Of a stretch of 64,000 bases of DNA, positions 1 to 64,000 are shown one piece after another. Location: assembly GCA_003599865.1 (NCBI GenBank), contig QZKS01000068.1:1-64000 (forward strand). The letters are read 5' to 3'. Made by a program: the position numbers and the translations under genes. Under the pieces are notes generated by a model. The model was not told the origin of the DNA, searched no databases, and saw nothing but the letters and a program-made list of their open reading frames with translations. Positions within the stretch are counted from its first letter, which is position 1. Each line of letters begins with the position of its first letter. Source of the DNA: Desulfobacteraceae bacterium (GTDB lineage Bacteria > Desulfobacterota > Desulfobacteria > Desulfobacterales > SURF-7).

Positions 1-486
1 GCGCAGGCCGGTCCGGAAATGAAACAGGCCATGCTGTCATTTTTACGGTATTTTCATAAGGATGCGGTTTCCGGAAGTGACACCCTTTCGGAATTTTCCC
101 GGTTTCCGGAAGCCTGTTCGGACCAAAGCCGGATGTCCGTGATTCCCTCCAGCGCCTTTGGCTTTGACAAACTGGACAATGTCTACACCTCCCAATGCCT
201 GATGGATGGAAAAGAAGTCATGGTGTTCCTGTCCAACCGAAACTCTCCGGAAAATGCCCGGAAACTGGCTTCCGAGTATGGCACGTTTTTAACCACCTTT
301 GGCGGAACGGAAATTCCACTGAACCGGACCGATGGAGATGCAAGACTGATCGAAATCTTCGGTACGTATGAACTGATTTTTACTTCCGGCAGCTATCTCT
401 GCGGGGTTCATGAAGCAGAGAGCCGGGAAACGGCGGAATCCATGGCAGCCATTTTACGTCAGCGTATCAGCGAGGTATCTGAATGA
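1..486 (+). CDS. Unrecognised protein, C-terminal part (DUF6599-like), cut by window edge
   Basis: The frame is open to base 1, so the visible ~161 residues are the C-terminal part of a longer protein; the ATG at 19 is probably internal. No transmembrane segment or metal motif is visible in this part. Its stop overlaps the start of the DUF362 gene by four bases (ATGA at 483-486), which indicates translational coupling. The trio of a protein like this, a DUF362 protein and a NapH/NapG-like ferredoxin is a recurring arrangement; that association is the reason for the DUF6599-like label. The label is an inference from context and weak similarity, and no biochemical role can be given. Confidence 0.6.
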   Translation, partial: AQAGPEMKQAMLSFLRYFHKDAVSGSDTLSEFSRFPEACSDQSRMSVIPSSAFGFDKLDNVYTSQCLMDGKEVMVFLSNRNSPENARKLASEYGTFLTTFGGTEIPLNRTDGDARLIEIFGTYELIFTSGSYLCGVHEAESRETAESMAAILRQRISEVSE

Positions 487-1469
487 CCAGCCTGCCTGAT
501 AACGCCGGCACTACCAGAAGGCAGTTTCTGGCAAGATGCTCCAAGGCCGGGCTGGGCATTGCCGCGGTCTGCGGCATGGGATACGGATTTTATGATGTCC
601 GTGGTCCAAAACCCGAAGACCGTGCAACAGACCTTGTGTCCGTCCCTGACTTTTCCATCCCTTCCCAGGCCGGAAAAATGGCGATCGCCCATGGAAAGGA
701 CCGGGCGGAAACCGTAAACAAGGCGCTTTCGGCTCTTGGCGGAATGGAAGCCTTTATCCAAAAGGGAGACCATGTTCTCCTGAAAGTCAATGCCGCCTTT
801 GCAACACCGGCTGTTTTGTCTGCCACAACCCACCCCCAGCTGCTGGGCGAAGTTGTTCGTCTCTGCTTTCAGGCAGGTGCCGCTTCGGTGCGGGTAACCG
901 ATAACCCCATCAATGACCCGGCAAGCTGCTTTGCCCTGACCGGGATCGAAGCGGCCGCAACCGCAGCAGGCGCTTTGGTATATTTACCCAAAGACAGCTA
1001 TTTTAAAAAAATAACCGTTCCCGGCGGAACCCTGATCCAAAACTGGCCGTTTCTGTATGAACCGTTTCAGGGCGTCGGCAAGGTCATCGGAATTTCACCG
1101 GTCAAGGATCATCACCGGAGCGGGGCCAGCATGTCCATCAAGAACTGGTACGGCGTCCTGGGCGGCAGACGGAATGTTTTCCACCAGGATATCCATAACA
1201 TCATCAAGGAACTGGCCATCATGATCAAGCCCACCCTGGTCATCCTGGACGGCACCATGACCATGATGACCAACGGCCCGACCGGCGGATCTCTTTCCGA
1301 TCTCAAACAGACCGACACCATGATCGTGAGTACGGATCAGGTTGCGGCGGATGCCTATGGCGCAACCCTGCTTGGAAAAACAGCAGCGGATTTTCCATTT
1401 ATCGGAAAAGCCCAGGAGGTGGGTGCTGGACAGGCGGATTATCACTCCCTGAAATTGATACAGACATGA
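483..1469 (+). CDS. DUF362 family protein with Tat-type signal
   Basis: This 328-residue protein begins with a twin-arginine export motif (TTRRQFL, about residues 10-16) followed by a hydrophobic stretch (about 23-38), so it is probably exported folded. The core carries the DUF362 pattern, including a KGDHVLLKVN stretch near residue 95-105. DUF362 proteins often sit with ferredoxins, and their function is unknown. The gene overlaps its upstream and downstream neighbours by four bases each (ATGA), so the three genes form one translational unit with the NapH/NapG-like protein. An extracytoplasmic redox role is inferred from the Tat signal and the partner only. Confidence 0.8.
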   Translation: MTSLPDNAGTTRRQFLARCSKAGLGIAAVCGMGYGFYDVRGPKPEDRATDLVSVPDFSIPSQAGKMAIAHGKDRAETVNKALSALGGMEAFIQKGDHVLLKVNAAFATPAVLSATTHPQLLGEVVRLCFQAGAASVRVTDNPINDPASCFALTGIEAAATAAGALVYLPKDSYFKKITVPGGTLIQNWPFLYEPFQGVGKVIGISPVKDHHRSGASMSIKNWYGVLGGRRNVFHQDIHNIIKELAIMIKPTLVILDGTMTMMTNGPTGGSLSDLKQTDTMIVSTDQVAADAYGATLLGKTAADFPFIGKAQEVGAGQADYHSLKLIQT

Positions 1470-3409
1470 ACATTATCCTGACACGCAGAATTTCCCAGAT
1501 CTTTTTTATGACCCTGTTCTTATGGTTCTGCCTGGCCGCCACCCTTGGTGAACAATGGTGGCAGCTCCAGGGTTGGCCGGTGAACTGGTTCCTCCAACTG
1601 GACCCCCTGGTCGGAATCGGAACCTTTCTGACCACCCATACCCTGTTCAGAGGACTGGCATGGTGCACGGCAACCCTTGTACTGACCATTCTGCTGGGCC
1701 GTTTTTTCTGCGGATGGGTATGCCCCTTCGGCGCCCTGCATCAGTTTGTCGGCTATCTGGGGAAACAGAAAAACAAAGCAGCGGAAAAAATCCGGAAAAA
1801 CCAATACCGCAAAGCCCAATACCTGAAATACTGGATTTTAATTTTCCTGCTCACGGCAGCGGCATCCAAATCCATCAACCTGGTTCAGGCATCTGCCATG
1901 GGCTCGCCGGGATTTTTTACCGGCATGCTGGTCCTGGCAATCATGATCCTGTTGATTTCCGCGTCCGTGAACCACATGACGGATTCCGCAAAAACAGTTG
2001 TGCTGTTCAGCACGGGGATTGTCATGTGGATGGCCGGAACCGGCTTGCTGAACATGAACGGAATGTTTTTAGATTCCCTGCAGACAGGCCTTTTGGACCC
2101 GATCCCCCTGTTCCAGCGGTCCGTGAATCTGGTGCTGCTGCCATTGATGGATAAAGCCTCTCTCCTGTCTTCCACCAATGCCAGGTATTATGAACAGGGA
2201 TGGCTCATCGGCGGCATCTTTCTCACCGCCGTGTTGCTCAACCTTGCAATCCCCCGGTTTTACTGCCGATTTATCTGCCCCCTTGGCGCCCTGTTCGGGC
2301 TGGTGAGCCGGTATTCGATCCGGCGGATCGGCCAGAAGCCCGGCAAATGCACCCACTGCAAAACATGTGAAGTCAATTGCGAGGGCGCCTGCGAGCCTTC
2401 CCGTCAGATCCGGATCAATGAGTGTGTCCTCTGCATGAACTGTCTGCACTGCTGTCCGGATGATTTGATGGAATACAGCCTGTCGCCTTCCGTTGCCGGA
2501 GAAATTCATGCGCCGGATCTGCAAAGACGGGATCTGATTGTTTCCGCGGTTTCCGGCCTGGCGCTGGTCCCGCTCCTTCGATTGGGCGGAACCACAGGCC
2601 CCAACTGGAACCCGGCCCTGATCCGGCCTCCGGGAGCCCTTGATGAAGAATCGTTTTTGGCCCGCTGCATCAAATGCGGACAGTGCATGCGGATCTGTCC
2701 TACCAATATCATCCAGCCGGCCGGTTTTACGTTCGGAATCGAAGAGCTGTGGACGCCCAGGCTGAATTTTCGGATCGGAACCAGCGGATGCCAGCTCAAC
2801 TGCATTGCCTGCGCCAATCTCTGCCCCACGGCTGCCATCCGGCCCATCAGTCTTGCGGAAAAACTGGGCAAAGGAGATTTTTCCACCCAAGGTCCCGTTC
2901 GGATCGGAACCGCCTTTGTGGACCGAAGCCGCTGCCTGCCCTGGGCCATGAAAAAACCATGCATTGTGTGCCAGGAAAACTGCCCGGTGAGCCCCAAGGC
3001 CATCTATACGGAGGTCTCCCATGAAAAGATCCGGCTGGACCGTCCATTGATCGTCGATACCGGAACGACAGGCTCCCTGACCATCCGGGCCGGGAACCTG
3101 CCGCCCGGCAAATATGCTACCGGAGATTATTTTGTTCATATCCCGTCCCATCAAAATGACGGATACCGGCGGATTGTCCAAAACAGCGCCGACTTCATTC
3201 AGATTGCAGACGATCCGTCCTGGGAGATTCCGCCTGAACCAGGCAGTGTTGTTGAAATTTTTGTCCGTTTGCAAAAGCCGTTTGTCCATCCGGAAACCTG
3301 CATCGGATGCGGCACATGCGAACATGAATGCCCGGTCAGCGGGAAACGGGCCATCCGGATTACCGCGGAAAACGAATCCCGGAACCGGGAGCATACGCTG
3401 TTGTTATAG
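1466..3409 (+). CDS. NapH/NapG-like membrane polyferredoxin fusion
   Basis: This 647-residue protein looks like a membrane ferredoxin joined to a second ferredoxin. The N-terminal ~280 residues hold several membrane helices and two NapH-type motifs, CGWVCP (82-87) and CRFICP (267-272). Clustered cysteines follow at about 295-330 (CTHCKTC, then CVLCMNC). At 354-370 a twin-arginine-like hydrophobic segment (QRRDLIVSAVSG) resembles the Tat leader of NapG-type proteins but is internal. More [4Fe-4S] motifs follow: CIKCGQCMRICP (401-412), CQLNCIACANLC (~463), CIVCQENCP (~530) and CIGCGTCEHECP (~615). Such proteins move electrons between the quinone pool and extracytoplasmic partners. The DUF362 neighbour is the likely partner. 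Which side of the membrane each domain faces is inferred. Confidence 0.85.
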   Translation: MNIILTRRISQIFFMTLFLWFCLAATLGEQWWQLQGWPVNWFLQLDPLVGIGTFLTTHTLFRGLAWCTATLVLTILLGRFFCGWVCPFGALHQFVGYLGKQKNKAAEKIRKNQYRKAQYLKYWILIFLLTAAASKSINLVQASAMGSPGFFTGMLVLAIMILLISASVNHMTDSAKTVVLFSTGIVMWMAGTGLLNMNGMFLDSLQTGLLDPIPLFQRSVNLVLLPLMDKASLLSSTNARYYEQGWLIGGIFLTAVLLNLAIPRFYCRFICPLGALFGLVSRYSIRRIGQKPGKCTHCKTCEVNCEGACEPSRQIRINECVLCMNCLHCCPDDLMEYSLSPSVAGEIHAPDLQRRDLIVSAVSGLALVPLLRLGGTTGPNWNPALIRPPGALDEESFLARCIKCGQCMRICPTNIIQPAGFTFGIEELWTPRLNFRIGTSGCQLNCIACANLCPTAAIRPISLAEKLGKGDFSTQGPVRIGTAFVDRSRCLPWAMKKPCIVCQENCPVSPKAIYTEVSHEKIRLDRPLIVDTGTTGSLTIRAGNLPPGKYATGDYFVHIPSHQNDGYRRIVQNSADFIQIADDPSWEIPPEPGSVVEIFVRLQKPFVHPETCIGCGTCEHECPVSGKRAIRITAENESRNREHTLLL

Positions 3410-3422
3410 AAAGGAAAAAACC

Positions 3423-4181
3423 ATGCGCTTCCGGCCATGTATTGATATTCATCAGGGAGTTGTCAAACAGATTGTCGGCTCCTCATTGACGGATGAAGGA
3501 GACAGCCCGAAAACCAATTTTCAGGCAGACAAATCCTCCGGATGGTATGCCTCCTTGTATCAAAAGGACAACCTCTTTGGTGGGCATGTGATTCAGCTTG
3601 GACCGGGCAATGAAAAAGCCGCGACCGAAGCCCTGGAAGCCTGGCCCGGCGGCATGCAGATCGGCGGGGGCATCCATGCGGACAATGCCCAACAATGGCT
3701 TGACCGGGGAGCATCGGCGGTGATCGTAACCTCATGGGTGTTTCATGACGGAACCCTTGATATGGACCGCCTCAAACAGCTGGTCAACCGGATCGGCAAA
3801 AACCGGCTGGTGCTGGACCTGAGCTGCCGGAGAACGGAAAATTCCTATACCATAGTCACCAACCGCTGGCAGACCTTTACCCGGGAAATCATTGATTTTC
3901 CTCTGCTGGACAAGCTGTCCGGATACTGTGAGGAATTCCTGATCCATGCGGTGGATGTGGAAGGCAAGTGCAGCGGAATTGAAACCGGCCTGGTCGAACT
4001 CCTTGGAAAATGGGCCGGCATTCCCATTACCTATGCGGGCGGGATTCACTCCATGGAGGATATCCATCAGATTCGGAAAATGGGGAAAGGATACATTGAT
4101 TTCACGGTTGGAAGCGCGCTCGACATCTTCGGCGGCACCCAGCTCAAATACCAGGACCTTGCCGGACGGTTCGGCAGCTGA
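3423..4181 (+). CDS. hisA: ProFAR isomerase HisA, eukaryotic (HIS6) type
   Basis: The product (252 residues) is a TIM-barrel isomerase that would convert ProFAR to PRFAR in histidine synthesis. Its sequence follows the yeast/plant HIS6 branch rather than ordinary bacterial HisA: CIDIHQGVVKQIVG (6-19), PKTNF (29-33), HVIQLGPGN (55-63), VIVTSW (100-105), LDLSCRRT (131-138), EFLIHAVDVEGKCSGI and DFTVGSALDIFGG. Candidate catalytic aspartates are D8 and D132. The ATG at 3423 was chosen because a purine-rich ribosome site (GAAAGGAAA) precedes it and family homology starts there; an upstream in-frame start would overlap the ferredoxin gene by ~300 bases. No other histidine gene is nearby, so it is an isolated copy next to catabolic genes. 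Confidence 0.88.
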   Translation: MRFRPCIDIHQGVVKQIVGSSLTDEGDSPKTNFQADKSSGWYASLYQKDNLFGGHVIQLGPGNEKAATEALEAWPGGMQIGGGIHADNAQQWLDRGASAVIVTSWVFHDGTLDMDRLKQLVNRIGKNRLVLDLSCRRTENSYTIVTNRWQTFTREIIDFPLLDKLSGYCEEFLIHAVDVEGKCSGIETGLVELLGKWAGIPITYAGGIHSMEDIHQIRKMGKGYIDFTVGSALDIFGGTQLKYQDLAGRFGS

Positions 4182-4196
4182 TTGCAGGAGAAAAAC

Positions 4197-4973
4197 ATGC
4201 TCGTTACCACACAGAAAAAAGACCGCATTTGCCGGATCACGATCAACCGTGAACCGGTGAAAAATGCTGTTGACGCTCCCACAGCCAAAGCCCTTGCCGA
4301 TGCGTTCCGGGACTTTGAAGAGGACGAAGAATCGTATGTGGCCATCCTTGCCGGCGCCGGAAACACCTTTTGCGCCGGCGCGGATCTCAAAGCGGTTTCC
4401 CATGCCGCCGAAGGCCGCTTCAACCGGCTGGAGCCCACAGGCGACGGCCCCATGGGACCGACCCGGATGGTATTGTCCAAACCGGTCATCGCCGCCATCT
4501 CCGGTTATGCCGTGGCTGGCGGTCTTGAGCTGGCCTTATGGTGCGATATGCGGGTCATGGAAGAAACCGCCATACTGGGCGTGTTCTGCCGAAGGTTCGG
4601 TGTACCGCTCATTGACGGCGGAACCATAAGGCTGCCCCGACTGATCGGCATGAGCCGTGCCATGGATCTGATTCTGACCGGCCGCCCGGTTAAAGCGGAT
4701 GAAGCTCTTTCCATCGGACTGGTGAACCGGGTTGTAGGTCACGGGCAGGGATTGGCCGCAGCCGAAGAACTGGCCGCCACCATTGCCGCCTTTCCCCAGA
4801 CCTGCATGAGAAATGACCGGCTGAGCGCCTATGAACAATGGAATCTCTCTCTGGAAGATGCCCTGCTCAACGAATTCAACCGGGGAATGGAAGTCATCCG
4901 CAGCGGAGAGACGCTGGCCGGAGCAGGCCGTTTTGCACAAGGCATCGGCAAGCATGGTCAATTTGAAAAATAG
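4197..4973 (+). CDS. Enoyl-CoA hydratase/isomerase (crotonase) family protein
   Basis: A 258-residue crotonase-fold protein, of normal family length, acting on an acyl-CoA thioester. The oxyanion-hole motif NTFCAGADLK (56-65) and the SGYAVAGGLELALWCD block (102-117) are present. The first catalytic glutamate of classical hydratases is kept (E111). The position of the second one falls in GVFCRRFGVPLIDGG (128-142) and reads as cysteine (C131). This FCRRFGVPLIDGG signature is typical of a crotonase subfamily whose substrates are poorly known, so water addition should not be assumed. The ATG at 4197 has an AGGAG six bases upstream; a TTG at 4182 is less likely. It directly follows hisA and precedes the main operon promoter. 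Confidence 0.85.
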   Translation: MLVTTQKKDRICRITINREPVKNAVDAPTAKALADAFRDFEEDEESYVAILAGAGNTFCAGADLKAVSHAAEGRFNRLEPTGDGPMGPTRMVLSKPVIAAISGYAVAGGLELALWCDMRVMEETAILGVFCRRFGVPLIDGGTIRLPRLIGMSRAMDLILTGRPVKADEALSIGLVNRVVGHGQGLAAAEELAATIAAFPQTCMRNDRLSAYEQWNLSLEDALLNEFNRGMEVIRSGETLAGAGRFAQGIGKHGQFEK

Positions 4974-5009
4974 GCCTGCGCCTAAATTTGGATGAAATCC
5001 ATTTTTTTA

Positions 5010-5038
5010 TTGACAGGAAAATCAGCCCACGATAAATT
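5010..5038 (+). promoter_or_regulatory. Sigma-70-type promoter of the GMC/HAD operon
   Basis: A perfect -35 hexamer TTGACA (5010-5015) is followed, after 17 bases, by TAAATT (5033-5038), which matches four of six positions of the -10 consensus. It lies ~60 bases upstream of the GMC gene, in the only sizeable gap before ten tightly packed genes. A palindrome overlaps the -10 region. Confidence 0.65.
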
Positions 5039-5061
5039 GTCGACAATCGACAATGATCGAC
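5036..5061 (+). promoter_or_regulatory. Palindromic operator overlapping the promoter
   Basis: ATTGTCGACAAT (5036-5047) is a perfect palindrome. A second, overlapping inverted repeat TGTCGA-CAA-TCGACA spans 5039-5053, and a third partial ATCGAC follows. The block covers the -10 end and the expected transcription start. The core TTGT-CG-ACAA resembles the GT/AC dyads bound by FadR-subfamily GntR regulators, and such a gene lies at the end of this operon (17071-17739). Binding by that protein is an inference. Confidence 0.6.
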
Positions 5062-5096
5062 CCATTTGAAATCAATCAATTCCAGGAGGCAACACC

Positions 5097-6392
5097 ATGG
5101 ATACCATCTCCCGCAAACCCTATGATGCAATTGTTGTCGGATCCGGACCCGGAGGAGCAACCGTTGCAAAGGAACTGACGGAAAAAAACAAAAAGGTCCT
5201 CATATTGGAATGGGGGGATAACTGGCGCGTACGGGGCACAAACTGGCAGACCGCCGCTATGGCAGGCGTGCCCGGCAGAAGCCTTCTGGTCACCAACAAG
5301 GCACTGGCCATGGTCAGGGGAATCACCACCGGCGGAAGCTCGATTTTCTATTATGCAACCGCATTTGAACCGCCGGTGGACATGCTCAAATCCTATGGTC
5401 TGGATATCACACAGGAGATTCAGGAAATCCGGGAAGAACTTCCCACCAAACCCCTGAAGGACGAACTGATCGGCCCCGGCGCCGGACGGATAATGCAAAG
5501 CGCCCGGGAACTGGGTTATGACTGGAACAAACTCCCCAAGTTTATCTACCAGGACAAATGCCGGGCGGAATGCTGGCGCTGCGACTATGGATGCCCGTAT
5601 GGAGCCAAATGGAACGGCAGACATTATGTTGAACAGGCGCTGGAAAAGGGTTCCACCCTGATCAACCGTGCAAAAGTACAGAAGGTGATCGTCGAGAACA
5701 ATACGGCGGTCGGCGTGGAATATAAAAAATGGGGCTCCACGTTTCAGGCCTTTGCGCCCAAAATTATTCTTTCCGCCGGCGGTATCGGGTCTCCGGTCAT
5801 TTTACGAAAGAGCGGAATCTACGGCGCCGGTTATGACTACTTCTATGATCCCCTGATCTGTGTCATGGGAACCGTCAATAACCTGAACGGCGGAAAGGAA
5901 ATTCCCATGGCAACGGGAATTCACATGGAAGAAGAAGGATATGTCATGACCGATATGACCGTGCCCCGAACCCTCTACATGCTGTTTGCCGCCGAGGTGT
6001 TCCGGTTCCATAAGCTTTTCTCGCACAGCAACACCCTGCAGATCATGATCAAGGCAAAGGACAGCCTGGGTGGCCGGGTAACCTATAATGAAGGTGTCCG
6101 GAAGAAGCTGGCAAAAGAAGACCAGGCAAAACTGATGAAAGGATATGAACGGGCAAAACAGATTCTGAAATACGCCGGTGCCAGGGATATATTCAAAACC
6201 TGGTATGTTGCGGCTCATCCCGGCGGAACCGCCAAGGTCGGCGATATTGTGGATTCTGATCTGAAAACCAAATATGAAAATCTGTATGTCTGCGACTGTT
6301 CGGTCATACCGGAAGCGTGGGGATTGCCGCCCACATTTACCCTCATTGCCCTGGGAAAAAGACTGGCAAAACATATTGCCGCCGGATTCTGA
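5097..6392 (+). CDS. GMC-family FAD oxidoreductase
   Basis: A 431-residue flavoprotein of the glucose-methanol-choline oxidoreductase family. The dinucleotide-binding motif VVGSGPGG is at 13-20, the second flavin loop GITTGGSS at 75-82, and the C-terminal catalytic region has AAHPGGTAKVGD and PPTFTLIALG. A cysteine-rich stretch, CRAECWRCDYGCPYGAK (155-171, spacing C-x3-C-x2-C-x3-C), resembles the CP-x-GAK segment of long-chain alcohol oxidase relatives. It oxidises an alcohol or a ring carbon, with electrons going to an unknown acceptor. The start has a strong AGGAGG site. It is the first gene of the promoter-led operon that also encodes the HAD/BCR modules, so it probably acts on the same alicyclic or acyl-CoA substrate (inference). 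Confidence 0.85.
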   Translation: MDTISRKPYDAIVVGSGPGGATVAKELTEKNKKVLILEWGDNWRVRGTNWQTAAMAGVPGRSLLVTNKALAMVRGITTGGSSIFYYATAFEPPVDMLKSYGLDITQEIQEIREELPTKPLKDELIGPGAGRIMQSARELGYDWNKLPKFIYQDKCRAECWRCDYGCPYGAKWNGRHYVEQALEKGSTLINRAKVQKVIVENNTAVGVEYKKWGSTFQAFAPKIILSAGGIGSPVILRKSGIYGAGYDYFYDPLICVMGTVNNLNGGKEIPMATGIHMEEEGYVMTDMTVPRTLYMLFAAEVFRFHKLFSHSNTLQIMIKAKDSLGGRVTYNEGVRKKLAKEDQAKLMKGYERAKQILKYAGARDIFKTWYVAAHPGGTAKVGDIVDSDLKTKYENLYVCDCSVIPEAWGLPPTFTLIALGKRLAKHIAAGF

Positions 6393-6424
6393 CATTTTCA
6401 AACCGTACAGGGGGATGATGACGA

Positions 6425-7918
6425 ATGCACACCGAACAACAGCAGCAAATTCCCAGACAGGGGATCTATAAAAAGAAAACCGCAGACAGCAATGGATACG
6501 ATCCGTTATCCCTGCTGCTCTCGGAACTGATTCATACCCGAGAAGTCCGGACCCTTCTCGCCAAAGCGATACCCGAGGTTCTCCATGCATGGGCCGGCGA
6601 GAACTTTGCCAAAAAAATCACCACCCGGGCCATTGGAAAAAACATCCAATCCGGATTGTCGCGTCCGGAAGATGTTCTGGGTCAGGAAGAACTGGCCGAA
6701 CTGTTTGGCCGTCCGGATCGCATTCGAAATATAACGGAACTGCTTCCCGGCTTGCTGGGTGTGTTTTTTGATATCGCCAATGAACTGGGAAAAGGACTGG
6801 AAAGCCTCCCGCCGGCCGAAAAACAAAAAGCCGTTGGCAGACTGCTGTCCGGCATGTTCTCCGGAAGAACCGGAAAAGTGATCACAACCTGGGCCAGGGT
6901 AATTTCCGGTACGCAATCGGATTCCCCTTATTTTGTCAAAGAAAGTATCGCGCCCGGCATCATCAAATGGATGGAGAATACCGATTTTGGAGAGCTCAAA
7001 GACCTCCTTGACTCCATCCACGAGATCTCGGGTGAAACCATAAAAATCATCAATGACGCCATCTGGAAGTATCCGTCAAAAGTCGTTCTCCTGGTTTCCT
7101 TTTTACCTTCCATGATCAACATTCTGATCAAGGTGATCAACGAATGTGTCGGCCGGTTCAATAACCTTGCGCCGGACCTTGTTGCCGATGTCGTTCTTTC
7201 CTGCTTCCGGGATATTGACGCCAAACATCTCGGCCGGACAGTCAACGAGTTTGCCGAACTGATTCGAAAACTGGATACCGGCAGTTCACTGATCGGCGAT
7301 TCCGGTGTATCCGGCCTGAATCGGGATCTGTCGGGATTTCTGAACGACTTTTTTGCTTCCCTTCACATGGAAACACTTTTCCGGGCACGCGAAGGACTGG
7401 CTGCCGGAAAGGAAACGGTTTCCGCCAGGATGTTTAAAATTTTACAAGAAAATCCGCAGATCGTTCTGGATTCCATCAGCCGGTCGCCGTCGCGCTACAA
7501 TCCTGCCATCAAAAACATGAGTCGAAAAGCCGCTCTGGTATGTGATCTTCCGGAACAGGAAACCGCCGAAGCCTTTTCAACAACCTTGTCCCAGCTGGAT
7601 TGTTCTGAAATGGCGGAGATCGTAAACCTGATGTCGTTGCTGACCAACCGGATCCGCAGATACAATACAAAACTGCTGCCCTCCCTGGTATCGCAAATCA
7701 TTGACAGCCTTGATCTGGTTGAAGTGGAAGAAGCGGCCTCCGGCATTATCAACGACATGGGAAAAAGCATGAAGCCGCTCGGACGGGTCGTCCTTCCCCA
7801 TTTGATCACGATGGCATGCGACTGGCTGTCATCGGATGAAAATCAGGAGGAGCCTGCGATGAAAAATGCAAGACAGGCGATTCAATCCCTGATGCAGCCA
7901 AAGGAGGTGCCGGTATGA
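6425..7918 (+). CDS. Unrecognised helical protein in HAD/BCR operon
   Basis: I do not recognise this 497-residue protein. It has no signal peptide and no metal motif; the few cysteines are scattered. The sequence reads as a run of amphipathic helices with HEAT-like spacing, for example about 60-130, 190-260 and 400-460. A moderately hydrophobic stretch near 220-240 (VVLLVSFLPSMINILIKVI) could touch a membrane. The start has AGGGGG ten bases upstream, and the last bases overlap the next gene by ATGA. Its fixed place between the GMC enzyme and the C subunit suggests a scaffold or assembly role; this is a guess from position only. Confidence 0.75.
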   Translation: MHTEQQQQIPRQGIYKKKTADSNGYDPLSLLLSELIHTREVRTLLAKAIPEVLHAWAGENFAKKITTRAIGKNIQSGLSRPEDVLGQEELAELFGRPDRIRNITELLPGLLGVFFDIANELGKGLESLPPAEKQKAVGRLLSGMFSGRTGKVITTWARVISGTQSDSPYFVKESIAPGIIKWMENTDFGELKDLLDSIHEISGETIKIINDAIWKYPSKVVLLVSFLPSMINILIKVINECVGRFNNLAPDLVADVVLSCFRDIDAKHLGRTVNEFAELIRKLDTGSSLIGDSGVSGLNRDLSGFLNDFFASLHMETLFRAREGLAAGKETVSARMFKILQENPQIVLDSISRSPSRYNPAIKNMSRKAALVCDLPEQETAEAFSTTLSQLDCSEMAEIVNLMSLLTNRIRRYNTKLLPSLVSQIIDSLDLVEVEEAASGIINDMGKSMKPLGRVVLPHLITMACDWLSSDENQEEPAMKNARQAIQSLMQPKEVPV

Positions 7919-9051
7919 TGGAAATATTTGAAGAGGCCGCATCCGGAATCACCAACCGGTATATTACAGACTGGGTGAACAGCGGTAAAAAAGTCATCGG
8001 GTATACCTGCTCCTTCCTGCCGCCTGAAATTTTTCATGCCGCAGGCATCCTTCCTTACCGGCTGCGGGGAATTACCACCGAAAGCATGGAAATCAGCGAT
8101 GCCTACTACGGACCATATGTCTGCACTTTTCCCAAGTGCCTGCTTCAGCTCGCAGGCGAAAAAAAACTCAGCTTTTTAAGCGGCGCCGTCATTTCCACCG
8201 GATGTGATGCCATGAGACGACTGGATGAATGCTGGCGAAAAACCGGAGAGGATTATCCGGGCTCCATTCCTGATTTTTTTCACTACTTTGATGTTCCCCA
8301 CAAAACAGACCCCCATGCCATACAATGGTTTGAAAATGAAATCCGGAAACTGATCCGGAAGATTGAAACCGATTACCATGTCAACATCACCGAAGAGAAT
8401 CTGAAACAATCCATATCCCTCTATAACCACGGCAGAATGCTTCTCTGGGAAATCGAAAAGCAACGGTCCCTGAAAGACGCCAAAATTTCCGGCACGGATG
8501 CTTTTTCCATTGCCGTTGCCGGAACAGTCATGCCCCGGGAAGCGTTCAATGACGCCCTTGAACAACTGCTCCCGGATCTGTCCCGGCAAAAATCGAACCC
8601 GGCTAATGGCAACCGTCGCATCATGGTAGCCGGAAGCATCAATGACGACATCGAACTGATCCGCCTGATTGAAAATGCCGGTTCCACTGTGGTTGCGGAC
8701 AATATCTGTTTTGGAATCCGGAGTGAATCCGATCAGGTGGATATGGATGATGAGCCCATATCCGCACTCACCAGACACTATCTTTCCAATTCCGTGTGTC
8801 CGCGAATGTTCGGTGCCTACCGGCAGCGCTTTGACCTGCTGAAGGCAAAAATCGAACGGGCCGGTGTGGAAGGAATCATTCTTCAGAACATCCGCTTCTG
8901 CGACCTTCATGGATCGGAAAACGGCCTTTTCGAACGGGATTTTGAAAAAATGGGCATCCCCTGTCTTCGGCTGGAACGGGAGTACGGACCTTTGACCGAA
9001 ACCGGAAGGATGAAAATGCGCATTGAGGCATTCCTGGAACGGATGGCGTAA
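7915..9051 (+). CDS. HAD/BCR-family subunit, BcrC-like (module 1)
   Basis: A 378-residue member of the 2-hydroxyacyl-CoA dehydratase D component/benzoyl-CoA reductase (HgdB, BcrB/BcrC) family. It should hold a [4Fe-4S] cluster in a cytoplasmic heterodimer with the next gene product. The three expected ligand cysteines are visible in GYTCSFLPPEIF (~30-41), STGCDAMRR (~96-104) and RFCDLHGSENG (~325-335). C-terminal ERE-containing blocks (CLRLEREY) are also typical. It overlaps the helical protein gene by four bases and is followed by B-, A- and D-like genes. This is the order C-B-A-D known from bcrCBAD of Thauera. Substrate is unknown; benzoyl-CoA is possible but not shown. Confidence 0.85.
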   Translation: MMEIFEEAASGITNRYITDWVNSGKKVIGYTCSFLPPEIFHAAGILPYRLRGITTESMEISDAYYGPYVCTFPKCLLQLAGEKKLSFLSGAVISTGCDAMRRLDECWRKTGEDYPGSIPDFFHYFDVPHKTDPHAIQWFENEIRKLIRKIETDYHVNITEENLKQSISLYNHGRMLLWEIEKQRSLKDAKISGTDAFSIAVAGTVMPREAFNDALEQLLPDLSRQKSNPANGNRRIMVAGSINDDIELIRLIENAGSTVVADNICFGIRSESDQVDMDDEPISALTRHYLSNSVCPRMFGAYRQRFDLLKAKIERAGVEGIILQNIRFCDLHGSENGLFERDFEKMGIPCLRLEREYGPLTETGRMKMRIEAFLERMA

Positions 9052-9076
9052 AAAATCTTAACGCAGGAGAGATCAC

Positions 9077-10477
9077 ATGAGACCTGAAGTATATCAGTAC
9101 AATTTTGACTGGATGCTCTGGCGAACCCTGGAGGCTGCATCAAAAGTGGCCGACGGCTATGATAAGGAGTACCGGCGCATGCTGCCCTATATTCCCTATT
9201 TCAGGGGGATCGTGGAACCTTTTATCAACCTGGGAGATCCGGGTATCGCCTTTTTCAAACTGATCGACAAATACCTGAAAAATATCGTGTCCGCCCATGA
9301 ACAGGGGAAAAAAATCGTCATGTCCACCTTCTGTTTTTCCCCCACTATTTTTTATGCCATGGATATCGTACCGGTAACCCTGGAAGTTCTCACGACGCTC
9401 GGTTCCGTCATGTGGAAACGCGGGGCGACCGAATACATGGATTTCTGTGTCGAGCTCGGTTTTACCGAAACCTCCTGCTCCTCCCAGAGAGGATGTCTGG
9501 GCGCCTATCTGGCGGGTCTGGGCGAAGAAATCGATATGCTGGTCATCAATACGGCAGGAATCTGCGATACCAATGCCAATGCTTTTGCTTTTGCCAAAAC
9601 CTTTATGGACAAGCCATTCTACTCCCTGAATTATCCGGCAAGCCTGACCGATCCGGAAGCCAACCAGTATCACCGTGACGACTTCAAGGCACTGATCCGA
9701 TTTCTGGAAGATCAGACCGGGAAAAAACTGGACCAGGATCGACTGGGAAAGATTCTGGAAGAGGTGGCCAGGCAGGAAGCCATTGTAGGAGAAATGGAAG
9801 AACTGCAGCGGCTTATACCCAACCCGCTGCCCGTCACCTATAATTTTCTGATCTATGGCGGACGCTTTTTCTTTTCCGGCATGCCCGAATACACGGGAAT
9901 TCTGGAAGAGATGGTAAAGGTCGTCCGGCAAAATGCCGAAAAGGCCCGATCCGGTATCTCATCGGGCAAGGAGAAGCTCCGGGCTTTCATGTTTTATATT
10001 GATCATTATGCCCTGAATCTTCAACTCTGGGACTTTTTCGACAAGCATGACATCAGCCATATCGGAAGCATTCTCAGCCGCTCCTTCAAGGACGATTCTC
10101 CTTATGTAAAAGGCATGGAAGATGTTGCCTACCATATTGACGCAACCAACCTCGACACCATGATCGACAGCATTGCCATGATCAACTCCCGAATGCCCAT
10201 GGTCCGCTCCATCCGGGGTCCCTATGACCGGCCGAACATGTGGCTGGAGGAATCGCTGGCCCTGGCCAAAATGTACAAGGCAGATTGTCTGATCTACAAT
10301 GGCACTCCCGGATGCCGAAACACATGGTCCAATGTAAAGCTGATAGCACGGGATATGGAAAAAGCCGGATATCCGACCCATATCATGTACGGGGATGCCT
10401 TTGACGACCGGGTGGAATCCTGGGAGGCAACCGCTGCGCGGCTGGATGAATTTTTTACGGTCAGGGGGCTATTATGA
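9077..10477 (+). CDS. HAD/BCR-family subunit, BcrB-like (module 1)
   Basis: A 466-residue HgdB/BcrB-family protein and probable partner of the preceding subunit. Candidate cluster cysteines sit in STFCFSPTIF (~85), TETSCSSQRG (~135), AGICDTNANA (~158) and GTPGCRNTWS (~415). The order and contexts match the family. The ribosome site AGGAGAG lies a few bases before the ATG at 9077. The stop overlaps the next activase by ATGA. With the C-like subunit it would form the substrate-reducing or dehydrating core, which accepts electrons from the ATP-driven activase dimer encoded just downstream. The substrate cannot be read from sequence. Confidence 0.85.
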   Translation: MRPEVYQYNFDWMLWRTLEAASKVADGYDKEYRRMLPYIPYFRGIVEPFINLGDPGIAFFKLIDKYLKNIVSAHEQGKKIVMSTFCFSPTIFYAMDIVPVTLEVLTTLGSVMWKRGATEYMDFCVELGFTETSCSSQRGCLGAYLAGLGEEIDMLVINTAGICDTNANAFAFAKTFMDKPFYSLNYPASLTDPEANQYHRDDFKALIRFLEDQTGKKLDQDRLGKILEEVARQEAIVGEMEELQRLIPNPLPVTYNFLIYGGRFFFSGMPEYTGILEEMVKVVRQNAEKARSGISSGKEKLRAFMFYIDHYALNLQLWDFFDKHDISHIGSILSRSFKDDSPYVKGMEDVAYHIDATNLDTMIDSIAMINSRMPMVRSIRGPYDRPNMWLEESLALAKMYKADCLIYNGTPGCRNTWSNVKLIARDMEKAGYPTHIMYGDAFDDRVESWEATAARLDEFFTVRGLL

Positions 10478-11268
10478 GTATCGTTGCAGGATGTGACATC
10501 GGTTCTTTGACGGCAAAGGCAGTCATTATGGAAAACGGCAGGATCATCAGTTCGGCGCTCCTTCGATCCAAGACCAATCCCCAGCTTTCCGCAGAAGCGG
10601 TCATGAAGGAAGCGTTATCCAAAACCGCTCTTTCCATGGATAACATTCAATTCTTTGTGGGAACGGGATATGGAAGGAAAAACATATCCTTTGTCAACCA
10701 GGCCATCTCTGAAATCGCCTGCCACGGAAAAGGCGCGCGCTGGCTGATCCCCGGCGCCAGAACCATCATCGATATCGGCGGTCAGGACTGCAAGGCGGTC
10801 CGGCTCGACCAGGACGGCAATGTGGTCAAATTCGTGGCCAACGACAAATGCGCTTCCGGAACCGGCCGTTTTCTGGAAGTCATGGCACGCCTTCTCAACA
10901 TCTCCATAGAGGAGCTGGGAGGCCTGAGTTCCCGATCCACCGCCCCCATCATCCTTTCCTCAACGTGCACGGTCTGGGCCCAGGCGGATATCATCAAGTA
11001 CATCAATTCCGGGCATAAAATCGAGGATATCGGAGCCGGAGTGAACAGCGCCATGGCCAAACGGGCTGCCATACTGGCAAACAGCGTCGGCATCGAACCG
11101 GATGTCTGCATGACCGGCGGAGTGGCCAAAAACGAGGGTGTGGTCCGCGATCTGGAAAAACTGCTGGGGAAGAATATCAAAAGAACCCGAAAGGCGGACC
11201 CGCAGATTGCCGGAGCCATTGGTGCGGCTATTTTTGCCATGGAAAAAGTAAACGGGAGGTCCAAATGA
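10474..11268 (+). CDS. BcrA/BadF-type ATPase, activase (module 1, A-like)
   Basis: A 264-residue ASKHA-fold ATPase of the acyl-CoA dehydratase activase family. Seen are the phosphate-binding start GCDIGSLTAKAV, the GTGYGR loop, DIGGQDCKAVR, and the cluster cysteine in NDKCASGTGRFLE (~125-137). The second cluster cysteine is in STCTVWAQADI (~165-175). Two such subunits share one [4Fe-4S] cluster and use ATP hydrolysis to push low-potential electrons into the HgdB-like core. The usual FAES-E stretch after the second cysteine is WAQAD here, unlike the other two activases of the operon, so this copy may play the non-equivalent role in an A-D heterodimer. It overlaps both neighbours by four bases. 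Confidence 0.88.
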   Translation: MSIVAGCDIGSLTAKAVIMENGRIISSALLRSKTNPQLSAEAVMKEALSKTALSMDNIQFFVGTGYGRKNISFVNQAISEIACHGKGARWLIPGARTIIDIGGQDCKAVRLDQDGNVVKFVANDKCASGTGRFLEVMARLLNISIEELGGLSSRSTAPIILSSTCTVWAQADIIKYINSGHKIEDIGAGVNSAMAKRAAILANSVGIEPDVCMTGGVAKNEGVVRDLEKLLGKNIKRTRKADPQIAGAIGAAIFAMEKVNGRSK

Positions 11269-12047
11269 TAGCAGCAGGATGTGATGTAGGTTCTCTTTCG
11301 GCAAAGGCCGTGATCCTGAAAGATCAGGCCATTATCGGAAAAGGTGTAGTCCGGGCCGGGACCAATCCCATGGATTCCGCCAGTAAAGCCATGTCCATTG
11401 CGCTTGCCGATTCCGGCCTCTCTCTGGAAAGCATCGAGAGAATTGTGGCTACCGGCTATGGAAAGGAAATGATTCCGTTTGCCCATGCGGTTGAGTCGGA
11501 AATCGTCTGCCATGCCAGGGGGGCATTCTGGAATCTGCCCCAGGCCAGAACGGTGATCGATATCGGGGGTCAGGATGCAAAGGCCATTCGCATGGATGAA
11601 AACGGAAATGTCGTCCGCTACCTGTATAATGACAAATGCGCTTCCGGAACCGGCCGTTTTCTGGAGGTCATGGCCGATGCCCTGGATATCAAACTCGACG
11701 ACATGGGGCAAATTTCCTCCCAGTCCACGGAAAAACTCGTCATTTCAAATCAGTGCGTTATTTTTGCCGAAACCGAAGTGGTTTCCCTGGTCAATGAAGG
11801 CCGGGCGGTCCCGGATATCATCAAGGCGCTTCATACGGCCATGGCCGGACGTGTGGCTTCCATGGTGCTCAGCATCGGAGCCGAGGAGGATATTGTCATG
11901 ACCGGCGGAGGGGCCAAAAATTCAGGATTGTTTGCCGCGCTCTCCGTCTCCCTCAAAAGACCGGTTCATGCCATGAAAAACATCGATCCGCAAATCAACG
12001 GAGCCCTTGGTGCCGCCCTGATCGCCTCCGGAATGAGCCGGCAATAG
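11265..12047 (+). CDS. BcrD-type ATPase, activase (module 1, D-like)
   Basis: A 260-residue activase of the same family as the preceding gene, with GCDVGSLSAKAV at the N-terminus, GYGKEM, DIGGQDAKAIR, NDKCASGTGRFLE and the more canonical NQCVIFAETEVVSL. The last two hold the two cluster cysteines. It ends in the TGGGAKNSG nucleotide-binding loop and DPQINGALGAAL. The pair A-like plus D-like matches the heterodimeric ATPase of class I benzoyl-CoA reductases (BcrA/BcrD or BzdP/BzdQ); the short ~260-residue length of both fits the Bzd type better. It overlaps the previous gene by ATGA and ends one base before the next start. Confidence 0.88.
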   Translation: MIAAGCDVGSLSAKAVILKDQAIIGKGVVRAGTNPMDSASKAMSIALADSGLSLESIERIVATGYGKEMIPFAHAVESEIVCHARGAFWNLPQARTVIDIGGQDAKAIRMDENGNVVRYLYNDKCASGTGRFLEVMADALDIKLDDMGQISSQSTEKLVISNQCVIFAETEVVSLVNEGRAVPDIIKALHTAMAGRVASMVLSIGAEEDIVMTGGGAKNSGLFAALSVSLKRPVHAMKNIDPQINGALGAALIASGMSRQ

Positions 12048-12048
12048 C

Positions 12049-12783
12049 ATGAAGCTGTTTCACGATATTATTCAGGACGTCCGGTCGTTCATGGACAAAC
12101 CGCGGTCATCCGTTTCCGTGAAGGCGTTTCAGGCCGTTTCGGAAATACCATGGCCGGAAGCCGGTCCAAGGGACATCATCTTGCAGTCCGATACCGGCGT
12201 GGAACTGGGAAATCCGAGGGATCAGTCGGTTTCCTTTCTGGTCTGGACCAACGACCTGTCTCTGGTGCAGGATGGAAGCATTTCACTGCTCGGTCCGGAT
12301 ATTGGTGAAACCGATGCCAACCGTCTTCCCTTTGGAAGGGTAGTTCTGATCGGCGGCACCGGATTTGACGAGGAAAACAGCTATGCCCGGTTCCGGGAAA
12401 TGGATCTCTCCCGGTATGACATCTCCCTGAAAGGATATATGATGCGGGCCGTTTCCCAGTATATGAGGGAATGGAGCCGGATCAGCCGGGAGGCGGTTGA
12501 AAACCGGTTTTCCCTGCCCCTTCTCGGAAGCGCGATGATGCGGCAGTTGAAAACCTTTGATTATGTGAAATCCGTTGAAGTAATGTTTGTCACTTCTTCC
12601 AATCCGGATGTGCTGGAATTAAAGCAAACCGGAGACCGGTTTATCCGGATCATCAACGCCATGACCCGAATGGCCGAAGATCATAATTTTGACTGCGAAA
12701 CCTGTGAGTTTCAGCCGGTCTGCAACGAAGCGGAAGAGTTAAGAAGGATGCACAAGTCCCTGAAGGAAAAACAGCCAATATGA
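12049..12783 (+). CDS. Acetyl-CoA-synthase-like domain protein, function unknown
   Basis: A 244-residue protein of uncertain role. Its middle part (about 55-170) recalls the domain of the CODH/acetyl-CoA synthase beta subunit that lies before its A-cluster domain. The pattern is an ELGNP-x-SVSFL-WT stretch, ISLLGPDIGE, PFGRVVLIGG, then a helical block like YMMRAVSQYMREWSRIS and a LLGSAMMRQLK segment. The C-terminus has CETCEFQPVC (C-x2-C-x6-C), a possible metal site. There is no nickel A-cluster domain, so CO chemistry is not implied. It is followed, with an ATGA overlap, by a CooC-like ATPase, which in CODH systems is the nickel-loading partner; this pairing supports the resemblance. Confidence in the family call is moderate. 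Confidence 0.55.
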   Translation: MKLFHDIIQDVRSFMDKPRSSVSVKAFQAVSEIPWPEAGPRDIILQSDTGVELGNPRDQSVSFLVWTNDLSLVQDGSISLLGPDIGETDANRLPFGRVVLIGGTGFDEENSYARFREMDLSRYDISLKGYMMRAVSQYMREWSRISREAVENRFSLPLLGSAMMRQLKTFDYVKSVEVMFVTSSNPDVLELKQTGDRFIRIINAMTRMAEDHNFDCETCEFQPVCNEAEELRRMHKSLKEKQPI

Positions 12784-13541
12784 CGGAACATCCGAAAATC
12801 ATTGCCGTGTGCGGCAAAGGCGGGGTGGGAAAAACCAGCATCAGCGCGCTTTTGACCATCCTGCTCGCCGGAGAAAAATCCCGGAAGGTTCTCGCCATTG
12901 ACGCAGACCCGGCAGTGGGCCTGTCCCTTCCCCTGGGCATTGCGGTCCACAAAACCCTAGACCAGATCCGGAATGACCTGATTCGATCCATTGAAAACGG
13001 CGAAAAATCCGGAAAGGAAGAATTGCTCAACAGATTGGATTATGAACTGTTTTCATCCCTTTCGGAAAAAGACAATCTGGCCTTTCTCGCCATCGGCAGG
13101 CCGGAAGGTGACGGATGCTACTGCCAGGTCAACAGCCTGCTGCGGGAAATCATTCAGAATATCGCCGCCCGGTTCGATTTTGTGGTGATTGACGGGGAGG
13201 CCGGAATCGAACAGATCAACCGGCGGGTCATGGAAATGGTCACCCATCTGTTTCTCGTAACCGACTCCTCCATCAAGGGGCAAAATGTAGCCGCCGTCAT
13301 TGAGAACGTGGCCCGGAAAAAAATCCAATTTCAGAAAGCCGGCATTTTTTACAATCGCATGCAAGACGAAGAAGAAGTACACCAGCTTCTCCAAAGGAAC
13401 AAGCTTCCGGTGATCGGGTGGATGCCTGAAAATCCGGAGATCCGGAAATATGACCGGGAAGGGAAAAGCTTTTTTTCCTTTCCGGACAGCATTGTCATGA
13501 CTTCCCTGAAACAAGCGGTTCAAGGATTTATTTATGAATAG
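12780..13541 (+). CDS. CooC/MinD-like P-loop ATPase
   Basis: A 253-residue SIMIBI-class ATPase. The deviant Walker A CGKGGVGKTSIS lies at about 11-22, Walker A' is AIDADPAVGLS, and the switch region is VVIDGEAGIEQ. Near residue 113-120 is GDGCYCQVN; the C-x-C in this context is the signature of CooC-type maturation ATPases, which bind nickel or other metal at the dimer interface and load CO dehydrogenase. No CODH gene is in the window, so the client may be one of the HAD/BCR cores or the ACS-like protein. Alternatively it could be a third ATP-driven activator. It overlaps the ACS-like gene by four bases and the next gene by eight. Confidence 0.8.
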   Translation: MTEHPKIIAVCGKGGVGKTSISALLTILLAGEKSRKVLAIDADPAVGLSLPLGIAVHKTLDQIRNDLIRSIENGEKSGKEELLNRLDYELFSSLSEKDNLAFLAIGRPEGDGCYCQVNSLLREIIQNIAARFDFVVIDGEAGIEQINRRVMEMVTHLFLVTDSSIKGQNVAAVIENVARKKIQFQKAGIFYNRMQDEEEVHQLLQRNKLPVIGWMPENPEIRKYDREGKSFFSFPDSIVMTSLKQAVQGFIYE

Positions 13542-14670
13542 TCAAACCAACAGTCCTGCGCTCTTTTTTGAAGACCTCCTAGACGACCCGGCCAATCATC
13601 TGATTGAAAGCGCCGCGGATCAGGAAAAAATCCCCATCGGATACACGTGCAGTTATGTTCCGGAGGTCCTCCTGTCTGTCGAGCCCCTGATACCGGTCCG
13701 GGTTCGGGCGCCCCATGTTCCGGGAACGGAGGTCGCCGACATTTATCTGTCCAGCGTGATCTGCTCCTATACCCGGAGCGTGCTGGAACTGGCCATGGAC
13801 GACCGGTATCATTTTCTGCAGGGATGGGTTTTTGCCGCAAGCTGCGATCATATGCGGCGCCTGTACGACAACCTGAAGTACCTGAATCCGCCGGAGTTCC
13901 TGCACATCCTGGATGTGCCGCATCGGCAGGGAGCGGTTTCTCTGTCCTGGTATACGGACGAACTGAACATGCTGGCGGACAGGCTGTCCGATCATCATCC
14001 GGTCCGCTTCACGCACGAAGCGATGTCCCGGGCCGTCCGGGAGCGCAATGAATTTTTTGCCCTGCTCGCATCCATCGGAGAACTCCGGAAACAAAAACAT
14101 CCGCCCCTGTCCGGAACGGAATTTCAGGCCATCACCCTTGCTTCCCTGGTAACGCCCCGGCAAACGCTTCTGCCGAAAATTCAGAAATTCAAGGAGTCCC
14201 TTTCCGGCCGGAACGGCATTTCCGATTACCGGGCAAGGATTCTCCTGGTCGGCGGTCAGATGGACAGTCTCGGCTTTATCCGGACCATCGAAGCCACCGG
14301 CGGACTGATCGTTGCCGATCATCTCTGTACCGGCTCCCTCCCGGCAATGAGGCCTGTCAGCATGAATGACGATCCCATGCAAAGCATCGCCGCCCATTAC
14401 CTGAACCGGGTTTCCTGCCCCAGAATGATGGAGGCATTTGATTCCCGTGTGGAAGAAATCCTGAAAAGCGTCGAAGAATACAGCGTTGACGGGGTGGTCA
14501 TCGAGTTTATCAAATTCTGCGATACCTGGGGTATTGAAGCCGGCCTGATGGCCAATGCCCTGCGAAAAAAAGGAATCCCGGTTTTGTGCCTGGAACGGGA
14601 GTATCAGCTATCCGGAGAAGGACAGCTCCGTACCCGCATTCAGGCCTTTATCGAAAGCATGGGGAAGTGA
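13534..14670 (+). CDS. HAD/BCR-family subunit, BcrC-like (module 2)
   Basis: A second 378-residue HgdB/BcrC-family protein, the same length as the module 1 copy. It keeps all three candidate ligand cysteines: GYTCSYVPEV (~35-44), AASCDHMRR (~108-116) and KFCDTWGIEAG (~328-338). The C-terminal LCLEREYQ block is also kept. It therefore should bind a [4Fe-4S] cluster. Similarity to the first copy is clear but distant, so this is an old paralogue rather than a fresh duplication. The eight-base overlap with the CooC-like gene ties the ATPase to this module. Confidence 0.85.
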   Translation: MNSQTNSPALFFEDLLDDPANHLIESAADQEKIPIGYTCSYVPEVLLSVEPLIPVRVRAPHVPGTEVADIYLSSVICSYTRSVLELAMDDRYHFLQGWVFAASCDHMRRLYDNLKYLNPPEFLHILDVPHRQGAVSLSWYTDELNMLADRLSDHHPVRFTHEAMSRAVRERNEFFALLASIGELRKQKHPPLSGTEFQAITLASLVTPRQTLLPKIQKFKESLSGRNGISDYRARILLVGGQMDSLGFIRTIEATGGLIVADHLCTGSLPAMRPVSMNDDPMQSIAAHYLNRVSCPRMMEAFDSRVEEILKSVEEYSVDGVVIEFIKFCDTWGIEAGLMANALRKKGIPVLCLEREYQLSGEGQLRTRIQAFIESMGK

Positions 14671-14677
14671 ATTGATC

Positions 14678-16111
14678 ATGAAAGAAAAAATCATCTATAC
14701 CCTTGTGTATTGTCAGTACTGGACCATTACATGGATGAAAATCATTCCGTTTATTCTGCGGCATGGACTGTATGATACGGTACGGGACCTGCGCCGCTAT
14801 CCCTGGCTGTGGATCATGCTCAAGGTCAACCGGCTTCTGGGAAAATTCGGAAAAGGACGTTCCCTCCGCTATCAGCAGGCAGTTTCCATCCTGGTTTCCG
14901 GAATCGTATCCGGTGTAACCGACATGCTGGGCAATATTTTTTTCCGGCCGGACCGTCTGATCATTCACGAGGACATGGTGCCTCCGGAGATCTTCAAGGC
15001 CATGGGACTGTCCACCTTCATGGCCGAACTCAACGGCATCATGCTGCCCATGATCGAACCCCATGCCATGGAGCAGTATATTGATGAATCCGAAAACCAG
15101 GGGATTCCGCCCGACATCTGCAGTCTGCCCAAAAGCACCATGGGCCTGTTTCTCAAGGGAGAAACCCCTCCGGCAAAGGCCATGGTGACCTCCAATCTGC
15201 CCTGCGACGCGGGTATGAGTTCCTATGCCCTGATTGAACAGAAGCTGAAACTGCCGACCTTCCGGCTGGACATCCCTTATCATTTCAAGGATGAGAGAGC
15301 CCTTCACTTTTTCGTTGATGAACTGAAACGGATGATCGCCTGGCTGGAGGAAAAAACGCCCGGAAAAATGGACTGGAACCGGCTTCGTGAAATCTGCGAA
15401 GAGCGGAACCGCATGGCGGAACTGGAGATGGAACTCTGGGATCTGGCCCGGATCAGGCCTGCACCCATTGCCGGTGAAGCAATCTGGCTGTCCCATATGT
15501 GGTTTTTCAATCTGTTTCCGGGAAGCCCCGAGGCCACCGACATCTTCCGGAAAATCCTGGCACTCGGGAAACAGAATCTGGCCGAAGGTGTCCCTGCGGT
15601 CAAAAATGAAAAATACCGGGCTCTGTTATGGAATCCGCCCCTCACCCACTTTATCGACCTGTTCAACTGGGCCGAACACGCCTACGGGGTTTCCCTGATC
15701 ATGGACAGCATGACCTTCAACCGCCTGCCGTTTATCGATACGGCATCCAATGAAACCATGCTGCAGGGACTGGCGCTCAATATCATGAACGGCCCCATGG
15801 CCAGACATACCAGAGGCCCGGCTGAAAACTACATGGATGACATCTTTTACATCCATAAGCAGTTTGATCTGGACATGCTGTGGGTCGCAGGCCATATCGG
15901 CTGTAAAAACACCCAGGCCCTGAACGGCATCCTGCGGGAAAAATGCCGTGAAGCCGGTCTTCCGCTCCTGATCATTGACTATGACCTGTCCGACCCGAGG
16001 ATCGTTTCCCGGGAAGGGATTATCAACCAGATCGATCATTTTATGGAAAATATCATGAAGGCAAAACGGCTGGACCCAAAAGCCGGATCAACACAGGAGA
16101 GCAAATCGTGA
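14678..16111 (+). CDS. HAD/BCR-family subunit, BcrB-like, divergent (module 2)
   Basis: A 477-residue HgdB/BcrB-family protein. The start at 14678 is preceded by GGGGAAG; a TTG at 14672 is also possible, and homology does not support the longer frame that begins inside the previous gene. Three family cysteines are seen: PPDICSLPKS (~147), SNLPCDAGMSS (~173) and GHIGCKNTQA (~415). The first one, in the STFCFSP segment of the module 1 copy, is replaced by methionine in IHEDMVPPEIF (~105). The N-terminal ~60 residues are extra and partly hydrophobic. The changed cluster environment suggests a different cluster, substrate or redox role. It ends overlapping the GTG start of the next gene. Confidence 0.8.
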   Translation: MKEKIIYTLVYCQYWTITWMKIIPFILRHGLYDTVRDLRRYPWLWIMLKVNRLLGKFGKGRSLRYQQAVSILVSGIVSGVTDMLGNIFFRPDRLIIHEDMVPPEIFKAMGLSTFMAELNGIMLPMIEPHAMEQYIDESENQGIPPDICSLPKSTMGLFLKGETPPAKAMVTSNLPCDAGMSSYALIEQKLKLPTFRLDIPYHFKDERALHFFVDELKRMIAWLEEKTPGKMDWNRLREICEERNRMAELEMELWDLARIRPAPIAGEAIWLSHMWFFNLFPGSPEATDIFRKILALGKQNLAEGVPAVKNEKYRALLWNPPLTHFIDLFNWAEHAYGVSLIMDSMTFNRLPFIDTASNETMLQGLALNIMNGPMARHTRGPAENYMDDIFYIHKQFDLDMLWVAGHIGCKNTQALNGILREKCREAGLPLLIIDYDLSDPRIVSREGIINQIDHFMENIMKAKRLDPKAGSTQESKS

Positions 16112-16908
16112 CCTCAACAAATGGCCGGTATTATGCCGGATGCGACGTCGGGTCCACCACCGGCAAAGCGGTAATTCTAAATGAAACAGGCATCCTGTCC
16201 ACTGCGATCGTCCCTGCCGAAATCGACCCGGAACAGACCGCCCGCAAGGTGCTGGCCAAAGCCTGTGAAAACATCCAGGGGCTTTCCGGAACCGATGACT
16301 TCTCCTTTCTGGTGGGAACCGGATACGGCCGGAACGAAGTCCCCTTTGCCAATGACAATGTATCGGAAATCAGCTGTCATGCCCTGGGGGTTCATTCCTG
16401 CGATCCCTCCATTAAAACCATCGTGGATATCGGCGGACAGGATGTAAAAGGAATCGCCATTGGTGACGACGGCTCGATTCTGGAATTTGCCATGAACGAC
16501 AAGTGTGCGGCCGGCACCGGCCGGTTTCTGGAAATGATGAGCAAGATATTCCGGATGGACCTGGATGCTTTTTCCAGCCTTTCCCTGGAGGCAAAGCATG
16601 CCATCCCGGTCACATCCCAGTGCAGTGTGTTTGCGGAAACCGAGGTGATCAGCCTGCTTTCCAAACGAAAAGCCCCTGCTGAAATCGCTGCCGGGATCCA
16701 GGCCTCGGTTGCCAAAAGAAGTTTTACCCTGCTCAAACGGGTGGGCATCCGGCCCAAACTGACCGTTACCGGCGGATGCTCCAAGAACAAGGGGCTGATC
16801 ATGGCACTTGAAAAAAGACTGCGCATGGATATCACCCCTTTGCCGGTGGACCCCCAGCTCATGGGAGCATTGGGTGCCGCGATTACCGCCCGTAAAAAAG
16901 GGAAATGA
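16108..16908 (+). CDS. HAD/BCR activase ATPase (module 2)
   Basis: A 266-residue ASKHA ATPase of the activase family, starting with GTG (16108) that overlaps the previous stop, behind AGGAGAG. Motifs: AGCDVGSTTGKAV, GTGYGRNEV, DIGGQDVKGI, NDKCAAGTGRFLE and SQCSVFAETEVISL with both cluster cysteines, and TGGCSKNKG near the end. There is only one activase in module 2. It may act as a homodimer, as HgdC-type activases do, whereas module 1 has two different ones. It is the last gene of the tightly coupled run that begins at 5097. Confidence 0.88.
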   Translation: MTSTNGRYYAGCDVGSTTGKAVILNETGILSTAIVPAEIDPEQTARKVLAKACENIQGLSGTDDFSFLVGTGYGRNEVPFANDNVSEISCHALGVHSCDPSIKTIVDIGGQDVKGIAIGDDGSILEFAMNDKCAAGTGRFLEMMSKIFRMDLDAFSSLSLEAKHAIPVTSQCSVFAETEVISLLSKRKAPAEIAAGIQASVAKRSFTLLKRVGIRPKLTVTGGCSKNKGLIMALEKRLRMDITPLPVDPQLMGALGAAITARKKGK

Positions 16909-17070
16909 ACAGACCCTGATCATTGTTACTATTTTCTTGAAATTAAATGATTGATAAGCGATATTCTGTGAGTCGGTTTTACCCCTATGAAAATCTTGTA
17001 TGAAGCAAAAAGATCCGTTTCCGCAACACCCGGTGGAGCGGGAAACAATTTGTCGCCATTCAGCGGGATT

Positions 17071-17739
17071 ATGAACATGCCCTTTAAAATTTCATCCAAC
17101 CTGTCCGAACAGATTGCCGAACACATTACCGACAAGATTATCCGGATGGAAATCAGGCCCGGAGAGCGGATCATGGAAACCGCCATTGCCGATGAGCTTG
17201 CGGTGAGCCGGAGTCCGATCCGGGAAGCCCTCCGCATCCTGGAAAAAAACCGGCTGATTGAACTGACCCCCAGACGCGGCGCACGCGTTACGGAACTGTC
17301 CGAGACCTTCATTGCCCATTTGTGCGATATCCTTGCCGTGCTCCTTGGCCTTACCGCCAACCAGTGCGTGGAAAACGGAAGTGACCTGGACCTGAAAAGC
17401 ATCGATGATGCGGCCGGAGAGAGTGAACGGGCCGTGAGCCGGGACGATGTATATGGATACTATAAGTCCGTATTTGAGTTTGCCATCGCGTGCCTGAAAG
17501 CCACCCGCAACCCGCTGCTGGAACAGATGGTTGAGGAGCTCATGCCCAATGTGCGCAGAATCCTGTATGCATCCTTTTCCACCAAAAAGGAAGAACTGCA
17601 GAAAAATGTTCAGATCCTTTTAACCGGAAACCGGTATGTCCAGGAACGAAACGGCAAAATGGCGGAAAAAACCGTCTGTGACTATGTGCAAAAAGCAAAA
17701 GAATTTGCCTTGAAAAATAAAATATTCTCGAGCCCATGA
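17071..17739 (+). CDS. GntR-family transcriptional regulator (FadR/FCD type)
   Basis: A winged-helix regulator (222 residues from this start). The GntR DNA-binding domain is clear: SEQIAEHITDKII, then RPGERIMETAIADEL and VSRSPIREALRILE with a recognition-helix pattern, followed by RRGARVTEL. The rest is a helical FCD-type effector domain. The start is uncertain: an in-frame ATG at 16987 gives 250 residues without a ribosome site, while ATGs at 17071 and 17077 fit family length. Members usually respond to acyl-CoAs or organic acids and repress nearby catabolic operons. The palindrome at 5036-5053 is the likely target (inference). A four-base overlap couples it to the lipoprotein gene. Confidence 0.85.
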   Translation: MNMPFKISSNLSEQIAEHITDKIIRMEIRPGERIMETAIADELAVSRSPIREALRILEKNRLIELTPRRGARVTELSETFIAHLCDILAVLLGLTANQCVENGSDLDLKSIDDAAGESERAVSRDDVYGYYKSVFEFAIACLKATRNPLLEQMVEELMPNVRRILYASFSTKKEELQKNVQILLTGNRYVQERNGKMAEKTVCDYVQKAKEFALKNKIFSSP

Positions 17740-18167
17740 AAATTTTTTTTGCCAAACATAACAAGCCTTGTTCCCAAAATTTCCTTGCTCCGGCATGTGT
17801 TTTCCTGCTGCTCTTTGCATCCTGCACTTACAGGCCGGTCCCGGACATGGATACCCTGAACCGGAAATGGAATGGAAAACCGTTCAGCGCCCTGGTGGAA
17901 AAACTGGGCTTTCCTCATCATGAGACATCCCATCCGGACGGTGAAAAACAGTATACCTACCGGTATACGCCCAGGCCCGTATTTGACGATATTTTCCGGG
18001 GGGAATTCATGAGCGACATGTCCACCATTCGAATTCAGGAAGATCTGGCACGGGAAGAGCGTTCCAGGTGCCTGCTGGACATTTTTGTCAAGGATGGCAG
18101 GATCATCCATCTGGAGGCGGAAGGGCTGGGCTGCCGGGATATCCGGGATCGACTGGGAGAAGAGTGA
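17736..18167 (+). CDS. Putative lipoprotein, function unknown
   Basis: A 143-residue protein with an N-terminal hydrophobic segment ending in a lipobox (LLFASC, cysteine about residue 30), so it is probably lipid-anchored. The mature part contains a region (about 40-75) with the look of a small SmpA/OmlA-like fold: LVEKLGFPHHET followed by KQYTYRYTP. It overlaps the gntR stop by ATGA and precedes the TRAP binding protein. I do not recognise a specific family. Confidence 0.65.
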   Translation: MKIFFAKHNKPCSQNFLAPACVFLLLFASCTYRPVPDMDTLNRKWNGKPFSALVEKLGFPHHETSHPDGEKQYTYRYTPRPVFDDIFRGEFMSDMSTIRIQEDLAREERSRCLLDIFVKDGRIIHLEAEGLGCRDIRDRLGEE

Positions 18168-18180
18168 AAGGAGCCGCATC

Positions 18181-19224
18181 ATGATTCGTATTGTGCTTGC
18201 CGTCATCACCGTGCTGGCCGGGATGCATTTTTGTTCCCCGGCTCCTGCGGAAACGAAAAACGCCAAAATTGTCCTGAAAATCGCCACACTTGCCCCCAAG
18301 GCATCGGCAAACTCCATGGACCGGTTCCGGGAACTGGTAAGGGAACAGACCAATAACGAGGTTGATTTCAAGGTGTATTATGGCGGCGTCCAGGGAGATG
18401 AAGATGATATGCTCCGCAAGATCCGTTTCGGTCAACTGGATGGTGCGGCTTTCAGCGGTCATGGCCTCGGGAAGATCGTTCCGGAAGTCCGGGTTACGGA
18501 ACTTCCCTATCTGTTCTGGAATTACGGTGAGGTCTCCCATGTTCGGAAAAAGCTGGAAAACACCATGAACCGGTTGTTTGCAGAAAACGGCTTTTTTGTC
18601 ATGGGCTGGGGAGAGGCCGGATTTGTCTATTCCTTTTCCAAGGTTCCGGTCACTTCAATCGAAATCGCCCGGCAGCAGAAATGGTGGCTGTGGGATGATG
18701 ATCCGGTTGCCAAAGCCTTTTATGATGCGCTGGGAATCTCTCCGATCTCCCTGTCCCTCACCGATGTTTTGACCTCTCTGAACACCAGGATGATCGATAC
18801 CGCCGGCATCACCCCGTATGGCGCGGTTGCCTTGCGATGGTACACCCGTTTTCAATACATGAGCGAATATCCGGTCATGAACGCCATTGCCGCCATGGTG
18901 GTCACCCAAAAATCCTGGGAAAAGGTATCCCCTTCCAGCCGGGAAGCCATTGTCCGGATCATTGAGGAGCATTTTAAGGATGCCGGAACCGCTCACCGGA
19001 TTGCCAATGAAAAAAGCATCCAGGTACTCAAGAGTGCCGGTATTTCCGTTGTCCGGGTGGATCTGGACACACCGGAAGCAAAGTTTGTACTGGATGCCTC
19101 CCGCAAAGCCAGAGAGGCTCTTGTGGGCAAACTGTACTCCCGGGAACTGCTGGACCAGACCCTCGCCTATCTTGCGGAATACCGGGCCGAGCATCCGGAC
19201 AGCACCATCATGAAGATTGAATGA
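18181..19224 (+). CDS. TRAP transporter solute-binding protein (DctP type)
   Basis: A 347-residue periplasmic binding protein with a signal peptide (about 1-24, ending in SPAPAE). Family blocks include LKIATLAPKASANSM at the N-terminus, FQYM-type aromatic segments, and LTDVLTSLNTRMIDT, which lies in the substrate-binding half. The start at 18181 has AAGGAG about eight bases upstream. No DctQ or DctM membrane subunit follows, so either these are elsewhere or the protein works as an orphan sensor. Its place behind the regulator suggests uptake or sensing of the acid degraded by the operon. That link is inferred from position. Confidence 0.85.
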   Translation: MIRIVLAVITVLAGMHFCSPAPAETKNAKIVLKIATLAPKASANSMDRFRELVREQTNNEVDFKVYYGGVQGDEDDMLRKIRFGQLDGAAFSGHGLGKIVPEVRVTELPYLFWNYGEVSHVRKKLENTMNRLFAENGFFVMGWGEAGFVYSFSKVPVTSIEIARQQKWWLWDDDPVAKAFYDALGISPISLSLTDVLTSLNTRMIDTAGITPYGAVALRWYTRFQYMSEYPVMNAIAAMVVTQKSWEKVSPSSREAIVRIIEEHFKDAGTAHRIANEKSIQVLKSAGISVVRVDLDTPEAKFVLDASRKAREALVGKLYSRELLDQTLAYLAEYRAEHPDSTIMKIE

Positions 19225-19368
19225 AGCCCCCCTGTTACATCAGGGTCACATTCCTGTTCAAAAAGCACCGAAACTGTGAAAAACATTTCTTGATCCCCAT
19301 ACGCCGGATACCGCACATTTCCCAATAACCGGCTATTATCAAAACGCAATTGGAATATCCACCGGGAC

Positions 19369-19384
19369 TGGCACAGGGCTTGCC
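19369..19384 (+). promoter_or_regulatory. Sigma-54 (-24/-12) promoter
   Basis: TGGCACAGGGCTTGCC matches the sigma-54 consensus TGGCAC-N5-TTGC, with the invariant GG (19370-19371) and GC (19382-19383) separated by exactly ten bases. It lies 85 bases upstream of the small gene at 19469 in a 244-base gap with no other gene. No activator site could be identified. Confidence 0.75.
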
Positions 19385-19468
19385 AGTAGAGCCTGCATTG
19401 TCAATGCCGTTCCATGATTTTGACCGTGATCGGCACAGGATAAAAACAATTAACATCCGGAGAAGGAT

Positions 19469-19762
19469 ATGAGCAAAAAAGGCGTGAAAACAACATCAAA
19501 AACATCCGTATCAGGTCTGTTACTCAAAACCACCATCAGCATACCGGTTTTCGTGACCGGCCTTTTTATTCACACCGGAGAGATCATCCTCCATAAATCC
19601 ATTGATTTTTTAACCGGTGAAAAAAAGCACCGCCCCGCACCGGAAACAACGCCTGAAATCCGCCCGCAGCCGAAAACAAACACAGCCTGCGGAACATTGA
19701 TGGATACGGATACGGTCTTTGGCATGCGGCCCTATGGACCGAAAATTCACATCCGGAAATAA
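19469..19762 (+). CDS. Small unrecognised protein behind sigma-54 promoter
   Basis: A 97-residue protein with one likely membrane segment (about 16-40, LLLKTTISIPVFVTGLFIHTG) and a proline-rich, hydrophilic C-terminal half. A good ribosome site (GGAGAAGG) precedes the ATG. No family is recognised. The strong sigma-54-type promoter upstream supports it being a real, conditionally expressed gene. Confidence 0.6.
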   Translation: MSKKGVKTTSKTSVSGLLLKTTISIPVFVTGLFIHTGEIILHKSIDFLTGEKKHRPAPETTPEIRPQPKTNTACGTLMDTDTVFGMRPYGPKIHIRK

Positions 19763-19772
19763 ATCCTTGGCG

Positions 19773-19802
19773 CCAGGCTGCATGTTCATCCCATCAGCCT
19801 GG
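19773..19802. terminator. Inverted repeat between convergent genes
   Basis: CCAGGCTG (19773-19780) and CAGCCTGG (19795-19802) form an eight-base stem with a 14-base loop between the end of the small + strand gene and the end of the - strand tautomerase gene. There is no T-run, so terminator function is only likely from position. Confidence 0.35.
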
Positions 19803-19820
19803 AAACCATAATGAAATGCG

Positions 19821-20024
19821 TCAGGTGCCGCGCTTTCTTCTGGCTGTAACGGTCTCGCCGCCGATACCCCAATTGTCGGTTTCCACCTCATCAATGACAA
19901 CAACCGTGGTCTGGGGGTTCTTGCCCAGCACTTTCTGAAGCAGTTCCGTAACGCCTTTGATCACTTCCGCTTTCTTTTCCGGTGTTGTGCCATCCCTGGT
20001 TATTTTAATATTCACGTAGGGCAT
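19821..20024 (-). CDS. 4-oxalocrotonate tautomerase family protein
   Basis: A 67-residue tautomerase-superfamily protein, the usual monomer size. After removal of the initiator methionine the N-terminal residue is the catalytic proline (MPYVNIKITRDG). A KKAEVIKGVTELLQKVLGK helix and the VVVIDEVETDNWGIGG block complete the fold. The start at 20024 is fixed by this proline and by an AAGGA site upstream; a longer frame to 20054 would hide the proline. It stands alone at the edge of the accessory island. Confidence 0.88.
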   Translation of the reverse strand: MPYVNIKITRDGTTPEKKAEVIKGVTELLQKVLGKNPQTTVVVIDEVETDNWGIGGETVTARRKRGT

Positions 20025-20114
20025 GGATATTTTTCCTTTCCATTTCCGATCCACCGTTTTTCCGGAGGCTGGGTTTTCGCATATTTCTGTCTCTAAATTG
20101 CATGGTTGGCCATT

Positions 20115-20393
20115 TCATTTTCCAGCTTCGACCAGCGTTCCATTGATGAATTTGTGGATGATGCTTGATACATACGTCTGATAGGGCAGGCCTTCCTTAA
20201 CCGCTTTTCTCTGAAGTTCCAAGAGGTCTCTTTCAGAAATTCGTATATTCAACCGCTTGTCCTTTCGTAAGGTATTGCGGGCATACGCAACCAGCTCTTT
20301 TTTTCTTTTCGAAAGGTTTGTAACAGGGATCCATTCACCTTTCTCGAAGCTGTCGAGAATCTCTTTTTCTTCTTTTGCCAATTTAGTCTTCAT
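20115..20393 (-). CDS. CopG/BrnA-like antitoxin
   Basis: A 92-residue protein with a ribbon-helix-helix DNA-binding domain in its C-terminal half (RLNIRISERDLLELQRKAV, then YQTYVSSIIHKFINGTL). The N-terminal half is charged, as in BrnA- and CopG-type antitoxins. It overlaps the upstream toxin gene by four bases and comes second, the order typical of BrnT-BrnA modules. It should neutralise the toxin and repress its own promoter. Confidence 0.8.
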   Translation of the reverse strand: MKTKLAKEEKEILDSFEKGEWIPVTNLSKRKKELVAYARNTLRKDKRLNIRISERDLLELQRKAVKEGLPYQTYVSSIIHKFINGTLVEAGK

Positions 20394-20668
20394 ATTTTTT
20401 CTCCAAGATATCGTTCTGTTGCCTTCCTGCTTGGGATTATGGTCTTCAGAAATAACTCTTCCTCATTCTCAACATAAGGTACCAGGAAGGCGTATTTGTT
20501 AATAGCGATAACCATGATTCGCTGATTGGGGTATTCCTGCTGGTTTGGATGCAGATAATCGTCTAAAATATCACCCCTTTCAATGAAGAAAACCACATCC
20601 TCAAAACAGATACCCCGTGACACCTTGAGGAACATGCTCTTTTCCGTATTCCAGTTTATGTTTTTCAT
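20390..20668 (-). CDS. BrnT-like toxin
   Basis: A 92-residue protein with a BrnT-like pattern: an N-terminal WNTEKSMFLK segment, ISFEDV-like GICFEDVVFFI, the IMVIAINKYAFLVPYV strand pair and a C-terminal IIPSRKATERYL. BrnT toxins are RelE-fold ribonucleases; the basic KATERY stretch is in the expected active region. It is the first gene of the toxin-antitoxin pair. The two genes sit among foreign-looking, AT-richer DNA, typical of mobile or cassette-borne modules. Confidence 0.78.
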   Translation of the reverse strand: MKNINWNTEKSMFLKVSRGICFEDVVFFIERGDILDDYLHPNQQEYPNQRIMVIAINKYAFLVPYVENEEELFLKTIIPSRKATERYLGEKI

Positions 20669-20860
20669 TTGTATAAAAAATTATCACATTGTGTGCATTC
20701 TGGCAACATTTTACTATTTCCACCTTTTGTGGCCAGAGTAGAAATCAGCCGGAGTGTATTGATAACACCATTTCCATTAATCAGTTGAGCAGGCCTGGCC
20801 CCTTGATAAATTTTGTACAAGGGTTCCCTCAGCCGCCGTCGATGGCTTTGGCTGCTGCTT

Positions 20861-21316
20861 TTACTTTTTTTCTTTCCCACTTATCGAAACAATATTTACC
20901 CGGATAATAACGACAGAGGAAAGCGATAAACCATTAAATTCACTGAATGAGCCCCCATACTGACGAAGAATACATCTAAGTGCTTTGGATTTTTCTTGCT
21001 GTGATTCAATGAATTCCGCTGTTCCGGACCCGACTACACTCTCAAACTTGGCACCCCATTCACAGGGCTTATCCGCCGTAATTATTTCATGCAAGATATC
21101 AAATTCAAAACCGACACGATTATTTTGTTTTATCATTTCGATTTTTTTGCCGTCATTAGCTGAATGGAAATACAGGTGTTTGCCATCGTAGCCGAAATTA
21201 AGCGGCAACACATAGGGCTGACCATTTTCACATAATGCAATACGGCAGACCTTACATCTTGAAATGATATCATCTATTGCTTTTCGATCTGCAATTTCCC
21301 TATCTTTTCTACGCAT
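20861..21316 (-). CDS. Pyridoxamine 5'-phosphate oxidase-related (NimA-like) flavoprotein
   Basis: A 151-residue split-barrel protein of the PPOX/NimA type. It starts MRRKDREI, followed by CRIALCENGQPYVLPLNFGYDGKHLYFH in two pieces that form the FMN-binding strands, and VGFEFD in the core. Proteins like this bind FMN, heme or F420 and act as small reductases; the substrate is unknown. The ATG at 21316 lies only ~35 bases after the inferred 3' splice site of the group II intron, with GGAG upstream. The last ~20 bases overlap a doubtful small frame that was not accepted. Confidence 0.82.
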   Translation of the reverse strand: MRRKDREIADRKAIDDIISRCKVCRIALCENGQPYVLPLNFGYDGKHLYFHSANDGKKIEMIKQNNRVGFEFDILHEIITADKPCEWGAKFESVVGSGTAEFIESQQEKSKALRCILRQYGGSFSEFNGLSLSSVVIIRVNIVSISGKEKK

Positions 21317-21391
21317 CTCGCTCCATTACAGCCAACGCTGCTAATCAGCCGATTGGGTAGATGTGCCAGTCACTTGGCACACCCCCCGTTA

Positions 21392-21424
21392 GAACCCATC
21401 GTGCCCAATTAAGGCAATAGGCTC
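21392..21424 (-). ncRNA. Group II intron domain V
   Basis: A 33-base hairpin lies just after the maturase stop. The stem starts GAGCC, the tetraloop is TTAA, and the returning strand carries a two-base bulge before TGGGTTC. The AGC triad (bases 2-4) is the catalytic metal-binding element of group II ribozymes. Confidence 0.75.
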
Positions 21425-21457
21425 AAGACAGAATCACTCTCACTTAGCATAACGGTT

Positions 21458-22774
21458 TCAAAACAAGCTATGGCATACTCGTGCCTTTGGAGGCGGATAC
21501 TTTTTCATAAACAGATTGAACTTATCCCAACTAAACGATCGACGCTGGCTTCGCCGATTAATCCACTTGAAAAATATATGGATTGAGTGGCTACAAAATG
21601 TACTCACTCTTTTCGTGTTAAAGGATACTCCGTAATACTGGATGTGTCCTGCCAGCTTGATACGAAAGCGCTTCCAGATTTCCTCTAGTTTATATTGGTT
21701 CCTCATTTCACGGCACCAATCATTCACTTTCTTGAGTTTCGATCTATACCGTTTCCCTATCGTTTTCACTTTCGGGATTACCTGACCAGCCTTGCTGCAA
21801 CCAAGGTACAAGGTGAATCCAAGAAAGTCGAAAGCACCCTGTTTGCTGCCATTGCTCGCCTCTATGCTTGAGAATGGAACAAGTTTGGTCTTCTCTTCAT
21901 TCAGCCTTAGACCGTACTTAGAAAGCCGTTTACCAAGGACCTGCCTTATTCGTTTTGTATCATTGTCGTATTGGCAGCATATCACGAAGTCATCACAATA
22001 CCGGAACATTTCGACTTGTCCCCGGCAGTGCGCTTTCACGATATTCTCGAACCAGTCGTCTATCACGTAGTGTGCAAAAATGTTTGCCAAGACCGGGCTG
22101 CACGGGCTACCTTGGGGTACGCCTTCATCGCTGATGGTTAGTTCCCCTTCCGCGAGCACTCCTGCCTTAAACATGCGGATAAGGTATCGTATAAATGTTT
22201 CATCCTTTATCCTTTTGCGCAGGATAATCTCTAACTGTTTATGATCGATCGTCCCAAAGAAATTTGCCAAGTCCACATCAATCACTGTTCGGACGTCGTT
22301 ACGGTATAGATAATCCCTCAGGGCACTGATTGCATCGTGGCATCCCAATCCCGGTCTGAATCCATAGGAACGTTTCAGGAATACCGGTTCATAAATGCTT
22401 TCAAGTATCTTTTGAGTCATCTTTTGTACGATCTTATCTTCTAAATTACCAATGCCCAATGGCCTTTTAGCTCCGGGTTTTCCCTCTTTTGGGATCAACA
22501 CCTGACGTACCGGTCCCGGAATATAGGCCATTCTTTTCATTCTGGCAATTAGATCAAGAAGATTTGGTCCCAGCTTCTCTCTGTAGGCTTCCTTTGTTAT
22601 CCCATCCGCTCCAACAGCCTTCCTCCCATCCAGCTCGTTGAAGCAGCCGGCGAGGGACTCCAGATTATAAAGGTGCATCAGATTGCTAAATTCTTTCTGA
22701 TGGTCCTTCGCCGATAGCCAGGCTATTCTTTTCAATTTCGTTTCCGTCGTTAATCGAGAATCCGTTGTTCCCAT
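21458..22774 (-). CDS. ltrA: Group II intron reverse transcriptase/maturase
   Basis: A 438-residue intron-encoded protein. RT blocks are in order: LIPKEGKPGAKRPLGIGNLEDKI split over RT2, YGFRPGLGCHDAI, VIDVDLANFFGTIDH (RT3), GVPQGSPCSPVLANI (RT4) and FRYCDDFVI (RT5). The active-site motif is YCDD rather than the common YADD; both aspartates are present. A maturase X domain follows (KLAGHIQYYGVSFNT), and there is no HNH endonuclease domain, so mobility would use endonuclease-independent target entry. The start has AAGGAAA upstream. The ORF appears intact. Confidence 0.9.
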   Translation of the reverse strand: MGTTDSRLTTETKLKRIAWLSAKDHQKEFSNLMHLYNLESLAGCFNELDGRKAVGADGITKEAYREKLGPNLLDLIARMKRMAYIPGPVRQVLIPKEGKPGAKRPLGIGNLEDKIVQKMTQKILESIYEPVFLKRSYGFRPGLGCHDAISALRDYLYRNDVRTVIDVDLANFFGTIDHKQLEIILRKRIKDETFIRYLIRMFKAGVLAEGELTISDEGVPQGSPCSPVLANIFAHYVIDDWFENIVKAHCRGQVEMFRYCDDFVICCQYDNDTKRIRQVLGKRLSKYGLRLNEEKTKLVPFSSIEASNGSKQGAFDFLGFTLYLGCSKAGQVIPKVKTIGKRYRSKLKKVNDWCREMRNQYKLEEIWKRFRIKLAGHIQYYGVSFNTKRVSTFCSHSIHIFFKWINRRSQRRSFSWDKFNLFMKKYPPPKARVCHSLF

Positions 22775-23247
22775 GACGTTTCCTTGTCCAGATTGATTCT
22801 ACCCCGGGTCCTTCCCTCCACGAGCGTTACCCCGCTTCGACGGTACTATGACCCATCTGACCTCCTAAGGATCATCTCAATCTCCTCGCTTTTACACTTG
22901 TTGATTGATACTTTCTTCCTTGAAAGAATCCTTAGGATCTCCCACGTTTATAAAATAGCTTTGTTTACATGCCGAGCTCTACGATCCCGGAGGTGTTAGA
23001 ACGTTCTCCCCATTCAGCGTCGGTTCTAATGTTGCCTTCTGGTGCCGCGAAACCATCGGCCGCCTCGCATGACAAAATTAACGGGATTCAATCGCTTCAA
23101 CATATGTTTTCGGCCTGCAAACTCTCTGTCTACGCTTTACAATGGCTGTTACCAGACATTGCACAAGACTCGATAATCGATGTGTCGGGTCAACACTTTC
23201 GATGCAGTCACTCTCAGATGCCAGCTATTCTACACTTCGTGGCGCAC

Positions 23248-24085
23248 CGCGGCTTTTTGCGTCGGCTGAATTAGCCTGGTTATGTCTTTTGCCGTATTGA
23301 CAAGATACCAATATAGGACATGAATAACACTTCGGTTTATTTTTTAAGCAATATTCACGACCTATTATCCATGCTGCTGCATCAAAGTCAGCAGGAGATG
23401 GGAGATGGAGATTTTCAAGAGCTTCTATGGATTCACGAATTTTATTTGATGTGGAAATTCCAGAACGGAATAGAACTCTTCTGACAAGCTCATCAGGTTT
23501 GACGGACATATTGGATCTGTTTTCAATTCCACCAGCAATACCATAATTCCTAACCAAAATGAATTGAGCCATTTTGGATAGAGCGTCTCCTATTCCATCG
23601 AAGCTCTTAAAGCGAATATAAATTTCATTCACATTTTCACTTGTAACATTCCAGATATTTCTTGGGTCACCTTTATAATCGTTTAGCATTTTATCTGAAG
23701 CATTACGTAACCAAATAGGAAATTTGTTGAAACAAAATACAGAGGCATAAGAAGTTTCATCATACCCTTTCTGACATATTTTTCTAATAGTCGAACGATG
23801 GGTAGCAGCAACGCTTTTCCAAAAATTCCTCTTGCCTTTAAAGTGATTATCGACCATGTGCTCACCGCCATCCCATGCACGTTCAGCGGTTTGCCCTTGG
23901 TCGAGCATTACCCCAATAAAAAAGGCATTTGCATTTTTTATCGTGAACCGTTTTCGAACTTTTGACCACTTGACCCATTCATATTCAGGATTTCTTTCCA
24001 GCTTTTTATAAAAATCAAGAATCTGATTTACTGGACCTGGACTATTCATGACGATTTTTCTTTCCTCAATTACGGACATAACCAT
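23248..24085 (-). CDS. Endonuclease III-like [4Fe-4S] DNA glycosylase, exon 1 (intron-interrupted)
   Basis: An HhH-GPD superfamily protein. The helix-hairpin-helix lies in FKSFDGIGDALSKMA. The C-terminus carries the exact endonuclease III iron-sulfur spacing C-x6-C-x2-C-x5-C in CLKNKPKCYSCPILVSC. The N-terminal half is unlike standard Nth, so the substrate is open. The group II intron interrupts the gene near its 3' end. Joining 23248 to 21351 restores GCG GCT GAT TAG, so the spliced product ends ...AAD and the stop lies at 21343-21341. Without splicing, seven intron-encoded residues are added. A TTG at 24100 and ATGs at 24085, 24079 and 24049 are possible starts; none has a strong ribosome site. 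Confidence 0.75.
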
Positions 24086-24127
24086 TGATTCATCAGTCAA
24101 TTTGACCTGAGCAGATCGGGCAAACTT

Positions 24128-24162
24128 GCCTGAATAATGCCCTAATCAGGGGGTATTCAGGC
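24128..24162. repeat. Hairpin upstream of the glycosylase gene
   Basis: GCCTGAATA (24128-24136) and TATTCAGGC (24154-24162) are perfect inverted repeats, with CCC/GGG pairing continuing inward and a T-run following. It could be a terminator, an operator, or part of a recombination site; nothing decides between these. Confidence 0.5.
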
Positions 24163-24360
24163 ATTTTTGCCTTGATATTAACCCACATTATTATGGGTCA
24201 AAGCCTTATATTCAAATCCTGATTTTTATGAATTGAATCTCATTTCTAAATTGTTTCGCATGATATTACATGTGGGAAATTATTCAACACTTTTTTTCAT
24301 ATAATACAAATCGTTATTCAGATCGGTGTGGGGTTTCACGATGTTGCAGCATAGAGCGGA

Positions 24361-24458
24361 ATGAATGATTTTACAGCGGAGTCGCTCACTGTCTGAGCGG
24401 ATCAGGGGCGGTTTCCCTGATCTGCGAGTTTGAGCGACGCAGTCGTAAAATTATTCAT
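24361..24458. repeat. Long imperfect palindrome (REP/MITE-like)
   Basis: The left arm begins ATGAATGATTTTAC and continues through GTCGCTCA to GATCAGGG. The right arm mirrors it from CCCTGATC through TGAGCGAC to GTAAAATTATTCAT. The arms are ~45 bases with a few mismatches and a short loop, so the whole folds as one long hairpin. A diverged half copy lies 150 bases downstream. Confidence 0.65.
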
Positions 24459-24581
24459 GGAGCGGTGAGTTGGTAGGTTTGGTGGGTGATTGTGCAAAAC
24501 ACCCCCTGCGCTCGAGGGGAAAATGCCATATGGCGCAATTATAGGGGGGATTTTTTTAAAAAAATTATCCGATCAGTAAAA

Positions 24582-24618
24582 TTTGAGCGGCGCAGTCTTA
24601 AAAGGATTCACAGAGCGG
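24582..24618. repeat. Half copy of the palindrome (direct repeat of 24429-24465)
   Basis: This 37-base segment matches 24429-24465 at 31 positions, from TTTGAGCG through CGCAGTC to ATTCA and GAGCGG. Two related copies within 150 bases suggest a repeated element rather than a chance hairpin. It lies 30 bases past the chemoreceptor stop codon. Confidence 0.6.
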
Positions 24619-24647
24619 GACTGGTTTCCTATGAGGCCTGGAAAGGA

Positions 24648-26192
24648 TCAATATCTCTCCAGCATCGTTCTTATCTGTGCGGATTGGCGGGAAAGATTTT
24701 CAGCGGCTTTTGATGATGCCTCGACAACATCCTGTTTTCTGCAGGTTGCATCTTCAATAATAGATAATTCATCCCTGATTTGGGTTATTCCATGGGCTTG
24801 ATCATTCGTTGCAACAGCAATTTTGGTTGTAAGACCGTTGATCTCGGAAATTCCATTTTCCAGTTCTGTAAATGTTGTTGCCGCTTTAACGGCGATTTCA
24901 CTGCCGACGGCTATATTTTTGACGGCTCTGTCAATCAGTTCATTTGTGTGTCGGGCCGCATCCGCACTTCTTACGGCAAGGCTTCGGACCTCCTGCGCGA
25001 CAACCGCGAATCCCTTCCCCTGTTTCCCGGCACGCGCGGCTTCCACGGCCGCGTTCAGCGCCAGCAGATTCGTCTGAAATGCAATGATATCTATGGTTTT
25101 GATAATCTGCGCAATTTCCTTGCTGGAACGGCTGATGGTCGCCATGGCTTCCGTCATCTCATGCATCTGTTTTGCACCTTTTCCGGAAGCATCATGCAGT
25201 AGAACCGCGTGCTCATCCGCTTTTGACGCATTCTCGGCGCTCGTTTTTGACTGGGATTCTATCGCGGTCATCGAGCTTGAAATCTGTTCCACGGAGGCTG
25301 CCTGCCTTGAGGCATCCTCGGACAAGGTACTGCTCAGCACGGAAAGCTGATTGGAACCGGAATCCATCTCCTTTACCGTTTCCGAAACGGCGGCAATAAT
25401 ATCCTGCAGGTCTTTCAGGTTCGAGTTGATGCGGTGTTCGCGATCATAAACCGCCTCAGCCATTCGGTTGAACATTTGCGCCAGCTTCCCGATCTCATCC
25501 ATCCGGCTTTGATCCATGCGATCTTCAAAATTTCCCTCCGCCATTTTTCTGGCTGCGTCGATGGATCGGGAAAGCCCTTCCGTGATGTCGGCGGTAACCA
25601 AATAAATAACCAGCACGATGGCAATGATTCCGACGGCGAATATGATCGAAAACAGAACGATCCCTTTTTGGGCATTTGCTTTGGCATTATCATAGCTCAA
25701 GCTCTGATGCTTGTGGGCATCCATGACGAGCCGGTCGATGGCGCCGGTAATCGTCGCAGCCGGTTTCCGGATATGGGTCATGAAAATTTCACTGGCACCA
25801 TATGAATCACCGTTTGCGATCAAATCAAAACCTTTTAGTATCGACTGCTTGAATGTTCCGATATCGGCCGGATACGTTTCGTCGGATGCTTTCAGGGAAT
25901 CGATTTGATCAATGAGGGCGGCAAGCTTGTTTCTTCTCGGGTTGATCTGCTCCAGGATCTGCTTGCCATCCTCACCCATCATGGTCAGAACGATCGCATT
26001 CTGATACGTTTCGGTCATATCATGGAACGACCGTTTGATTTCAAAATACTTCAACAATTCATTGACTTGAACGTTATACTGATCCAGGTTGCCATTCAAC
26101 GACCGGATATTGTAGTAAGCCGTCATCATCATCGCACCGGAAATCACAATGGTGATCAGTGCAATTCCGAGCAGTTTTGTTTTTATTCTCAT
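24648..26192 (-). CDS. Methyl-accepting chemotaxis protein
   Basis: A 514-residue chemoreceptor. One membrane helix is at about 8-28 and a second at about 175-200 ([21 protein letters not shown]), bracketing a four-helix-bundle periplasmic sensor. A HAMP domain follows (~200-255, [14 protein letters not shown]). The signalling domain carries the conserved hairpin tip [21 protein letters not shown] in its usual place. No C-terminal CheR-docking pentapeptide is seen. An AAGGAATTGCC site precedes the ATG. It lies 126 bases after a Cache-domain protein gene on the same strand; the two probably work together as sensor and receptor. Confidence 0.92.
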
Positions 26193-26318
26193 GGCAATTC
26201 CTTTATCCGGACAGGCCTTCTGTCAAAAGGACATCGTATGGGGATTTCAAGGGATGTGCTTCAGCGGCAATCATGCCGTCGCCGCAGAACCGAATAACAA
26301 CCGATTTAATTGTTATTA

Positions 26319-26795
26319 TTATAAATACTTGCCTGAACATACAACATATTTTATTCCATCGTTTCCCGTGACCAGTTTATAATAGGTTGTTTTGCTGTGA
26401 ATGCCTTTTTCGCCGGGCTTCTGATAGGCGTAGTCGACCCAGCCGGTTCCGTTTTTCAGTGCACCTTCCACAATCTCATCCCGAAATTTTTTACCTTTAA
26501 CATCCGGTTTTCCCTTGTAGCTTCGTCCCACAAGAGACTTTGTCACATGGGCGACAATTTCCACATTCTCATTGTAGACAAATGCGTATAATTCCTCGTT
26601 GTCCTTATTACGATAAGGATGGACGCCGTTGATTATTTTTTCAAAGGTACCTTTTGCGTCTTTTTCAATTTCAGCGGCGACCTGATCGACAAGCGCCGTT
26701 ACCTGTTCGTTGGTCAATTCATCGGTAATGCCTGTGGTTCCAAGAGCAAAAATCAATACGAAAGCAAAACAAGATGTGTAAACTAATTTTTTCAT
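26319..26795 (-). CDS. Secreted single Cache-domain protein
   Basis: A 158-residue exported protein with a signal peptide (MKKLVYTSCFAFVLIFALG). The body is a Cache-type small-ligand sensor domain: a helix with LVDQVAAEIEKDAKGTFEKI, HPYRNKDNEELYAFVYN, VAHVTKSLVGR, KKFRDEIVEGA and GWVDYAYQKPGEKGI. It has no membrane anchor or output domain of its own. The start at 26795 has AAGGAG upstream; an earlier in-frame ATG at 26897 would destroy the signal peptide. The following chemoreceptor gene suggests that this protein presents a ligand to it (inference). Confidence 0.85.
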   Translation of the reverse strand: MKKLVYTSCFAFVLIFALGTTGITDELTNEQVTALVDQVAAEIEKDAKGTFEKIINGVHPYRNKDNEELYAFVYNENVEIVAHVTKSLVGRSYKGKPDVKGKKFRDEIVEGALKNGTGWVDYAYQKPGEKGIHSKTTYYKLVTGNDGIKYVVCSGKYL

Positions 26796-26874
26796 GATGC
26801 CGCTCCTTGATAAGATTGTTAAAGAAATGACGAAAAAACCACGAAACCGTTGTCGTGCATGATTCCCGTCCATG

Positions 26875-26897
26875 ATGATAAACAGGTTGTTTATCAT
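26875..26897. promoter_or_regulatory. Perfect inverted repeat upstream of the Cache gene
   Basis: ATGATAAACA (26875-26884) and TGTTTATCAT (26888-26897) are perfect ten-base arms around a three-base centre. It lies about 80 bases upstream of the Cache gene start. The geometry suits a dimeric regulator site; the regulator is unknown. Confidence 0.4.
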
Positions 26898-27069
26898 GGT
26901 TATCCGGGAGGGTTTCGGAATATCTGTTTTTTCTGGGGTTCGAAACTTTGAAACAGTGACTGAACGATTCGGCTAACGAATTATGTTTGGAAAATCAGTG
27001 ATCTGTATCATAAAGAATCATCTCGTTTTTTTCAAGCTCTTTTTTCGGCATGATACGGATGTTCTCTTC

Positions 27070-27804
27070 TTATGGTGTCCCGCTCAAACCGGACTTCCAT
27101 TGAATTATCCCAGCCTCCAATCCATATTCGGCGATGGATTCACAGACTTTATCGGGTCTGCAATTCAATTTATCCGATTCCCATTGGGAGGGATTGTTGA
27201 GGATATATTCTTGGATACGGTTCAATTCCGTTTCGTTTCGAATGATATGTTCCCAATAATTGCGTTGCCACAATTTGCCTGGAAATGGCGGCCACCCTGA
27301 ATTTTTGACCCCAACCGTATATTCATGCGTGCTGATGGATTTGAACGCCTGGATAATACGCCCCACCGTACCCGGTAATGTTCCGTTGGGGCCTCCGTTG
27401 GGGCCTCCGTTGGGGCCTCCGTTGGGGCGAATCTTGTATTCGCCCTTCTTGTCAGACTGACCGGTTGCAGGGCGATTACATGACGGGGGAATAAAAGGGC
27501 GAATACAAGATTCGCCCCTACGGGGGTTCAACATGATGATGCCGTGAATGTGGTTTGGCATGACGGTAAATGTGTTCAATTCCAGACCATCGAACCGCGA
27601 TGGTATTTCATCCCAAATGGTTTGAACCATCCTCCCGGCATCATTCATTTTCATTGCCCCATTCGTGATCTCCCCGAACAAACATTCCCTGTTCTGGACG
27701 CAGATGGTAATGAAATAGGCCCCGGCCTGGGAATAATCGTAATCCTGTAATCGGATAGAACGGCGATGGTGAATGTCGGGGTTGTATCGGGCCTCACCGG
27801 TCAT
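27070..27804 (-). CDS. REP-associated tyrosine transposase (RAYT, Y1/TnpA_REP)
   Basis: A 244-residue single-stranded-DNA transposase. The HUH motif is in TVMPNHIHGIIML, preceded by GAYFITICVQNRECLFG, and the catalytic tyrosine region is LWQRNYWEHIIRNETEL with EYILNNPSQW. A low-complexity insert in the middle is encoded by REP hairpins (27425-27445, 27497-27517) and a 12-base tandem repeat giving GGPN units. It keeps the frame open. The ATG at 27804 has GGGAGG upstream; longer frames would run into msbA. RAYTs are single-copy domesticated transposases that mobilise REP hairpins. Confidence 0.87.
   Translation of the reverse strand: MTGEARYNPDIHHRRSIRLQDYDYSQAGAYFITICVQNRECLFGEITNGAMKMNDAGRMVQTIWDEIPSRFDGLELNTFTVMPNHIHGIIMLNPRRGESCIRPFIPPSCNRPATGQSDKKGEYKIRPNGGPNGGPNGGPNGTLPGTVGRIIQAFKSISTHEYTVGVKNSGWPPFPGKLWQRNYWEHIIRNETELNRIQEYILNNPSQWESDKLNCRPDKVCESIAEYGLEAGIIQWKSGLSGTP
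27385..27427. repeat. 12-base tandem repeat inside the RAYT gene
   Basis: Three full copies of GTTGGGGCCTCC (27385-27420) plus a partial fourth. On the minus strand they encode repeated Gly-Gly-Pro-Asn units. The unit begins with the same GTTGGGG that starts the REP copy next to it, so the tract may have grown from the REP edge by slippage. Confidence 0.85.
27425..27445. repeat. REP hairpin, copy 1 (inside RAYT)
   Basis: A 21-base palindrome with eight-base arms GGGCGAAT / ATTCGCCC and a five-base loop CTTGT. It belongs to a 32-base block (27421-27452) repeated exactly at 27823-27854. Confidence 0.85.
27497..27517. repeat. REP hairpin, copy 2 (inside RAYT, inverted)
   Basis: The same palindrome with loop ACAAG, that is, in the opposite orientation to copies 1 and 3. 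It lies about 50 bases from copy 1, so the two form an inverted REP pair (a BIME-like arrangement) within the transposase coding sequence. Confidence 0.85.
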
Positions 27805-27826
27805 ACAGCCTCCCGTTTTCATGTTG

Positions 27827-27847
27827 GGGCGAATCTTGTATTCGCCC
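27827..27847. repeat. REP hairpin, copy 3 (between msbA and RAYT)
   Basis: Identical to copy 1 including the flanks (27823-27854 equals 27421-27452). It lies ~25 bases beyond the msbA stop codon and upstream of the RAYT start, where a hairpin could also protect the 3' end of the envelope operon mRNA. Confidence 0.85.
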
Positions 27848-27871
27848 TTCTTGTTGTATTCGAACGACCGT

Positions 27872-29620
27872 CTACCGGCCGTTCTTGTGCTGCATCTGGT
27901 AAAGCTTGTAGTACTCACCTTTGGCAGCCAGGAGTTCATCGAGCCTTCCCTGTTCCACGATCCGGCCGTTCACGATGACCACGATCCGGTCGGCATATCC
28001 GATGGTGGACAGGCGGTGGGCGATGACAAAGGTGGTTCTGCCTTTCATCAGGTTTTCCAGGGCTTTCTGGACCAGTGATTCCGCCTCGGCGTCCAGGGAG
28101 GAGGTGGCTTCGTCCAGAATCAGGATGGGCGCGTTTTTGAACAGGGCCCGGGCAATGCAGATCCGCTGTTTTTCTCCGCCGGACAGACGGCTTCCCAGCT
28201 CGCCGATATTGGTGTCAAACTGCCGGGGAAAGTCCATGATAAAATCGTACGCATAGGCTGCCCTGGCGGCTGCAATGACTTCCTCATCCGAAGCGTCCGG
28301 GTTGCCGTAGGCGATATTGTTCCGGATGCTTTCATTGAACAGGATCGGCTCCTGGGTGACAATGGCGATCTGTTTGCGCAAAGAGGACAGGGACAGCTCC
28401 CGGATATCGATCCCGTCAATCAGAATGGCACCGCGGGTCACATCATAAAACCGGGGAATGAGATTGACCAGGGAGGATTTCCCGCCGCCGCTCATGCCGG
28501 CCAGGGCCAGAACCTCGCCGGCCTGCACGTCGATGCTGATGTTCTCCAGCACCATCTCCTGCCGGTCATAGGAGAAATACACATCCTTCAGGGTGACCCG
28601 GTGGGGTCTGGTTTCCATTTCATAGGGATGGTCGGCTTCGCGGATATCCGATTCCCGCTCGATGATATCAAAGACGCGGTCCGTAGCCGCCAGTCCTTCC
28701 TGAAGCACATTGTTGAGTTTGCTCAGCTTCTTGACCGGTTCATACAGCATCAGAACCGCGGCCAGAAAAGCGATGAACTTTCCCACCGTGAGATTGCCGT
28801 CGATCACCTGCGTGCCGCCGAACCAGATGACAAAGGCGATGCCCAAACCGCCGAAGATCTCCATGACCGGAGAGGACAGGGCCTTGGCCACCACCGACTT
28901 CATTTCCAGCCGGAACAGGTTGCGGGACTTGTCGAAAAACCGCTCCTTTTCATAGGTTTCCATGCCGAACGCTTTCACGATCTTGTTGCCGGCAAAGGTT
29001 TCATGGAGAAAGGAATTCAGCTCGGCCATGGCTTCCTGCCAGCCGGTGCTGACCCGCCGGACACGCCGTCCGAAAACCACAATGGGATAAAACGCAATGG
29101 GAAGGATAAAAAAAGCAATCAGGGCCAGTTTCCAGATTAGATAAAAAATGGTGACACTCAGGAACAGGATTTTAAAAAAATCATGCATGGCCCCGGTGAC
29201 CGCATTGGAAACCATATTTTTGATGATGTTCACGTCATTGGTCAGGCGGGACATCAGAACCCCGGTCTTTTCCCGATAAAAAAAGGACAGAGGAAGATCG
29301 GTGATCTTGTTGTACAGCATATCCCGCAGCTGCCGGATGATTCCTTCTCCCACATAACTCATGAAATAATCCTGACCGTACATCCCGACTCCCCGCAGAA
29401 AAAACACGATCAGGATGGCAAGGGGTATCCATTTGAGCATGACCGTATCTTTGTTCACAAAAATATCATCCAGGGCCGGCTCGATCAGGTAGGCAGCCAG
29501 GGCCTGCGTGGCTGCGACGACGATCATGCAGATGGTTGCCAGAAACAGCCTCATCTTGTTTTCCTTGATCATGCCGATCAGCACCATATGCCGATTTTTC
29601 AGTTTTAATTTCGTCTTCAT
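27872..29620 (-). CDS. msbA: Lipid A export ABC transporter, ATP-binding/permease
   Basis: A 582-residue half-transporter that flips lipid A-core across the inner membrane. About six helices fill residues 20-320. The ATPase follows with Walker A GMSGGGKSSL (~375), the Q-loop TQEPILF, the ABC signature LSGGEKQR, Walker B ILILDEATSSLD and the H-loop AHRLST. The start overlaps the lpxB stop by ATGA. Its position as the last gene of the lpx operon supports MsbA over a general exporter. Length is normal for MsbA. Confidence 0.93.
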   Translation of the reverse strand: MKTKLKLKNRHMVLIGMIKENKMRLFLATICMIVVAATQALAAYLIEPALDDIFVNKDTVMLKWIPLAILIVFFLRGVGMYGQDYFMSYVGEGIIRQLRDMLYNKITDLPLSFFYREKTGVLMSRLTNDVNIIKNMVSNAVTGAMHDFFKILFLSVTIFYLIWKLALIAFFILPIAFYPIVVFGRRVRRVSTGWQEAMAELNSFLHETFAGNKIVKAFGMETYEKERFFDKSRNLFRLEMKSVVAKALSSPVMEIFGGLGIAFVIWFGGTQVIDGNLTVGKFIAFLAAVLMLYEPVKKLSKLNNVLQEGLAATDRVFDIIERESDIREADHPYEMETRPHRVTLKDVYFSYDRQEMVLENISIDVQAGEVLALAGMSGGGKSSLVNLIPRFYDVTRGAILIDGIDIRELSLSSLRKQIAIVTQEPILFNESIRNNIAYGNPDASDEEVIAAARAAYAYDFIMDFPRQFDTNIGELGSRLSGGEKQRICIARALFKNAPILILDEATSSLDAEAESLVQKALENLMKGRTTFVIAHRLSTIGYADRIVVIVNGRIVEQGRLDELLAAKGEYYKLYQMQHKNGR

Positions 29621-30810
29621 ATTTCTTTCGTTATGGTTTGAGGGTGTTTTTCCAGACCCATCATTTTCAAGGCCAGTTGTGCCGTGCGCATAGATGCCCC
29701 GGGCCCGCCCAGTTTTTCCCGGATTTTACGCAGTTCATTTTTCATGGTCGACAGTTTCTGCGGGTCCAGAAGGATGGTGCAGACCGTTTCGGCAATCCGT
29801 TCCGGTTTGGCTTTCCATTGCAGCAGTTCCGGAATGATCTCTTTTCCGGCGATCAGGTTGGCAAGCCCCACATGGGATATATTGGCAAGCGATTTTCCCA
29901 GCATATAACTGAATCCGCTTACCTTATAAATGATCACCATGGGAACGCCGGCAAGTGCGGCTTCCAGCGTTACGGTACCGGAGGCGGCAACCAGAAAATC
30001 CGCCCGGCGGAAAATATGGTCCACCGGTCCATCCACCAGCTCCATGAAGGCGGATTCCGGATGATGCCGGATCATGGTTTCGATAAACAAACGATCTGCC
30101 GAAGGGGCGAGAGATACCAGAAACCGGGCATCAGGGATTCCGGCCCGGATCAATTTTGCCGTATCAAGGAGTATGGGCAGCAGTTTCCGGATCTCGGTTC
30201 CCCGGGAGCCGGGCAGCAGGCCGATGATGGTTTCCTGTTTTTCTTCTTTCCGAGAATCATTTTCCGGTTCTGACTTTGGATTGTCCAGCAGGGGGTGCCC
30301 GATAAAGGTGGCGGAAAGCCCGTGCTGCTGAAAAAAATCCGCCTCAAACGGAAGGATCACCGCCAGTTGATCGGTACGCGCCTTGATTTTTTTAACCCGG
30401 CCGGACCGCCAGGCCCACACCTTGGGAGGAATATAGTACAGAACCGGAATTCCGACCTTCTTGGCGGCTTTGGCAACCCGCAGATTGAAATCCGCAAAAT
30501 CGATCAGGATCAGCAGATCCGGTTTCAGGTTCCGGACGATTTTTTTGGCAATACCCATGGCTTTTAAGATGGTCGGGAGCTTGGCGACCACCTCGGTGAT
30601 GCCCATGACGGAAAGTTCCGATGCATGAAATACAATCTTGAGACCGGCCTTCCGCATTTTTTCGCCGCCGATGCCGCACAAAAAAAGAGAGGGGGCCTGT
30701 TGTTTCAGTTCATTGATCAGGTTTGCCCCGTGGAGATCGCCCGAATCCTCGCCGGCGATGATCATGACACATTTTCCGGTTTCCGCCTGATTCATTGTAT
30801 TGATTGCCAT
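29617..30810 (-). CDS. lpxB: Lipid-A-disaccharide synthase
   Basis: A 397-residue GT-B glycosyltransferase that joins UDP-diacylglucosamine and lipid X. Typical blocks are IAGEDSGDLHGANL at the N-terminus, VLYYIPPKVWAW, GLLPGSRGTEI, VAASGTVTLEAALAGVPMVI and YKVSGFSY. Length matches the family. It lies directly after lpxI, which makes one of its substrates, and overlaps msbA by four bases. Confidence 0.95.
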   Translation of the reverse strand: MAINTMNQAETGKCVMIIAGEDSGDLHGANLINELKQQAPSLFLCGIGGEKMRKAGLKIVFHASELSVMGITEVVAKLPTILKAMGIAKKIVRNLKPDLLILIDFADFNLRVAKAAKKVGIPVLYYIPPKVWAWRSGRVKKIKARTDQLAVILPFEADFFQQHGLSATFIGHPLLDNPKSEPENDSRKEEKQETIIGLLPGSRGTEIRKLLPILLDTAKLIRAGIPDARFLVSLAPSADRLFIETMIRHHPESAFMELVDGPVDHIFRRADFLVAASGTVTLEAALAGVPMVIIYKVSGFSYMLGKSLANISHVGLANLIAGKEIIPELLQWKAKPERIAETVCTILLDPQKLSTMKNELRKIREKLGGPGASMRTAQLALKMMGLEKHPQTITKEI

Positions 30811-30836
30811 AACCCTGTTCGGAGGTTTAAAAAATG

Positions 30837-31658
30837 TCAGTTCCGGATATCATCCGGACTTTCCAGAGCCACAATGGAAATCTTATTTTTGTCCGCCATC
30901 TGAATCATGGCCTCTTTCTCAAACACCACGGCTTTTCCGGCTTCAATGGCCAGAACATGGACACCCGATTCCTGCATGATCCGGATGGTCTCCATGCCAA
31001 TGGCCGGGATATCAAACCGGAGATCCTGGTTGGGCTTGCAGACCTTTACCACCACAGCGTTCCGATTGCCCAGCCGGCCACCCCTCGATATGGTGGCATC
31101 CGTTCCATCAATGGCTTCCACAGCAAGAACAGACCCGTTAGCCACCACAACGCACTGGCCCACATCCAGCCGCCCGATCTCCTTGGCAATCTCCCATCCA
31201 AGGGTAATGTCGTCGATCTCGGACCGGGATGGCTTCCGCTTTGTCCAGCATCCCTTATCCGCCAGAAGCTCGGGAACCAGAAACGTGGAAGGCATGATGG
31301 TAACGCCTTCTGTTTCAAGATACATGGCAAGAGATCGAAGAATTCCGTCATCCAGGGTATGCCGCATTCCGGCGATCAGGGATATGGCCTTGGTATCCGG
31401 ACGCAGATCCTTGAACAGACGCGCCTTGGCAATGGTTCCCATCATCACCGCCCGGGTAACCTGATTGGATTTGAAAAAACGCAGGATTTTCTTGATCTGG
31501 CCCAGATAAATCCACTGGATGGCATCCACCTGCTCTTCCAGCGACGGTTCTGTTTCCGTCTGATGGGCAATGGCATAGACGGACATCCCTTTTTTCCGGG
31601 CAGCCCGGGCAAAAATAATGGGAAACTGTCCGCCGCCTGCAATGAGTCCGATTTTCAT
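30837..31658 (-). CDS. lpxI: UDP-2,3-diacylglucosamine hydrolase, LpxI type
   Basis: A 273-residue protein of the LpxI (former DUF1009) family, which cleaves UDP-diacylglucosamine to lipid X. It replaces LpxH in many alpha- and deltaproteobacteria. It begins MKIGLIAGGGQFPIIFARAA, and the C-terminal half has DVGQCVVVANGSVLAVEAIDGTD in pieces, GRLGNRNAVVVKV and FDIPAIGMETI. The start may also be six bases upstream (31664). It sits between lpxA and lpxB, as expected. Confidence 0.92.
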   Translation of the reverse strand: MKIGLIAGGGQFPIIFARAARKKGMSVYAIAHQTETEPSLEEQVDAIQWIYLGQIKKILRFFKSNQVTRAVMMGTIAKARLFKDLRPDTKAISLIAGMRHTLDDGILRSLAMYLETEGVTIMPSTFLVPELLADKGCWTKRKPSRSEIDDITLGWEIAKEIGRLDVGQCVVVANGSVLAVEAIDGTDATISRGGRLGNRNAVVVKVCKPNQDLRFDIPAIGMETIRIMQESGVHVLAIEAGKAVVFEKEAMIQMADKNKISIVALESPDDIRN

Positions 31659-31682
31659 GATCAATCAATATCCGGCTGGGTC

Positions 31683-32453
31683 CTAACGGGTCAGCCCTCT
31701 GCTGGAGGTTTTGACAAAATTGATAAAATTCGCAACTTCCGGCAACGGATCGACCTCGGCCTTGAGTCGCTCCACGGCTTCGTTCAGGGTCAGACCGATG
31801 CGGAATACAATCCGATATACTTTTTTCAGGGCGGAGACGGTTTCCGGCGAAATCCCGCCGCGCTGCATCCCCACGCTGTTCAATCCCTTCAGGTGCGCCC
31901 GGTCTCCGGCGGCAATCACATAAGGAGGAATATCCTTTACCACCGCAGACTTTCCGCCGACATAGGCAAAGTCGCCGATCCGGACAAACTGATGAATGGC
32001 GACCAGTCCGCCGATGGTGGCATAGTCGCCGATGGTGACATGACCGGCCAGGGTGGCATTATTGGCCAGGATTACCCGTTTTCCGGTTTTGCAGTCATGG
32101 GCAACATGGGTGTAGGCCATGAGAAAGTTGTCTTCGCCGACTTCCGTAATGCCGCCGCCCCCTGCCGTGCCGCGGTTGATGGTGGCAAACTCCCGGATCA
32201 CCGTACCGCGGCCGATTTTCAAATAGGTTTCCTCTCCCCTGAACTTCAGATCCTGGGGTGTTGCTCCGACCGATGCATACTGAAAAATCTGGCAATCCTC
32301 TCCGATGGTCACAAACGGATCTATGGAGACATGAGAGCCGATCACCGAACCTTTGCCGATCCGAACATTATTTTTGATGATCGAATAAGCGCCGACCTCG
32401 ACACTGTCGTCGATTTCCGCTTTTGGATCAATAATTGCCGTTGGATGTATCAT
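31683..32453 (-). CDS. lpxA: UDP-N-acetylglucosamine acyltransferase
   Basis: A 256-residue left-handed beta-helix acyltransferase that adds the first hydroxyacyl chain to UDP-GlcNAc. The hexapeptide repeats begin at IHPTAIIDPKAEIDDSVEVG. The catalytic histidine is in YTHVAHDCKTG, and GLNSVGMQRGG is typical of LpxA. The ATG at 32453 overlaps the fabZ stop (ATGA) and has AGGAG upstream. It is coupled to fabZ as in most Gram-negatives. Confidence 0.95.
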   Translation of the reverse strand: MIHPTAIIDPKAEIDDSVEVGAYSIIKNNVRIGKGSVIGSHVSIDPFVTIGEDCQIFQYASVGATPQDLKFRGEETYLKIGRGTVIREFATINRGTAGGGGITEVGEDNFLMAYTHVAHDCKTGKRVILANNATLAGHVTIGDYATIGGLVAIHQFVRIGDFAYVGGKSAVVKDIPPYVIAAGDRAHLKGLNSVGMQRGGISPETVSALKKVYRIVFRIGLTLNEAVERLKAEVDPLPEVANFINFVKTSSRGLTR

Positions 32454-32893
32454 GATTCTTCTCCTAAAGCCGCTAAAAATTCCGCCTGGGCGGCAACTTC
32501 GCCGCAAATCATGGCTTTTCCTTTCATTTTCACGGCTTTTTTTCGCAACCTTACGATTTCCATTTCAGAAACCAGTTGATCGCCGGCTGTTACCGGCTTT
32601 CGAAACTTGACATTGTCCATGCCCATGAAATAGATCAACCCCTGCTTTTTCTGAAAAGCCGAGGCATAAGTCAGGATTCCGCCTGCCTGGGCCATGGCTT
32701 CCAGGATCAGTACTCCCGGCATGATGGGTGTGCCCGGAAAATGGCCCTGAAAAAAGGGTTCGTTAATGGTTACATTTTTCAATGCCAGGATTCTTTTTCC
32801 CGGCTCCAGTTCCAGGACCCGGTCGATCAGCAGCATCGGAAACCGATGCGGCAGTATTTCCAGAATTTTTTTGATATCCAGTTTGGTTTCCAT
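32450..32893 (-). CDS. fabZ: 3-hydroxyacyl-ACP dehydratase
   Basis: A 147-residue hot-dog dehydratase of fatty acid synthesis. The family signature LPHRFPMLLIDRV is at about 14-26. The catalytic histidine and glutamate lie in FFQGHFPGTPIMPGVLILEAMAQ. It balances fatty acid and lipid A synthesis by drawing on the same hydroxyacyl-ACP as lpxA and lpxD. It starts one base after lpxD ends and overlaps lpxA. Confidence 0.95.
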   Translation of the reverse strand: METKLDIKKILEILPHRFPMLLIDRVLELEPGKRILALKNVTINEPFFQGHFPGTPIMPGVLILEAMAQAGGILTYASAFQKKQGLIYFMGMDNVKFRKPVTAGDQLVSEMEIVRLRKKAVKMKGKAMICGEVAAQAEFLAALGEES

Positions 32894-32894
32894 T

Positions 32895-33935
32895 CTATGC
32901 TTCCGGCTTATCCTTATTTTGTTCCAACCGATTCACTTTTTTGGCGAGCTCCAGAATCTGCTTTTTGATTTCCGGAAGCCGGGGGATAATACTCATGGCC
33001 CGCAGCCAGGTTTTGTGCGGCATTTCCGGCGAACCGGAGACAATCGTGTTGTCCGGTACGGCCCTGGTAACACCGGCCTGGGGCCCGATGACGACATTGT
33101 CTCCCAGCTTCAGATGCCCGGTTATGCCGGCCTGACCGGCCACCGTGGTATGCCTTCCCAGGGTGGCACTGCCGGCGACACCGGCCTGTGCCGCAAATAC
33201 GCTGTTTTCACCGACCGTTACATTATGCGCAATATGCACCAGATTATCGGTTTTGACACCTTTCCGAATCCATGTCCGGCCAAGGGTTCCCCGGTCAATG
33301 GCATTATTGGCCCCGATCTCGACATCATCATCAATTTGGACGATTCCCTTATGGGGGATCTTGATCCAGCGTTCTCCATCCGGTGCAAAACCAAACCCGT
33401 CGCTGCCGATGACCGTGCCCGCATGAATGATCACCCGGCTGCCGATCCGGCACCGTTCCAGGATCGTGACATGGGGATGGATCAGAACATGGTCTCCGAT
33501 GACAACATTCCGCTCAATCACCACATGGGGATGAATTTCAACATGATCACCAAGGCATACGCCGTCTGCAATGGCCGTAAAGGGGCCGATGGAAACGTTC
33601 CGGCCGCAGACAAACCGCTCTCCCACAACCGCTGTCGGGTGTATGCCGGGTTTCTGCGGCATGAACGGGTACAAGAGCTCCAGAACCTTTGTAAAGGCGA
33701 TCAGCGGATTCTTGACCACCACCAGGTTGGCTCCGGGCCGGGAAACCCCTTCCGGAACAATCATCGCTCCGGCCTTGCAGGAATCCATTGTTTTCAGAAA
33801 TTTTGGAGCCGCAACAAAGGTGATGTCTTTATCCGAGGCATCGTCAAACGGTGCAGCGCCGGAAATCATCTGATCCGGATTTCCCAAAACAGCTCCGTTT
33901 ACGGCCTGTGCAATTTCAGCAAGCGTTTTCTCCAT
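32895..33935 (-). CDS. lpxD: UDP-3-O-acylglucosamine N-acyltransferase
   Basis: A 346-residue hexapeptide-repeat enzyme that adds the N-linked hydroxyacyl chain in lipid A synthesis. The N-terminal uridine-binding domain (1-100) ends in PGIHPTAVVGERF. The repeats run to about 320, with HAGTVIGSDGFGFAPDG and the catalytic histidine in NLVHIAHNVTVGE. The C-terminal helix extends to residue 346. It sits between ompH and fabZ, the classic order. Confidence 0.95.
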   Translation of the reverse strand: MEKTLAEIAQAVNGAVLGNPDQMISGAAPFDDASDKDITFVAAPKFLKTMDSCKAGAMIVPEGVSRPGANLVVVKNPLIAFTKVLELLYPFMPQKPGIHPTAVVGERFVCGRNVSIGPFTAIADGVCLGDHVEIHPHVVIERNVVIGDHVLIHPHVTILERCRIGSRVIIHAGTVIGSDGFGFAPDGERWIKIPHKGIVQIDDDVEIGANNAIDRGTLGRTWIRKGVKTDNLVHIAHNVTVGENSVFAAQAGVAGSATLGRHTTVAGQAGITGHLKLGDNVVIGPQAGVTRAVPDNTIVSGSPEMPHKTWLRAMSIIPRLPEIKKQILELAKKVNRLEQNKDKPEA

Positions 33936-33985
33936 AGCACTCCCAGAGAACCATCAATCAAAATATCGAACATTTCCGTTCCGTT

Positions 33986-34522
33986 TTATTCCGGAAGCCT
34001 TTTGGAGCCTTCCTCATTGTAAACCTGAATGATTTTATCGGTCATGTCTATGGTTGTCGGATAATAATAGGCGACCCCCTTGTCAATAATCAGCAGATAT
34101 CCTTCTTTCTTTCCTTCCCGCTCAATCAGCTCCATCAGGTCTTCCCGGATTTTTTGAACCAGACGGTTTTCAAGCTCTTTGAGCTCTGCGATCTTCCGTT
34201 TCTGCAAGACCCGAAAATCATCTATCTTAATACGGTATTCCCGCTCTTTTTCCTCCCGCATTTCCCGGCTCATGACCATGGCTTCCCGCTCCAGGCGCTG
34301 CTTGAGCTCCATGATTTCCGATTCTTTTTTCTTGAAATCCGTTTCCACTTCTTCACCCTGTTTTTTCAAATCCCCCTGGGCAGCTTTTCCGGGTTTGGAA
34401 ACCATCAGTACCCGCTGAAGATCCACGACTCCGATTTTCGCCACATCCGCTGCATGAAGGTTCATTGCCGGAATCATCCAAAAACACATTGTCATGATAC
34501 AAACCAGCCTGTAAATAAACAT
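33986..34522 (-). CDS. skp: Periplasmic chaperone OmpH/Skp
   Basis: A 178-residue exported protein with a signal peptide (about 1-24, ending NLHAAD). The mature part starts KIGVVDLQRVLMVSKPGK, then has long charged coiled-coil arms (about 60-130) and ends in VAYYYPTTIDMTDKIIQVYN. Skp trimers carry unfolded outer membrane proteins to the BamA complex encoded upstream. The start at 34522 gives a proper signal peptide; a longer frame would read back into bamA. Confidence 0.9.
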   Translation of the reverse strand: MFIYRLVCIMTMCFWMIPAMNLHAADVAKIGVVDLQRVLMVSKPGKAAQGDLKKQGEEVETDFKKKESEIMELKQRLEREAMVMSREMREEKEREYRIKIDDFRVLQKRKIAELKELENRLVQKIREDLMELIEREGKKEGYLLIIDKGVAYYYPTTIDMTDKIIQVYNEEGSKRLPE

Positions 34523-34655
34523 AACGATCCCCTTTATCCGATTAAAATATATTGCATCCGCAATTTTGATTCTTCTGATCAAATAGTCCGCTTTCCGATT
34601 CGGAACATTGATATAGTATCCATCATTTTTTTTCAAATTGTATTCCGGAAAAAAA

Positions 34656-37436
34656 CTAAAACCCGGTGCCCATGGTAAACTCCCATCTTCCGGATTTTTC
34701 ACCTTCCCTGCGGTCGATCACATGGCCATATTCCAGTCGCAGAGGCCCGAGGGGAGAATACCAGCGGATGCCATACCCGACACTGGACCGCAAATTGGTC
34801 AGATCAAAAGAGTCATTGAAGTCCTCAATGCCGTCATCCGGATAATCATCTCCCAGGTCATCCTCAAATGCATTTCCCGTATCAAAAAATATCAGCCCCA
34901 TTAAACCGGCCTTTTTCACCAGCGGGAAAATGTACTCCAGATTGAACTGGACATACTTGTTGCCGCCGACCTCGGAAAGATTCCCCAGTGAATTGAAGCG
35001 TTTCGGACCGACATCCCGCCAGTCGTATCCCCGCAGGGAATTCAACCCTCCAAGATAAAACCGCTCATAGGAAGGAATCCATCCCGTTCCGTTCTTTCCA
35101 ATATAGCCGCCTTCTGCATGGGCATGCCCGACCGTTCCCCAGAACAAAGGAAGATAATAACCGGCTTCCAGAATATATTTGACAAATGCCACATCGCCCT
35201 GCAGCACGTCGCCGGCATAGGTAATGGTCAGGCTGTTGTCCCAGCCTTCCGATGTATTGATCACCTTGTCCCGGGTATCAAAATGCAGCTTGGTAATGAC
35301 TTTGCTGGTGAGGGCTTTCCCTTCCAGGGCCAGCAATTTGATAATGTCCGTGGCATCATCGGCCGGATCATTGATTTCATTGATTTCATACACGTAGGTC
35401 ATCGAAAGTCTTGTAAAATCATGCACCGGATACCCCAGTCCGGCGCTTCCGCCGATTCGGTCGCGTTCATAATCATCATAGTCGTTGTATGTCCGGTATA
35501 CGGCCAGACTCCCGGACAGGGGAATATCAAACAACCATGGTTCGGTAAAACTGGCTGTATACTGATTGGAATTTTCCGACACTTCTGCGGAAGCTTGCAG
35601 AATCTGACCCCGGCCAAGCAGGTTCCGTTCCGATACGGAAACATTCCCAAACAGGTTGTCCTGGCTGCTGTATCCGGCACCAAAGGTGAAGGTTCCGGTG
35701 GGTTTGTCCGGTGTGTTGATCTTCAGGATCATTTTGTCGTCGGAACTCCCTTTCAGCGTATCCACTTTGACATCTTCAAAAAAATCAAGACGGTTCAGGT
35801 TTCGGACTCCCCGTTTCAGCTTGCTGCCGCTGTAGAGTTCCTGCTCCACAAACGGAAGCTCCCTTCGGATCACCTTGTCACGGGTGTTGGTATTGCCGGA
35901 AATGATGATTTTTTCAAAGTAAACCGGTTTGCCTTTTTTGATCACAAAGGTGATATCGGCAACCAGCCTTTCCATATCCTTTTGGGGTCTGGGGTAAATA
36001 TCGGCATAAAAATACCCTTCATCCGCATAGACATCCGTCAGGGTGAGGATGTCTTTTCGCATAAGACCCATGTTCACATATTCTTCCGTCTGGATCATCA
36101 GTTTGGTCAGAAGTTCTTCCTGCGGAAGAATCAGATCGCCGGAAATGTCCACCTTTCCGACCTTGTATCGAGGTCCCTCATTGATCTTGATCTTGACGTA
36201 GATTCCGTCTTTCCGGAAATCGATTTCCGGTTCTCCGATCCGGACGTCCATAAAGCCATGGTTTCGATAAAACGCATTCAGCTTGGCCGTATCATTGCTG
36301 AGGGTTTCCGGTTTGAGCTCACCGGAACCGGAAATGAAGGAAAAAAATCCCTCTTCAGTGGTATCCATTTCTCCCAGCTCACTGTCATCCAGCAGCCAGG
36401 AAAAGGGGAACCAGCCTTCAATGCCGGGTTTTTCCACCTTCAGATCCTCCAGTTCCTCCTTGGAAAACATCTGATTTCCCTGAAACTCGATTTTCTGAAT
36501 CAGCACTTCCTCACCCTGCTCAATCATAATTTCCAGATTGGCCTGATTGTTCTCCAGGGTTTCAATTTTATAATTCACCACAACATTATGATAATTCTTT
36601 TCCTTGAACATGGACTCGATTTTTCGAAGCTCATTTTTAATTTTAAACACATTGAAAATTGAGCCGGTTTTGATGGTCATTTCCTTTTTGATCTCTTCGT
36701 CATCATACGCATCGCTTCCGGTAATCACAATCTCCCGGATGGTGGGCTTTTCCTGGATATGAAATGCGACAACCTTTCCTTTTTCCGTATCTTTTGCCGT
36801 GATGCGGATATCATCAAAATACCCCATGGAATATATATTGGAAAGATCCTTGGACAGACGGTCCGGAATAAAAACATCTCCGGGTTCGGTCTTGATCTTG
36901 CGTTTGATGGCATCGGTTTCAATTCGATTGTTACCGGACACCAGAATCTCCACCACCTTTTCCTGTTTTAATATGGCAGAGGCAACATTTTTGGACAGCT
37001 CCTGCACAACCGGAAGAAGGTTTTCCCCTCCCGCACCTTCCGTAAAAATGGATCGGGGTTCCATGCTGCTGTCGACTTCCAGGATATGGGCCGTAATTTT
37101 ATATCGATTCTCATCAAACCAGGTGGAACTTCCATATACAATATAGGAAGCGCCGGATCGTTTGCCCGCATTTCTGATTTCCCCGTAGCCTTTTTCCTGC
37201 AACTCATTCCAGTTCTCTTTGGAGAGCATTTCGTGGGGAATCACCTGTGCACCGGATTTCTGGATATGGTCGGTCAGAATTTTCAGGATTTCCGTCTGAA
37301 GATAGTTCTGGTCATATTCCGCATGAATTTGAAACGGCAGGATGATCACACGGGACTTTTCCTGAGCGGTTGAAATACCCATCATCAGGACATGACAACA
37401 AATGGCGGCAAGGAACGTACAAGCATATCTTGACAT
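34656..37436 (-). CDS. bamA: Outer membrane assembly factor BamA, with extra N-terminal domain
   Basis: A 926-residue protein that inserts beta-barrel proteins into the outer membrane. The signal peptide is 1-24. Residues ~28-160 form an added domain of TolB-N/FlgO-like appearance (SRVIILPFQIHAEYD, ASYIVYGSSTWFDENRY), not present in the E. coli protein of ~810 residues. POTRA domains follow from about 163 (VEILVSGNNRIETDAIKRKI) to ~570. The barrel runs to the C-terminal phenylalanine (WEFTMGTGF), with the lid-loop motif in SLRGYDWRDVGP. A VRGY-type sequence reads LRGY here. It lies between lolD and skp. Confidence 0.93.
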   Translation of the reverse strand: MSRYACTFLAAICCHVLMMGISTAQEKSRVIILPFQIHAEYDQNYLQTEILKILTDHIQKSGAQVIPHEMLSKENWNELQEKGYGEIRNAGKRSGASYIVYGSSTWFDENRYKITAHILEVDSSMEPRSIFTEGAGGENLLPVVQELSKNVASAILKQEKVVEILVSGNNRIETDAIKRKIKTEPGDVFIPDRLSKDLSNIYSMGYFDDIRITAKDTEKGKVVAFHIQEKPTIREIVITGSDAYDDEEIKKEMTIKTGSIFNVFKIKNELRKIESMFKEKNYHNVVVNYKIETLENNQANLEIMIEQGEEVLIQKIEFQGNQMFSKEELEDLKVEKPGIEGWFPFSWLLDDSELGEMDTTEEGFFSFISGSGELKPETLSNDTAKLNAFYRNHGFMDVRIGEPEIDFRKDGIYVKIKINEGPRYKVGKVDISGDLILPQEELLTKLMIQTEEYVNMGLMRKDILTLTDVYADEGYFYADIYPRPQKDMERLVADITFVIKKGKPVYFEKIIISGNTNTRDKVIRRELPFVEQELYSGSKLKRGVRNLNRLDFFEDVKVDTLKGSSDDKMILKINTPDKPTGTFTFGAGYSSQDNLFGNVSVSERNLLGRGQILQASAEVSENSNQYTASFTEPWLFDIPLSGSLAVYRTYNDYDDYERDRIGGSAGLGYPVHDFTRLSMTYVYEINEINDPADDATDIIKLLALEGKALTSKVITKLHFDTRDKVINTSEGWDNSLTITYAGDVLQGDVAFVKYILEAGYYLPLFWGTVGHAHAEGGYIGKNGTGWIPSYERFYLGGLNSLRGYDWRDVGPKRFNSLGNLSEVGGNKYVQFNLEYIFPLVKKAGLMGLIFFDTGNAFEDDLGDDYPDDGIEDFNDSFDLTNLRSSVGYGIRWYSPLGPLRLEYGHVIDRREGEKSGRWEFTMGTGF

Positions 37437-37505
37437 ATATTACTTCACCTCAAACTATCCGGTCCGGTTTGGTGCAAGCAGAAACGGACATGACGATTTC
37501 GCGGT

Positions 37506-38249
37506 CTAGGCTTCCACTAACTGCCCATCCAGTATGGTTATTCTTCTAGACATAATGTTGGCCAGATCGGCATTATGCGTCACAATAATCATGGTCATGG
37601 ACAACTCATGATTCAATTCCAGCAGCAGCTCATGAACCTGTTCGCTGTTTTTCTTGTCCAGGTTACCGGTTGGCTCATCTGCCAGCAATAACAGGGGACT
37701 CAAGACCAGCGACCTTGCCAGGGCGACCCGCTGCTGTTCACCGCCCGACAACTCATTGACCCGATGTTTCAGCCGGTCTTTCAGTCCCACACGGACGAGT
37801 ATCTTTTCCGAAAGAGCATATGCCTCTTGTTTGTCCATGCGGTTTATCAATGCCGGAATGGAAACATTCTCAATGGCACTGAACTCCTGAAGCAGATGAT
37901 GAAACTGGAAAACAAAGCCGATTTTGGTGTTGCGGAGCTTTGCAAGCTGAACATCATTTTCCCGGAATACATCCTTGCCCTGAATATGGATTGTTCCCGA
38001 ATCCGGCCTGTCCAGTGTTCCGACAATGTGCAGAAAAGTTGATTTTCCAATGCCGGAGACTCCGGTAACCGCAATGGTTTCCCCTTTATGAATGCCGATA
38101 TTGGCATCTTTCAGAACATCGATTCGGGCACCGTTGTTCTGAAAACTTTTCTTCAGATGATCACACAACAAAAAAAAATCCGATGCCGGATTCTGAAGGT
38201 GTTCCTTTTCTCCGGATCGGTACTGTTGAGCCACCTGTTTATCATCCAT
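37506..38249 (-). CDS. lolD: Lipoprotein release ABC transporter ATP-binding subunit
   Basis: A 247-residue ABC ATPase that powers extraction of lipoproteins from the inner membrane. Walker A is VTGVSGIGKSTFLH, the signature LSGGEQQRVALARSL, and Walker B LLLADEPTGNLD. About 25 residues precede the usual LolD start. The ATG at 38249 lies inside the lolC stop region (eight-base overlap). The upstream permease gene confirms the identity over other MacB-like ATPases. Confidence 0.92.
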   Translation of the reverse strand: MDDKQVAQQYRSGEKEHLQNPASDFFLLCDHLKKSFQNNGARIDVLKDANIGIHKGETIAVTGVSGIGKSTFLHIVGTLDRPDSGTIHIQGKDVFRENDVQLAKLRNTKIGFVFQFHHLLQEFSAIENVSIPALINRMDKQEAYALSEKILVRVGLKDRLKHRVNELSGGEQQRVALARSLVLSPLLLLADEPTGNLDKKNSEQVHELLLELNHELSMTMIIVTHNADLANIMSRRITILDGQLVEA

Positions 38250-39477
38250 ACCGTATTGCCTCGACCGGATCAACCTTTGATGCCTGATGCGCGGGATATA
38301 ATGTTGAAATAAAACAGATCACCATGGCTGCACCGCCGATTAAAAGGACATCTTGCACTTCCAGTTTTACCGGCAGTGTTGAGATATAATAAACATCCGG
38401 ATCAAGTTCAATGAATTTATACTGTTTGAGCAGAAAGCATACTATGGCGCCCAGCATGACACCCAGTGTTGTCCCGATTCCGCCGATAATCATCCCGTTA
38501 AAGACAAAAATCTTCCGGATACTCTGGCTGGTCGTTCCCATTGCTTTCAGGATACCGATATCCCTTGTTTTTTTCATCACCATCATGATCAGGGAGCTGG
38601 CAATGTTAAAGGCCGCCACCAGAATGATCAATGTCAGTATGATAAACATGACGATTTTTTCCAGTTTCAGGGCGGAAAACAGATTCCGGTTCATCTGCAT
38701 CCAGTCTCTGACCCAATAGGGAAACCCTAGTTTCTGTTCTATTTTTTTACCGATTTGTGCGGCTTTATAAATATCATGAATCCGGATTTCCACACCGCTG
38801 ACCGTGTCCCCCATTTTTTGCAGTTCCTGGGCATCCTCCAGGCTGATATATGCCATGGAGCCGTCATATTCATACATTCCGGATTGAAAAAAATCACTCA
38901 CGGTAAACCGTTTCATTCTGGGCACATGACCGATCGGCGACAGCATTCCTCTGGGAGAAATAATATACACCGTATCCCCTTTCATGACGCCAAGATTGTT
39001 TGCCAGTTCCTTGCCCAGAACAATCCCCGGGGTAGCCGGTCTCCCGATATTTTTTTCCCGGATGACAAAACGTTCCTGCAAAGGGGTTTCGGCAAAAATC
39101 TGAATCACCCGGCCGGCAGAGTCCGGCGAAATTCCCCGAAGCAAGGCGCCGGATACACCGGAAGTGGAACGAAGCATGACCTGAGAATCGATAAACGGTG
39201 TGGCCGCAATGATTTCATCGTCTTTGTCCAGTCCGGCAATCACGTCCCGGTAATCGGAAAACTGACCGCCGTGCCGCGTGAGAACAATATGGGACTGTAC
39301 CCCTAAAATTCTGGTTTTTAAATCCGATTCAAAACCGGCCATCACTGCAATAACCACGATCAGCGCCATGACACCGACGGTCACGCCGGCAATGGAAAGC
39401 AGGGTAATTAGAGATATAAAGGCTTGTTTTTGCTTTGTTTTAAGATATCGTCCGCCAATAAAATATTCAAATTGCAT
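38242..39477 (-). CDS. lolC: Lipoprotein-releasing permease LolC/LolE
   Basis: A 411-residue permease with the LolCE layout: an N-terminal helix in ISLITLLSIAGVTVGVMALIVVIAV, a large periplasmic domain (about 50-265), then three helices near residues 270-390. Only one LolC/E gene is present, so the transporter is probably a homodimer with two LolD, unlike the LolCDE of enterics. It follows lysS in the same operon. Confidence 0.92.
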   Translation of the reverse strand: MQFEYFIGGRYLKTKQKQAFISLITLLSIAGVTVGVMALIVVIAVMAGFESDLKTRILGVQSHIVLTRHGGQFSDYRDVIAGLDKDDEIIAATPFIDSQVMLRSTSGVSGALLRGISPDSAGRVIQIFAETPLQERFVIREKNIGRPATPGIVLGKELANNLGVMKGDTVYIISPRGMLSPIGHVPRMKRFTVSDFFQSGMYEYDGSMAYISLEDAQELQKMGDTVSGVEIRIHDIYKAAQIGKKIEQKLGFPYWVRDWMQMNRNLFSALKLEKIVMFIILTLIILVAAFNIASSLIMMVMKKTRDIGILKAMGTTSQSIRKIFVFNGMIIGGIGTTLGVMLGAIVCFLLKQYKFIELDPDVYYISTLPVKLEVQDVLLIGGAAMVICFISTLYPAHQASKVDPVEAIRYG

Positions 39478-39498
39478 GGTAACCGGTTTCTACTGTGT

Positions 39499-40986
39499 TC
39501 ATCCGTTTTTAACGGAAGGCTTCATGTGAGGAAACAGAATAACCTCCCGAATGGAGGCGGAATCCGTGAGAAGCATCGCAAGTCTGTCAATGCCGATGCC
39601 TTCACCTGCGGTGGGCGGCATCCCGTATTCCAGGGCTTCAATATAGTCCTGATCCATCGGATGTGCTTCCATATCTCCGGCTTCCTTATCCGCCACCTGC
39701 TGCAGAAAACGTTCCTTTTGATCCTCCGGATCATTCAGCTCGGAAAACCCGTTGGCGATCTCCCGTCCAGCGATAAACAGTTCAAATCGTTCCGTGAAAT
39801 CCGGTTCTGCATCACTTCGTCTCGAAAGAGGAGACACCTCCACCGGATACCCCGTGATAAACGTAGGCTGAATCAGTTTCGGTTCAACCAGGGCATCAAA
39901 CAGCTTGGTGATGACTTTTCCCTTCCGGTCGGCTTTCATGATTTTGATATTTTTAAGAGCCGCAAATTCAAGGAGTGCCTCATGACTGCGTAACACCTCC
40001 GGCTCAATACCGCCGATCTCGGTCAGGGATTTCATCAGCGGGATACGAGGCCATGTGCCGGAAAAGTCGATTGTTTCCCCCTGATATTCGATACGGGAAG
40101 ATCCGGTAACGGCCCGGGCTACCTCCTGAAACATCTCTTCGGTTACCCTCATGAGATCTTCATGGGTTGCATATGCCTGATAAAACTCAAGCATGGTGAA
40201 TTCCGGATTATGCCGGGTGGAAACCCCTTCATTGCGGAAATTCCGATTGATCTCGAAAACACGTTCAAACCCGCCGACAACCAGCCGTTTTAAATACAAC
40301 TCCGGTGCGATTCTGAGAAAAAGATCCATATCCAGGGCATTGTGATGGGTCTTGAACGGGGTTGCTTCGGCTCCGCCCGGTACAGGCTGCATCATCGGTG
40401 TTTCCACCTCAAGGTAATCCCGATCCAGCAAAAAATTCCGAATGGCCTGAACAATCTTGCTGCGCCGCAGGAAAATCTTTCGGGTGTCCTGGTTCATCAT
40501 CAGGTCCAGGTATCGCTGGCGGTATCGTTTTTCCGGATCTTTCAATCCATGAAATTTTTCCGGAAGGGGACGGGTGGATTTGCAGAGAAGCGAAAATTCC
40601 TTTGCCAGCAGTGTCCACTCACCGGTCCGGGTTTGAAAAAGCGGTCCCCGGACACCGACAAAATCCCCGATATCCATCTGTTTGAACAAAGCATAGATAT
40701 CCTCCCCGACCTGGTTTTTCTGAACATAGGCCTGCAACTGTCCGGTCCGGTCGTTCAATCGGATAAAAGATGATTTCCCAAACCGGTTGACCGCCATCAT
40801 CCTGCCGGCAGTCTGAAAAACAGCCCCTTCCTCACCCAGGGTTTCCGGAGCGGTTTCCACAGCGGTCTGAATTTCGGAAACCGTATGGGAAACCTTGAAA
40901 TGGTTCGGAAATAGATTTATACCTTCTTTTCGCAGAGAAGCATTTTTCTGCCTTCTCTGTTCCATGACATCATTTGGTTTTTCCAT
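39499..40986 (-). CDS. lysS: Lysyl-tRNA synthetase, class II
   Basis: A 495-residue class II synthetase. The N-terminal OB-fold tRNA-binding domain (about 55-150) contains GRMMAVNRFGKSSF. Motif 2 is FRNEGVSTRHNPEFTMLEFYQAY in two parts, and motif 3 is GIGIDRLAMLL near the C-terminus. Length is standard. It is the first gene of the long minus-strand envelope run lysS-lolC-lolD-bamA; in many deltaproteobacteria lysS has the same place. Confidence 0.96.
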   Translation of the reverse strand: MEKPNDVMEQRRQKNASLRKEGINLFPNHFKVSHTVSEIQTAVETAPETLGEEGAVFQTAGRMMAVNRFGKSSFIRLNDRTGQLQAYVQKNQVGEDIYALFKQMDIGDFVGVRGPLFQTRTGEWTLLAKEFSLLCKSTRPLPEKFHGLKDPEKRYRQRYLDLMMNQDTRKIFLRRSKIVQAIRNFLLDRDYLEVETPMMQPVPGGAEATPFKTHHNALDMDLFLRIAPELYLKRLVVGGFERVFEINRNFRNEGVSTRHNPEFTMLEFYQAYATHEDLMRVTEEMFQEVARAVTGSSRIEYQGETIDFSGTWPRIPLMKSLTEIGGIEPEVLRSHEALLEFAALKNIKIMKADRKGKVITKLFDALVEPKLIQPTFITGYPVEVSPLSRRSDAEPDFTERFELFIAGREIANGFSELNDPEDQKERFLQQVADKEAGDMEAHPMDQDYIEALEYGMPPTAGEGIGIDRLAMLLTDSASIREVILFPHMKPSVKNG

Positions 40987-41096
40987 GCATTTCCATATTA
41001 TAAAAAAGGTTACCCTGTTAAAAAAACACCGCTTGCCTGAAGACGGAAACCCTACCGATCTGGCTTAGCTACCCTATTTGCCCAACGGTGTCAAGA

Positions 41097-42398
41097 TTAA
41101 CTTGGCTCGCTGCCGGCAGGTGCAACCTGCTTTAATTTTAATGTAAATGCGGTTCCGTGATGGATTCTGCTTTCCACATCGAGCTGACAATCATATGTGG
41201 AAAGTATTCTTTGGACAATCGAAAGGCCCAGACCGGTTCCCTCCGGCCGGGTTGTGAAAAAGGGGTCGAAAATGGATTTCAGGGTTTCTTCAGACATTCC
41301 GCAGCCATTGTCTCTGACCTCAATACAGACATGGGTTTTCTTTACCGGATAGAGCGATATGGAAACCTTGCCATTTTCATCAACCGAATAGGCGGCATTC
41401 AGAAAAAGATTCCAGAGAACCTGCTGAAGATGTCCCGGATCCATCTCAACAAACAGATTCCCATCCAATGGCTCCACAAACTCAATGACTCCGCGGCATG
41501 TCCGGTCCTTTTTAAACAGCTCGATGGTTTCCGAAAGAAATTTATGCAGATTGAATCGAACCGGTTTGCCGATGGCCGGCCTCGCAAACAGCAGAAAATC
41601 ACTCACCAGCCTGCTGAGCCGATCCGCCTCTCTCAAGACAATCTGCATGAGTTTATCATGCTGCGGATCAAAACGGATCTCCTCTTTTAGCAATTGAATG
41701 GAGCCGGAAAGAGAAGCCAGCGGATTTTTAATTTCATGGGCCAGACCTGCCGCCATTTCACCGATCGCCGCACTTTTTTCAACCCGCTTCACATGTTCTT
41801 CCAGATCCTGAAGCTCCTTTTTGGTCCTTTTTTCCTGTTCTGCAAGAACGCTGCTTAAAAATGCAACCGCAAAGCATGCGATAATGGTGGCACCAATTTT
41901 AAACAGAATCTGGTGGATTCCAAAATCCGCAGCCGTAACCCCCATATCAATATTGATCGGAGGCAGGATACCCCAAAATTCAAACAGGATCAAAAAGGTG
42001 TATTGAATACTGCAAACCACGGCAATAATCAGGCTCCCCTTCTTGAATAAAAACATGCTGGAACAAATAATGACGATCAGGTAAAGGAAGGCAAAAAAGC
42101 TGATAAAACTGCCGGTAATAAACACAATCATGGTGATCATGAATGAATCGACGATCAGTTGAAGATAAGCAAACCAGGCTGCCTGCGGAACCTTGCGGTA
42201 AATCAGGAAATAGATGGCCGATTCCACAAGCATCATGACACAGAGTCCTAAAATGATTAAAAAGGAAGGAACCGGTGTGGATTTAAAATGCTGGAATCCG
42301 TAAATTACGGAAGATCCGAGAAGCAATAAAGCAAAAAGGGCCCGAAAAAAAATGAGCCCTTTCATCTTTCTGGAATAGTCATCTAAAACCTGTTGCAC
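41097..42398 (-). CDS. Sensor histidine kinase, PilS-like
   Basis: A 433-residue kinase with about six N-terminal membrane helices (residues 15-205), a short coiled linker, and an HPK4/NtrB-type kinase core. The H-box is [20 protein letters not shown], the N-box [15 protein letters not shown]1 [11 protein letters not shown] and G2 GTGLGLSIV. The membrane design and the pilC neighbour point to PilS, which controls pilin transcription through a sigma-54 activator, PilR. No pilR gene follows; lysS does. A sigma-54-type site lies upstream of pilC. Confidence 0.83.
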
Positions 42399-42464
42399 GA
42401 TGAAACCATGACCCCCGAATAATGGCGATCGTTTCTTTGATCGTCCTTTTATCGAAAAGACTTC

Positions 42465-43676
42465 TTATCCGCTGATGGCGCCGGCCATTTGGAATACCGG
42501 AAGATACATGGACACCACCAGGCCGCCGATCAGGCAGCCCATAAATACCATCATCAACGGCTCAATGGCGGAAGTCAGGTTTTCCACGGCCGTATCCACT
42601 TCTTCTTCATAAAAATCCGCTATCTTTTCGAGCATGGCATCCAGCGCACCGGTGGATTCGCCGACAGCGATCATGGAGCATACCATGGAAGGAAATACAC
42701 CGCTTTCCGCCAGGGGGTCTGCCATGGTTCTGCCTTCTGCAATACCGCTCCTGACATTGTAAACCGCTTTTTCAATGGTTTTGTTTCCGGCGGTCTTGGC
42801 CACAATATCCAGGGCATCCAGGATGGAAACCCCGCTGGCCATCATGGTTCCCATTGTCCTTGTAAACTTGGATACGGCAACTTTTCGAATCAGAATTCCG
42901 ACCACGGGTATTTTTAAAAAAAGATCATCCATGAAATCCCGGCCTTTTGGTGTTCCATAAAACTTTTTATAGGCAATCACAAAAAGGATAAAGGCGCCGA
43001 TGATATAATGAATCTTGGTTTTGACAATCTCGCTGGCATTCACGACCATCTGGGTCGGCAGAGGCAGCTCTTTTCCAAAATCGGCAAACATCTCCTGGAA
43101 GACCGGAATAACAAAAACCAGAATGACGATCACCACAATCGTCGCAATGGCCAGCGTAATCAACGGATACATCATGGCACTTTTAATCTGGCTTTTCAGT
43201 TTGGCCGCCTTTTCCAGGTAAACGGAAAGTCTTCTGAGAATGACGTCCAGAATACCGCCGGCCTCTCCGGCAGCGATCATATTCACATACAGTGAATCAA
43301 ACTGCTTGGGAAATTTTTTCAGGGATTCTGCCAGTGTATTGCCGCCCTCTACCGATTCTTTTAACGATTTCAGCATTTTTTTAAAGGTAGGATTCTCCTG
43401 CTGGGAGTACAGGATATCCAGGCACTGAATGATGGGAAGCCCGGCGTCGATCATGGTGGAAAACTGTCTGGAAAAGATGATGATTTCTTCCTGTTTTACC
43501 TTGGGTTGCATGAATGCAACGTTTTCAAACAGATCCTTTGGTTTGGCCTTTATTTTTAAGGGCGTGATCCGGATTCTCTGAAGGTGGGCACGAACCGCCT
43601 CTTCATTCTGAGCTTCCAGCTCCCCTTTTTGGACTTCATGTTTTCTGTTTTTTCCTTCCCACTTATATACCGGCAT
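42465..43676 (-). CDS. pilC: Type IV pilus inner membrane platform protein
   Basis: A 403-residue type II secretion F-family protein. The N-terminal motif MPVYKWEGKNRKHEVQKGE is typical of PilC. Two cytoplasmic helical domains each hold the repeated pattern (FSRQFSTMIDAGLPIIQCLD; FTRTMGTMMASGVSILDALD), and three membrane helices lie at about 170-195, 220-240 and 375-395. It anchors the pilus machine and couples the ATPases to the pilin. No pilA, pilB or pilT is in the window. Confidence 0.92.
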   Translation of the reverse strand: MPVYKWEGKNRKHEVQKGELEAQNEEAVRAHLQRIRITPLKIKAKPKDLFENVAFMQPKVKQEEIIIFSRQFSTMIDAGLPIIQCLDILYSQQENPTFKKMLKSLKESVEGGNTLAESLKKFPKQFDSLYVNMIAAGEAGGILDVILRRLSVYLEKAAKLKSQIKSAMMYPLITLAIATIVVIVILVFVIPVFQEMFADFGKELPLPTQMVVNASEIVKTKIHYIIGAFILFVIAYKKFYGTPKGRDFMDDLFLKIPVVGILIRKVAVSKFTRTMGTMMASGVSILDALDIVAKTAGNKTIEKAVYNVRSGIAEGRTMADPLAESGVFPSMVCSMIAVGESTGALDAMLEKIADFYEEEVDTAVENLTSAIEPLMMVFMGCLIGGLVVSMYLPVFQMAGAISG

Positions 43677-43809
43677 AACCGCCCCCTTTTACAAGCAATG
43701 AAGACCCTGTCTGTTGTTGAATCATTTCAAACGAATGGTTTTTAAGATTTACAATGTTACCGGTCATACCATTTCCCGGGCATCGTGACAATCCGAGCAT
43801 CATAAAATG

Positions 43810-43825
43810 AGCAAAAAACATGCCG
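43810..43825 (-). promoter_or_regulatory. Candidate sigma-54 promoter upstream of pilC
   Basis: On the minus strand CGGCATGTTTTTTGCT has the GG and GC elements ten bases apart, as in sigma-54 promoters; the -24 half departs slightly from TGGCAC. It lies ~135 bases upstream of pilC, within the 216-base gap after the radical SAM gene. Confidence 0.5.
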
Positions 43826-43892
43826 TATCAATAATTTATAAATCATCGAACCCCCGCGGATTGTCATGCGGCCGGCACAGGGTGTTGCCTTC

Positions 43893-44843
43893 TTATTGTT
43901 TCCGGAAAAAAAAAGTGCCTCGCGGCATTTGTTTTTTAACAACTTCTCCATTTTTCAATAAAATGTCAAGATGTTGATTGATTTTATTATGATCAGCTCC
44001 TGTAATTTCCAAGATGTCCTCAACCGTGCAGGGCCTTCGTTTCACAGTGGATAAAATCAGATCCATCAAATCCCCGGAAAAGACATCCGGCAAAACCGTG
44101 TGTTTGGAATGGTTAAGAGTGCGGACATTGTGCATACAGGCTTGTATACTTTTCAATACTTCCGGTGTCACAGGCTTTACCCAGTCTTCCGTCCCCGGCC
44201 TGTCCAGTGAATTGATGTGGATCTGATAAGGCTTGATGATATCCATTACCCGTTGAATCTGTTCCATTTCATGTTGATCATCGTTATGTCCCGGAACAAT
44301 AAAAATTTCCATCCAGAGCTGATTGGAAAATTCCTTTCGCAAGGCAGCCAGTCCTTTGACCATCTCATGCAGTTCCAGATCCGGATGAGGACGGTTAATG
44401 GTTTGAAATACATGATCCGAGGCCGCATCAAAAGAGGCAATGACAACATCGGCCTGCAATACGGCCTTTCGGACCTCCGGCAGGTGAAACATTGTACCAT
44501 TGGTCAAAACCGCAACAGCATATTCCGGGTAGTCTGTCTTCATATATTGTATGATTTCACCAATACTGCTGTGGAGAGTCGGCTCACCGGATCCGGAAAA
44601 GGTAAGAAAATCCATCCGCGGCCGGGAGGATAAAACAGTATCCAGTTCCTTGCGGATCTGATCAAAAGGGGTGTAGTCTTTTCGTTTAATCGTTAAATGC
44701 GTTGTTTTCCCGCACTCACAGTAAACACAATTCAAGGAGCATGTTTTATGGGGCATCAAATCCACGCCCAGAGATAATCCGAGCCGCCTGGATGGAACCG
44801 GACCAAAAATATAGTTAAATCCCGGTTTTAATTTAGTTTTCAT
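43893..44843 (-). CDS. Radical SAM protein (COG0731-like)
   Basis: A 316-residue radical SAM protein. The cluster motif CSLNCVYC (C35, C39, C42) follows a GPVPSRRLGLSLGVDL segment that marks the COG0731-like group; FSGSGEPTLHSSIGE is the GGE-type SAM-binding motif. The last ~70 residues look like a winged helix (RRPCTVEDILEITGADHNKINQHLDILLKNGEV). The reaction is not known for this group. It stands alone upstream of pilC. Confidence 0.85.
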   Translation of the reverse strand: MKTKLKPGFNYIFGPVPSRRLGLSLGVDLMPHKTCSLNCVYCECGKTTHLTIKRKDYTPFDQIRKELDTVLSSRPRMDFLTFSGSGEPTLHSSIGEIIQYMKTDYPEYAVAVLTNGTMFHLPEVRKAVLQADVVIASFDAASDHVFQTINRPHPDLELHEMVKGLAALRKEFSNQLWMEIFIVPGHNDDQHEMEQIQRVMDIIKPYQIHINSLDRPGTEDWVKPVTPEVLKSIQACMHNVRTLNHSKHTVLPDVFSGDLMDLILSTVKRRPCTVEDILEITGADHNKINQHLDILLKNGEVVKKQMPRGTFFFRKQ

Positions 44844-45230
44844 ATTTTACTGATTCTGCCGTCGTTTTTTTTGTATTCACCATCGCGAAGGATCCTGATC
44901 GTAAGATCCGGGAAAACGCCTCAAGAATGAATTATATGACAATGAAAACCAGCACATCCGAATCCTCCTGCTATCACAGTCCGACCAAAACAACAACCGG
45001 TTTAACAAATTTGATATGGAATGAGGATTCCTTTTACTTGTGCTTGATAAACCGCGCTTAACGTTGTATCACGACCTATTGGTTTTTGCTTGTGTAAAAA
45101 TTTGAAATCTCGGCCCAGGACGGAGTCCAATAACAAGATAATTTGAACCTATCTGAAAAGCAAGCGGATTCATTGTTTTGCATGCAACACAACACAGCAA
45201 CAATTCGTTGCCCGATGCCGGTGGAAGTGA
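44844..45230. other. Intergenic region between divergent genes, nothing identified
   Basis: This 387-base stretch separates the radical SAM gene (-) and the DHH/CBS fusion gene (+). I see no coding frame, no structured RNA motif that I recognise, and no clear promoter. It must carry promoters for both genes. Confidence 0.5.
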
Positions 45231-47945
45231 ATGGCGACTGAAAAAAAGAAAAACCTGACGGTCATCACCACCCACATCAATGCCGATTTTGACGGGATTG
45301 CATCCATGCTCGCCGCTCAAAAACTGTATCCCGGCGCCCTGGTTGTCTTTCCCGGCTCATATGAACGGAATCTCCGTAATTTCTTTGTTGATTCCATGGC
45401 CTATCTTTTCAATATGGCTGACATCAATGATATCGATTTTTCCGATATCCGGCGTCTGGTTCTCGTGGATACCAGAAAGGCGGATCGCATTGGGAAGCTC
45501 TCACCCCTGTTATCCTTGCCGGAAATCGATATTCATATTTATGATCATCACCCCCATAGCCCTTCGGACATAAAGGCTCATGCGGATTTTTATAACCGGA
45601 CCGGCGCGACAACAACGATTCTGACCCAATTCATCCGGGAAAAACAGATTGCATTGACTTCCGATGAAGCAACCATCATGTGCCTGGGCATTTATGAAGA
45701 CACCGGCTCCTTTACCTTTCCATCCACCACGGAACACGATCTGATGTCGGCGGCATTTCTGCTGTCCAGCGGCGCCAACCTGAATGTTATTGCAGATATC
45801 ATTTCAAAAGAAATCAACCCACAGCAGGTAAAAGTCCTGAATGATATGCTTCTTTCGGCAAACCGTTTCAAAATTAACGGTGTGGATGTGACGGTGACCA
45901 GCATATCATCCGAAACGTATATCCATGATTTTGCCCTGATCGTTCATAAAATGATGAAGGTTGAAAACCTGAATGTATTGTTCGCGATCGCCAGAATGAG
46001 CAACAAAATATATGTTGTAGCCAGAAGCAGGGTTCCGGAAGTGGACGCCGGAGGCATTGTCACATCACTCGGCGGGGGGGGACATGGTTTTGCCGCTGCG
46101 GCAACCATACGTGACCGGACCCTGGCCCAGGTCGAGCAGCAGTTGATGGAAAAATTATATCGGACCATCAAGCCCTCTCAACTGGCCGGAGAAATCATGT
46201 CTTCTCCTGTCATTACCATCGGTCCGGATGTGTCCTGTCACGATGCCGGAACACGGATGACCCGGTATAATGTCAATGCGCTTCTGGTCACGGAAAAACA
46301 GAAAGAAAAAGATGTCCTGCTCGGTTTTATCTCCCGGCAGGTTATTGAAAAAGCGCTTTTTCACGATCTGAAGCATGTCCCGGTCAAAGAATATATGAGC
46401 ACGGAGCTGGCCGTCGTCTCACCGGAAGCCGATATCCATGAAATCCAGGAAAAAATTATTCATAACAAACAGCGCATACTGCCGGTGATGGAACAGGATG
46501 TGATCAAAGGCGTGATCACCAGGACCAATCTGTTAAATATCCTGGTGGATCAGGCACAATTGAATCATGAGAAGCAAACAAACGGTTTTCAGGCTCCGGT
46601 TACCGCCCGAACACGGAATGTCAGAAGACTCATGAAAGAACGATTATCCAAAAAACTGATGGGCATCCTGAAGGAAATCGGTGAAACCGCCGCAGAAATC
46701 GGATTCAGTGCCTATGTGGTGGGAGGCTTTGTCAGAGATCTGTTTTTATACCGGAAAAATGAGGATGTTGATATCGTAATCGAAGGCGACGGAATCCTGT
46801 TTGCCAAAAAATATGCAAAAATTTCCGGGGCAAGGGTCAATGCCTACCAGAAATTCGGTACAGCGGTGATTATCTTTCCGGATGGGTTCAAAATTGATGT
46901 GGCTTCCGCCAGAACGGAATATTATCAAAGTCCGGCCGCCCTTCCAACCGTTGAAATGAGTTCCATCAAAATGGATCTTTTTCGAAGGGATTTTACCATC
47001 AATACGCTGGCGATTCAGCTGTCACCCAGCTCGTTTGGCGTGCTGATCGATTTTTTCTCTGCCCAGCGGGATATCAAGGAAAAGGTGATTCGCATTCTGC
47101 ACAATCTGAGCTTTGTGGAAGACCCCACGCGAGGATTTCGTGCCATTCGTTTTGAACAGCGTTTTGGCTTTTCCATCGGCAAGCTGACATCCAGCCTGAT
47201 CAAAAATGCCGTGAACATGGATTTTTTTAAAAAATTGAGCGGCAGACGGATATTCATGGAGATCCGCCTGATACTGGAAGAAGAAAACCCGGCACCGGCG
47301 ATCATCCGCCTGTCCGATTACAACCTCCTTCAGTTCATCCATTCATCGGTTACGCTCAACAAAAAAACCATTGAACTGCTCCATACGGCGCATAAAGTAA
47401 TCACATGGTATGATTTGCTTTTTCTGGAAGAATCCTATAATAAGTGGGCCATTTATTTTCTGGTTCTGATCCGGCATTGCGATGCGAAGACATCGCTGGA
47501 GATTTGCCGGAATTTTGAATTGCCTCCCCGCTTCCTGAAAATGATCAGTATGGAACGGTTTGAGGCGGAAAAATGCCTATATGGTCTGGAAAGAAAACTG
47601 CCCATTAAAAACAGCACAATATATAAACGGTTGACTGTTTTTAAAACCGAACTGATTCTGTATATGATGGTTATCACAAAACAAAAACAGGTGGAAAAAG
47701 CCATTTCCAATTATTTTACAAAACTAAAGCATGTCCGGATTGCCATGAAAGGTCAGGATCTCTTCAGTCTGGGCATACCCAGAGGACCTATTTTCGGAAA
47801 AATTCTGGATGCGGTCCGTGACCAGCGGATGAATGGAAAAGCGAAAACCAAAAAGGACGAACTGGAATTTGCAAAACAATATGCTGAAATTTTATTAAAA
47901 ACCCCGGATTCCCGGAAATCGGAATCCAAAAAGAATCATCAGTAG
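45231..47945 (+). CDS. DHH-CBS-tRNA nucleotidyltransferase fusion protein
   Basis: A 904-residue three-part protein. Residues 1-310 are a DHH/DHHA1 phosphoesterase: THINADFDGIASML, DTRKAD, YDHHPHSPSD and the GGGGHGFAAAAT loop. About 315-445 are two CBS domains (IMSSPVITIGPDVSCHDAG; YMSTELAVVSPEADIHEI) that may sense adenylates. From ~470 it is a class II nucleotidyltransferase/poly(A)-polymerase head: YVVGGFVRDLFLYRKNEDVD gives the G-S and D-x-D elements, followed by RRDFTINTLAI. In related bacteria such proteins act in adding A or CC to tRNA 3' ends. The start has GGAAG upstream. It is followed by trpS. Confidence 0.88.
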   Translation: MATEKKKNLTVITTHINADFDGIASMLAAQKLYPGALVVFPGSYERNLRNFFVDSMAYLFNMADINDIDFSDIRRLVLVDTRKADRIGKLSPLLSLPEIDIHIYDHHPHSPSDIKAHADFYNRTGATTTILTQFIREKQIALTSDEATIMCLGIYEDTGSFTFPSTTEHDLMSAAFLLSSGANLNVIADIISKEINPQQVKVLNDMLLSANRFKINGVDVTVTSISSETYIHDFALIVHKMMKVENLNVLFAIARMSNKIYVVARSRVPEVDAGGIVTSLGGGGHGFAAAATIRDRTLAQVEQQLMEKLYRTIKPSQLAGEIMSSPVITIGPDVSCHDAGTRMTRYNVNALLVTEKQKEKDVLLGFISRQVIEKALFHDLKHVPVKEYMSTELAVVSPEADIHEIQEKIIHNKQRILPVMEQDVIKGVITRTNLLNILVDQAQLNHEKQTNGFQAPVTARTRNVRRLMKERLSKKLMGILKEIGETAAEIGFSAYVVGGFVRDLFLYRKNEDVDIVIEGDGILFAKKYAKISGARVNAYQKFGTAVIIFPDGFKIDVASARTEYYQSPAALPTVEMSSIKMDLFRRDFTINTLAIQLSPSSFGVLIDFFSAQRDIKEKVIRILHNLSFVEDPTRGFRAIRFEQRFGFSIGKLTSSLIKNAVNMDFFKKLSGRRIFMEIRLILEEENPAPAIIRLSDYNLLQFIHSSVTLNKKTIELLHTAHKVITWYDLLFLEESYNKWAIYFLVLIRHCDAKTSLEICRNFELPPRFLKMISMERFEAEKCLYGLERKLPIKNSTIYKRLTVFKTELILYMMVITKQKQVEKAISNYFTKLKHVRIAMKGQDLFSLGIPRGPIFGKILDAVRDQRMNGKAKTKKDELEFAKQYAEILLKTPDSRKSESKKNHQ

Positions 47946-47960
47946 GGAGAAAACAGACCA

Positions 47961-48947
47961 ATGGCGGATCGTAAAAGAGTGTTAAGCGGCATGCGCCCGA
48001 CAGGACCCCTTCACCTGGGAAATTTTCATGGCGCCCTGGCCAACTGGGTCAATATTCAGGATCAATATGATTGTTTCTTTTTTATTGCAGACTGGCATGC
48101 CCTCACCAGTGATTATGAAGACACGGGAAAAATTTCCGGATTTGTCCATAATATGATCCTTGACTGGCTGAGCGTGGGTCTTTCTCCGGAAAAGAGTACG
48201 CTGTTTGTTCAGTCCCATATTAAAGAGCATGCGGAGTTGTTCCTGCTGCTTTCCATGATTACCCCTGTTCCCTGGCTGGAACGAAATCCTACCTATAAAG
48301 ATCAGATCATCCAGCTTTCCAACAAAGATCTTTCCACCTTCGGCTTTCTGGGTTACCCGGTTCTTCAGGCCGCCGACATCATTATTTATAAAGCCAACGG
48401 CGTTCCGGTGGGCATTGACCAGGTACCCCATGTGGAAATCACCCGGGAGATCGCCAGGCGGTTTAATTTTCTGTACGGGGATGTTTTTCCGGAACCCCAG
48501 GCCATCCTGACCGAGACCCCGAAGATACTGGGAACAGACCGTCGAAAAATGAGCAAAAGCTATGACAATGCCATCTATCTGTCCGACACCCCGGAACAGA
48601 TCGCAAAGACCGTCAGCCGGATGATCACCGATCCGCAACGAGCCAGAAGAGAAGATCCCGGCGACCCGGATGTCTGCAATGTTTTTGAATTTCATAAGCT
48701 GTATACCGACAAAAAAACCGTGGAAGAAATCAACCGGAATTGCCGAACGGCAAACATCGGCTGTGTGGAATGTAAAAAAATCATGGCTGCCAATCTTGCC
48801 AAGGAACTCGCGCCGGTTCGAGAGAAACGGGCTTTCTATGAATCGCGACCCGCACTGGTTGCCGAAATCCTTCAACATGGTGATGAAAAGGCCAGGAATG
48901 TTGCCCGGCAGACAATGGAAGAGGTCCGATCAACCATAAAAATCTGA
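47961..48947 (+). CDS. trpS: Tryptophanyl-tRNA synthetase
   Basis: A 328-residue class I synthetase. The HIGH-type motif is in GMRPTGPLHLGNFHGAL and the KMSKS loop in RRKMSKSYDNAI. VGIDQVPHVEITREIARRFN is a conserved TrpRS block. GGGAG lies upstream of the ATG at 47961, 15 bases after the previous stop. It is followed after 16 bases by scpA, an arrangement common in deltaproteobacteria. Confidence 0.95.
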   Translation: MADRKRVLSGMRPTGPLHLGNFHGALANWVNIQDQYDCFFFIADWHALTSDYEDTGKISGFVHNMILDWLSVGLSPEKSTLFVQSHIKEHAELFLLLSMITPVPWLERNPTYKDQIIQLSNKDLSTFGFLGYPVLQAADIIIYKANGVPVGIDQVPHVEITREIARRFNFLYGDVFPEPQAILTETPKILGTDRRKMSKSYDNAIYLSDTPEQIAKTVSRMITDPQRARREDPGDPDVCNVFEFHKLYTDKKTVEEINRNCRTANIGCVECKKIMAANLAKELAPVREKRAFYESRPALVAEILQHGDEKARNVARQTMEEVRSTIKI

Positions 48948-48963
48948 TGCAGATACGCTCCTT

Positions 48964-49674
48964 ATGCTGGAAGATGACTATAAAGTAAAACTCGATATTT
49001 TTGAAGGCCCCATGGATCTTCTGGTCTATCTGATTCGCAAGGCCAAGGTGGACATCTACGATATTCCCATCGCCCTGGTCACCGATCAATTTCTGGCGTA
49101 TCTGGATTGGATGAAATCGATGAATATCGATTTTGCGGGCGACTTTCTGCTGATGGCTGCCACACTTACCCATATCAAATCCAGAATGCTGCTCCCGATC
49201 CATGATGATGAGGACGAGGATGAAGACCCGAGAATGGAGATCGTCAGACCGCTGGCGGAATACCTTCAGATCAAACTGGCGGCAGAGGAGCTCATGGATC
49301 GATCCCTGCTGGGTGAAGACACTTTTTCCCGGTCTGCTGTCAAAGAAGAAATCCCGGCGGATCAGGATGAAGAAATGATCAATGTCGGTCTTTTTGAACT
49401 GATCGACGCATTCCAGACCATACTCAATAACATTTCGCCGGAACACAAGGTCGACATGCGAGCCGACCGGATATCCGTAAAAGACCGGATGAATGAAATC
49501 ATCGATATGCTGGAACAGAAAGGCTCTGTTGTCTTTGACGAATTATTTTCCGGAAATGAGACAAAAAGCAATATCATTGTAACTTTTCTGGCCATTCTTG
49601 AAATGGCCAAGTTGAATCTGATCCGCATTGTTCAACATTTACAAAGCGGTATTCTCAGACTTTTTTACCTTTAA
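48964..49674 (+). CDS. scpA: Segregation and condensation protein A
   Basis: A 236-residue kleisin subunit of the SMC-ScpAB condensin, which links the heads of the SMC dimer. The N-terminal block KLDIFEGPMDLLVYLIRKAKVDIYDI (in two parts) and ATLTHIKSRMLLP are typical, with an acidic middle (DDEDEDEDPRME). The C-terminal winged helix (ILEMAKLNLIRI) binds the SMC head. It abuts scpB, whose ATG follows the stop directly. Confidence 0.93.
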   Translation: MLEDDYKVKLDIFEGPMDLLVYLIRKAKVDIYDIPIALVTDQFLAYLDWMKSMNIDFAGDFLLMAATLTHIKSRMLLPIHDDEDEDEDPRMEIVRPLAEYLQIKLAAEELMDRSLLGEDTFSRSAVKEEIPADQDEEMINVGLFELIDAFQTILNNISPEHKVDMRADRISVKDRMNEIIDMLEQKGSVVFDELFSGNETKSNIIVTFLAILEMAKLNLIRIVQHLQSGILRLFYL

Positions 49675-50349
49675 ATGCAATTGCCTATGGAAGAGCTAAA
49701 GAATATTATCGAAAGCCTCATTTTTGTTTCCAAAGAGCCTCTTTCCATTCATGAGGTGAAGAAAATCCTTCCGGATATCGATGCCGGGGAAATCCGATCG
49801 GCACTTGATGCGCTATTCAGAGAATATGAAGAAAATAAACGCGGATTTTATCTCCGGGAGGTTGCCGGTGGCTACCAGTTTCGAAGCCGGCCGGAATATC
49901 GGCAGTGGATTGCCGAACTCATCAAGCCAAATCCGGTTCGATTGAGCAAGGCCGCATTGGAAACCCTGGCCATTATCGCCTACCGGCAGCCGATTATTCG
50001 TAGTGATATTGAACACATCCGTGGTGTTGACTCCGGGGGAATCCTCAGAATGCTGATGGAAAAAAAACTGATCCGTGCCCTGGGCCGAAAGGATATTCCC
50101 GGCCGTCCTCTGATCTATGCAACCACAAAACAGTTTCTTGCCGTCTTTGATCTCAAGGATTTAAAGGATCTGCCTTCTCTTAAGGAAATAGAAGAGTTTG
50201 GAAAGCAGTCAGCGGCAATGCTTGATGAAATACAGGATATGGATGACCGCCCGGAAGATGAGCCGGAACAGAATGATCCAATCGAGTCTCCGGCCCGGTC
50301 CCTGGATGTTCCGGAAAATGAAGATTTTTCCGGTAATGATGAACCCTGA
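49675..50349 (+). CDS. scpB: Segregation and condensation protein B
   Basis: A 224-residue tandem winged-helix protein that binds ScpA. Blocks include IESLIFVSKEPLSIHEVKK, LREVAGGYQFRSRPEY and LSKAALETLAIIAYRQPIIRSDIEHIRGVDS (in parts). The final ~45 residues are acidic and proline-rich, probably disordered. The start ATG at 49675 follows the scpA stop with no gap; an ATG at 49687 is an alternative. A strong terminator follows. Confidence 0.93.
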   Translation: MQLPMEELKNIIESLIFVSKEPLSIHEVKKILPDIDAGEIRSALDALFREYEENKRGFYLREVAGGYQFRSRPEYRQWIAELIKPNPVRLSKAALETLAIIAYRQPIIRSDIEHIRGVDSGGILRMLMEKKLIRALGRKDIPGRPLIYATTKQFLAVFDLKDLKDLPSLKEIEEFGKQSAAMLDEIQDMDDRPEDEPEQNDPIESPARSLDVPENEDFSGNDEP

Positions 50350-50369
50350 TTCACATTCACAAACGCAAG

Positions 50370-50405
50370 AACAAGGATATGTCAAAGAATTGACACATCC
50401 TTGTT
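50370..50405 (+). terminator. Rho-independent terminator after scpB
   Basis: AACAAGGAT (50370-50378) pairs with ATCCTTGTT (50397-50405), with TGTCA/TTGACA pairing inward and a short loop. A T-run (TTTTT) follows the stem. It lies 21 bases past the scpB stop and would end the trpS-scpA-scpB transcript. Confidence 0.8.
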
Positions 50406-50474
50406 TTTGGGCTATAAACCGTTTTCAAAATGAGACAGCTTCCCCATCGTCTCTGATATCATTCATGCTGAAAT

Positions 50475-50888
50475 ATGGAGGCCATTATCGAAACAGATAC
50501 GGAAAGAAGACGTGTAAAAAGATTTCTTTTCCCGGACGATTCCGAAATTACAGCCCGGATCTCCATCCACGGCCAGGAAGATGCTGTCGTGATATCCGAT
50601 ATTCTTAATATCAGTGAAGATGGACTGGGTTTCAGTTTTAAAATCAACCCGAACCCTTCCCTGAAAACAGGAGACCGGTTTGTGATCAAAGAAATCAGAG
50701 GATTTGATTCCGCTGAATTTCTGGTCGGCGTGGAAATGGAAATCAAATGGATTCTTCGGTACAACCCGCAGCGCGGAGCACGTTCCGGCTGTGAGTTTGC
50801 CAAAAAATCAGAAGTATTGAGAGAAAAGATCAGGCGCCTTGTCGATCACCAGATGGCTCGCAGCCTTGATAACGCAGACGGCAGCTGA
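50475..50888 (+). CDS. PilZ domain protein
   Basis: A 137-residue PilZ domain, a cyclic di-GMP receptor. The two binding motifs are present: the arginine-rich ERRRVKRF (~10-17) and NISEDGLGF (~46-54, corresponding to D/N-x-S-x-x-G). It has no other domain. The end meets the convergent PocR-domain gene with four bases between. No strong ribosome site is seen before the ATG. Confidence 0.87.
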   Translation: MEAIIETDTERRRVKRFLFPDDSEITARISIHGQEDAVVISDILNISEDGLGFSFKINPNPSLKTGDRFVIKEIRGFDSAEFLVGVEMEIKWILRYNPQRGARSGCEFAKKSEVLREKIRRLVDHQMARSLDNADGS

Positions 50889-50892
50889 CATC

Positions 50893-51408
50893 TCAAGACT
50901 GTTTGGCTTCATACGTCTCAACAATCAGCGCGACCTTTCTCCGAATATCGTTTGCCAGAATCCGGATGTCGGACCTTGATATTTTTCCGATATCCGCTGA
51001 GAGGGCATCCACTTCCTCCTCTTCGATTCCAATGGTCCGGTTGACCATAAATGAATCCACTTCTCCGTCTTCAAGCAGCAAACCGCATGCGCCAATACTC
51101 CCGAGAAACCTTTCTTTGGCAATAATGGGAACCACCAGTTTCACCAGGCCGGCATCGCACTCTTCGATCACCGGCTCTCTTTTTTGCCGGGCCTCGGAAG
51201 CGATATTCATATGTGCCACCGCACAAATAAATGCCTGCCCTTTATCATCTGCTTTGATTACCGGACAAAGCCGGTTCACCCATCCTTTGTTGTCCGTGAT
51301 CCGGACTCCTTCCGGATTGAAAACACTCACCTCCAGACCGGATGCTTCATGCAGTTCCCTTTCCAGGGCCGTCCATTTCTCTATGGATAAAAGATCGATA
51401 AGCTTCAC
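50893..51408 (-). CDS. PocR ligand-binding domain protein
   Basis: A 171-residue stand-alone PocR sensory domain. Conserved features are LTLxxLL-like IDLLSIEKWTALERELHEASG, CPVIKADDKGQAFICAVAH and the EECDAGLVKLVVPI block with the typical cysteines. PocR domains bind small organic compounds and usually sit in larger regulators; here there is no output domain, so it may act through a partner protein. A triple GCCGGC repeat lies just upstream. Confidence 0.85.
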   Translation of the reverse strand: MKLIDLLSIEKWTALERELHEASGLEVSVFNPEGVRITDNKGWVNRLCPVIKADDKGQAFICAVAHMNIASEARQKREPVIEECDAGLVKLVVPIIAKERFLGSIGACGLLLEDGEVDSFMVNRTIGIEEEEVDALSADIGKISRSDIRILANDIRRKVALIVETYEAKQS

Positions 51409-51444
51409 GCGCCCTTCCTTTCATTTCAAATTCATGCTCCGTTT

Positions 51445-51470
51445 GCCGGCAAAGGCCGGCAAAGGCCGGC
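51445..51470. repeat. Short tandem repeat, GCCGGC units every ten bases
   Basis: GCCGGC occurs three times at exact ten-base spacing, separated by AAAG (51445-51450, 51455-51460, 51465-51470). Each unit is itself palindromic. It lies 37 bases upstream of the PocR-domain start, in its leader or promoter. Confidence 0.8.
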
Positions 51471-51629
51471 AGCTGATTTCTTTTCCGGTATTGATAATGG
51501 GATATTCCGCATTCGTCAACCATTTTAGAGAATGAACCGGAACCGGATAAAAGTTCTTCCAGTCATCGTTCTCCGGTTGACCTTGCCTGTTCAATCCATT
51601 ATGATTTTCAGCAATCTTATTAACCATAA

Positions 51630-51905
51630 ATGGAGTTTGACAACAAACAAATGACACAGCATACACATGAATTCGTTGAAACATATGATGGTTTTCTGGG
51701 TTTTGGATTGAGTCGTGAAACCGATGAAAATACAGTCATATGCTATCTTCAGAAATTTTCCGATGATACCCTGATCCGGCATATGATCCATAAAATGTCC
51801 GATGAAGACCTTGGTGACACCTTTGAGCTGATCAGCCGTTTATTGAAAACCTATCTGACGGAACCGGAATATCACCGGCTGTTTCTCAAGGATGATCATC
51901 CGTAA
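51630..51905 (+). CDS. Small conserved-looking cytoplasmic protein, function unknown
   Basis: A 91-residue soluble protein (84 from the ATG at 51651). The core reads FVETYDGFLGFGLSRETDENTVICYLQKFSDDTL in parts, followed by two helices rich in acidic residues. It has no signal peptide or metal motif. I do not recognise a named family. Neither start has a good ribosome site. It lies upstream of the M29 peptidase gene on the same strand, with a 60-base gap. Confidence 0.6.
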   Translation: MEFDNKQMTQHTHEFVETYDGFLGFGLSRETDENTVICYLQKFSDDTLIRHMIHKMSDEDLGDTFELISRLLKTYLTEPEYHRLFLKDDHP

Positions 51906-51965
51906 CCGGAAAACCGGTTTATGATCAGCCGATAGAATCCGACAATAGCCTTGAAAGGGGTATCG

Positions 51966-53165
51966 ATGCTTACCAAAGAACAGCTGGACCGTTATGCGGA
52001 AATCCTGCTATGGGGCCTGGAAATATCCAGGACAGGCCACACCAATAAAAACGACATTATTCTTGTCCGATTCCATCTTCCGGCGATAAAACTGGCCGAG
52101 GTCCTGCAGGCCAAACTGCTGGAGAGACGAAGAAACCCGATTCTTCGAATGGTGCAAACCCCGACCATGGAAAAACAGTTTTATGAATTGGCCGACAACA
52201 AGCAGCTGGTTTTTCTCTCTCCGGGAGAAGAGGTTCTTGCCGGAAACCTGAACGGCAGCATTTTTTTACATGCCCCTGAATCCATTACCCACTTAAGCCA
52301 TATTAATCCGGAAAAAATCGGAAAAACCGCGATTTGTCAAAAACCCGTAAAAGACATATTGAACAAACGGGATGAAAAAGGACTCTTCAGCTGGACCTTG
52401 TGTGCGTATCCCACCGCCGCATTGGCAGAACATGCGGATCTCTCGCTCGCGGAATATAAAAAGCAGCTCATCAATGCCTGCTTTTTAAACAAAACAAATC
52501 CTGTTGCTCACTGGAAGGAAATATATCAGCAGATTGCTTCCATAAAAGAATGGCTGTGCAGCCTTTCCATCGAAACCATTCATATCCGGTCCAAACAGAC
52601 GGATCTTGTCATCACCCCGGGAAAAAAGCGGAAGTGGCTTGGCCTGTCCGGTCATAACATCCCCAGTTTTGAAATTTTCCTGTCGCCGGACTGGAGAGGA
52701 ACAAACGGGATATACTATGCTGACCAGCCATCCTTTCGAAGTGGAAACTACGTAAAAGGTATCCGGATTGAATTCCAAAAAGGAAAGGCCGTTCGTATTC
52801 AGGCCGAAAAGGGCGAAGCCTTTGTCCGAAAGCAGCTTGCCATGGACCCCGGAGCCGGCCGAATCGGTGAATTTTCCCTCACGGACAAACGGTTCTCAAA
52901 AATAAACAGGTTCATGGCCAACACCCTGTTTGATGAAAACTATGGCGGGAAACATGGTAACTGTCATATCGCATTGGGTTCTTCCTACTCCAACTCCTTC
53001 AGCGGAAACCCATCCCGACTGACCGGTGCAATGAAAACCCGTCTGGGGTTCAATGATTCCGCCCTGCACTGGGACATTGTGAATACGGAAAACAAACAAG
53101 TCACGGCAACATTATCATCCGGAAAAAAAATCATCCTCTATGAGAATGGCCGATTCAACAAATGA
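51966..53165 (+). CDS. M29-family metallo-aminopeptidase
   Basis: A 399-residue protein of the thermophilic aminopeptidase (AmpS/PepS) family. The start at 51966 follows AAAGGGG. Metal-ligand regions are in the C-terminal half: GRIGEFSLTD (glutamate), LFDENYGGKHGNCHIALGSSY (glutamate and histidine) and LHWDIVN (histidine, aspartate). The N-terminal half carries LLWGLEISRTG. It should remove N-terminal residues from peptides with two divalent metals. It has no signal peptide, so it is cytoplasmic. Confidence 0.85.
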   Translation: MLTKEQLDRYAEILLWGLEISRTGHTNKNDIILVRFHLPAIKLAEVLQAKLLERRRNPILRMVQTPTMEKQFYELADNKQLVFLSPGEEVLAGNLNGSIFLHAPESITHLSHINPEKIGKTAICQKPVKDILNKRDEKGLFSWTLCAYPTAALAEHADLSLAEYKKQLINACFLNKTNPVAHWKEIYQQIASIKEWLCSLSIETIHIRSKQTDLVITPGKKRKWLGLSGHNIPSFEIFLSPDWRGTNGIYYADQPSFRSGNYVKGIRIEFQKGKAVRIQAEKGEAFVRKQLAMDPGAGRIGEFSLTDKRFSKINRFMANTLFDENYGGKHGNCHIALGSSYSNSFSGNPSRLTGAMKTRLGFNDSALHWDIVNTENKQVTATLSSGKKIILYENGRFNK

Positions 53166-53207
53166 GTCCAATCACAATCAGTACACAACGCCCCCCCGAT
53201 AAAAATG

Positions 53208-53225
53208 TTGGCCTTTTTTTTGCAT
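53208..53225 (+). promoter_or_regulatory. Sigma-54 (-24/-12) promoter
   Basis: TTGGCCTTTTTTTTGCAT places GG (53210-53211) and GC (53222-53223) ten bases apart, and the -12 half TTGCA is exact. The expected start of transcription near 53235 lies ~33 bases upstream of the gene at 53268. The T-rich spacer is common in strong sigma-54 promoters. Confidence 0.7.
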
Positions 53226-53267
53226 AATATCACAGCAGACAATCAGTATTAAACGGAGATCGGAAAA

Positions 53268-53660
53268 ATGCAAGAAACGTCAAACATCCTGCTGTGTACC
53301 GCCCCCTCCCATAAGGTGACCACCAAACTGAAAGACACCATCCAATCCATTTCCAGCGAGAACAATATCATTGCCGTGGCCAGCATTCGGGATTTGTCCC
53401 AGATCCTTCATAAGCCATTGAATGGAGTTGATGCAGTCGTTATTTTCCGCGCAACGAAAAAGGGCCTGATGGACCTTTTGCATTTGCGGGATGAGCTTCT
53501 GCGCCTACCGGTCATTCTGATTCTGCCGGATCAAAAGGATGAAACCCTCGCAAAAGGCCATTCTCTTCGCCCCAGATTTCTCAGTTACATGGACAGTGAT
53601 TTCTCCGACGTGCGGGATGTTCTTCAAAAAATACTGGATCGGCAGCATTTTCTGCAATAG
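53268..53660 (+). CDS. Small receiver-like protein of unknown function
   Basis: A 130-residue protein with alternating strands and helices like a CheY fold (NILLCTAP, NNIIAVASI, VDAVVIFRA, LPVILILPDQ, RPRFLSYM). The acidic phosphorylation pocket is missing: the position after the third strand reads FRATKKG. It therefore cannot be phosphorylated in the usual way. The ribosome site is CGGAG. A sigma-54-type promoter precedes it. No specific family is recognised. Confidence 0.65.
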   Translation: MQETSNILLCTAPSHKVTTKLKDTIQSISSENNIIAVASIRDLSQILHKPLNGVDAVVIFRATKKGLMDLLHLRDELLRLPVILILPDQKDETLAKGHSLRPRFLSYMDSDFSDVRDVLQKILDRQHFLQ

Positions 53661-53963
53661 GCCGGTTTTCTGCAAATCAACATCAAACACGAAAAATCCG
53701 GCTCAACAATCCGTTTCGGATAAACAATCTCGCTGAAAATCATGTCGGAAAAATGACGATAATGACATATAAATGACAAGTTGTTGTAATCAATTTTATT
53801 TTTTCCGACAATTTCGGGTTACATGTCCGGAAAAATAGCAGAGCACTCTTTTTTATTACCGGCCATATGCCGGAAATAAAAATAATTCTATTACGATCCG
53901 GGAAATTATTAACAGGCAAGGGCCAAACTGATTTCGCATGCGAAATATCATTACGATATTTCT
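53661..53963. other. Intergenic region with palindromes
   Basis: This 303-base stretch between convergent genes has no acceptable coding frame. It is AT-rich and contains a 16-base perfect palindrome and a hairpin next to the manA stop, listed separately. Confidence 0.55.
53931..53962 (-). terminator. Palindrome and hairpin after manA
   Basis: GAAATATC (53942-53949) and GATATTTC (53955-53962) form a stem with a five-base loop two bases past the manA stop. It overlaps the perfect palindrome ATTTCGCATGCGAAAT (53931-53946). The two structures are mutually exclusive. There is no T-run, so termination is only suggested by place. Confidence 0.4.
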
Positions 53964-55190
53964 TCACCGTGATGAAATTTCCGGGACTTCCGGAACGCCT
54001 GCTTTATACAGAATGCCTTCTCCCTCGATTCGATAGCGGGGTATGCTCGCGGGAACCATCACGGACTGCCCCTTTGAAATGGACGTTTGCCGACCGTTTT
54101 TCAGATTGATAAAAGTCGGCCTTCCGTCTGTGCAGAACAGGATCTCAACGCTCCGGTCTGTTCCGCTCTCATAGGATAATCCGTTTTCAAGCGTGATAAC
54201 CGATAAAACAAACTCCTCCGCCCAGGTGGAATAGACCTTTTCACATATCCCGACCGAAACCGGTTTCAATATATCCGTTTCCTTTTCTTCAAACCGCAAA
54301 ATCTTTATCAGTTCGTTTACATCAACATGTTTGGGCGTCAAGCCCCCTCTGAGGACATTATCCGAATTGGCCATCAGTTCGATGCCCAGTCCACTGAGAT
54401 AGGCATGCAGTTCTCCTGAGAAAAGAAACAATGCCTGTCCGGGCTGAAGGCAGACCAGGTTTAAAAAAACCGGAGAGAGGATACCGGCATCCGGACCATA
54501 TTCCGCATGAAGCCTTAGAATCCATTCAAAAGCAGGATGTTGAGAGGCATATTGTTCCGCCTTCTTCACTGCCTTGCCCAATCCGCTCGCTCTTTCCGCA
54601 GGAGACCATGTGATCAGATTCTGAAAAAATAATGGGATGCGGTTTGATTCAACTCGATCGGAGAGCTTTTCAATAATCGGATCAAGTTCCGGTGTCTGAA
54701 TTTTTGAAAACAGGGCCTGCATTTCCGGTATCGGTCGAAAACCGCATAACGCCCAATAGGTCGATAATGCACAAATACATTCCGGTTTATGATTCGCATC
54801 CCGATAATTTCGATTTCCGGCATCAATGGGTATTTTCTGCAAATTTTCTCTTTCAAAACCGGCTGCCGCCTGATCGCGGCTGGGGTGTGCCTGAATTGAC
54901 AATGGTTTTTCTGCGGCCAGAATCTTAAACAGATATGGAAGCCGGCTGGAATACCTGCCGGCAACCTTTTCATTTAGGATTTCGACAGGATATTTTTGGA
55001 TAAGCCGGTCAAGCGGGTGCCACGCACCATCATAACAGGCCAGAGAAGGGGATTTGGGATGCGCGCCCATCCAGAGCTCTGCCTGCGGTTTTTCAGAAGG
55101 TGCGGTATTGCCGAGAAGATTTGGGATCAGTGTTCGGGAACCCCATGCATATTCCTGAATCATGTTTTTCAACAGACAGATCTGATTCAT
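53964..55190 (-). CDS. manA: Mannose-6-phosphate isomerase, class I
   Basis: A 408-residue cupin isomerase that interconverts mannose-6-phosphate and fructose-6-phosphate, feeding GDP-mannose synthesis. Zinc-site regions are SIQAHPSRDQAAAGFE (glutamine and histidine), ANHKPECICAL, and GELHAYLSGLGIELMANSDNVLRGGLTPKHVD in parts. The ATG at 55190 has AGGAGAG upstream; a longer start at 55226 lacks support. Confidence 0.93.
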   Translation of the reverse strand: MNQICLLKNMIQEYAWGSRTLIPNLLGNTAPSEKPQAELWMGAHPKSPSLACYDGAWHPLDRLIQKYPVEILNEKVAGRYSSRLPYLFKILAAEKPLSIQAHPSRDQAAAGFERENLQKIPIDAGNRNYRDANHKPECICALSTYWALCGFRPIPEMQALFSKIQTPELDPIIEKLSDRVESNRIPLFFQNLITWSPAERASGLGKAVKKAEQYASQHPAFEWILRLHAEYGPDAGILSPVFLNLVCLQPGQALFLFSGELHAYLSGLGIELMANSDNVLRGGLTPKHVDVNELIKILRFEEKETDILKPVSVGICEKVYSTWAEEFVLSVITLENGLSYESGTDRSVEILFCTDGRPTFINLKNGRQTSISKGQSVMVPASIPRYRIEGEGILYKAGVPEVPEISSR

Positions 55191-55457
55191 TTTCTCTCCT
55201 TTTCCGATACCGGTTTCGTAGCACATTATTCCTTACCATACAATTCATTACGCACAGCAGATTGTTCAAAAGATTACAACGGTTGATCGGCCGAAAATAT
55301 TTTCGGTTGAATATCATCCGCCTTTATGACATATTGATTTAGCGGTTTAACCAACTTGACGAACGGCTTCTTCTTTCTCCGATACGGACGGCAACTCTTC
55401 TGAGAACACTTTGAAACAACTGGTTATCCCTCAAAAACCTTAGCAAGAGGGGGAAAC

Positions 55458-55925
55458 ATGTCCGATGGTCTTGATGTCATAATAGTTGACGATGACACCT
55501 CTGCATGCGAGTCCATAGCAGATATCATCAATCGATTCTACACCTGGGGCGATGTGTTTGTTTTCTCCGATGATGATGAAGCCGCCCTGTATTGTCTGAA
55601 TAGGGAAAGCAGCATCGCCATTTTTGTTGTGGATGTGTTTTTAAAAGACAAGAGCGGCTTTTTGTTCCTGGACACGATCAACCATAAATTCAAGACGGTT
55701 TATGACGATACCATCATGATCACCGGATATGCCAACAAGGATGTTGTGGATATGTGCGTTGCGGCGGGAATCAATCATCTGCTGGAAAAACCCATGAGAC
55801 CTTACGTGCTTCAACTGGCGGTCCGATCCATTGCCTCCAAATACATGACCTTTGCCAACCGACTGCTCAGCAACAGCGAATTTCTGAGCGAGTGCAACAA
55901 GGTGATCGGTTCGTTGAACCCTTGA
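55458..55925 (+). CDS. Single-domain response regulator
   Basis: A 155-residue receiver-domain protein. The acidic pocket is IIVDDDTSACES, the phosphorylation aspartate is in IFVVDVFLKDKSG, the threonine in IMITGYANK and the lysine in LLEKPMRP. About 25 residues follow the domain and form a helix, with no recognised output domain. AGAGGGGG precedes the ATG. No kinase gene adjoins it, so it probably takes phosphate from a distant hybrid or orphan kinase. Confidence 0.9.
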   Translation: MSDGLDVIIVDDDTSACESIADIINRFYTWGDVFVFSDDDEAALYCLNRESSIAIFVVDVFLKDKSGFLFLDTINHKFKTVYDDTIMITGYANKDVVDMCVAAGINHLLEKPMRPYVLQLAVRSIASKYMTFANRLLSNSEFLSECNKVIGSLNP

Positions 55926-55967
55926 ACAATATGCGGCAAAAAAACGCAATTCCATCAAAAGGCCAGC

Positions 55968-57848
55968 TTACAGTCTGCTTTCCAGCTTCTCCCACCGGAC
56001 AAAAGCCTCTTCCAGTTTTTGCTCCAGCACCGAAAGCCTTTCTTTGATAGCGGATATCTCTGCCCCCCCCTTCTGATAGAATGCCGGGTCAGCCATGGTC
56101 CTGAATAGTTCCTGCTGCTCCTTTTCCAGCGCCTCTATCAAGCCGGGAAGTGTTGTCAGCTCCCGCTGCTCGTTATAGCTGAGTTTTTTCGATTCCTGTT
56201 TGGCTTTGGCTGTTTTTTTTGCCGGAGGCTCCTGTTTCTCCAAAGGCATGATCACCGGTCGCTGGGCAAGCCAGTCATCATAGCCGCCCACATACTCTGA
56301 AATCACTCCCTTTCCTTCAAAAACCAGGGTACTGGTTACCACATTGTTCAGAAAGGTCCGATCATGGCTGATCAGCAAAAGAGTACCTGCATAATTGAAA
56401 AGAAGCTCCTCCAGCAACTCAAGCGTTTCCATATCCAGATCATTGGTGGGTTCATCCATAACCAGGACATTGGACTCTCTGGAAAACAGGGAGGCCAGCA
56501 ACAGCCGGTTCCGTTCACCGCCGGAAAGGGTGCGAACCGGGCTTCTAGCCCTGTCCGGTGTAAACAGAAAATCCTGAAGATAGCCGATGACGTGCCGTGG
56601 TCTGCCATGGATGGTGAGGATATCATTTCCATCGCTGATATTATCCTGTACGCTCTTGTCTTCATCCAGTTTGGAACGAAGCTGATCAAAATAGGCGACA
56701 TGAATTTTTGTCCCCAGCCGAAGCGTTCCCCGGGCCGGTGCGAGCTCGCCTAACAGAATCTTTAACAGGGTGGTTTTTCCGACCCCGTTTGGGCCGATGA
56801 TTCCGATTTTATCCCCCCGCAGTATGGTGGTTGAAAAATCACGGACAATATCGTTTCCGTCCCACTGGAAGGTAATATTTTCCGCCTCGATCACCAGTTT
56901 TCCGCTTTTTTCCGCTTCCTGGGAAAGGAGCTTGACCGAGCCGATCTGCTTTCTCCATTTTCGTCTTTGCTCACGCATGGTTTCAAGCGCCCGGACCCGG
57001 CCTTCATTGCGTGTCCTGCGGGCTTTGACTCCCTGGCGAATCCATTTTTCCTCTTTCATGAGTTTTTTATCAAACACCGCGTGCTGTTTTTCCTCGGAAG
57101 CAAGATCAGACTCTTTTCTGGTTACAAACGTGTCATAATCACATTTCCAGTGAAACAGATTGCCGCGATCCAGCTCCAGAATTCTGGTGGCAAGCTTTTT
57201 CAGAAACATCCGGTCATGGGTGACAAATAAAAGAGTGCCGGAAAAATGCTGCAGATATTCCTCCAGGTATTCAATCGCATGAATATCCAGATGGTTGGTC
57301 GGTTCATCCAGCAGCAGCAGGTCCGGTTCGGATACCAATGCTTTTGCCAGCAGCACTCTGCGCTTCAACCCTGCGGAAAGATGGTCAAAAGCGATATCCG
57401 GTTCCAGGGAAAGCCGGGTGATCACCTGATTCACCTTCTGCTCCAGTTTCCACCCGTCCGTCTCATCCAGGATTTGCTGCAGGTTCTCCAGTTTTCGGAG
57501 GCATGTGGGGTCTTCGTTCTCGGAAAGAAGGTGACTGATCCGATAAAATTCGGACAATGTAGCCGCAGCTTCTCCATAGCCGGCGGCGACAACATCAAAC
57601 ACACTGCCCTTGATCCCTTCCGGAACCTCCTGTGACAGGCTGGCCCGGCGAATCCCCTGACTGATGCTCACCGTGCCGCTATCCGGAGAAATATCGCCCA
57701 TGAGAATCCTGATCAGGGTGGATTTGCCTTCCCCGTTTCGACCGATCAGGCTGATCCGATCTCCCTGCTCGATCTGCAGGTCGATATTCTCCAGCAGCAT
57801 GGGGCCGCCGTATCCGATACCGACATTCTTTACGCTTATGAGAACCAT
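55968..57848 (-). CDS. ABC-F family ATPase (Uup-like)
   Basis: A 626-residue ribosome-associated or DNA-linked ABC-F protein without membrane helices. Two ATPase halves are clear: Walker A GRNGEGKSTLI and GPNGVGKTTLL, signatures LSAGLKRRVLLAK and LSGGERNRLLLAS, Walker B LLLDEPTNHLD and LVMDEPTNDLD. The linker between halves is charged. The C-terminal ~85 residues form a coiled coil, as in Uup, which supports that subgroup over EttA. It is followed upstream by a YchJ-like gene. Confidence 0.9.
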   Translation of the reverse strand: MVLISVKNVGIGYGGPMLLENIDLQIEQGDRISLIGRNGEGKSTLIRILMGDISPDSGTVSISQGIRRASLSQEVPEGIKGSVFDVVAAGYGEAAATLSEFYRISHLLSENEDPTCLRKLENLQQILDETDGWKLEQKVNQVITRLSLEPDIAFDHLSAGLKRRVLLAKALVSEPDLLLLDEPTNHLDIHAIEYLEEYLQHFSGTLLFVTHDRMFLKKLATRILELDRGNLFHWKCDYDTFVTRKESDLASEEKQHAVFDKKLMKEEKWIRQGVKARRTRNEGRVRALETMREQRRKWRKQIGSVKLLSQEAEKSGKLVIEAENITFQWDGNDIVRDFSTTILRGDKIGIIGPNGVGKTTLLKILLGELAPARGTLRLGTKIHVAYFDQLRSKLDEDKSVQDNISDGNDILTIHGRPRHVIGYLQDFLFTPDRARSPVRTLSGGERNRLLLASLFSRESNVLVMDEPTNDLDMETLELLEELLFNYAGTLLLISHDRTFLNNVVTSTLVFEGKGVISEYVGGYDDWLAQRPVIMPLEKQEPPAKKTAKAKQESKKLSYNEQRELTTLPGLIEALEKEQQELFRTMADPAFYQKGGAEISAIKERLSVLEQKLEEAFVRWEKLESRL

Positions 57849-57860
57849 GGAATAGCCGGT

Positions 57861-58352
57861 CTATCTGCCACAGCATTTTTTGTATTTTTTCCCGCTATTG
57901 CAAGGACATGAATCATTTCTTCCGACTTTTGGGCTGGTCCGGACGATCTGTTCCTGCTGCGGTGCCTCACCATCATAAAAATACCACTTGTCTTCGAACT
58001 TTTTGAACTGGGCAAGTTCATGATGTGTTTTCCGTTTGCCTTTCTGGTAATACTGGACAACAAACTCCACCTGCCCTTCCGTATCTTCCGGTCCGCCTTT
58101 TTCCGTGTTCAGAATTTTCAGGTCAATCCATTCTGAATTTTTTGCCCAATTCTGAATGGTCTTTTCATGATGCTGTTCTCTTTTATCCGGATGAACCGTA
58201 TTCAGAATATAGCCGACTTCTACTTTGGTAAATGCGGAATACCGGGACCGCATCAATGCTTCGGGAGTTTGCGGCAGCACCTCTCCCTTGATAAACGGTC
58301 CACAGCATTCTTCATATGGTTTTTCCATGCCGCAGGGGCAATTTTTCATCAT
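57861..58352 (-). CDS. YchJ-family SEC-C motif protein
   Basis: A 163-residue protein with a zinc-binding SEC-C-like motif at each end: [17 protein letters not shown] at the N-terminus and [16 protein letters not shown] at the C-terminus. The middle (about 30-130) is the NTF2-like YchJ domain ([20 protein letters not shown]). The function of YchJ is not established. Start codons at 58352 and 58349 are adjacent; AGGAG suits the second. It lies 12 bases upstream of the ABC-F gene. Confidence 0.9.
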
Positions 58353-58405
58353 TCACTCCTCATCATTTGATTCGATCAATCGATCACGTTCCATACGGTT
58401 GCGAT

Positions 58406-58885
58406 CTATTCCTCCAGCTCCACAATTTGAGCGTGAGGCTCCTTATCTTGTATATGAAGCAAGGCTACCGACAACGGGTTATCATATCGCTGCAAGCCGG
58501 CACTGCCGGGGTTCAGAAAAAGAACACCCTTCTGTTTTGTGATGGACGGCCGATGCGTATGTCCGGAAATAACGACATCCACCAATGCGGATGCCGGTAT
58601 ATTGCCGACAATATGGCGGACATACAGGACAAGCCCTCCAACCTCAACCGTCTCCGATTCCCGCAGCGATTCCGTCCATGGCCCGAAATCCATATTTCCA
58701 CGAACGGCAACAACCGGTGCAATGGATTGCAGTTCTTCCAACACCTCTTTGGTGTCGATATCACCCGCATGGATGATCAAATCCATATTTTCAAAGGTCA
58801 TATAAACAGATGACGGCAGCCGGCCATGGGTGTCGGAAATAATCCCGATATGATAAGCGTCTTTGCCTGTTACTTGTTTTGACAT
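58406..58885 (-). CDS. Metallophosphoesterase, YfcE type
   Basis: A 159-residue calcineurin-like phosphoesterase. The metal ligands are visible in order: GIISDTHGRLP, LIIHAGDIDTKEV, VRGNMDF, VISGHTHRP. These small enzymes hydrolyse phosphodiesters with manganese or similar metals; the natural substrate is unknown. It lies eight bases after the cyclophilin gene, in one operon with srkA and the downstream genes. Confidence 0.9.
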   Translation of the reverse strand: MSKQVTGKDAYHIGIISDTHGRLPSSVYMTFENMDLIIHAGDIDTKEVLEELQSIAPVVAVRGNMDFGPWTESLRESETVEVGGLVLYVRHIVGNIPASALVDVVISGHTHRPSITKQKGVLFLNPGSAGLQRYDNPLSVALLHIQDKEPHAQIVELEE

Positions 58886-58893
58886 GGTGAAGA

Positions 58894-59433
58894 CTATTTT
58901 GCCGGCGCCGGTTCCGGAAATCGTTTATCCAGAATCCGGTTCCACTCCTGAACCCGGTCCGCTGTTTTTTCCATCAGGGAAACAAGGTTGCCTTCAATGG
59001 AAATGGATTGAATTTTATCTCCCCGTACAATACTGTCCACAACAGCCTGATCGTCCGGACCGACAACCACCCCGAATACCGTATGCCGGTTATCCAGATG
59101 CGGTGTGGGCAGGTGGGTGATGAAAAACTGACTTCCATTGGTGCCGGGACCGGCATTGGCCATGGAGAGTATCCCGGCCCTGTCATGGCGGAGATCCGGT
59201 CGGAACTCATCCTCAAAGCGATACCCGGGGTCGCCGGTGCCTGTACCAAGGGGACAACCGCCTTGAATCATAAAATCGGAAATCACGCGATGAAAATTCA
59301 GTCCATTGTAATACTTACGCATGGCAAGATTGACAAAATTGGCCACGGTTACCGGCGTTTGCCGATCAAACAAGCGGATATGAATGTCACCTTTATCGGT
59401 TTTAAAAACCGCCATTATTTCTGGTTGGGTCAT
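58894..59433 (-). CDS. Peptidyl-prolyl isomerase, cyclophilin type
   Basis: A 179-residue cyclophilin. The active-site arginine is in [49 protein letters not shown] and [10 protein letters not shown] complete the fold. There is no signal peptide, so it is cytoplasmic. The last ~20 residues are an extra, charged and proline-containing tail. AAGGAG precedes the ATG. It follows srkA with a 24-base gap. Confidence 0.93.
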
Positions 59434-59457
59434 GGGTTTCTCCTTATATGGTTTGAT

Positions 59458-60456
59458 TTAATAAAATAGATGGTCAGGCCGGCCCTGGAGTTGGGATTTA
59501 ACCCGAATCAGCTGCCGTTGTAAATCATTTATTTCCTGTTGCCAGAATCGATCACTGCCCCAGTCCGGAAAATTGGATTTGAATTGATAATCATTGGCCT
59601 GTTTGCTGCACCAGGCCAGGAAATAAATGATTCTCATGATCCGAAGGGATTCAATCAGCTTCAGGGTTTGTCTGTCAAACTCCCGAAACATTTCATATCC
59701 TTCCAGAATCAACGCGATCTCCTGCCGGCATTTTTCTGCATGATCCGGCAGCAGAAGCCAGAGATCCTGAATGGGAGGCCCTGTCATCATGTCGTCAAAA
59801 TCGATCACCATGATTCCTTCCGGAGGCCGATGCAACAAATTCCCCCGATGGCTGTCACCATGAAGGCGGATCAATTCGATATTATCAAAAAAACCTGCGC
59901 TGATCTCTACCAGCTGATGACCGATTTCCTGAAGGGAGGGCACATGCTTCGGGGCGACGAATCCCTCTTTGATCAGGTTCTGAATATCATTGATGGTTGA
60001 AACCCCCGGATGCAGAATCATTCTGGTTTTGGCTTTTCGGGTGCTTCCGGCAACATGAATTCTGGCAATCACCCTTCCCAGCCTTCGCCAATCCTCATCC
60101 TCGATCACTTCAAATTGTCTCCCCAGTTTTTTGGGAAAAACGGCAAAATAGATGCCGTCCGCATGACCAAGGGTTGACCCATGCAGAAGCTTCAGGGGAG
60201 AGACGACCGGGATTTCCTCTGCTTCACAATCCAGAATAAACTGATGTTCTTCTTCGATGGATTCTTTTGACCACCGTCCGGGCCGGTAAAATTTACCGAT
60301 CAGGCGGGTTCCGTCTTTTGCCTGAAACTCATAGACCCGGTTGATATAGCTTGGCAGGGGTGATGTCAGGCCGGTCATGGGAAAACCGGTTGCCTGTTCC
60401 ACAGCCTCAATGAGCCTGTCCGGCATGATATTTTGAAAATCGATGAATGCTGTCAC
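59458..60456 (-). CDS. srkA: Stress-response Ser/Thr kinase SrkA (YihE)
   Basis: A 332-residue aminoglycoside-phosphotransferase-fold kinase. The lysine of the N-lobe is in LIGKFYRPGRWS, the catalytic loop is LHGDSHRGNLLHR, and the magnesium aspartate is in MVIDFDDMMTGP. Length and motifs match SrkA, which protects cells under stress. The start is GTG at 60456 with AAAGG seven bases upstream. Confidence 0.92.
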   Translation of the reverse strand: MTAFIDFQNIMPDRLIEAVEQATGFPMTGLTSPLPSYINRVYEFQAKDGTRLIGKFYRPGRWSKESIEEEHQFILDCEAEEIPVVSPLKLLHGSTLGHADGIYFAVFPKKLGRQFEVIEDEDWRRLGRVIARIHVAGSTRKAKTRMILHPGVSTINDIQNLIKEGFVAPKHVPSLQEIGHQLVEISAGFFDNIELIRLHGDSHRGNLLHRPPEGIMVIDFDDMMTGPPIQDLWLLLPDHAEKCRQEIALILEGYEMFREFDRQTLKLIESLRIMRIIYFLAWCSKQANDYQFKSNFPDWGSDRFWQQEINDLQRQLIRVKSQLQGRPDHLFY

Positions 60457-60574
60457 AAAAAACCTTTCTTTACAAAATTTCCGGATGGCAGATTACCAGT
60501 CCCCCAAAACATTGTAAAGAAGATGTTTCAAACCGGAATCAAGGATTGGTTGTAACATGCTGATTCCACAAATC

Positions 60575-60610
60575 AAAAAGGTGCATGACAAATGTGACAT
60601 GCACCTTTTT
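60575..60610 (-). terminator. Bidirectional terminator
   Basis: AAAAAGGTGCATG (60575-60587) pairs with CATGCACCTTTTT (60598-60610) around a ten-base loop. A/T-runs lie at both ends. It is 22 bases past the porin stop codon and would end the porin transcript on the minus strand. Confidence 0.85.
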
Positions 60611-60631
60611 ATTCTCTATTCATAAAAGAGA

Positions 60632-61993
60632 TTAAAAACTATAGGACAGCTTGCTCGCAAACAGGTACCAGTGCGGATCCGGATCCGGATCATTTCCAAA
60701 GTCTACATCATCAAGTCCATTCATGTAATGGCCTTCCAGCTTGAAAATCCAGTTTTCGTTCAAATCAAACCGAGTGGTCAGACAGGTGTCCCGCATCCAT
60801 CTTTCCTCCCGGTGTCTGTTTCCCTGAAGAGCTTCAAAATCTTTCCCATGCCGATCTCTTACATTGGTATTCCAGTCACTGTAATACGCACCAAGCTCAA
60901 ACCAATAGGTAAACCGATGTGAGGCAGATACAGCCCATCCAATAACTTCGGTTGTAGCAATATCTGTTGGATTCCCATTAATCAAAACATTTCCAATATC
61001 AACTCGAATCATATTATACTCTGCTGACAAGATGGTATCCCCTCTTGTGTATTCAACAGATCCAACAATACTGGAAACGTTATCGATGTTCACAGCAGTT
61101 GTTACAGTATTTCCTCCGTTGACTCCGGCGAGAGTTAAATTGGGCGTGCTGATATTCATGGTCGTTTCAATTTCAGTAAAGAGCCAGGTGCCGGATAATC
61201 GCAATCCATCCACAAACCTGGGAGCCCACTGTAGAGAGGCATTTTGTGTGTTCAAAGGTGTTGCGCTTGAGGGTGATTCAACACTGACTTCTGCTGCCGC
61301 AAGTTCGCCTTGCTGTTGTCCATAAGCCGCTGCTATCGCAGCAGGGAGTCCTAACTGAAGTGCTCCGGCTTCATACGCCGCTGCTGCTGCAGATTGTATT
61401 CCGGTCTTGAGTCGGTCTTCCATTATGGTTGCCATATCGATCAGGAGGTTTGATTCCGCTGAAACCCCGCCCACACCATATGCCAACTGGTAGGAAAAAC
61501 CTCCTGGGAGTTCACCATATGCTCCAACACCCTTGAGACCTGCATAGACATCCCGGTTTTGTTCCACATAGATTGCATTGGGAAGCATGATGGACGTCCG
61601 AACCGCATCAACATCCCTGGTTTCATTATAAAGACCCAAGGCGATCTTGACTTTTCCGGCACGGATTCCCAAGTAGTTGTTGACACGGTAATCACCATAT
61701 GCCCAGTCCAGCTCGATATTATCATTGCCGAGTTCGCCCATATCCCGGGCAAAAAACTGAGCCCCAAGCCTCAGCCCATCTGCAGGCGTGGTGGAAAAAT
61801 TGATCCCCATCTCATTGAACTCAAATGAACCGTCTTCTGTTTTGATTCCGGAATAATCATAATCGGTGGACTGAATATATCCCTGGGAAATGAATCCGTG
61901 AATCTCCACATTACCCAAACCTTCATAGGCCGATACGGCACCAACAGATACAAGACTCAAACACATAAACAACAGGATGATTGTTTTTTTCAT
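60632..61993 (-). CDS. Outer membrane porin-like protein
   Basis: A 453-residue exported protein with a signal peptide (about 1-22, ending in VSAYE) and a C-terminal phenylalanine (SKLSYSF), as in outer membrane barrels. The N-terminal strands EIHGFISQGYIQST and FEFNEMGINFST are typical of bacterial porin families used for small anions or sugars. An alanine-rich, low-complexity loop (about 195-240, with AAAAAYEAGA and AAIAAAYG) interrupts the barrel. It follows a small PstS-like gene, which suggests joint uptake or sensing of an anion such as phosphate (inference). A strong terminator follows. Confidence 0.8.
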   Translation of the reverse strand: MKKTIILLFMCLSLVSVGAVSAYEGLGNVEIHGFISQGYIQSTDYDYSGIKTEDGSFEFNEMGINFSTTPADGLRLGAQFFARDMGELGNDNIELDWAYGDYRVNNYLGIRAGKVKIALGLYNETRDVDAVRTSIMLPNAIYVEQNRDVYAGLKGVGAYGELPGGFSYQLAYGVGGVSAESNLLIDMATIMEDRLKTGIQSAAAAAYEAGALQLGLPAAIAAAYGQQQGELAAAEVSVESPSSATPLNTQNASLQWAPRFVDGLRLSGTWLFTEIETTMNISTPNLTLAGVNGGNTVTTAVNIDNVSSIVGSVEYTRGDTILSAEYNMIRVDIGNVLINGNPTDIATTEVIGWAVSASHRFTYWFELGAYYSDWNTNVRDRHGKDFEALQGNRHREERWMRDTCLTTRFDLNENWIFKLEGHYMNGLDDVDFGNDPDPDPHWYLFASKLSYSF

Positions 61994-62008
61994 CAGATTC
62001 GCCTCCTC

Positions 62009-62431
62009 TTAGTTCACAGTAATGGTTTTTACATTTTTCAATGCGGCATCCGTGCTGACATAACCAATAGCCCCGGTGGTTTCTGAAACAAACTGAATAA
62101 TCTCTTCATCTGAATTCAATGCTTTTGGTTTCTGTCCTTTTCCCGTAAAAACCATTTTTCTCCAGTAATTTCTGAACTGAGAAGAACTGCGATTGATATA
62201 TGTCTTTAAAAAATCCTCATGGACTTCGTTTTCACTTGTGACAAAATAAATACTTGTATTATCCGACCACTTTGCCATTTTGCCCAGAAATATATTCTGC
62301 AGATCCTCCTTGTTTAACGATTCCTGAGAAACACTGTTGTTTGCAATAATCAGCACTTTCGCGAAGGTTGGTGTGACAAAAAAACCGCCCAGACTAACGA
62401 AGAACAACATGAAAATCAAAATTTTTTTCAC
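62009..62431 (-). CDS. Small PstS-like periplasmic protein
   Basis: A 140-residue exported protein starting with GTG at 62431 behind AGGAGG. The signal peptide is about 1-24 (ending TFAK). The body matches one lobe of PstS-type phosphate-binding proteins: LNKEDLQNIFLGKMAKWSDN, then SSSQFRNYWRKMVFTGKG and the FVSETTGAIGYVS loop. It is about half the length of a full PstS (~300), so it is either a one-lobe protein or a specialised subfamily. It lies 15 bases upstream of the porin gene. Confidence 0.82.
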   Translation of the reverse strand: MKKILIFMLFFVSLGGFFVTPTFAKVLIIANNSVSQESLNKEDLQNIFLGKMAKWSDNTSIYFVTSENEVHEDFLKTYINRSSSQFRNYWRKMVFTGKGQKPKALNSDEEIIQFVSETTGAIGYVSTDAALKNVKTITVN

Positions 62432-62645
62432 CGTGTAGCCTCCTGTATTAAGGTTTGTGGTAGATAAAAATGCATGGTTTGCCGACAAATAAACAGCATG
62501 GATACATAACGAGGATTGTTGAATATCAATCGATATGGCTGGCCAGTCATAGATTTCCAATAAACGCATTTTCAGGATTGAAAAATCTATACATATATTG
62601 TGGTTCAAAAAGTACTTAGTTGAATATCTACTGTATGTCAATCTT

Positions 62646-63650
62646 TTAAATAGCTGGATCAATTTCCTCTTTCAGCATGCAGCAGGCTATTTTGTACGCG
62701 GGCGTTCCATCCGGTTCATAAGCCAGATTATCCGGCTGAATCAGCTTGTTCATCACACACCCTTCCGGAATCGTCAGTTCAAACAGATCCATCTCATTGA
62801 TTTTCGGCGTCCGGACAAGTGCATTTTCCGAAAAGTGAAATCCATGAATTGGAAAATCCTCACAAAGCGGGCATTTATAAACCCTGCCGTTGGGAAAGAT
62901 AAAATAGTTATCGGCAACCAAACCGGCACACGCAAACGGCTCTTCCGGAGATAGAAACACCTTCGGATAGGTGGTGATAATTCCCCGGCTGGCCGCGTCC
63001 AGCGCCACTTCCGGAATCTGTTCCAGCCACTCTTTCCGGGAAACCTGGGCATCATCGGCATTGATTTTTCCGGAATTGCCGCGCAATCCGATCACCTGAA
63101 TGAAAAACCGTTTAACACCCCATTTTGCCAGCAGAGCCGGCATCAGGGACAGTTCATGAATATTGGTCCGGCTGACCGTATAGATCAGGCTGGTATGAAA
63201 TCCAAGGGAGACCGCTTTTTGTATTCCGTTGATACAGGTCTGATATACCCCTTGCCCGCGAATTCCATCGTTGGTCTTTTCCGTGGCCCCATCCAGACTG
63301 AAACTTAAAAAATCAAGTTCCGAAGGCAGAACTTTTTCCAGAAAATCATGAAATAAAAACCCATTGGTATCAACCGTTATGGATTTATATCCCATTGCCC
63401 GGGCTTTTTGAATGGCCCTTGGAAGATCCGGATGCAATGTGGGCTCTCCTCCCAGAAAAATGACATTGGCATAGGGACTTTTCTCCATAAAGGCCTCAAG
63501 CCGGTTCTCGATCACCTCAATGGAAAGGGTCCGGGTTCCATGCTCATCCGGATTAATGTAGCAATGGGTGCATCTCAGATTACATTTGGTCAATATGTGA
63601 AAGAAGACATTGATGGATTGTTTGGAAAACGATACGGTTCTTTTAATCAT
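62646..63650 (-). CDS. Radical SAM protein with C-terminal cysteines
   Basis: A 334-residue radical SAM protein. The cluster motif CNLRCTHC (C23, C27, C30) and the FLGGEPTLHPDLPRA block are clear. The C-terminal part holds further cysteines (FACAGL, KCPLCEDF, GCVMN, ACCML) arranged like a SPASM/twitch auxiliary cluster. Such enzymes often modify peptides or build cofactors. No small precursor peptide gene was found next to it. The function is open. Confidence 0.85.
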   Translation of the reverse strand: MIKRTVSFSKQSINVFFHILTKCNLRCTHCYINPDEHGTRTLSIEVIENRLEAFMEKSPYANVIFLGGEPTLHPDLPRAIQKARAMGYKSITVDTNGFLFHDFLEKVLPSELDFLSFSLDGATEKTNDGIRGQGVYQTCINGIQKAVSLGFHTSLIYTVSRTNIHELSLMPALLAKWGVKRFFIQVIGLRGNSGKINADDAQVSRKEWLEQIPEVALDAASRGIITTYPKVFLSPEEPFACAGLVADNYFIFPNGRVYKCPLCEDFPIHGFHFSENALVRTPKINEMDLFELTIPEGCVMNKLIQPDNLAYEPDGTPAYKIACCMLKEEIDPAI

Positions 63651-63731
63651 GAGATACTATGTATATGACTGAGCCATTTCAAAAAATACCGGCCGCAGAC
63701 CGGAATTTGTTGTGTCGCAATAACGTTTTTT

Positions 63732-64000
63732 TTATTTAATAATGGTTCGCGTCAGGATCTTGGTTTTTTTTTCTTTGGACTGCTCTTTTTTCAACTGGGT
63801 AAGTTCGGCTTTGGCTTTCACCAGCTCATCGTTGGTCAAGCGAAGGCGAAGCGACATATATTCCGCAAAAATTCGATACAGAAGCAACAAAAAATCCAGC
63901 TTTTTTTCATCGGAAGATAATTTTTCCTGGGCAGACGTGTCCACAGCAAGGCAAACCGTTGGACCATCGGCATACACGGATGCCGAACGGCTGAGACTGT
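63732..64000 (-). CDS. Unrecognised protein, C-terminal part, cut by window edge
   Basis: The frame is open to the last base, so only the C-terminal ~88 residues are visible. The first residues (SRSASVYADGPT) look like the end of a signal peptide. A hydrophobic helix (LDFLLLLYRIFAEYMSLRLRL) and a long charged coiled coil (about 50-85, rich in K, E and L) follow. A GTG at 63977 is in frame but is probably internal. No family is recognised. Confidence 0.5.
   Translation of the reverse strand, partial: SLSRSASVYADGPTVCLAVDTSAQEKLSSDEKKLDFLLLLYRIFAEYMSLRLRLTNDELVKAKAELTQLKKEQSKEKKTKILTRTIIK

Follow-up and report, generated by a model that had tools for sequence, protein, structure and literature searches.

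Eleven tightly coupled genes on the + strand at positions 5097-16908 of the window (the whole stretch of 64,000 nucleotides that was analysed) are best explained, with moderate confidence, as encoding two low-potential reductases driven by ATP, a core enzyme and an optional second one, of a so far undescribed clade within the benzoyl-CoA reductase (BCR) / 2-hydroxyacyl-CoA dehydratase (HAD) / double-cubane superfamily. The genes are arranged in the order GMC, HEL, C1, B1, A1, D1, ACS-like, CooC-like, C2, B2 and A2, with intergenic gaps of -8 to +32 bases (Table 1), and the genome, of the sulfate-reducer type, is 97% complete. The sequence-only reading had described an operon of ten genes; open reading frames, families and junctions all agree with an operon, and only the count had to be changed to eleven.

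Table 1. Features of the operon and its surroundings, with positions in the window.
Feature	Position	Strand	Basis or remark
Crotonase-family protein, upstream	4182..4973	+	PRK08259 410.6 bits (cut-off 273)
Promoter-like TTGACA-17-TAAATT with overlapping palindrome ATTGTCGACAAT	5010..5047	+	Promoter scan, conservation
GMC-family flavoprotein, putative alcohol dehydrogenase	5097..6392	+	Pfam
HEL, all-helical protein without known family, module 1 marker	6425..7918	+	No Pfam/NCBIfam family
C1, BzdN-like double-cubane [8Fe-9S] subunit	7915..9051	+	PF06050
B1, [4Fe-4S] catalytic subunit, extra invariant Cys86	9077..10477	+	PF06050
A1, ASKHA activase, nearer BcrA than BcrD	10474..11268	+	PF01869; TIGR00241 255.9 bits
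D1, ASKHA activase, slightly nearer BcrD than BcrA	11265..12047	+	PF01869; TIGR00241 238.4 bits
Short ACS-like protein, ACS middle (A2) domain and CX2CX5C tail	12049..12783	+	PF03598
CooC-like P-loop ATPase, invariant CXC motif	12780..13541	+	Best solved match CooC 3kje
C2, second double-cubane subunit	13534..14670	+	PF06050
B2, second [4Fe-4S] subunit	14678..16111	+	PF06050; upstream start at 14555 also open
A2, sole activase of module 2	16108..16908	+	PF01869 182.4 bits
GntR regulator	16987..17739	+	Starts 78 bases past the operon

HEL-C1-B1-A1-D1-ACS-CooC forms a recurring module in the 34 loci for which a wide context was available. HEL, C1, B1, A1 and D1 were each found in all 34, GMC in 24, and the ACS-like and CooC genes in 32 each, although the contig of L193 (and, less so, that of L192) stops soon after D1 and genes beyond it could be hidden. 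This arrangement goes beyond chance because records from several phyla, with Desulfobacterales, Syntrophales, Spirochaetes and SAR324 among them, show the same order, and the earlier expectation of one conserved system that includes the HEL and ACS-like genes was thereby borne out. GMC-HEL-C1-B1-A1-D1-ACS-CooC is present, for example, in the complete genome of Desulfoluna limicola ASN36 (L099). In Syntrophales-type loci GMC is replaced by a pair of acyl-CoA-dehydrogenase-like flavoproteins, and a ferredoxin-type protein is encoded in 18 of 78 loci, a flavodoxin fusion in 3.

In phylogenetic trees both B/C pairs fall in one clade (support C 99/98, B 100/99; C 98/85 in a wider survey, whose tree left out one C row below 150 bits) that lies outside BzdNO, MbdNO, HadBC and DCCP. 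Neither pair is placed within any of the three tested clades (BCR, HAD and DCCP), in agreement with the initial suggestion of an undescribed system. The survey comprised 60 regions chosen from the best-scoring rows of a longer list. An ACS-like gene lay within 9 kb of 5 of the 23 surveyed clade C subunits (8 of the 18 without one were near a region end) and of 0 of 41 non-clade C subunits (6 near a region end). Across 297 genomes, 21 contained both the clade and a short ACS-like protein, 5 the clade alone and 4 the ACS-like protein alone (Fisher 9.7e-24, treating the genomes as unrelated); these presence counts are lower bounds, since just the best first-look candidates per genome were scored. 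The ACS-like open frames measured 219-350 aa in 24 of the 25 ACS-like genomes, G427 (571 aa) also being counted, and G176 was counted as clade-negative though its C2 is present as two split frames in L202. As 18 of 23 clade C subunits had no ACS-like gene within 9 kb, and five clade-positive genomes none at the cut-off, the protein is not strictly required locally. Its use as a general marker of double-cubane proteins was rejected: the six-Cys paralogues of the same genome (L068-L071) have none in reach. Surveyed rows grouping with DCCP likewise had no ACS-like gene in reach; DCCP itself groups with the paralogue L068 and others, apart from the operon clade.

The residues of the B and C subunits were compared with those of BzdN and BzdO. 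PMC11971306, where BzdNO was expressed in E. coli, gives Cys 36/73/100/263/293/327 as the [8Fe-9S] ligands of BzdN and Cys 95/128/380 as the [4Fe-4S] ligands of BzdO. Tyr97 and Tyr298 of BzdO bind the CoA-thioester, and His131 and Glu65 are acid/base residues, of which the HMMER alignments cover His131. Counted in unique sequences (an earlier count had pooled two locus sets sharing some contigs), all six BzdN cysteines are kept in C1 (70/70) and C2 (26/26), and the three BzdO cysteines in B1 (92/92) and B2 (25/25). In B1, C86, C134, C163 and C413 are present in 92/92, Cys86 being an extra invariant cysteine. C1 also keeps the BzdN cluster surroundings R53, S239, R267 (68/70) and H330; C2 has Trp at the His330 position, and MbdN (3-methylbenzoyl-CoA reductase) keeps just three of the six BzdN cysteines. 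Cysteine pairs are conserved in the activases as well: C126 and C165 in A1 (76/76), C125 and C164 in D1 (75/75), C133 and C172 in A2 (23/23). These ligands and pairs support two full ATP-driven cores with their activases, as had been proposed.

The thioester-binding positions have a different fate. Tyr97 is replaced by Ser/Ala and Tyr298 by Leu in all 92 B1 sequences, and by Leu/Phe/His and Met/Ile/Leu, respectively, in all 25 B2 sequences; MbdO and HadB have Tyr at both. At the His131 position stands Asn in 92/92 B1 and Gly in 24/25 B2, a weak criterion, as MbdO has Phe there. In the survey, none of the 34 B subunits of the clade had Tyr97, compared with 28 of 35 others, so that it is also missing from 7 of the non-clade ones; 5 of the 34 clade B subunits carry His in place of the third ligand Cys. 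All residue readings come from alignments of ~20% identity, in which the Tyr97 call is safe, because it lies two residues past a ligand Cys, and the Tyr298 call less certain. Judged from these residues, the substrate is probably not bound as a CoA-thioester in the BCR/HAD manner, and, with both tyrosines lost in all B1 and B2 examined, the acyl-CoA substrate assumed in the sequence-only reading is not supported.

From these results, a mechanism may be proposed. A ferredoxin-type donor would deliver electrons to the activase, a dimer of A1 and D1 in module 1 and A2 by itself in module 2. Powered by ATP hydrolysis, they would move singly into the [8Fe-9S] cluster of C1 (C2) and on to the [4Fe-4S] cluster of B1 (B2). 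This cluster has an open site and would reduce or dehydroxylate the substrate in a radical step. A coupled dehydrogenation may be performed by the GMC flavoprotein or by the acyl-CoA-dehydrogenase-like pair. In GMC, a CX3CX2CX3C motif is found in 32 of 41 aligned relatives, and His374 and C399/C401 are conserved. HEL could serve as a helical repeat subunit or a substrate carrier. It gave no Pfam or NCBIfam match at E <= 0.001, with scattered weak matches at E up to 1, and contains weakly similar internal repeats (hhalign). Its AlphaFold2 model reached a mean pLDDT of 85.5 (61 sequences; 69.5 for an earlier model with 14), and Foldseek returned no match at E <= 0.001 for either model, by which a new fold is not demonstrated. 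The best VIA-align Z was 5.1 for the first model and 4.2 for the better one, and the structural matches listed cover mostly residues 25-87 and 25-105.

The profile of the ACS-like protein matches ACS structures with E down to 1.5e-16. Its alignment with acetyl-CoA synthase/CdhC spans the middle domain (A2) and ends at the first Cys pair; it measures 244 aa against ~730. All 26 rows compared keep C216, C219 and C225 of the CX2CX5C motif, and since the chain stops ~20 residues past C225, it lacks the remainder of the A-cluster domain. The CooC-like protein (E 6.3e-14 to 3kje) shares with the nickel-insertion ATPase the P-loop and the CXC motif (C113/C115 in 66/66), the metal motif of CooC, but no CO dehydrogenase family is found among the eleven genes and the ACS-like gene adjoins instead. 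Several clade members (L195-L200) have the ACS-like gene without CooC nearby. Taken together, the two proteins look like an accessory pair, linked to the clade and often not adjacent to it, whose role is most likely cluster assembly or loading. A more specific version, in which the clade is a new class of ATP-driven radical reductases acting on non-CoA substrates with a heterometal (e.g. nickel-iron-sulfur) B site, CooC delivering the metal, the ACS-like protein with its CX2CX5C tail acting as scaffold or docking partner and Cys86 of B1 as an added ligand, is in our opinion rather improbable. A literature search outside subscription papers and preprints, weak evidence of absence, returned no description of the gene set (PMC13056359 was no match) and no link of ACS-like or CooC proteins to BCR-type reductases.

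The palindrome ATTGTCGACAAT sits on the -10 element of the promoter-like site upstream of GMC, and TTGTCGACAA occurs exactly once in the window. Two loci of the same genus, L043 and L044, share the promoter-palindrome, which was not seen in L059; the weight rests on this conservation because the scan gave 17 sites of this kind where shuffled sequence gave 8.5. The palindrome is likely a GntR operator. GntR genes occur near the operon in several loci, with GntR/TetR-type genes nearby. Going by accession prefixes, two operon-type loci occur together in at least five assemblies, as is often the case for catabolic paralogues. The operon is probably an inducible catabolic unit, here GntR-controlled, although an adjoining regulator is no proof of catabolism. 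A crotonase-family gene was seen in the equivalent position only in the nearest relatives, L043 and L044; such acyl-CoA-type neighbours, the acyl-CoA-dehydrogenase-like proteins included, leave room for a CoA substrate.

With DCCP the clade shares the six-Cys cluster and the lack of thioester tyrosines, and the top solved match of B2 is DCCP, narrowly ahead of BzdO; in contrast to DCCP, the operon B and C subunits are separate chains of a separate clade, and C1 and C2 score 175.5 and 178.3 bits against the cut-off of 350 for the DCCP family NF040772. With 2-hydroxyacyl-CoA dehydratase (HadBC-HadI) it shares the fold family, the activase and the three [4Fe-4S] cysteines of the B-type subunit, whereas HadC lacks two of the six cysteines and HadB keeps both tyrosines; the operon C subunits do not group with HadC. 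The likeness to class I benzoyl-CoA reductase (BzdNOPQ, BcrCBAD) underlies a rival explanation: an unusual aryl-CoA reductase, with module 1 dearomatising an aryl-CoA that is bound differently, would account for the C-B-A-D order, the A/D activase pair, the shared cluster cysteines and the BzdN-like surroundings in C1. We consider it unlikely. The proteins fall outside the BzdN/BzdO group, C1 stays below the BCR equivalog cut-offs (TIGR02263 137.0 vs 421.15 bits; TIGR03190 128.8 vs 453.8 bits), all three BzdO positions are replaced in every B1 (with MbdO, too, lacking His131), and B1 has the extra Cys86. The absence of benzoyl-CoA ring opening noted earlier extends to the whole genome, where no ring-opening hydrolase exceeds the cut-off (best 75.7 bits, cut-off 464.45). 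Moreover, HEL, ACS-like, CooC and GMC genes accompany the operon but do not appear in the naphthalene thn operon (class I reductase) as presented in the relevant part of PMC12016498, which also lowered a reading as THN-CoA reductase.

The sequence-only reading proposed that one acyl-CoA undergoes two ATP-driven reductions in series, with CooC maturing or energising the second core, and the two cores do share one operon here and in 13 of the 34 wide-context loci, in several phyla. Most of the 34 loci lack C2-B2, C2 is found in just 16 of 40 loci with at least 8 kb downstream, and genomes G077 and G118 each carry the modules on separate contigs; because the second reductase is optional, action in series is unsupported, and we regard it as very unlikely. 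Service of CooC to the second core is likewise not supported: ACS-like and CooC genes are both present in 31 of the wide-context loci, and 18 of these have no C2, yet in L066 and L067 the pair accompanies module 2 without module 1. Still less probable is a PlsA/Ger-like lipid ester reductase making ether lipids. PlsA/Ger is one long chain with DUF2229 and carries PF09989; the operon subunits are split, 0 of its 11 proteins match DUF2229, and two long PF09989 proteins (1471 and 1441 aa) are encoded elsewhere in the genome. The GntR/TetR-type neighbours and the presence of two loci in one genome also have a catabolic look. In its favour, HEL could bind lipid, PlsA/Ger have the same count of two activase and two reductase domains (PMC12838417), and Ger is active in a sulfate reducer (PMC11150832).

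In anoxic nature, the enzymes of this superfamily break very inert bonds, at potentials that lie outside the range usual in biology. Their supposed scope would be widened by a separate clade with intact double-cubane machinery, no thioester tyrosines and a link to ACS-like/CooC partners of its own, and it raises a testable question, namely the role of ACS-like and CooC-like proteins for a double-cubane reductase. Its occurrence in records of Desulfobacterales, Syntrophales and Spirochaetes means that the clade may have a role in anoxic carbon turnover.

The window lies on contig C13 of a 5.0-Mb genome (97% complete), with Desulfobacterium and Desulfocicer MAGs as the closest named records. The operon comprises eleven genes, all in the same direction and separated by -8 to +32 bases, and is followed by a GntR gene. 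The sequence TTGACA-17-TAAATT lies 5' of the GMC gene, and the palindrome ATTGTCGACAAT, which overlies its -10, also precedes GMC in the nearest relatives, loci L043 and L044; it was not found before GMC in locus L059.

Location and content of the operon and of nearby or related features (window positions, except for L133, a compared locus with its own numbering)
Feature	Position	Content
Operon	5097-16908	GMC flavoprotein, HEL (helical protein), C1, B1, A1, D1, ACS-like protein, CooC-like ATPase, C2, B2, A2
TRAP substrate-binding protein gene	18085-19224	3' of the GntR gene; likewise in L043 and L044
HisA gene	3405-4181	5' of the operon; eukaryote-type family TIGR02129 (368.4 bits, cut-off 229.3)
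L133	1-3159	lone B1 gene, preceded by the gene of a corrinoid protein and a small gene whose product has a MetH C-terminal-like match

When the ACS-like protein was used as a query against 146 relatives, its short homologues were set well apart from true ACS, and comparison of their neighbourhoods revealed a recurring unit, GMC-HEL-C1-B1-A1-D1-ACS-CooC. Some homologues are accompanied by module 2 (C2-B2-A2) only (L064, L066, L067) or by neither reductase nearby (L048, L062, L063, L065). When the species-genome collection was scanned with a B1 alignment, 128 relatives were found, and 78 loci were retained. Judged by record titles, which for MAGs may hide mis-binning, nine of these are from Spirochaetes/Spirochaetota and one each from SAR324 and Bacillota, the remainder being mostly Desulfobacterota (Deltaproteobacteria), including Smithella and Syntrophaceae. 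The sequence-only reading named conservation of the whole gene order, helical and ACS-like genes included, as a sign of one system. In the 34 loci that extend ≥5 kb upstream and ≥6 kb downstream of B1, HEL, C1, B1, A1 and D1 are always present (each 34/34, for B1 by construction because it was the scan query), the ACS-like and CooC genes in 32 each, GMC in 24 and C2-B2, on either strand, in 13. Seven of the ten loci of this set without GMC carry acyl-CoA-dehydrogenase-like genes, which in the six loci inspected form a pair 5' of HEL; as we read its sequences, the catalytic Glu usual near the C-terminus seems to be missing from this pair. Two B1 genes are present in twelve loci. Other recurring neighbours in the 78 loci are a 4Fe-4S protein of ~410 aa (18), TetR (12), AOR (7), SDR (7) and a flavodoxin-ferredoxin fusion (3). 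The GMC cysteine motif is present in 32 of 41 aligned relatives.

In the trees, all C subunits of the ACS-linked loci used formed one clade (40 rows, support 99/98), as did all B subunits (42 rows, 100/99). BzdNO, MbdNO, HadBC and DCCP fell outside, as did four C and three B paralogues from the window's own genome. Because the choice of these loci had relied on ACS-like or B1, 60 further regions were surveyed, drawn from the best matches listed when 69 phylum genomes were searched with PF06050. The clade persisted (98/85; 40 rows, 23 of them surveyed). Among the matches listed, 5 of the 23 surveyed clade C subunits had an ACS-like gene within 9 kb, against none of the 41 surveyed outside the clade. 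With clade C subunits called at ≥392 bits (next match 366), 26 of 297 phylum genomes contained one, 25 a short ACS-like gene and 21 both (Fisher 9.7e-24, relatedness ignored). HEL was found in 16 of these genomes, all clade-positive and 15 with ACS-like. Module 1 is the core of the system; module 2, a second member of this clade, is optional.

The cluster ligands of BzdN and BzdO were taken from PMC11971306. By that numbering, all six double-cubane Cys are kept in unique C1 (70/70) and C2 (26/26) sequences, unlike in MbdN and HadC, and the three [4Fe-4S] Cys of BzdO in unique B1 (92/92) and B2 (25/25) sequences. Cys86 is a fourth invariant Cys of B1. In five clade B subunits (L196, L064, L200, L269), His instead of Cys aligns with the third [4Fe-4S] ligand position (CCH). 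The surroundings Arg53, Ser239, Arg267 (68/70) and His330 of BzdN are kept in C1; in C2, position 330 is Trp and position 267 is mostly hydrophobic. The activases retain both cluster Cys, A1 being closer to BcrA (185.8 vs 133.0 bits) and D1 slightly closer to BcrD (149.0 vs 143.1 bits). By analogy, electron flow is likely as in related ATP-driven reductases.

According to PMC11971306, Tyr97 and Tyr298 of BzdO hydrogen-bond the thioester oxygen. MbdO and HadB have Tyr at both positions, DCCP at neither. B1 has Ser/Ala and Leu there, and B2 has Leu/Phe/His and Met/Ile/Leu; in the survey, Tyr97 was found in 0/34 clade B vs 28/35 other B subunits, and Tyr298 in 1/34 vs 23/35. Because these tyrosines are lost, the assumption of the sequence-only reading that the reductions act on an acyl-CoA is weak. 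A CoA ester may still be the substrate, given that the alignments are remote and acyl-CoA-type neighbours are present.

The match of the ACS-like protein to ACS is confined to the middle (A2) domain, as far as the first Cys pair; the CX2CX5C at its end is invariant in 26 rows. The best solved match of the CooC-like ATPase is CooC (3kje), and its CXC is invariant. The pair also accompanies other relatives (L194, L202, L204) and in L060 and L065 adjoins a class-V aminotransferase gene, which we read as of the cysteine-desulfurase type. Several loci (L195-L200) have ACS-like without CooC nearby. Together this suggests a role in cluster assembly or loading. In L048 and L049, short ACS-like genes adjoin RecB-like helicase and RecC genes; in both genomes the match has a stop within the aligned stretch, so the genes may be remnants. 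Distant short ACS-like genes (25% identity) in L205 and L206 lie beside acyl-CoA-dehydrogenase-like and TRAP binding protein genes, and no reductase gene was detected in these stretches. HEL contains internal repeats of weak similarity to each other (hhalign 94-98%), and its predicted structure, confidently all-helical, matched no solved structure.

The benzoyl-CoA ring-opening hydrolase is missing genome-wide. Two separate proteins of PF09989, a family associated with PlsA/Ger, are encoded elsewhere in the genome (1471 and 1441 aa, contigs C98 and C4). The regulators, the conserved palindrome, the variable module 2 and the fact that at least five assemblies have two operon-type loci are signs of inducible catabolism. 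A prior description of this reductase variant was not found in the literature searched. The operon is a real, widespread variant of ATP-driven double-cubane reductases, with ACS-like and CooC-like proteins as an unusual, putative accessory pair.
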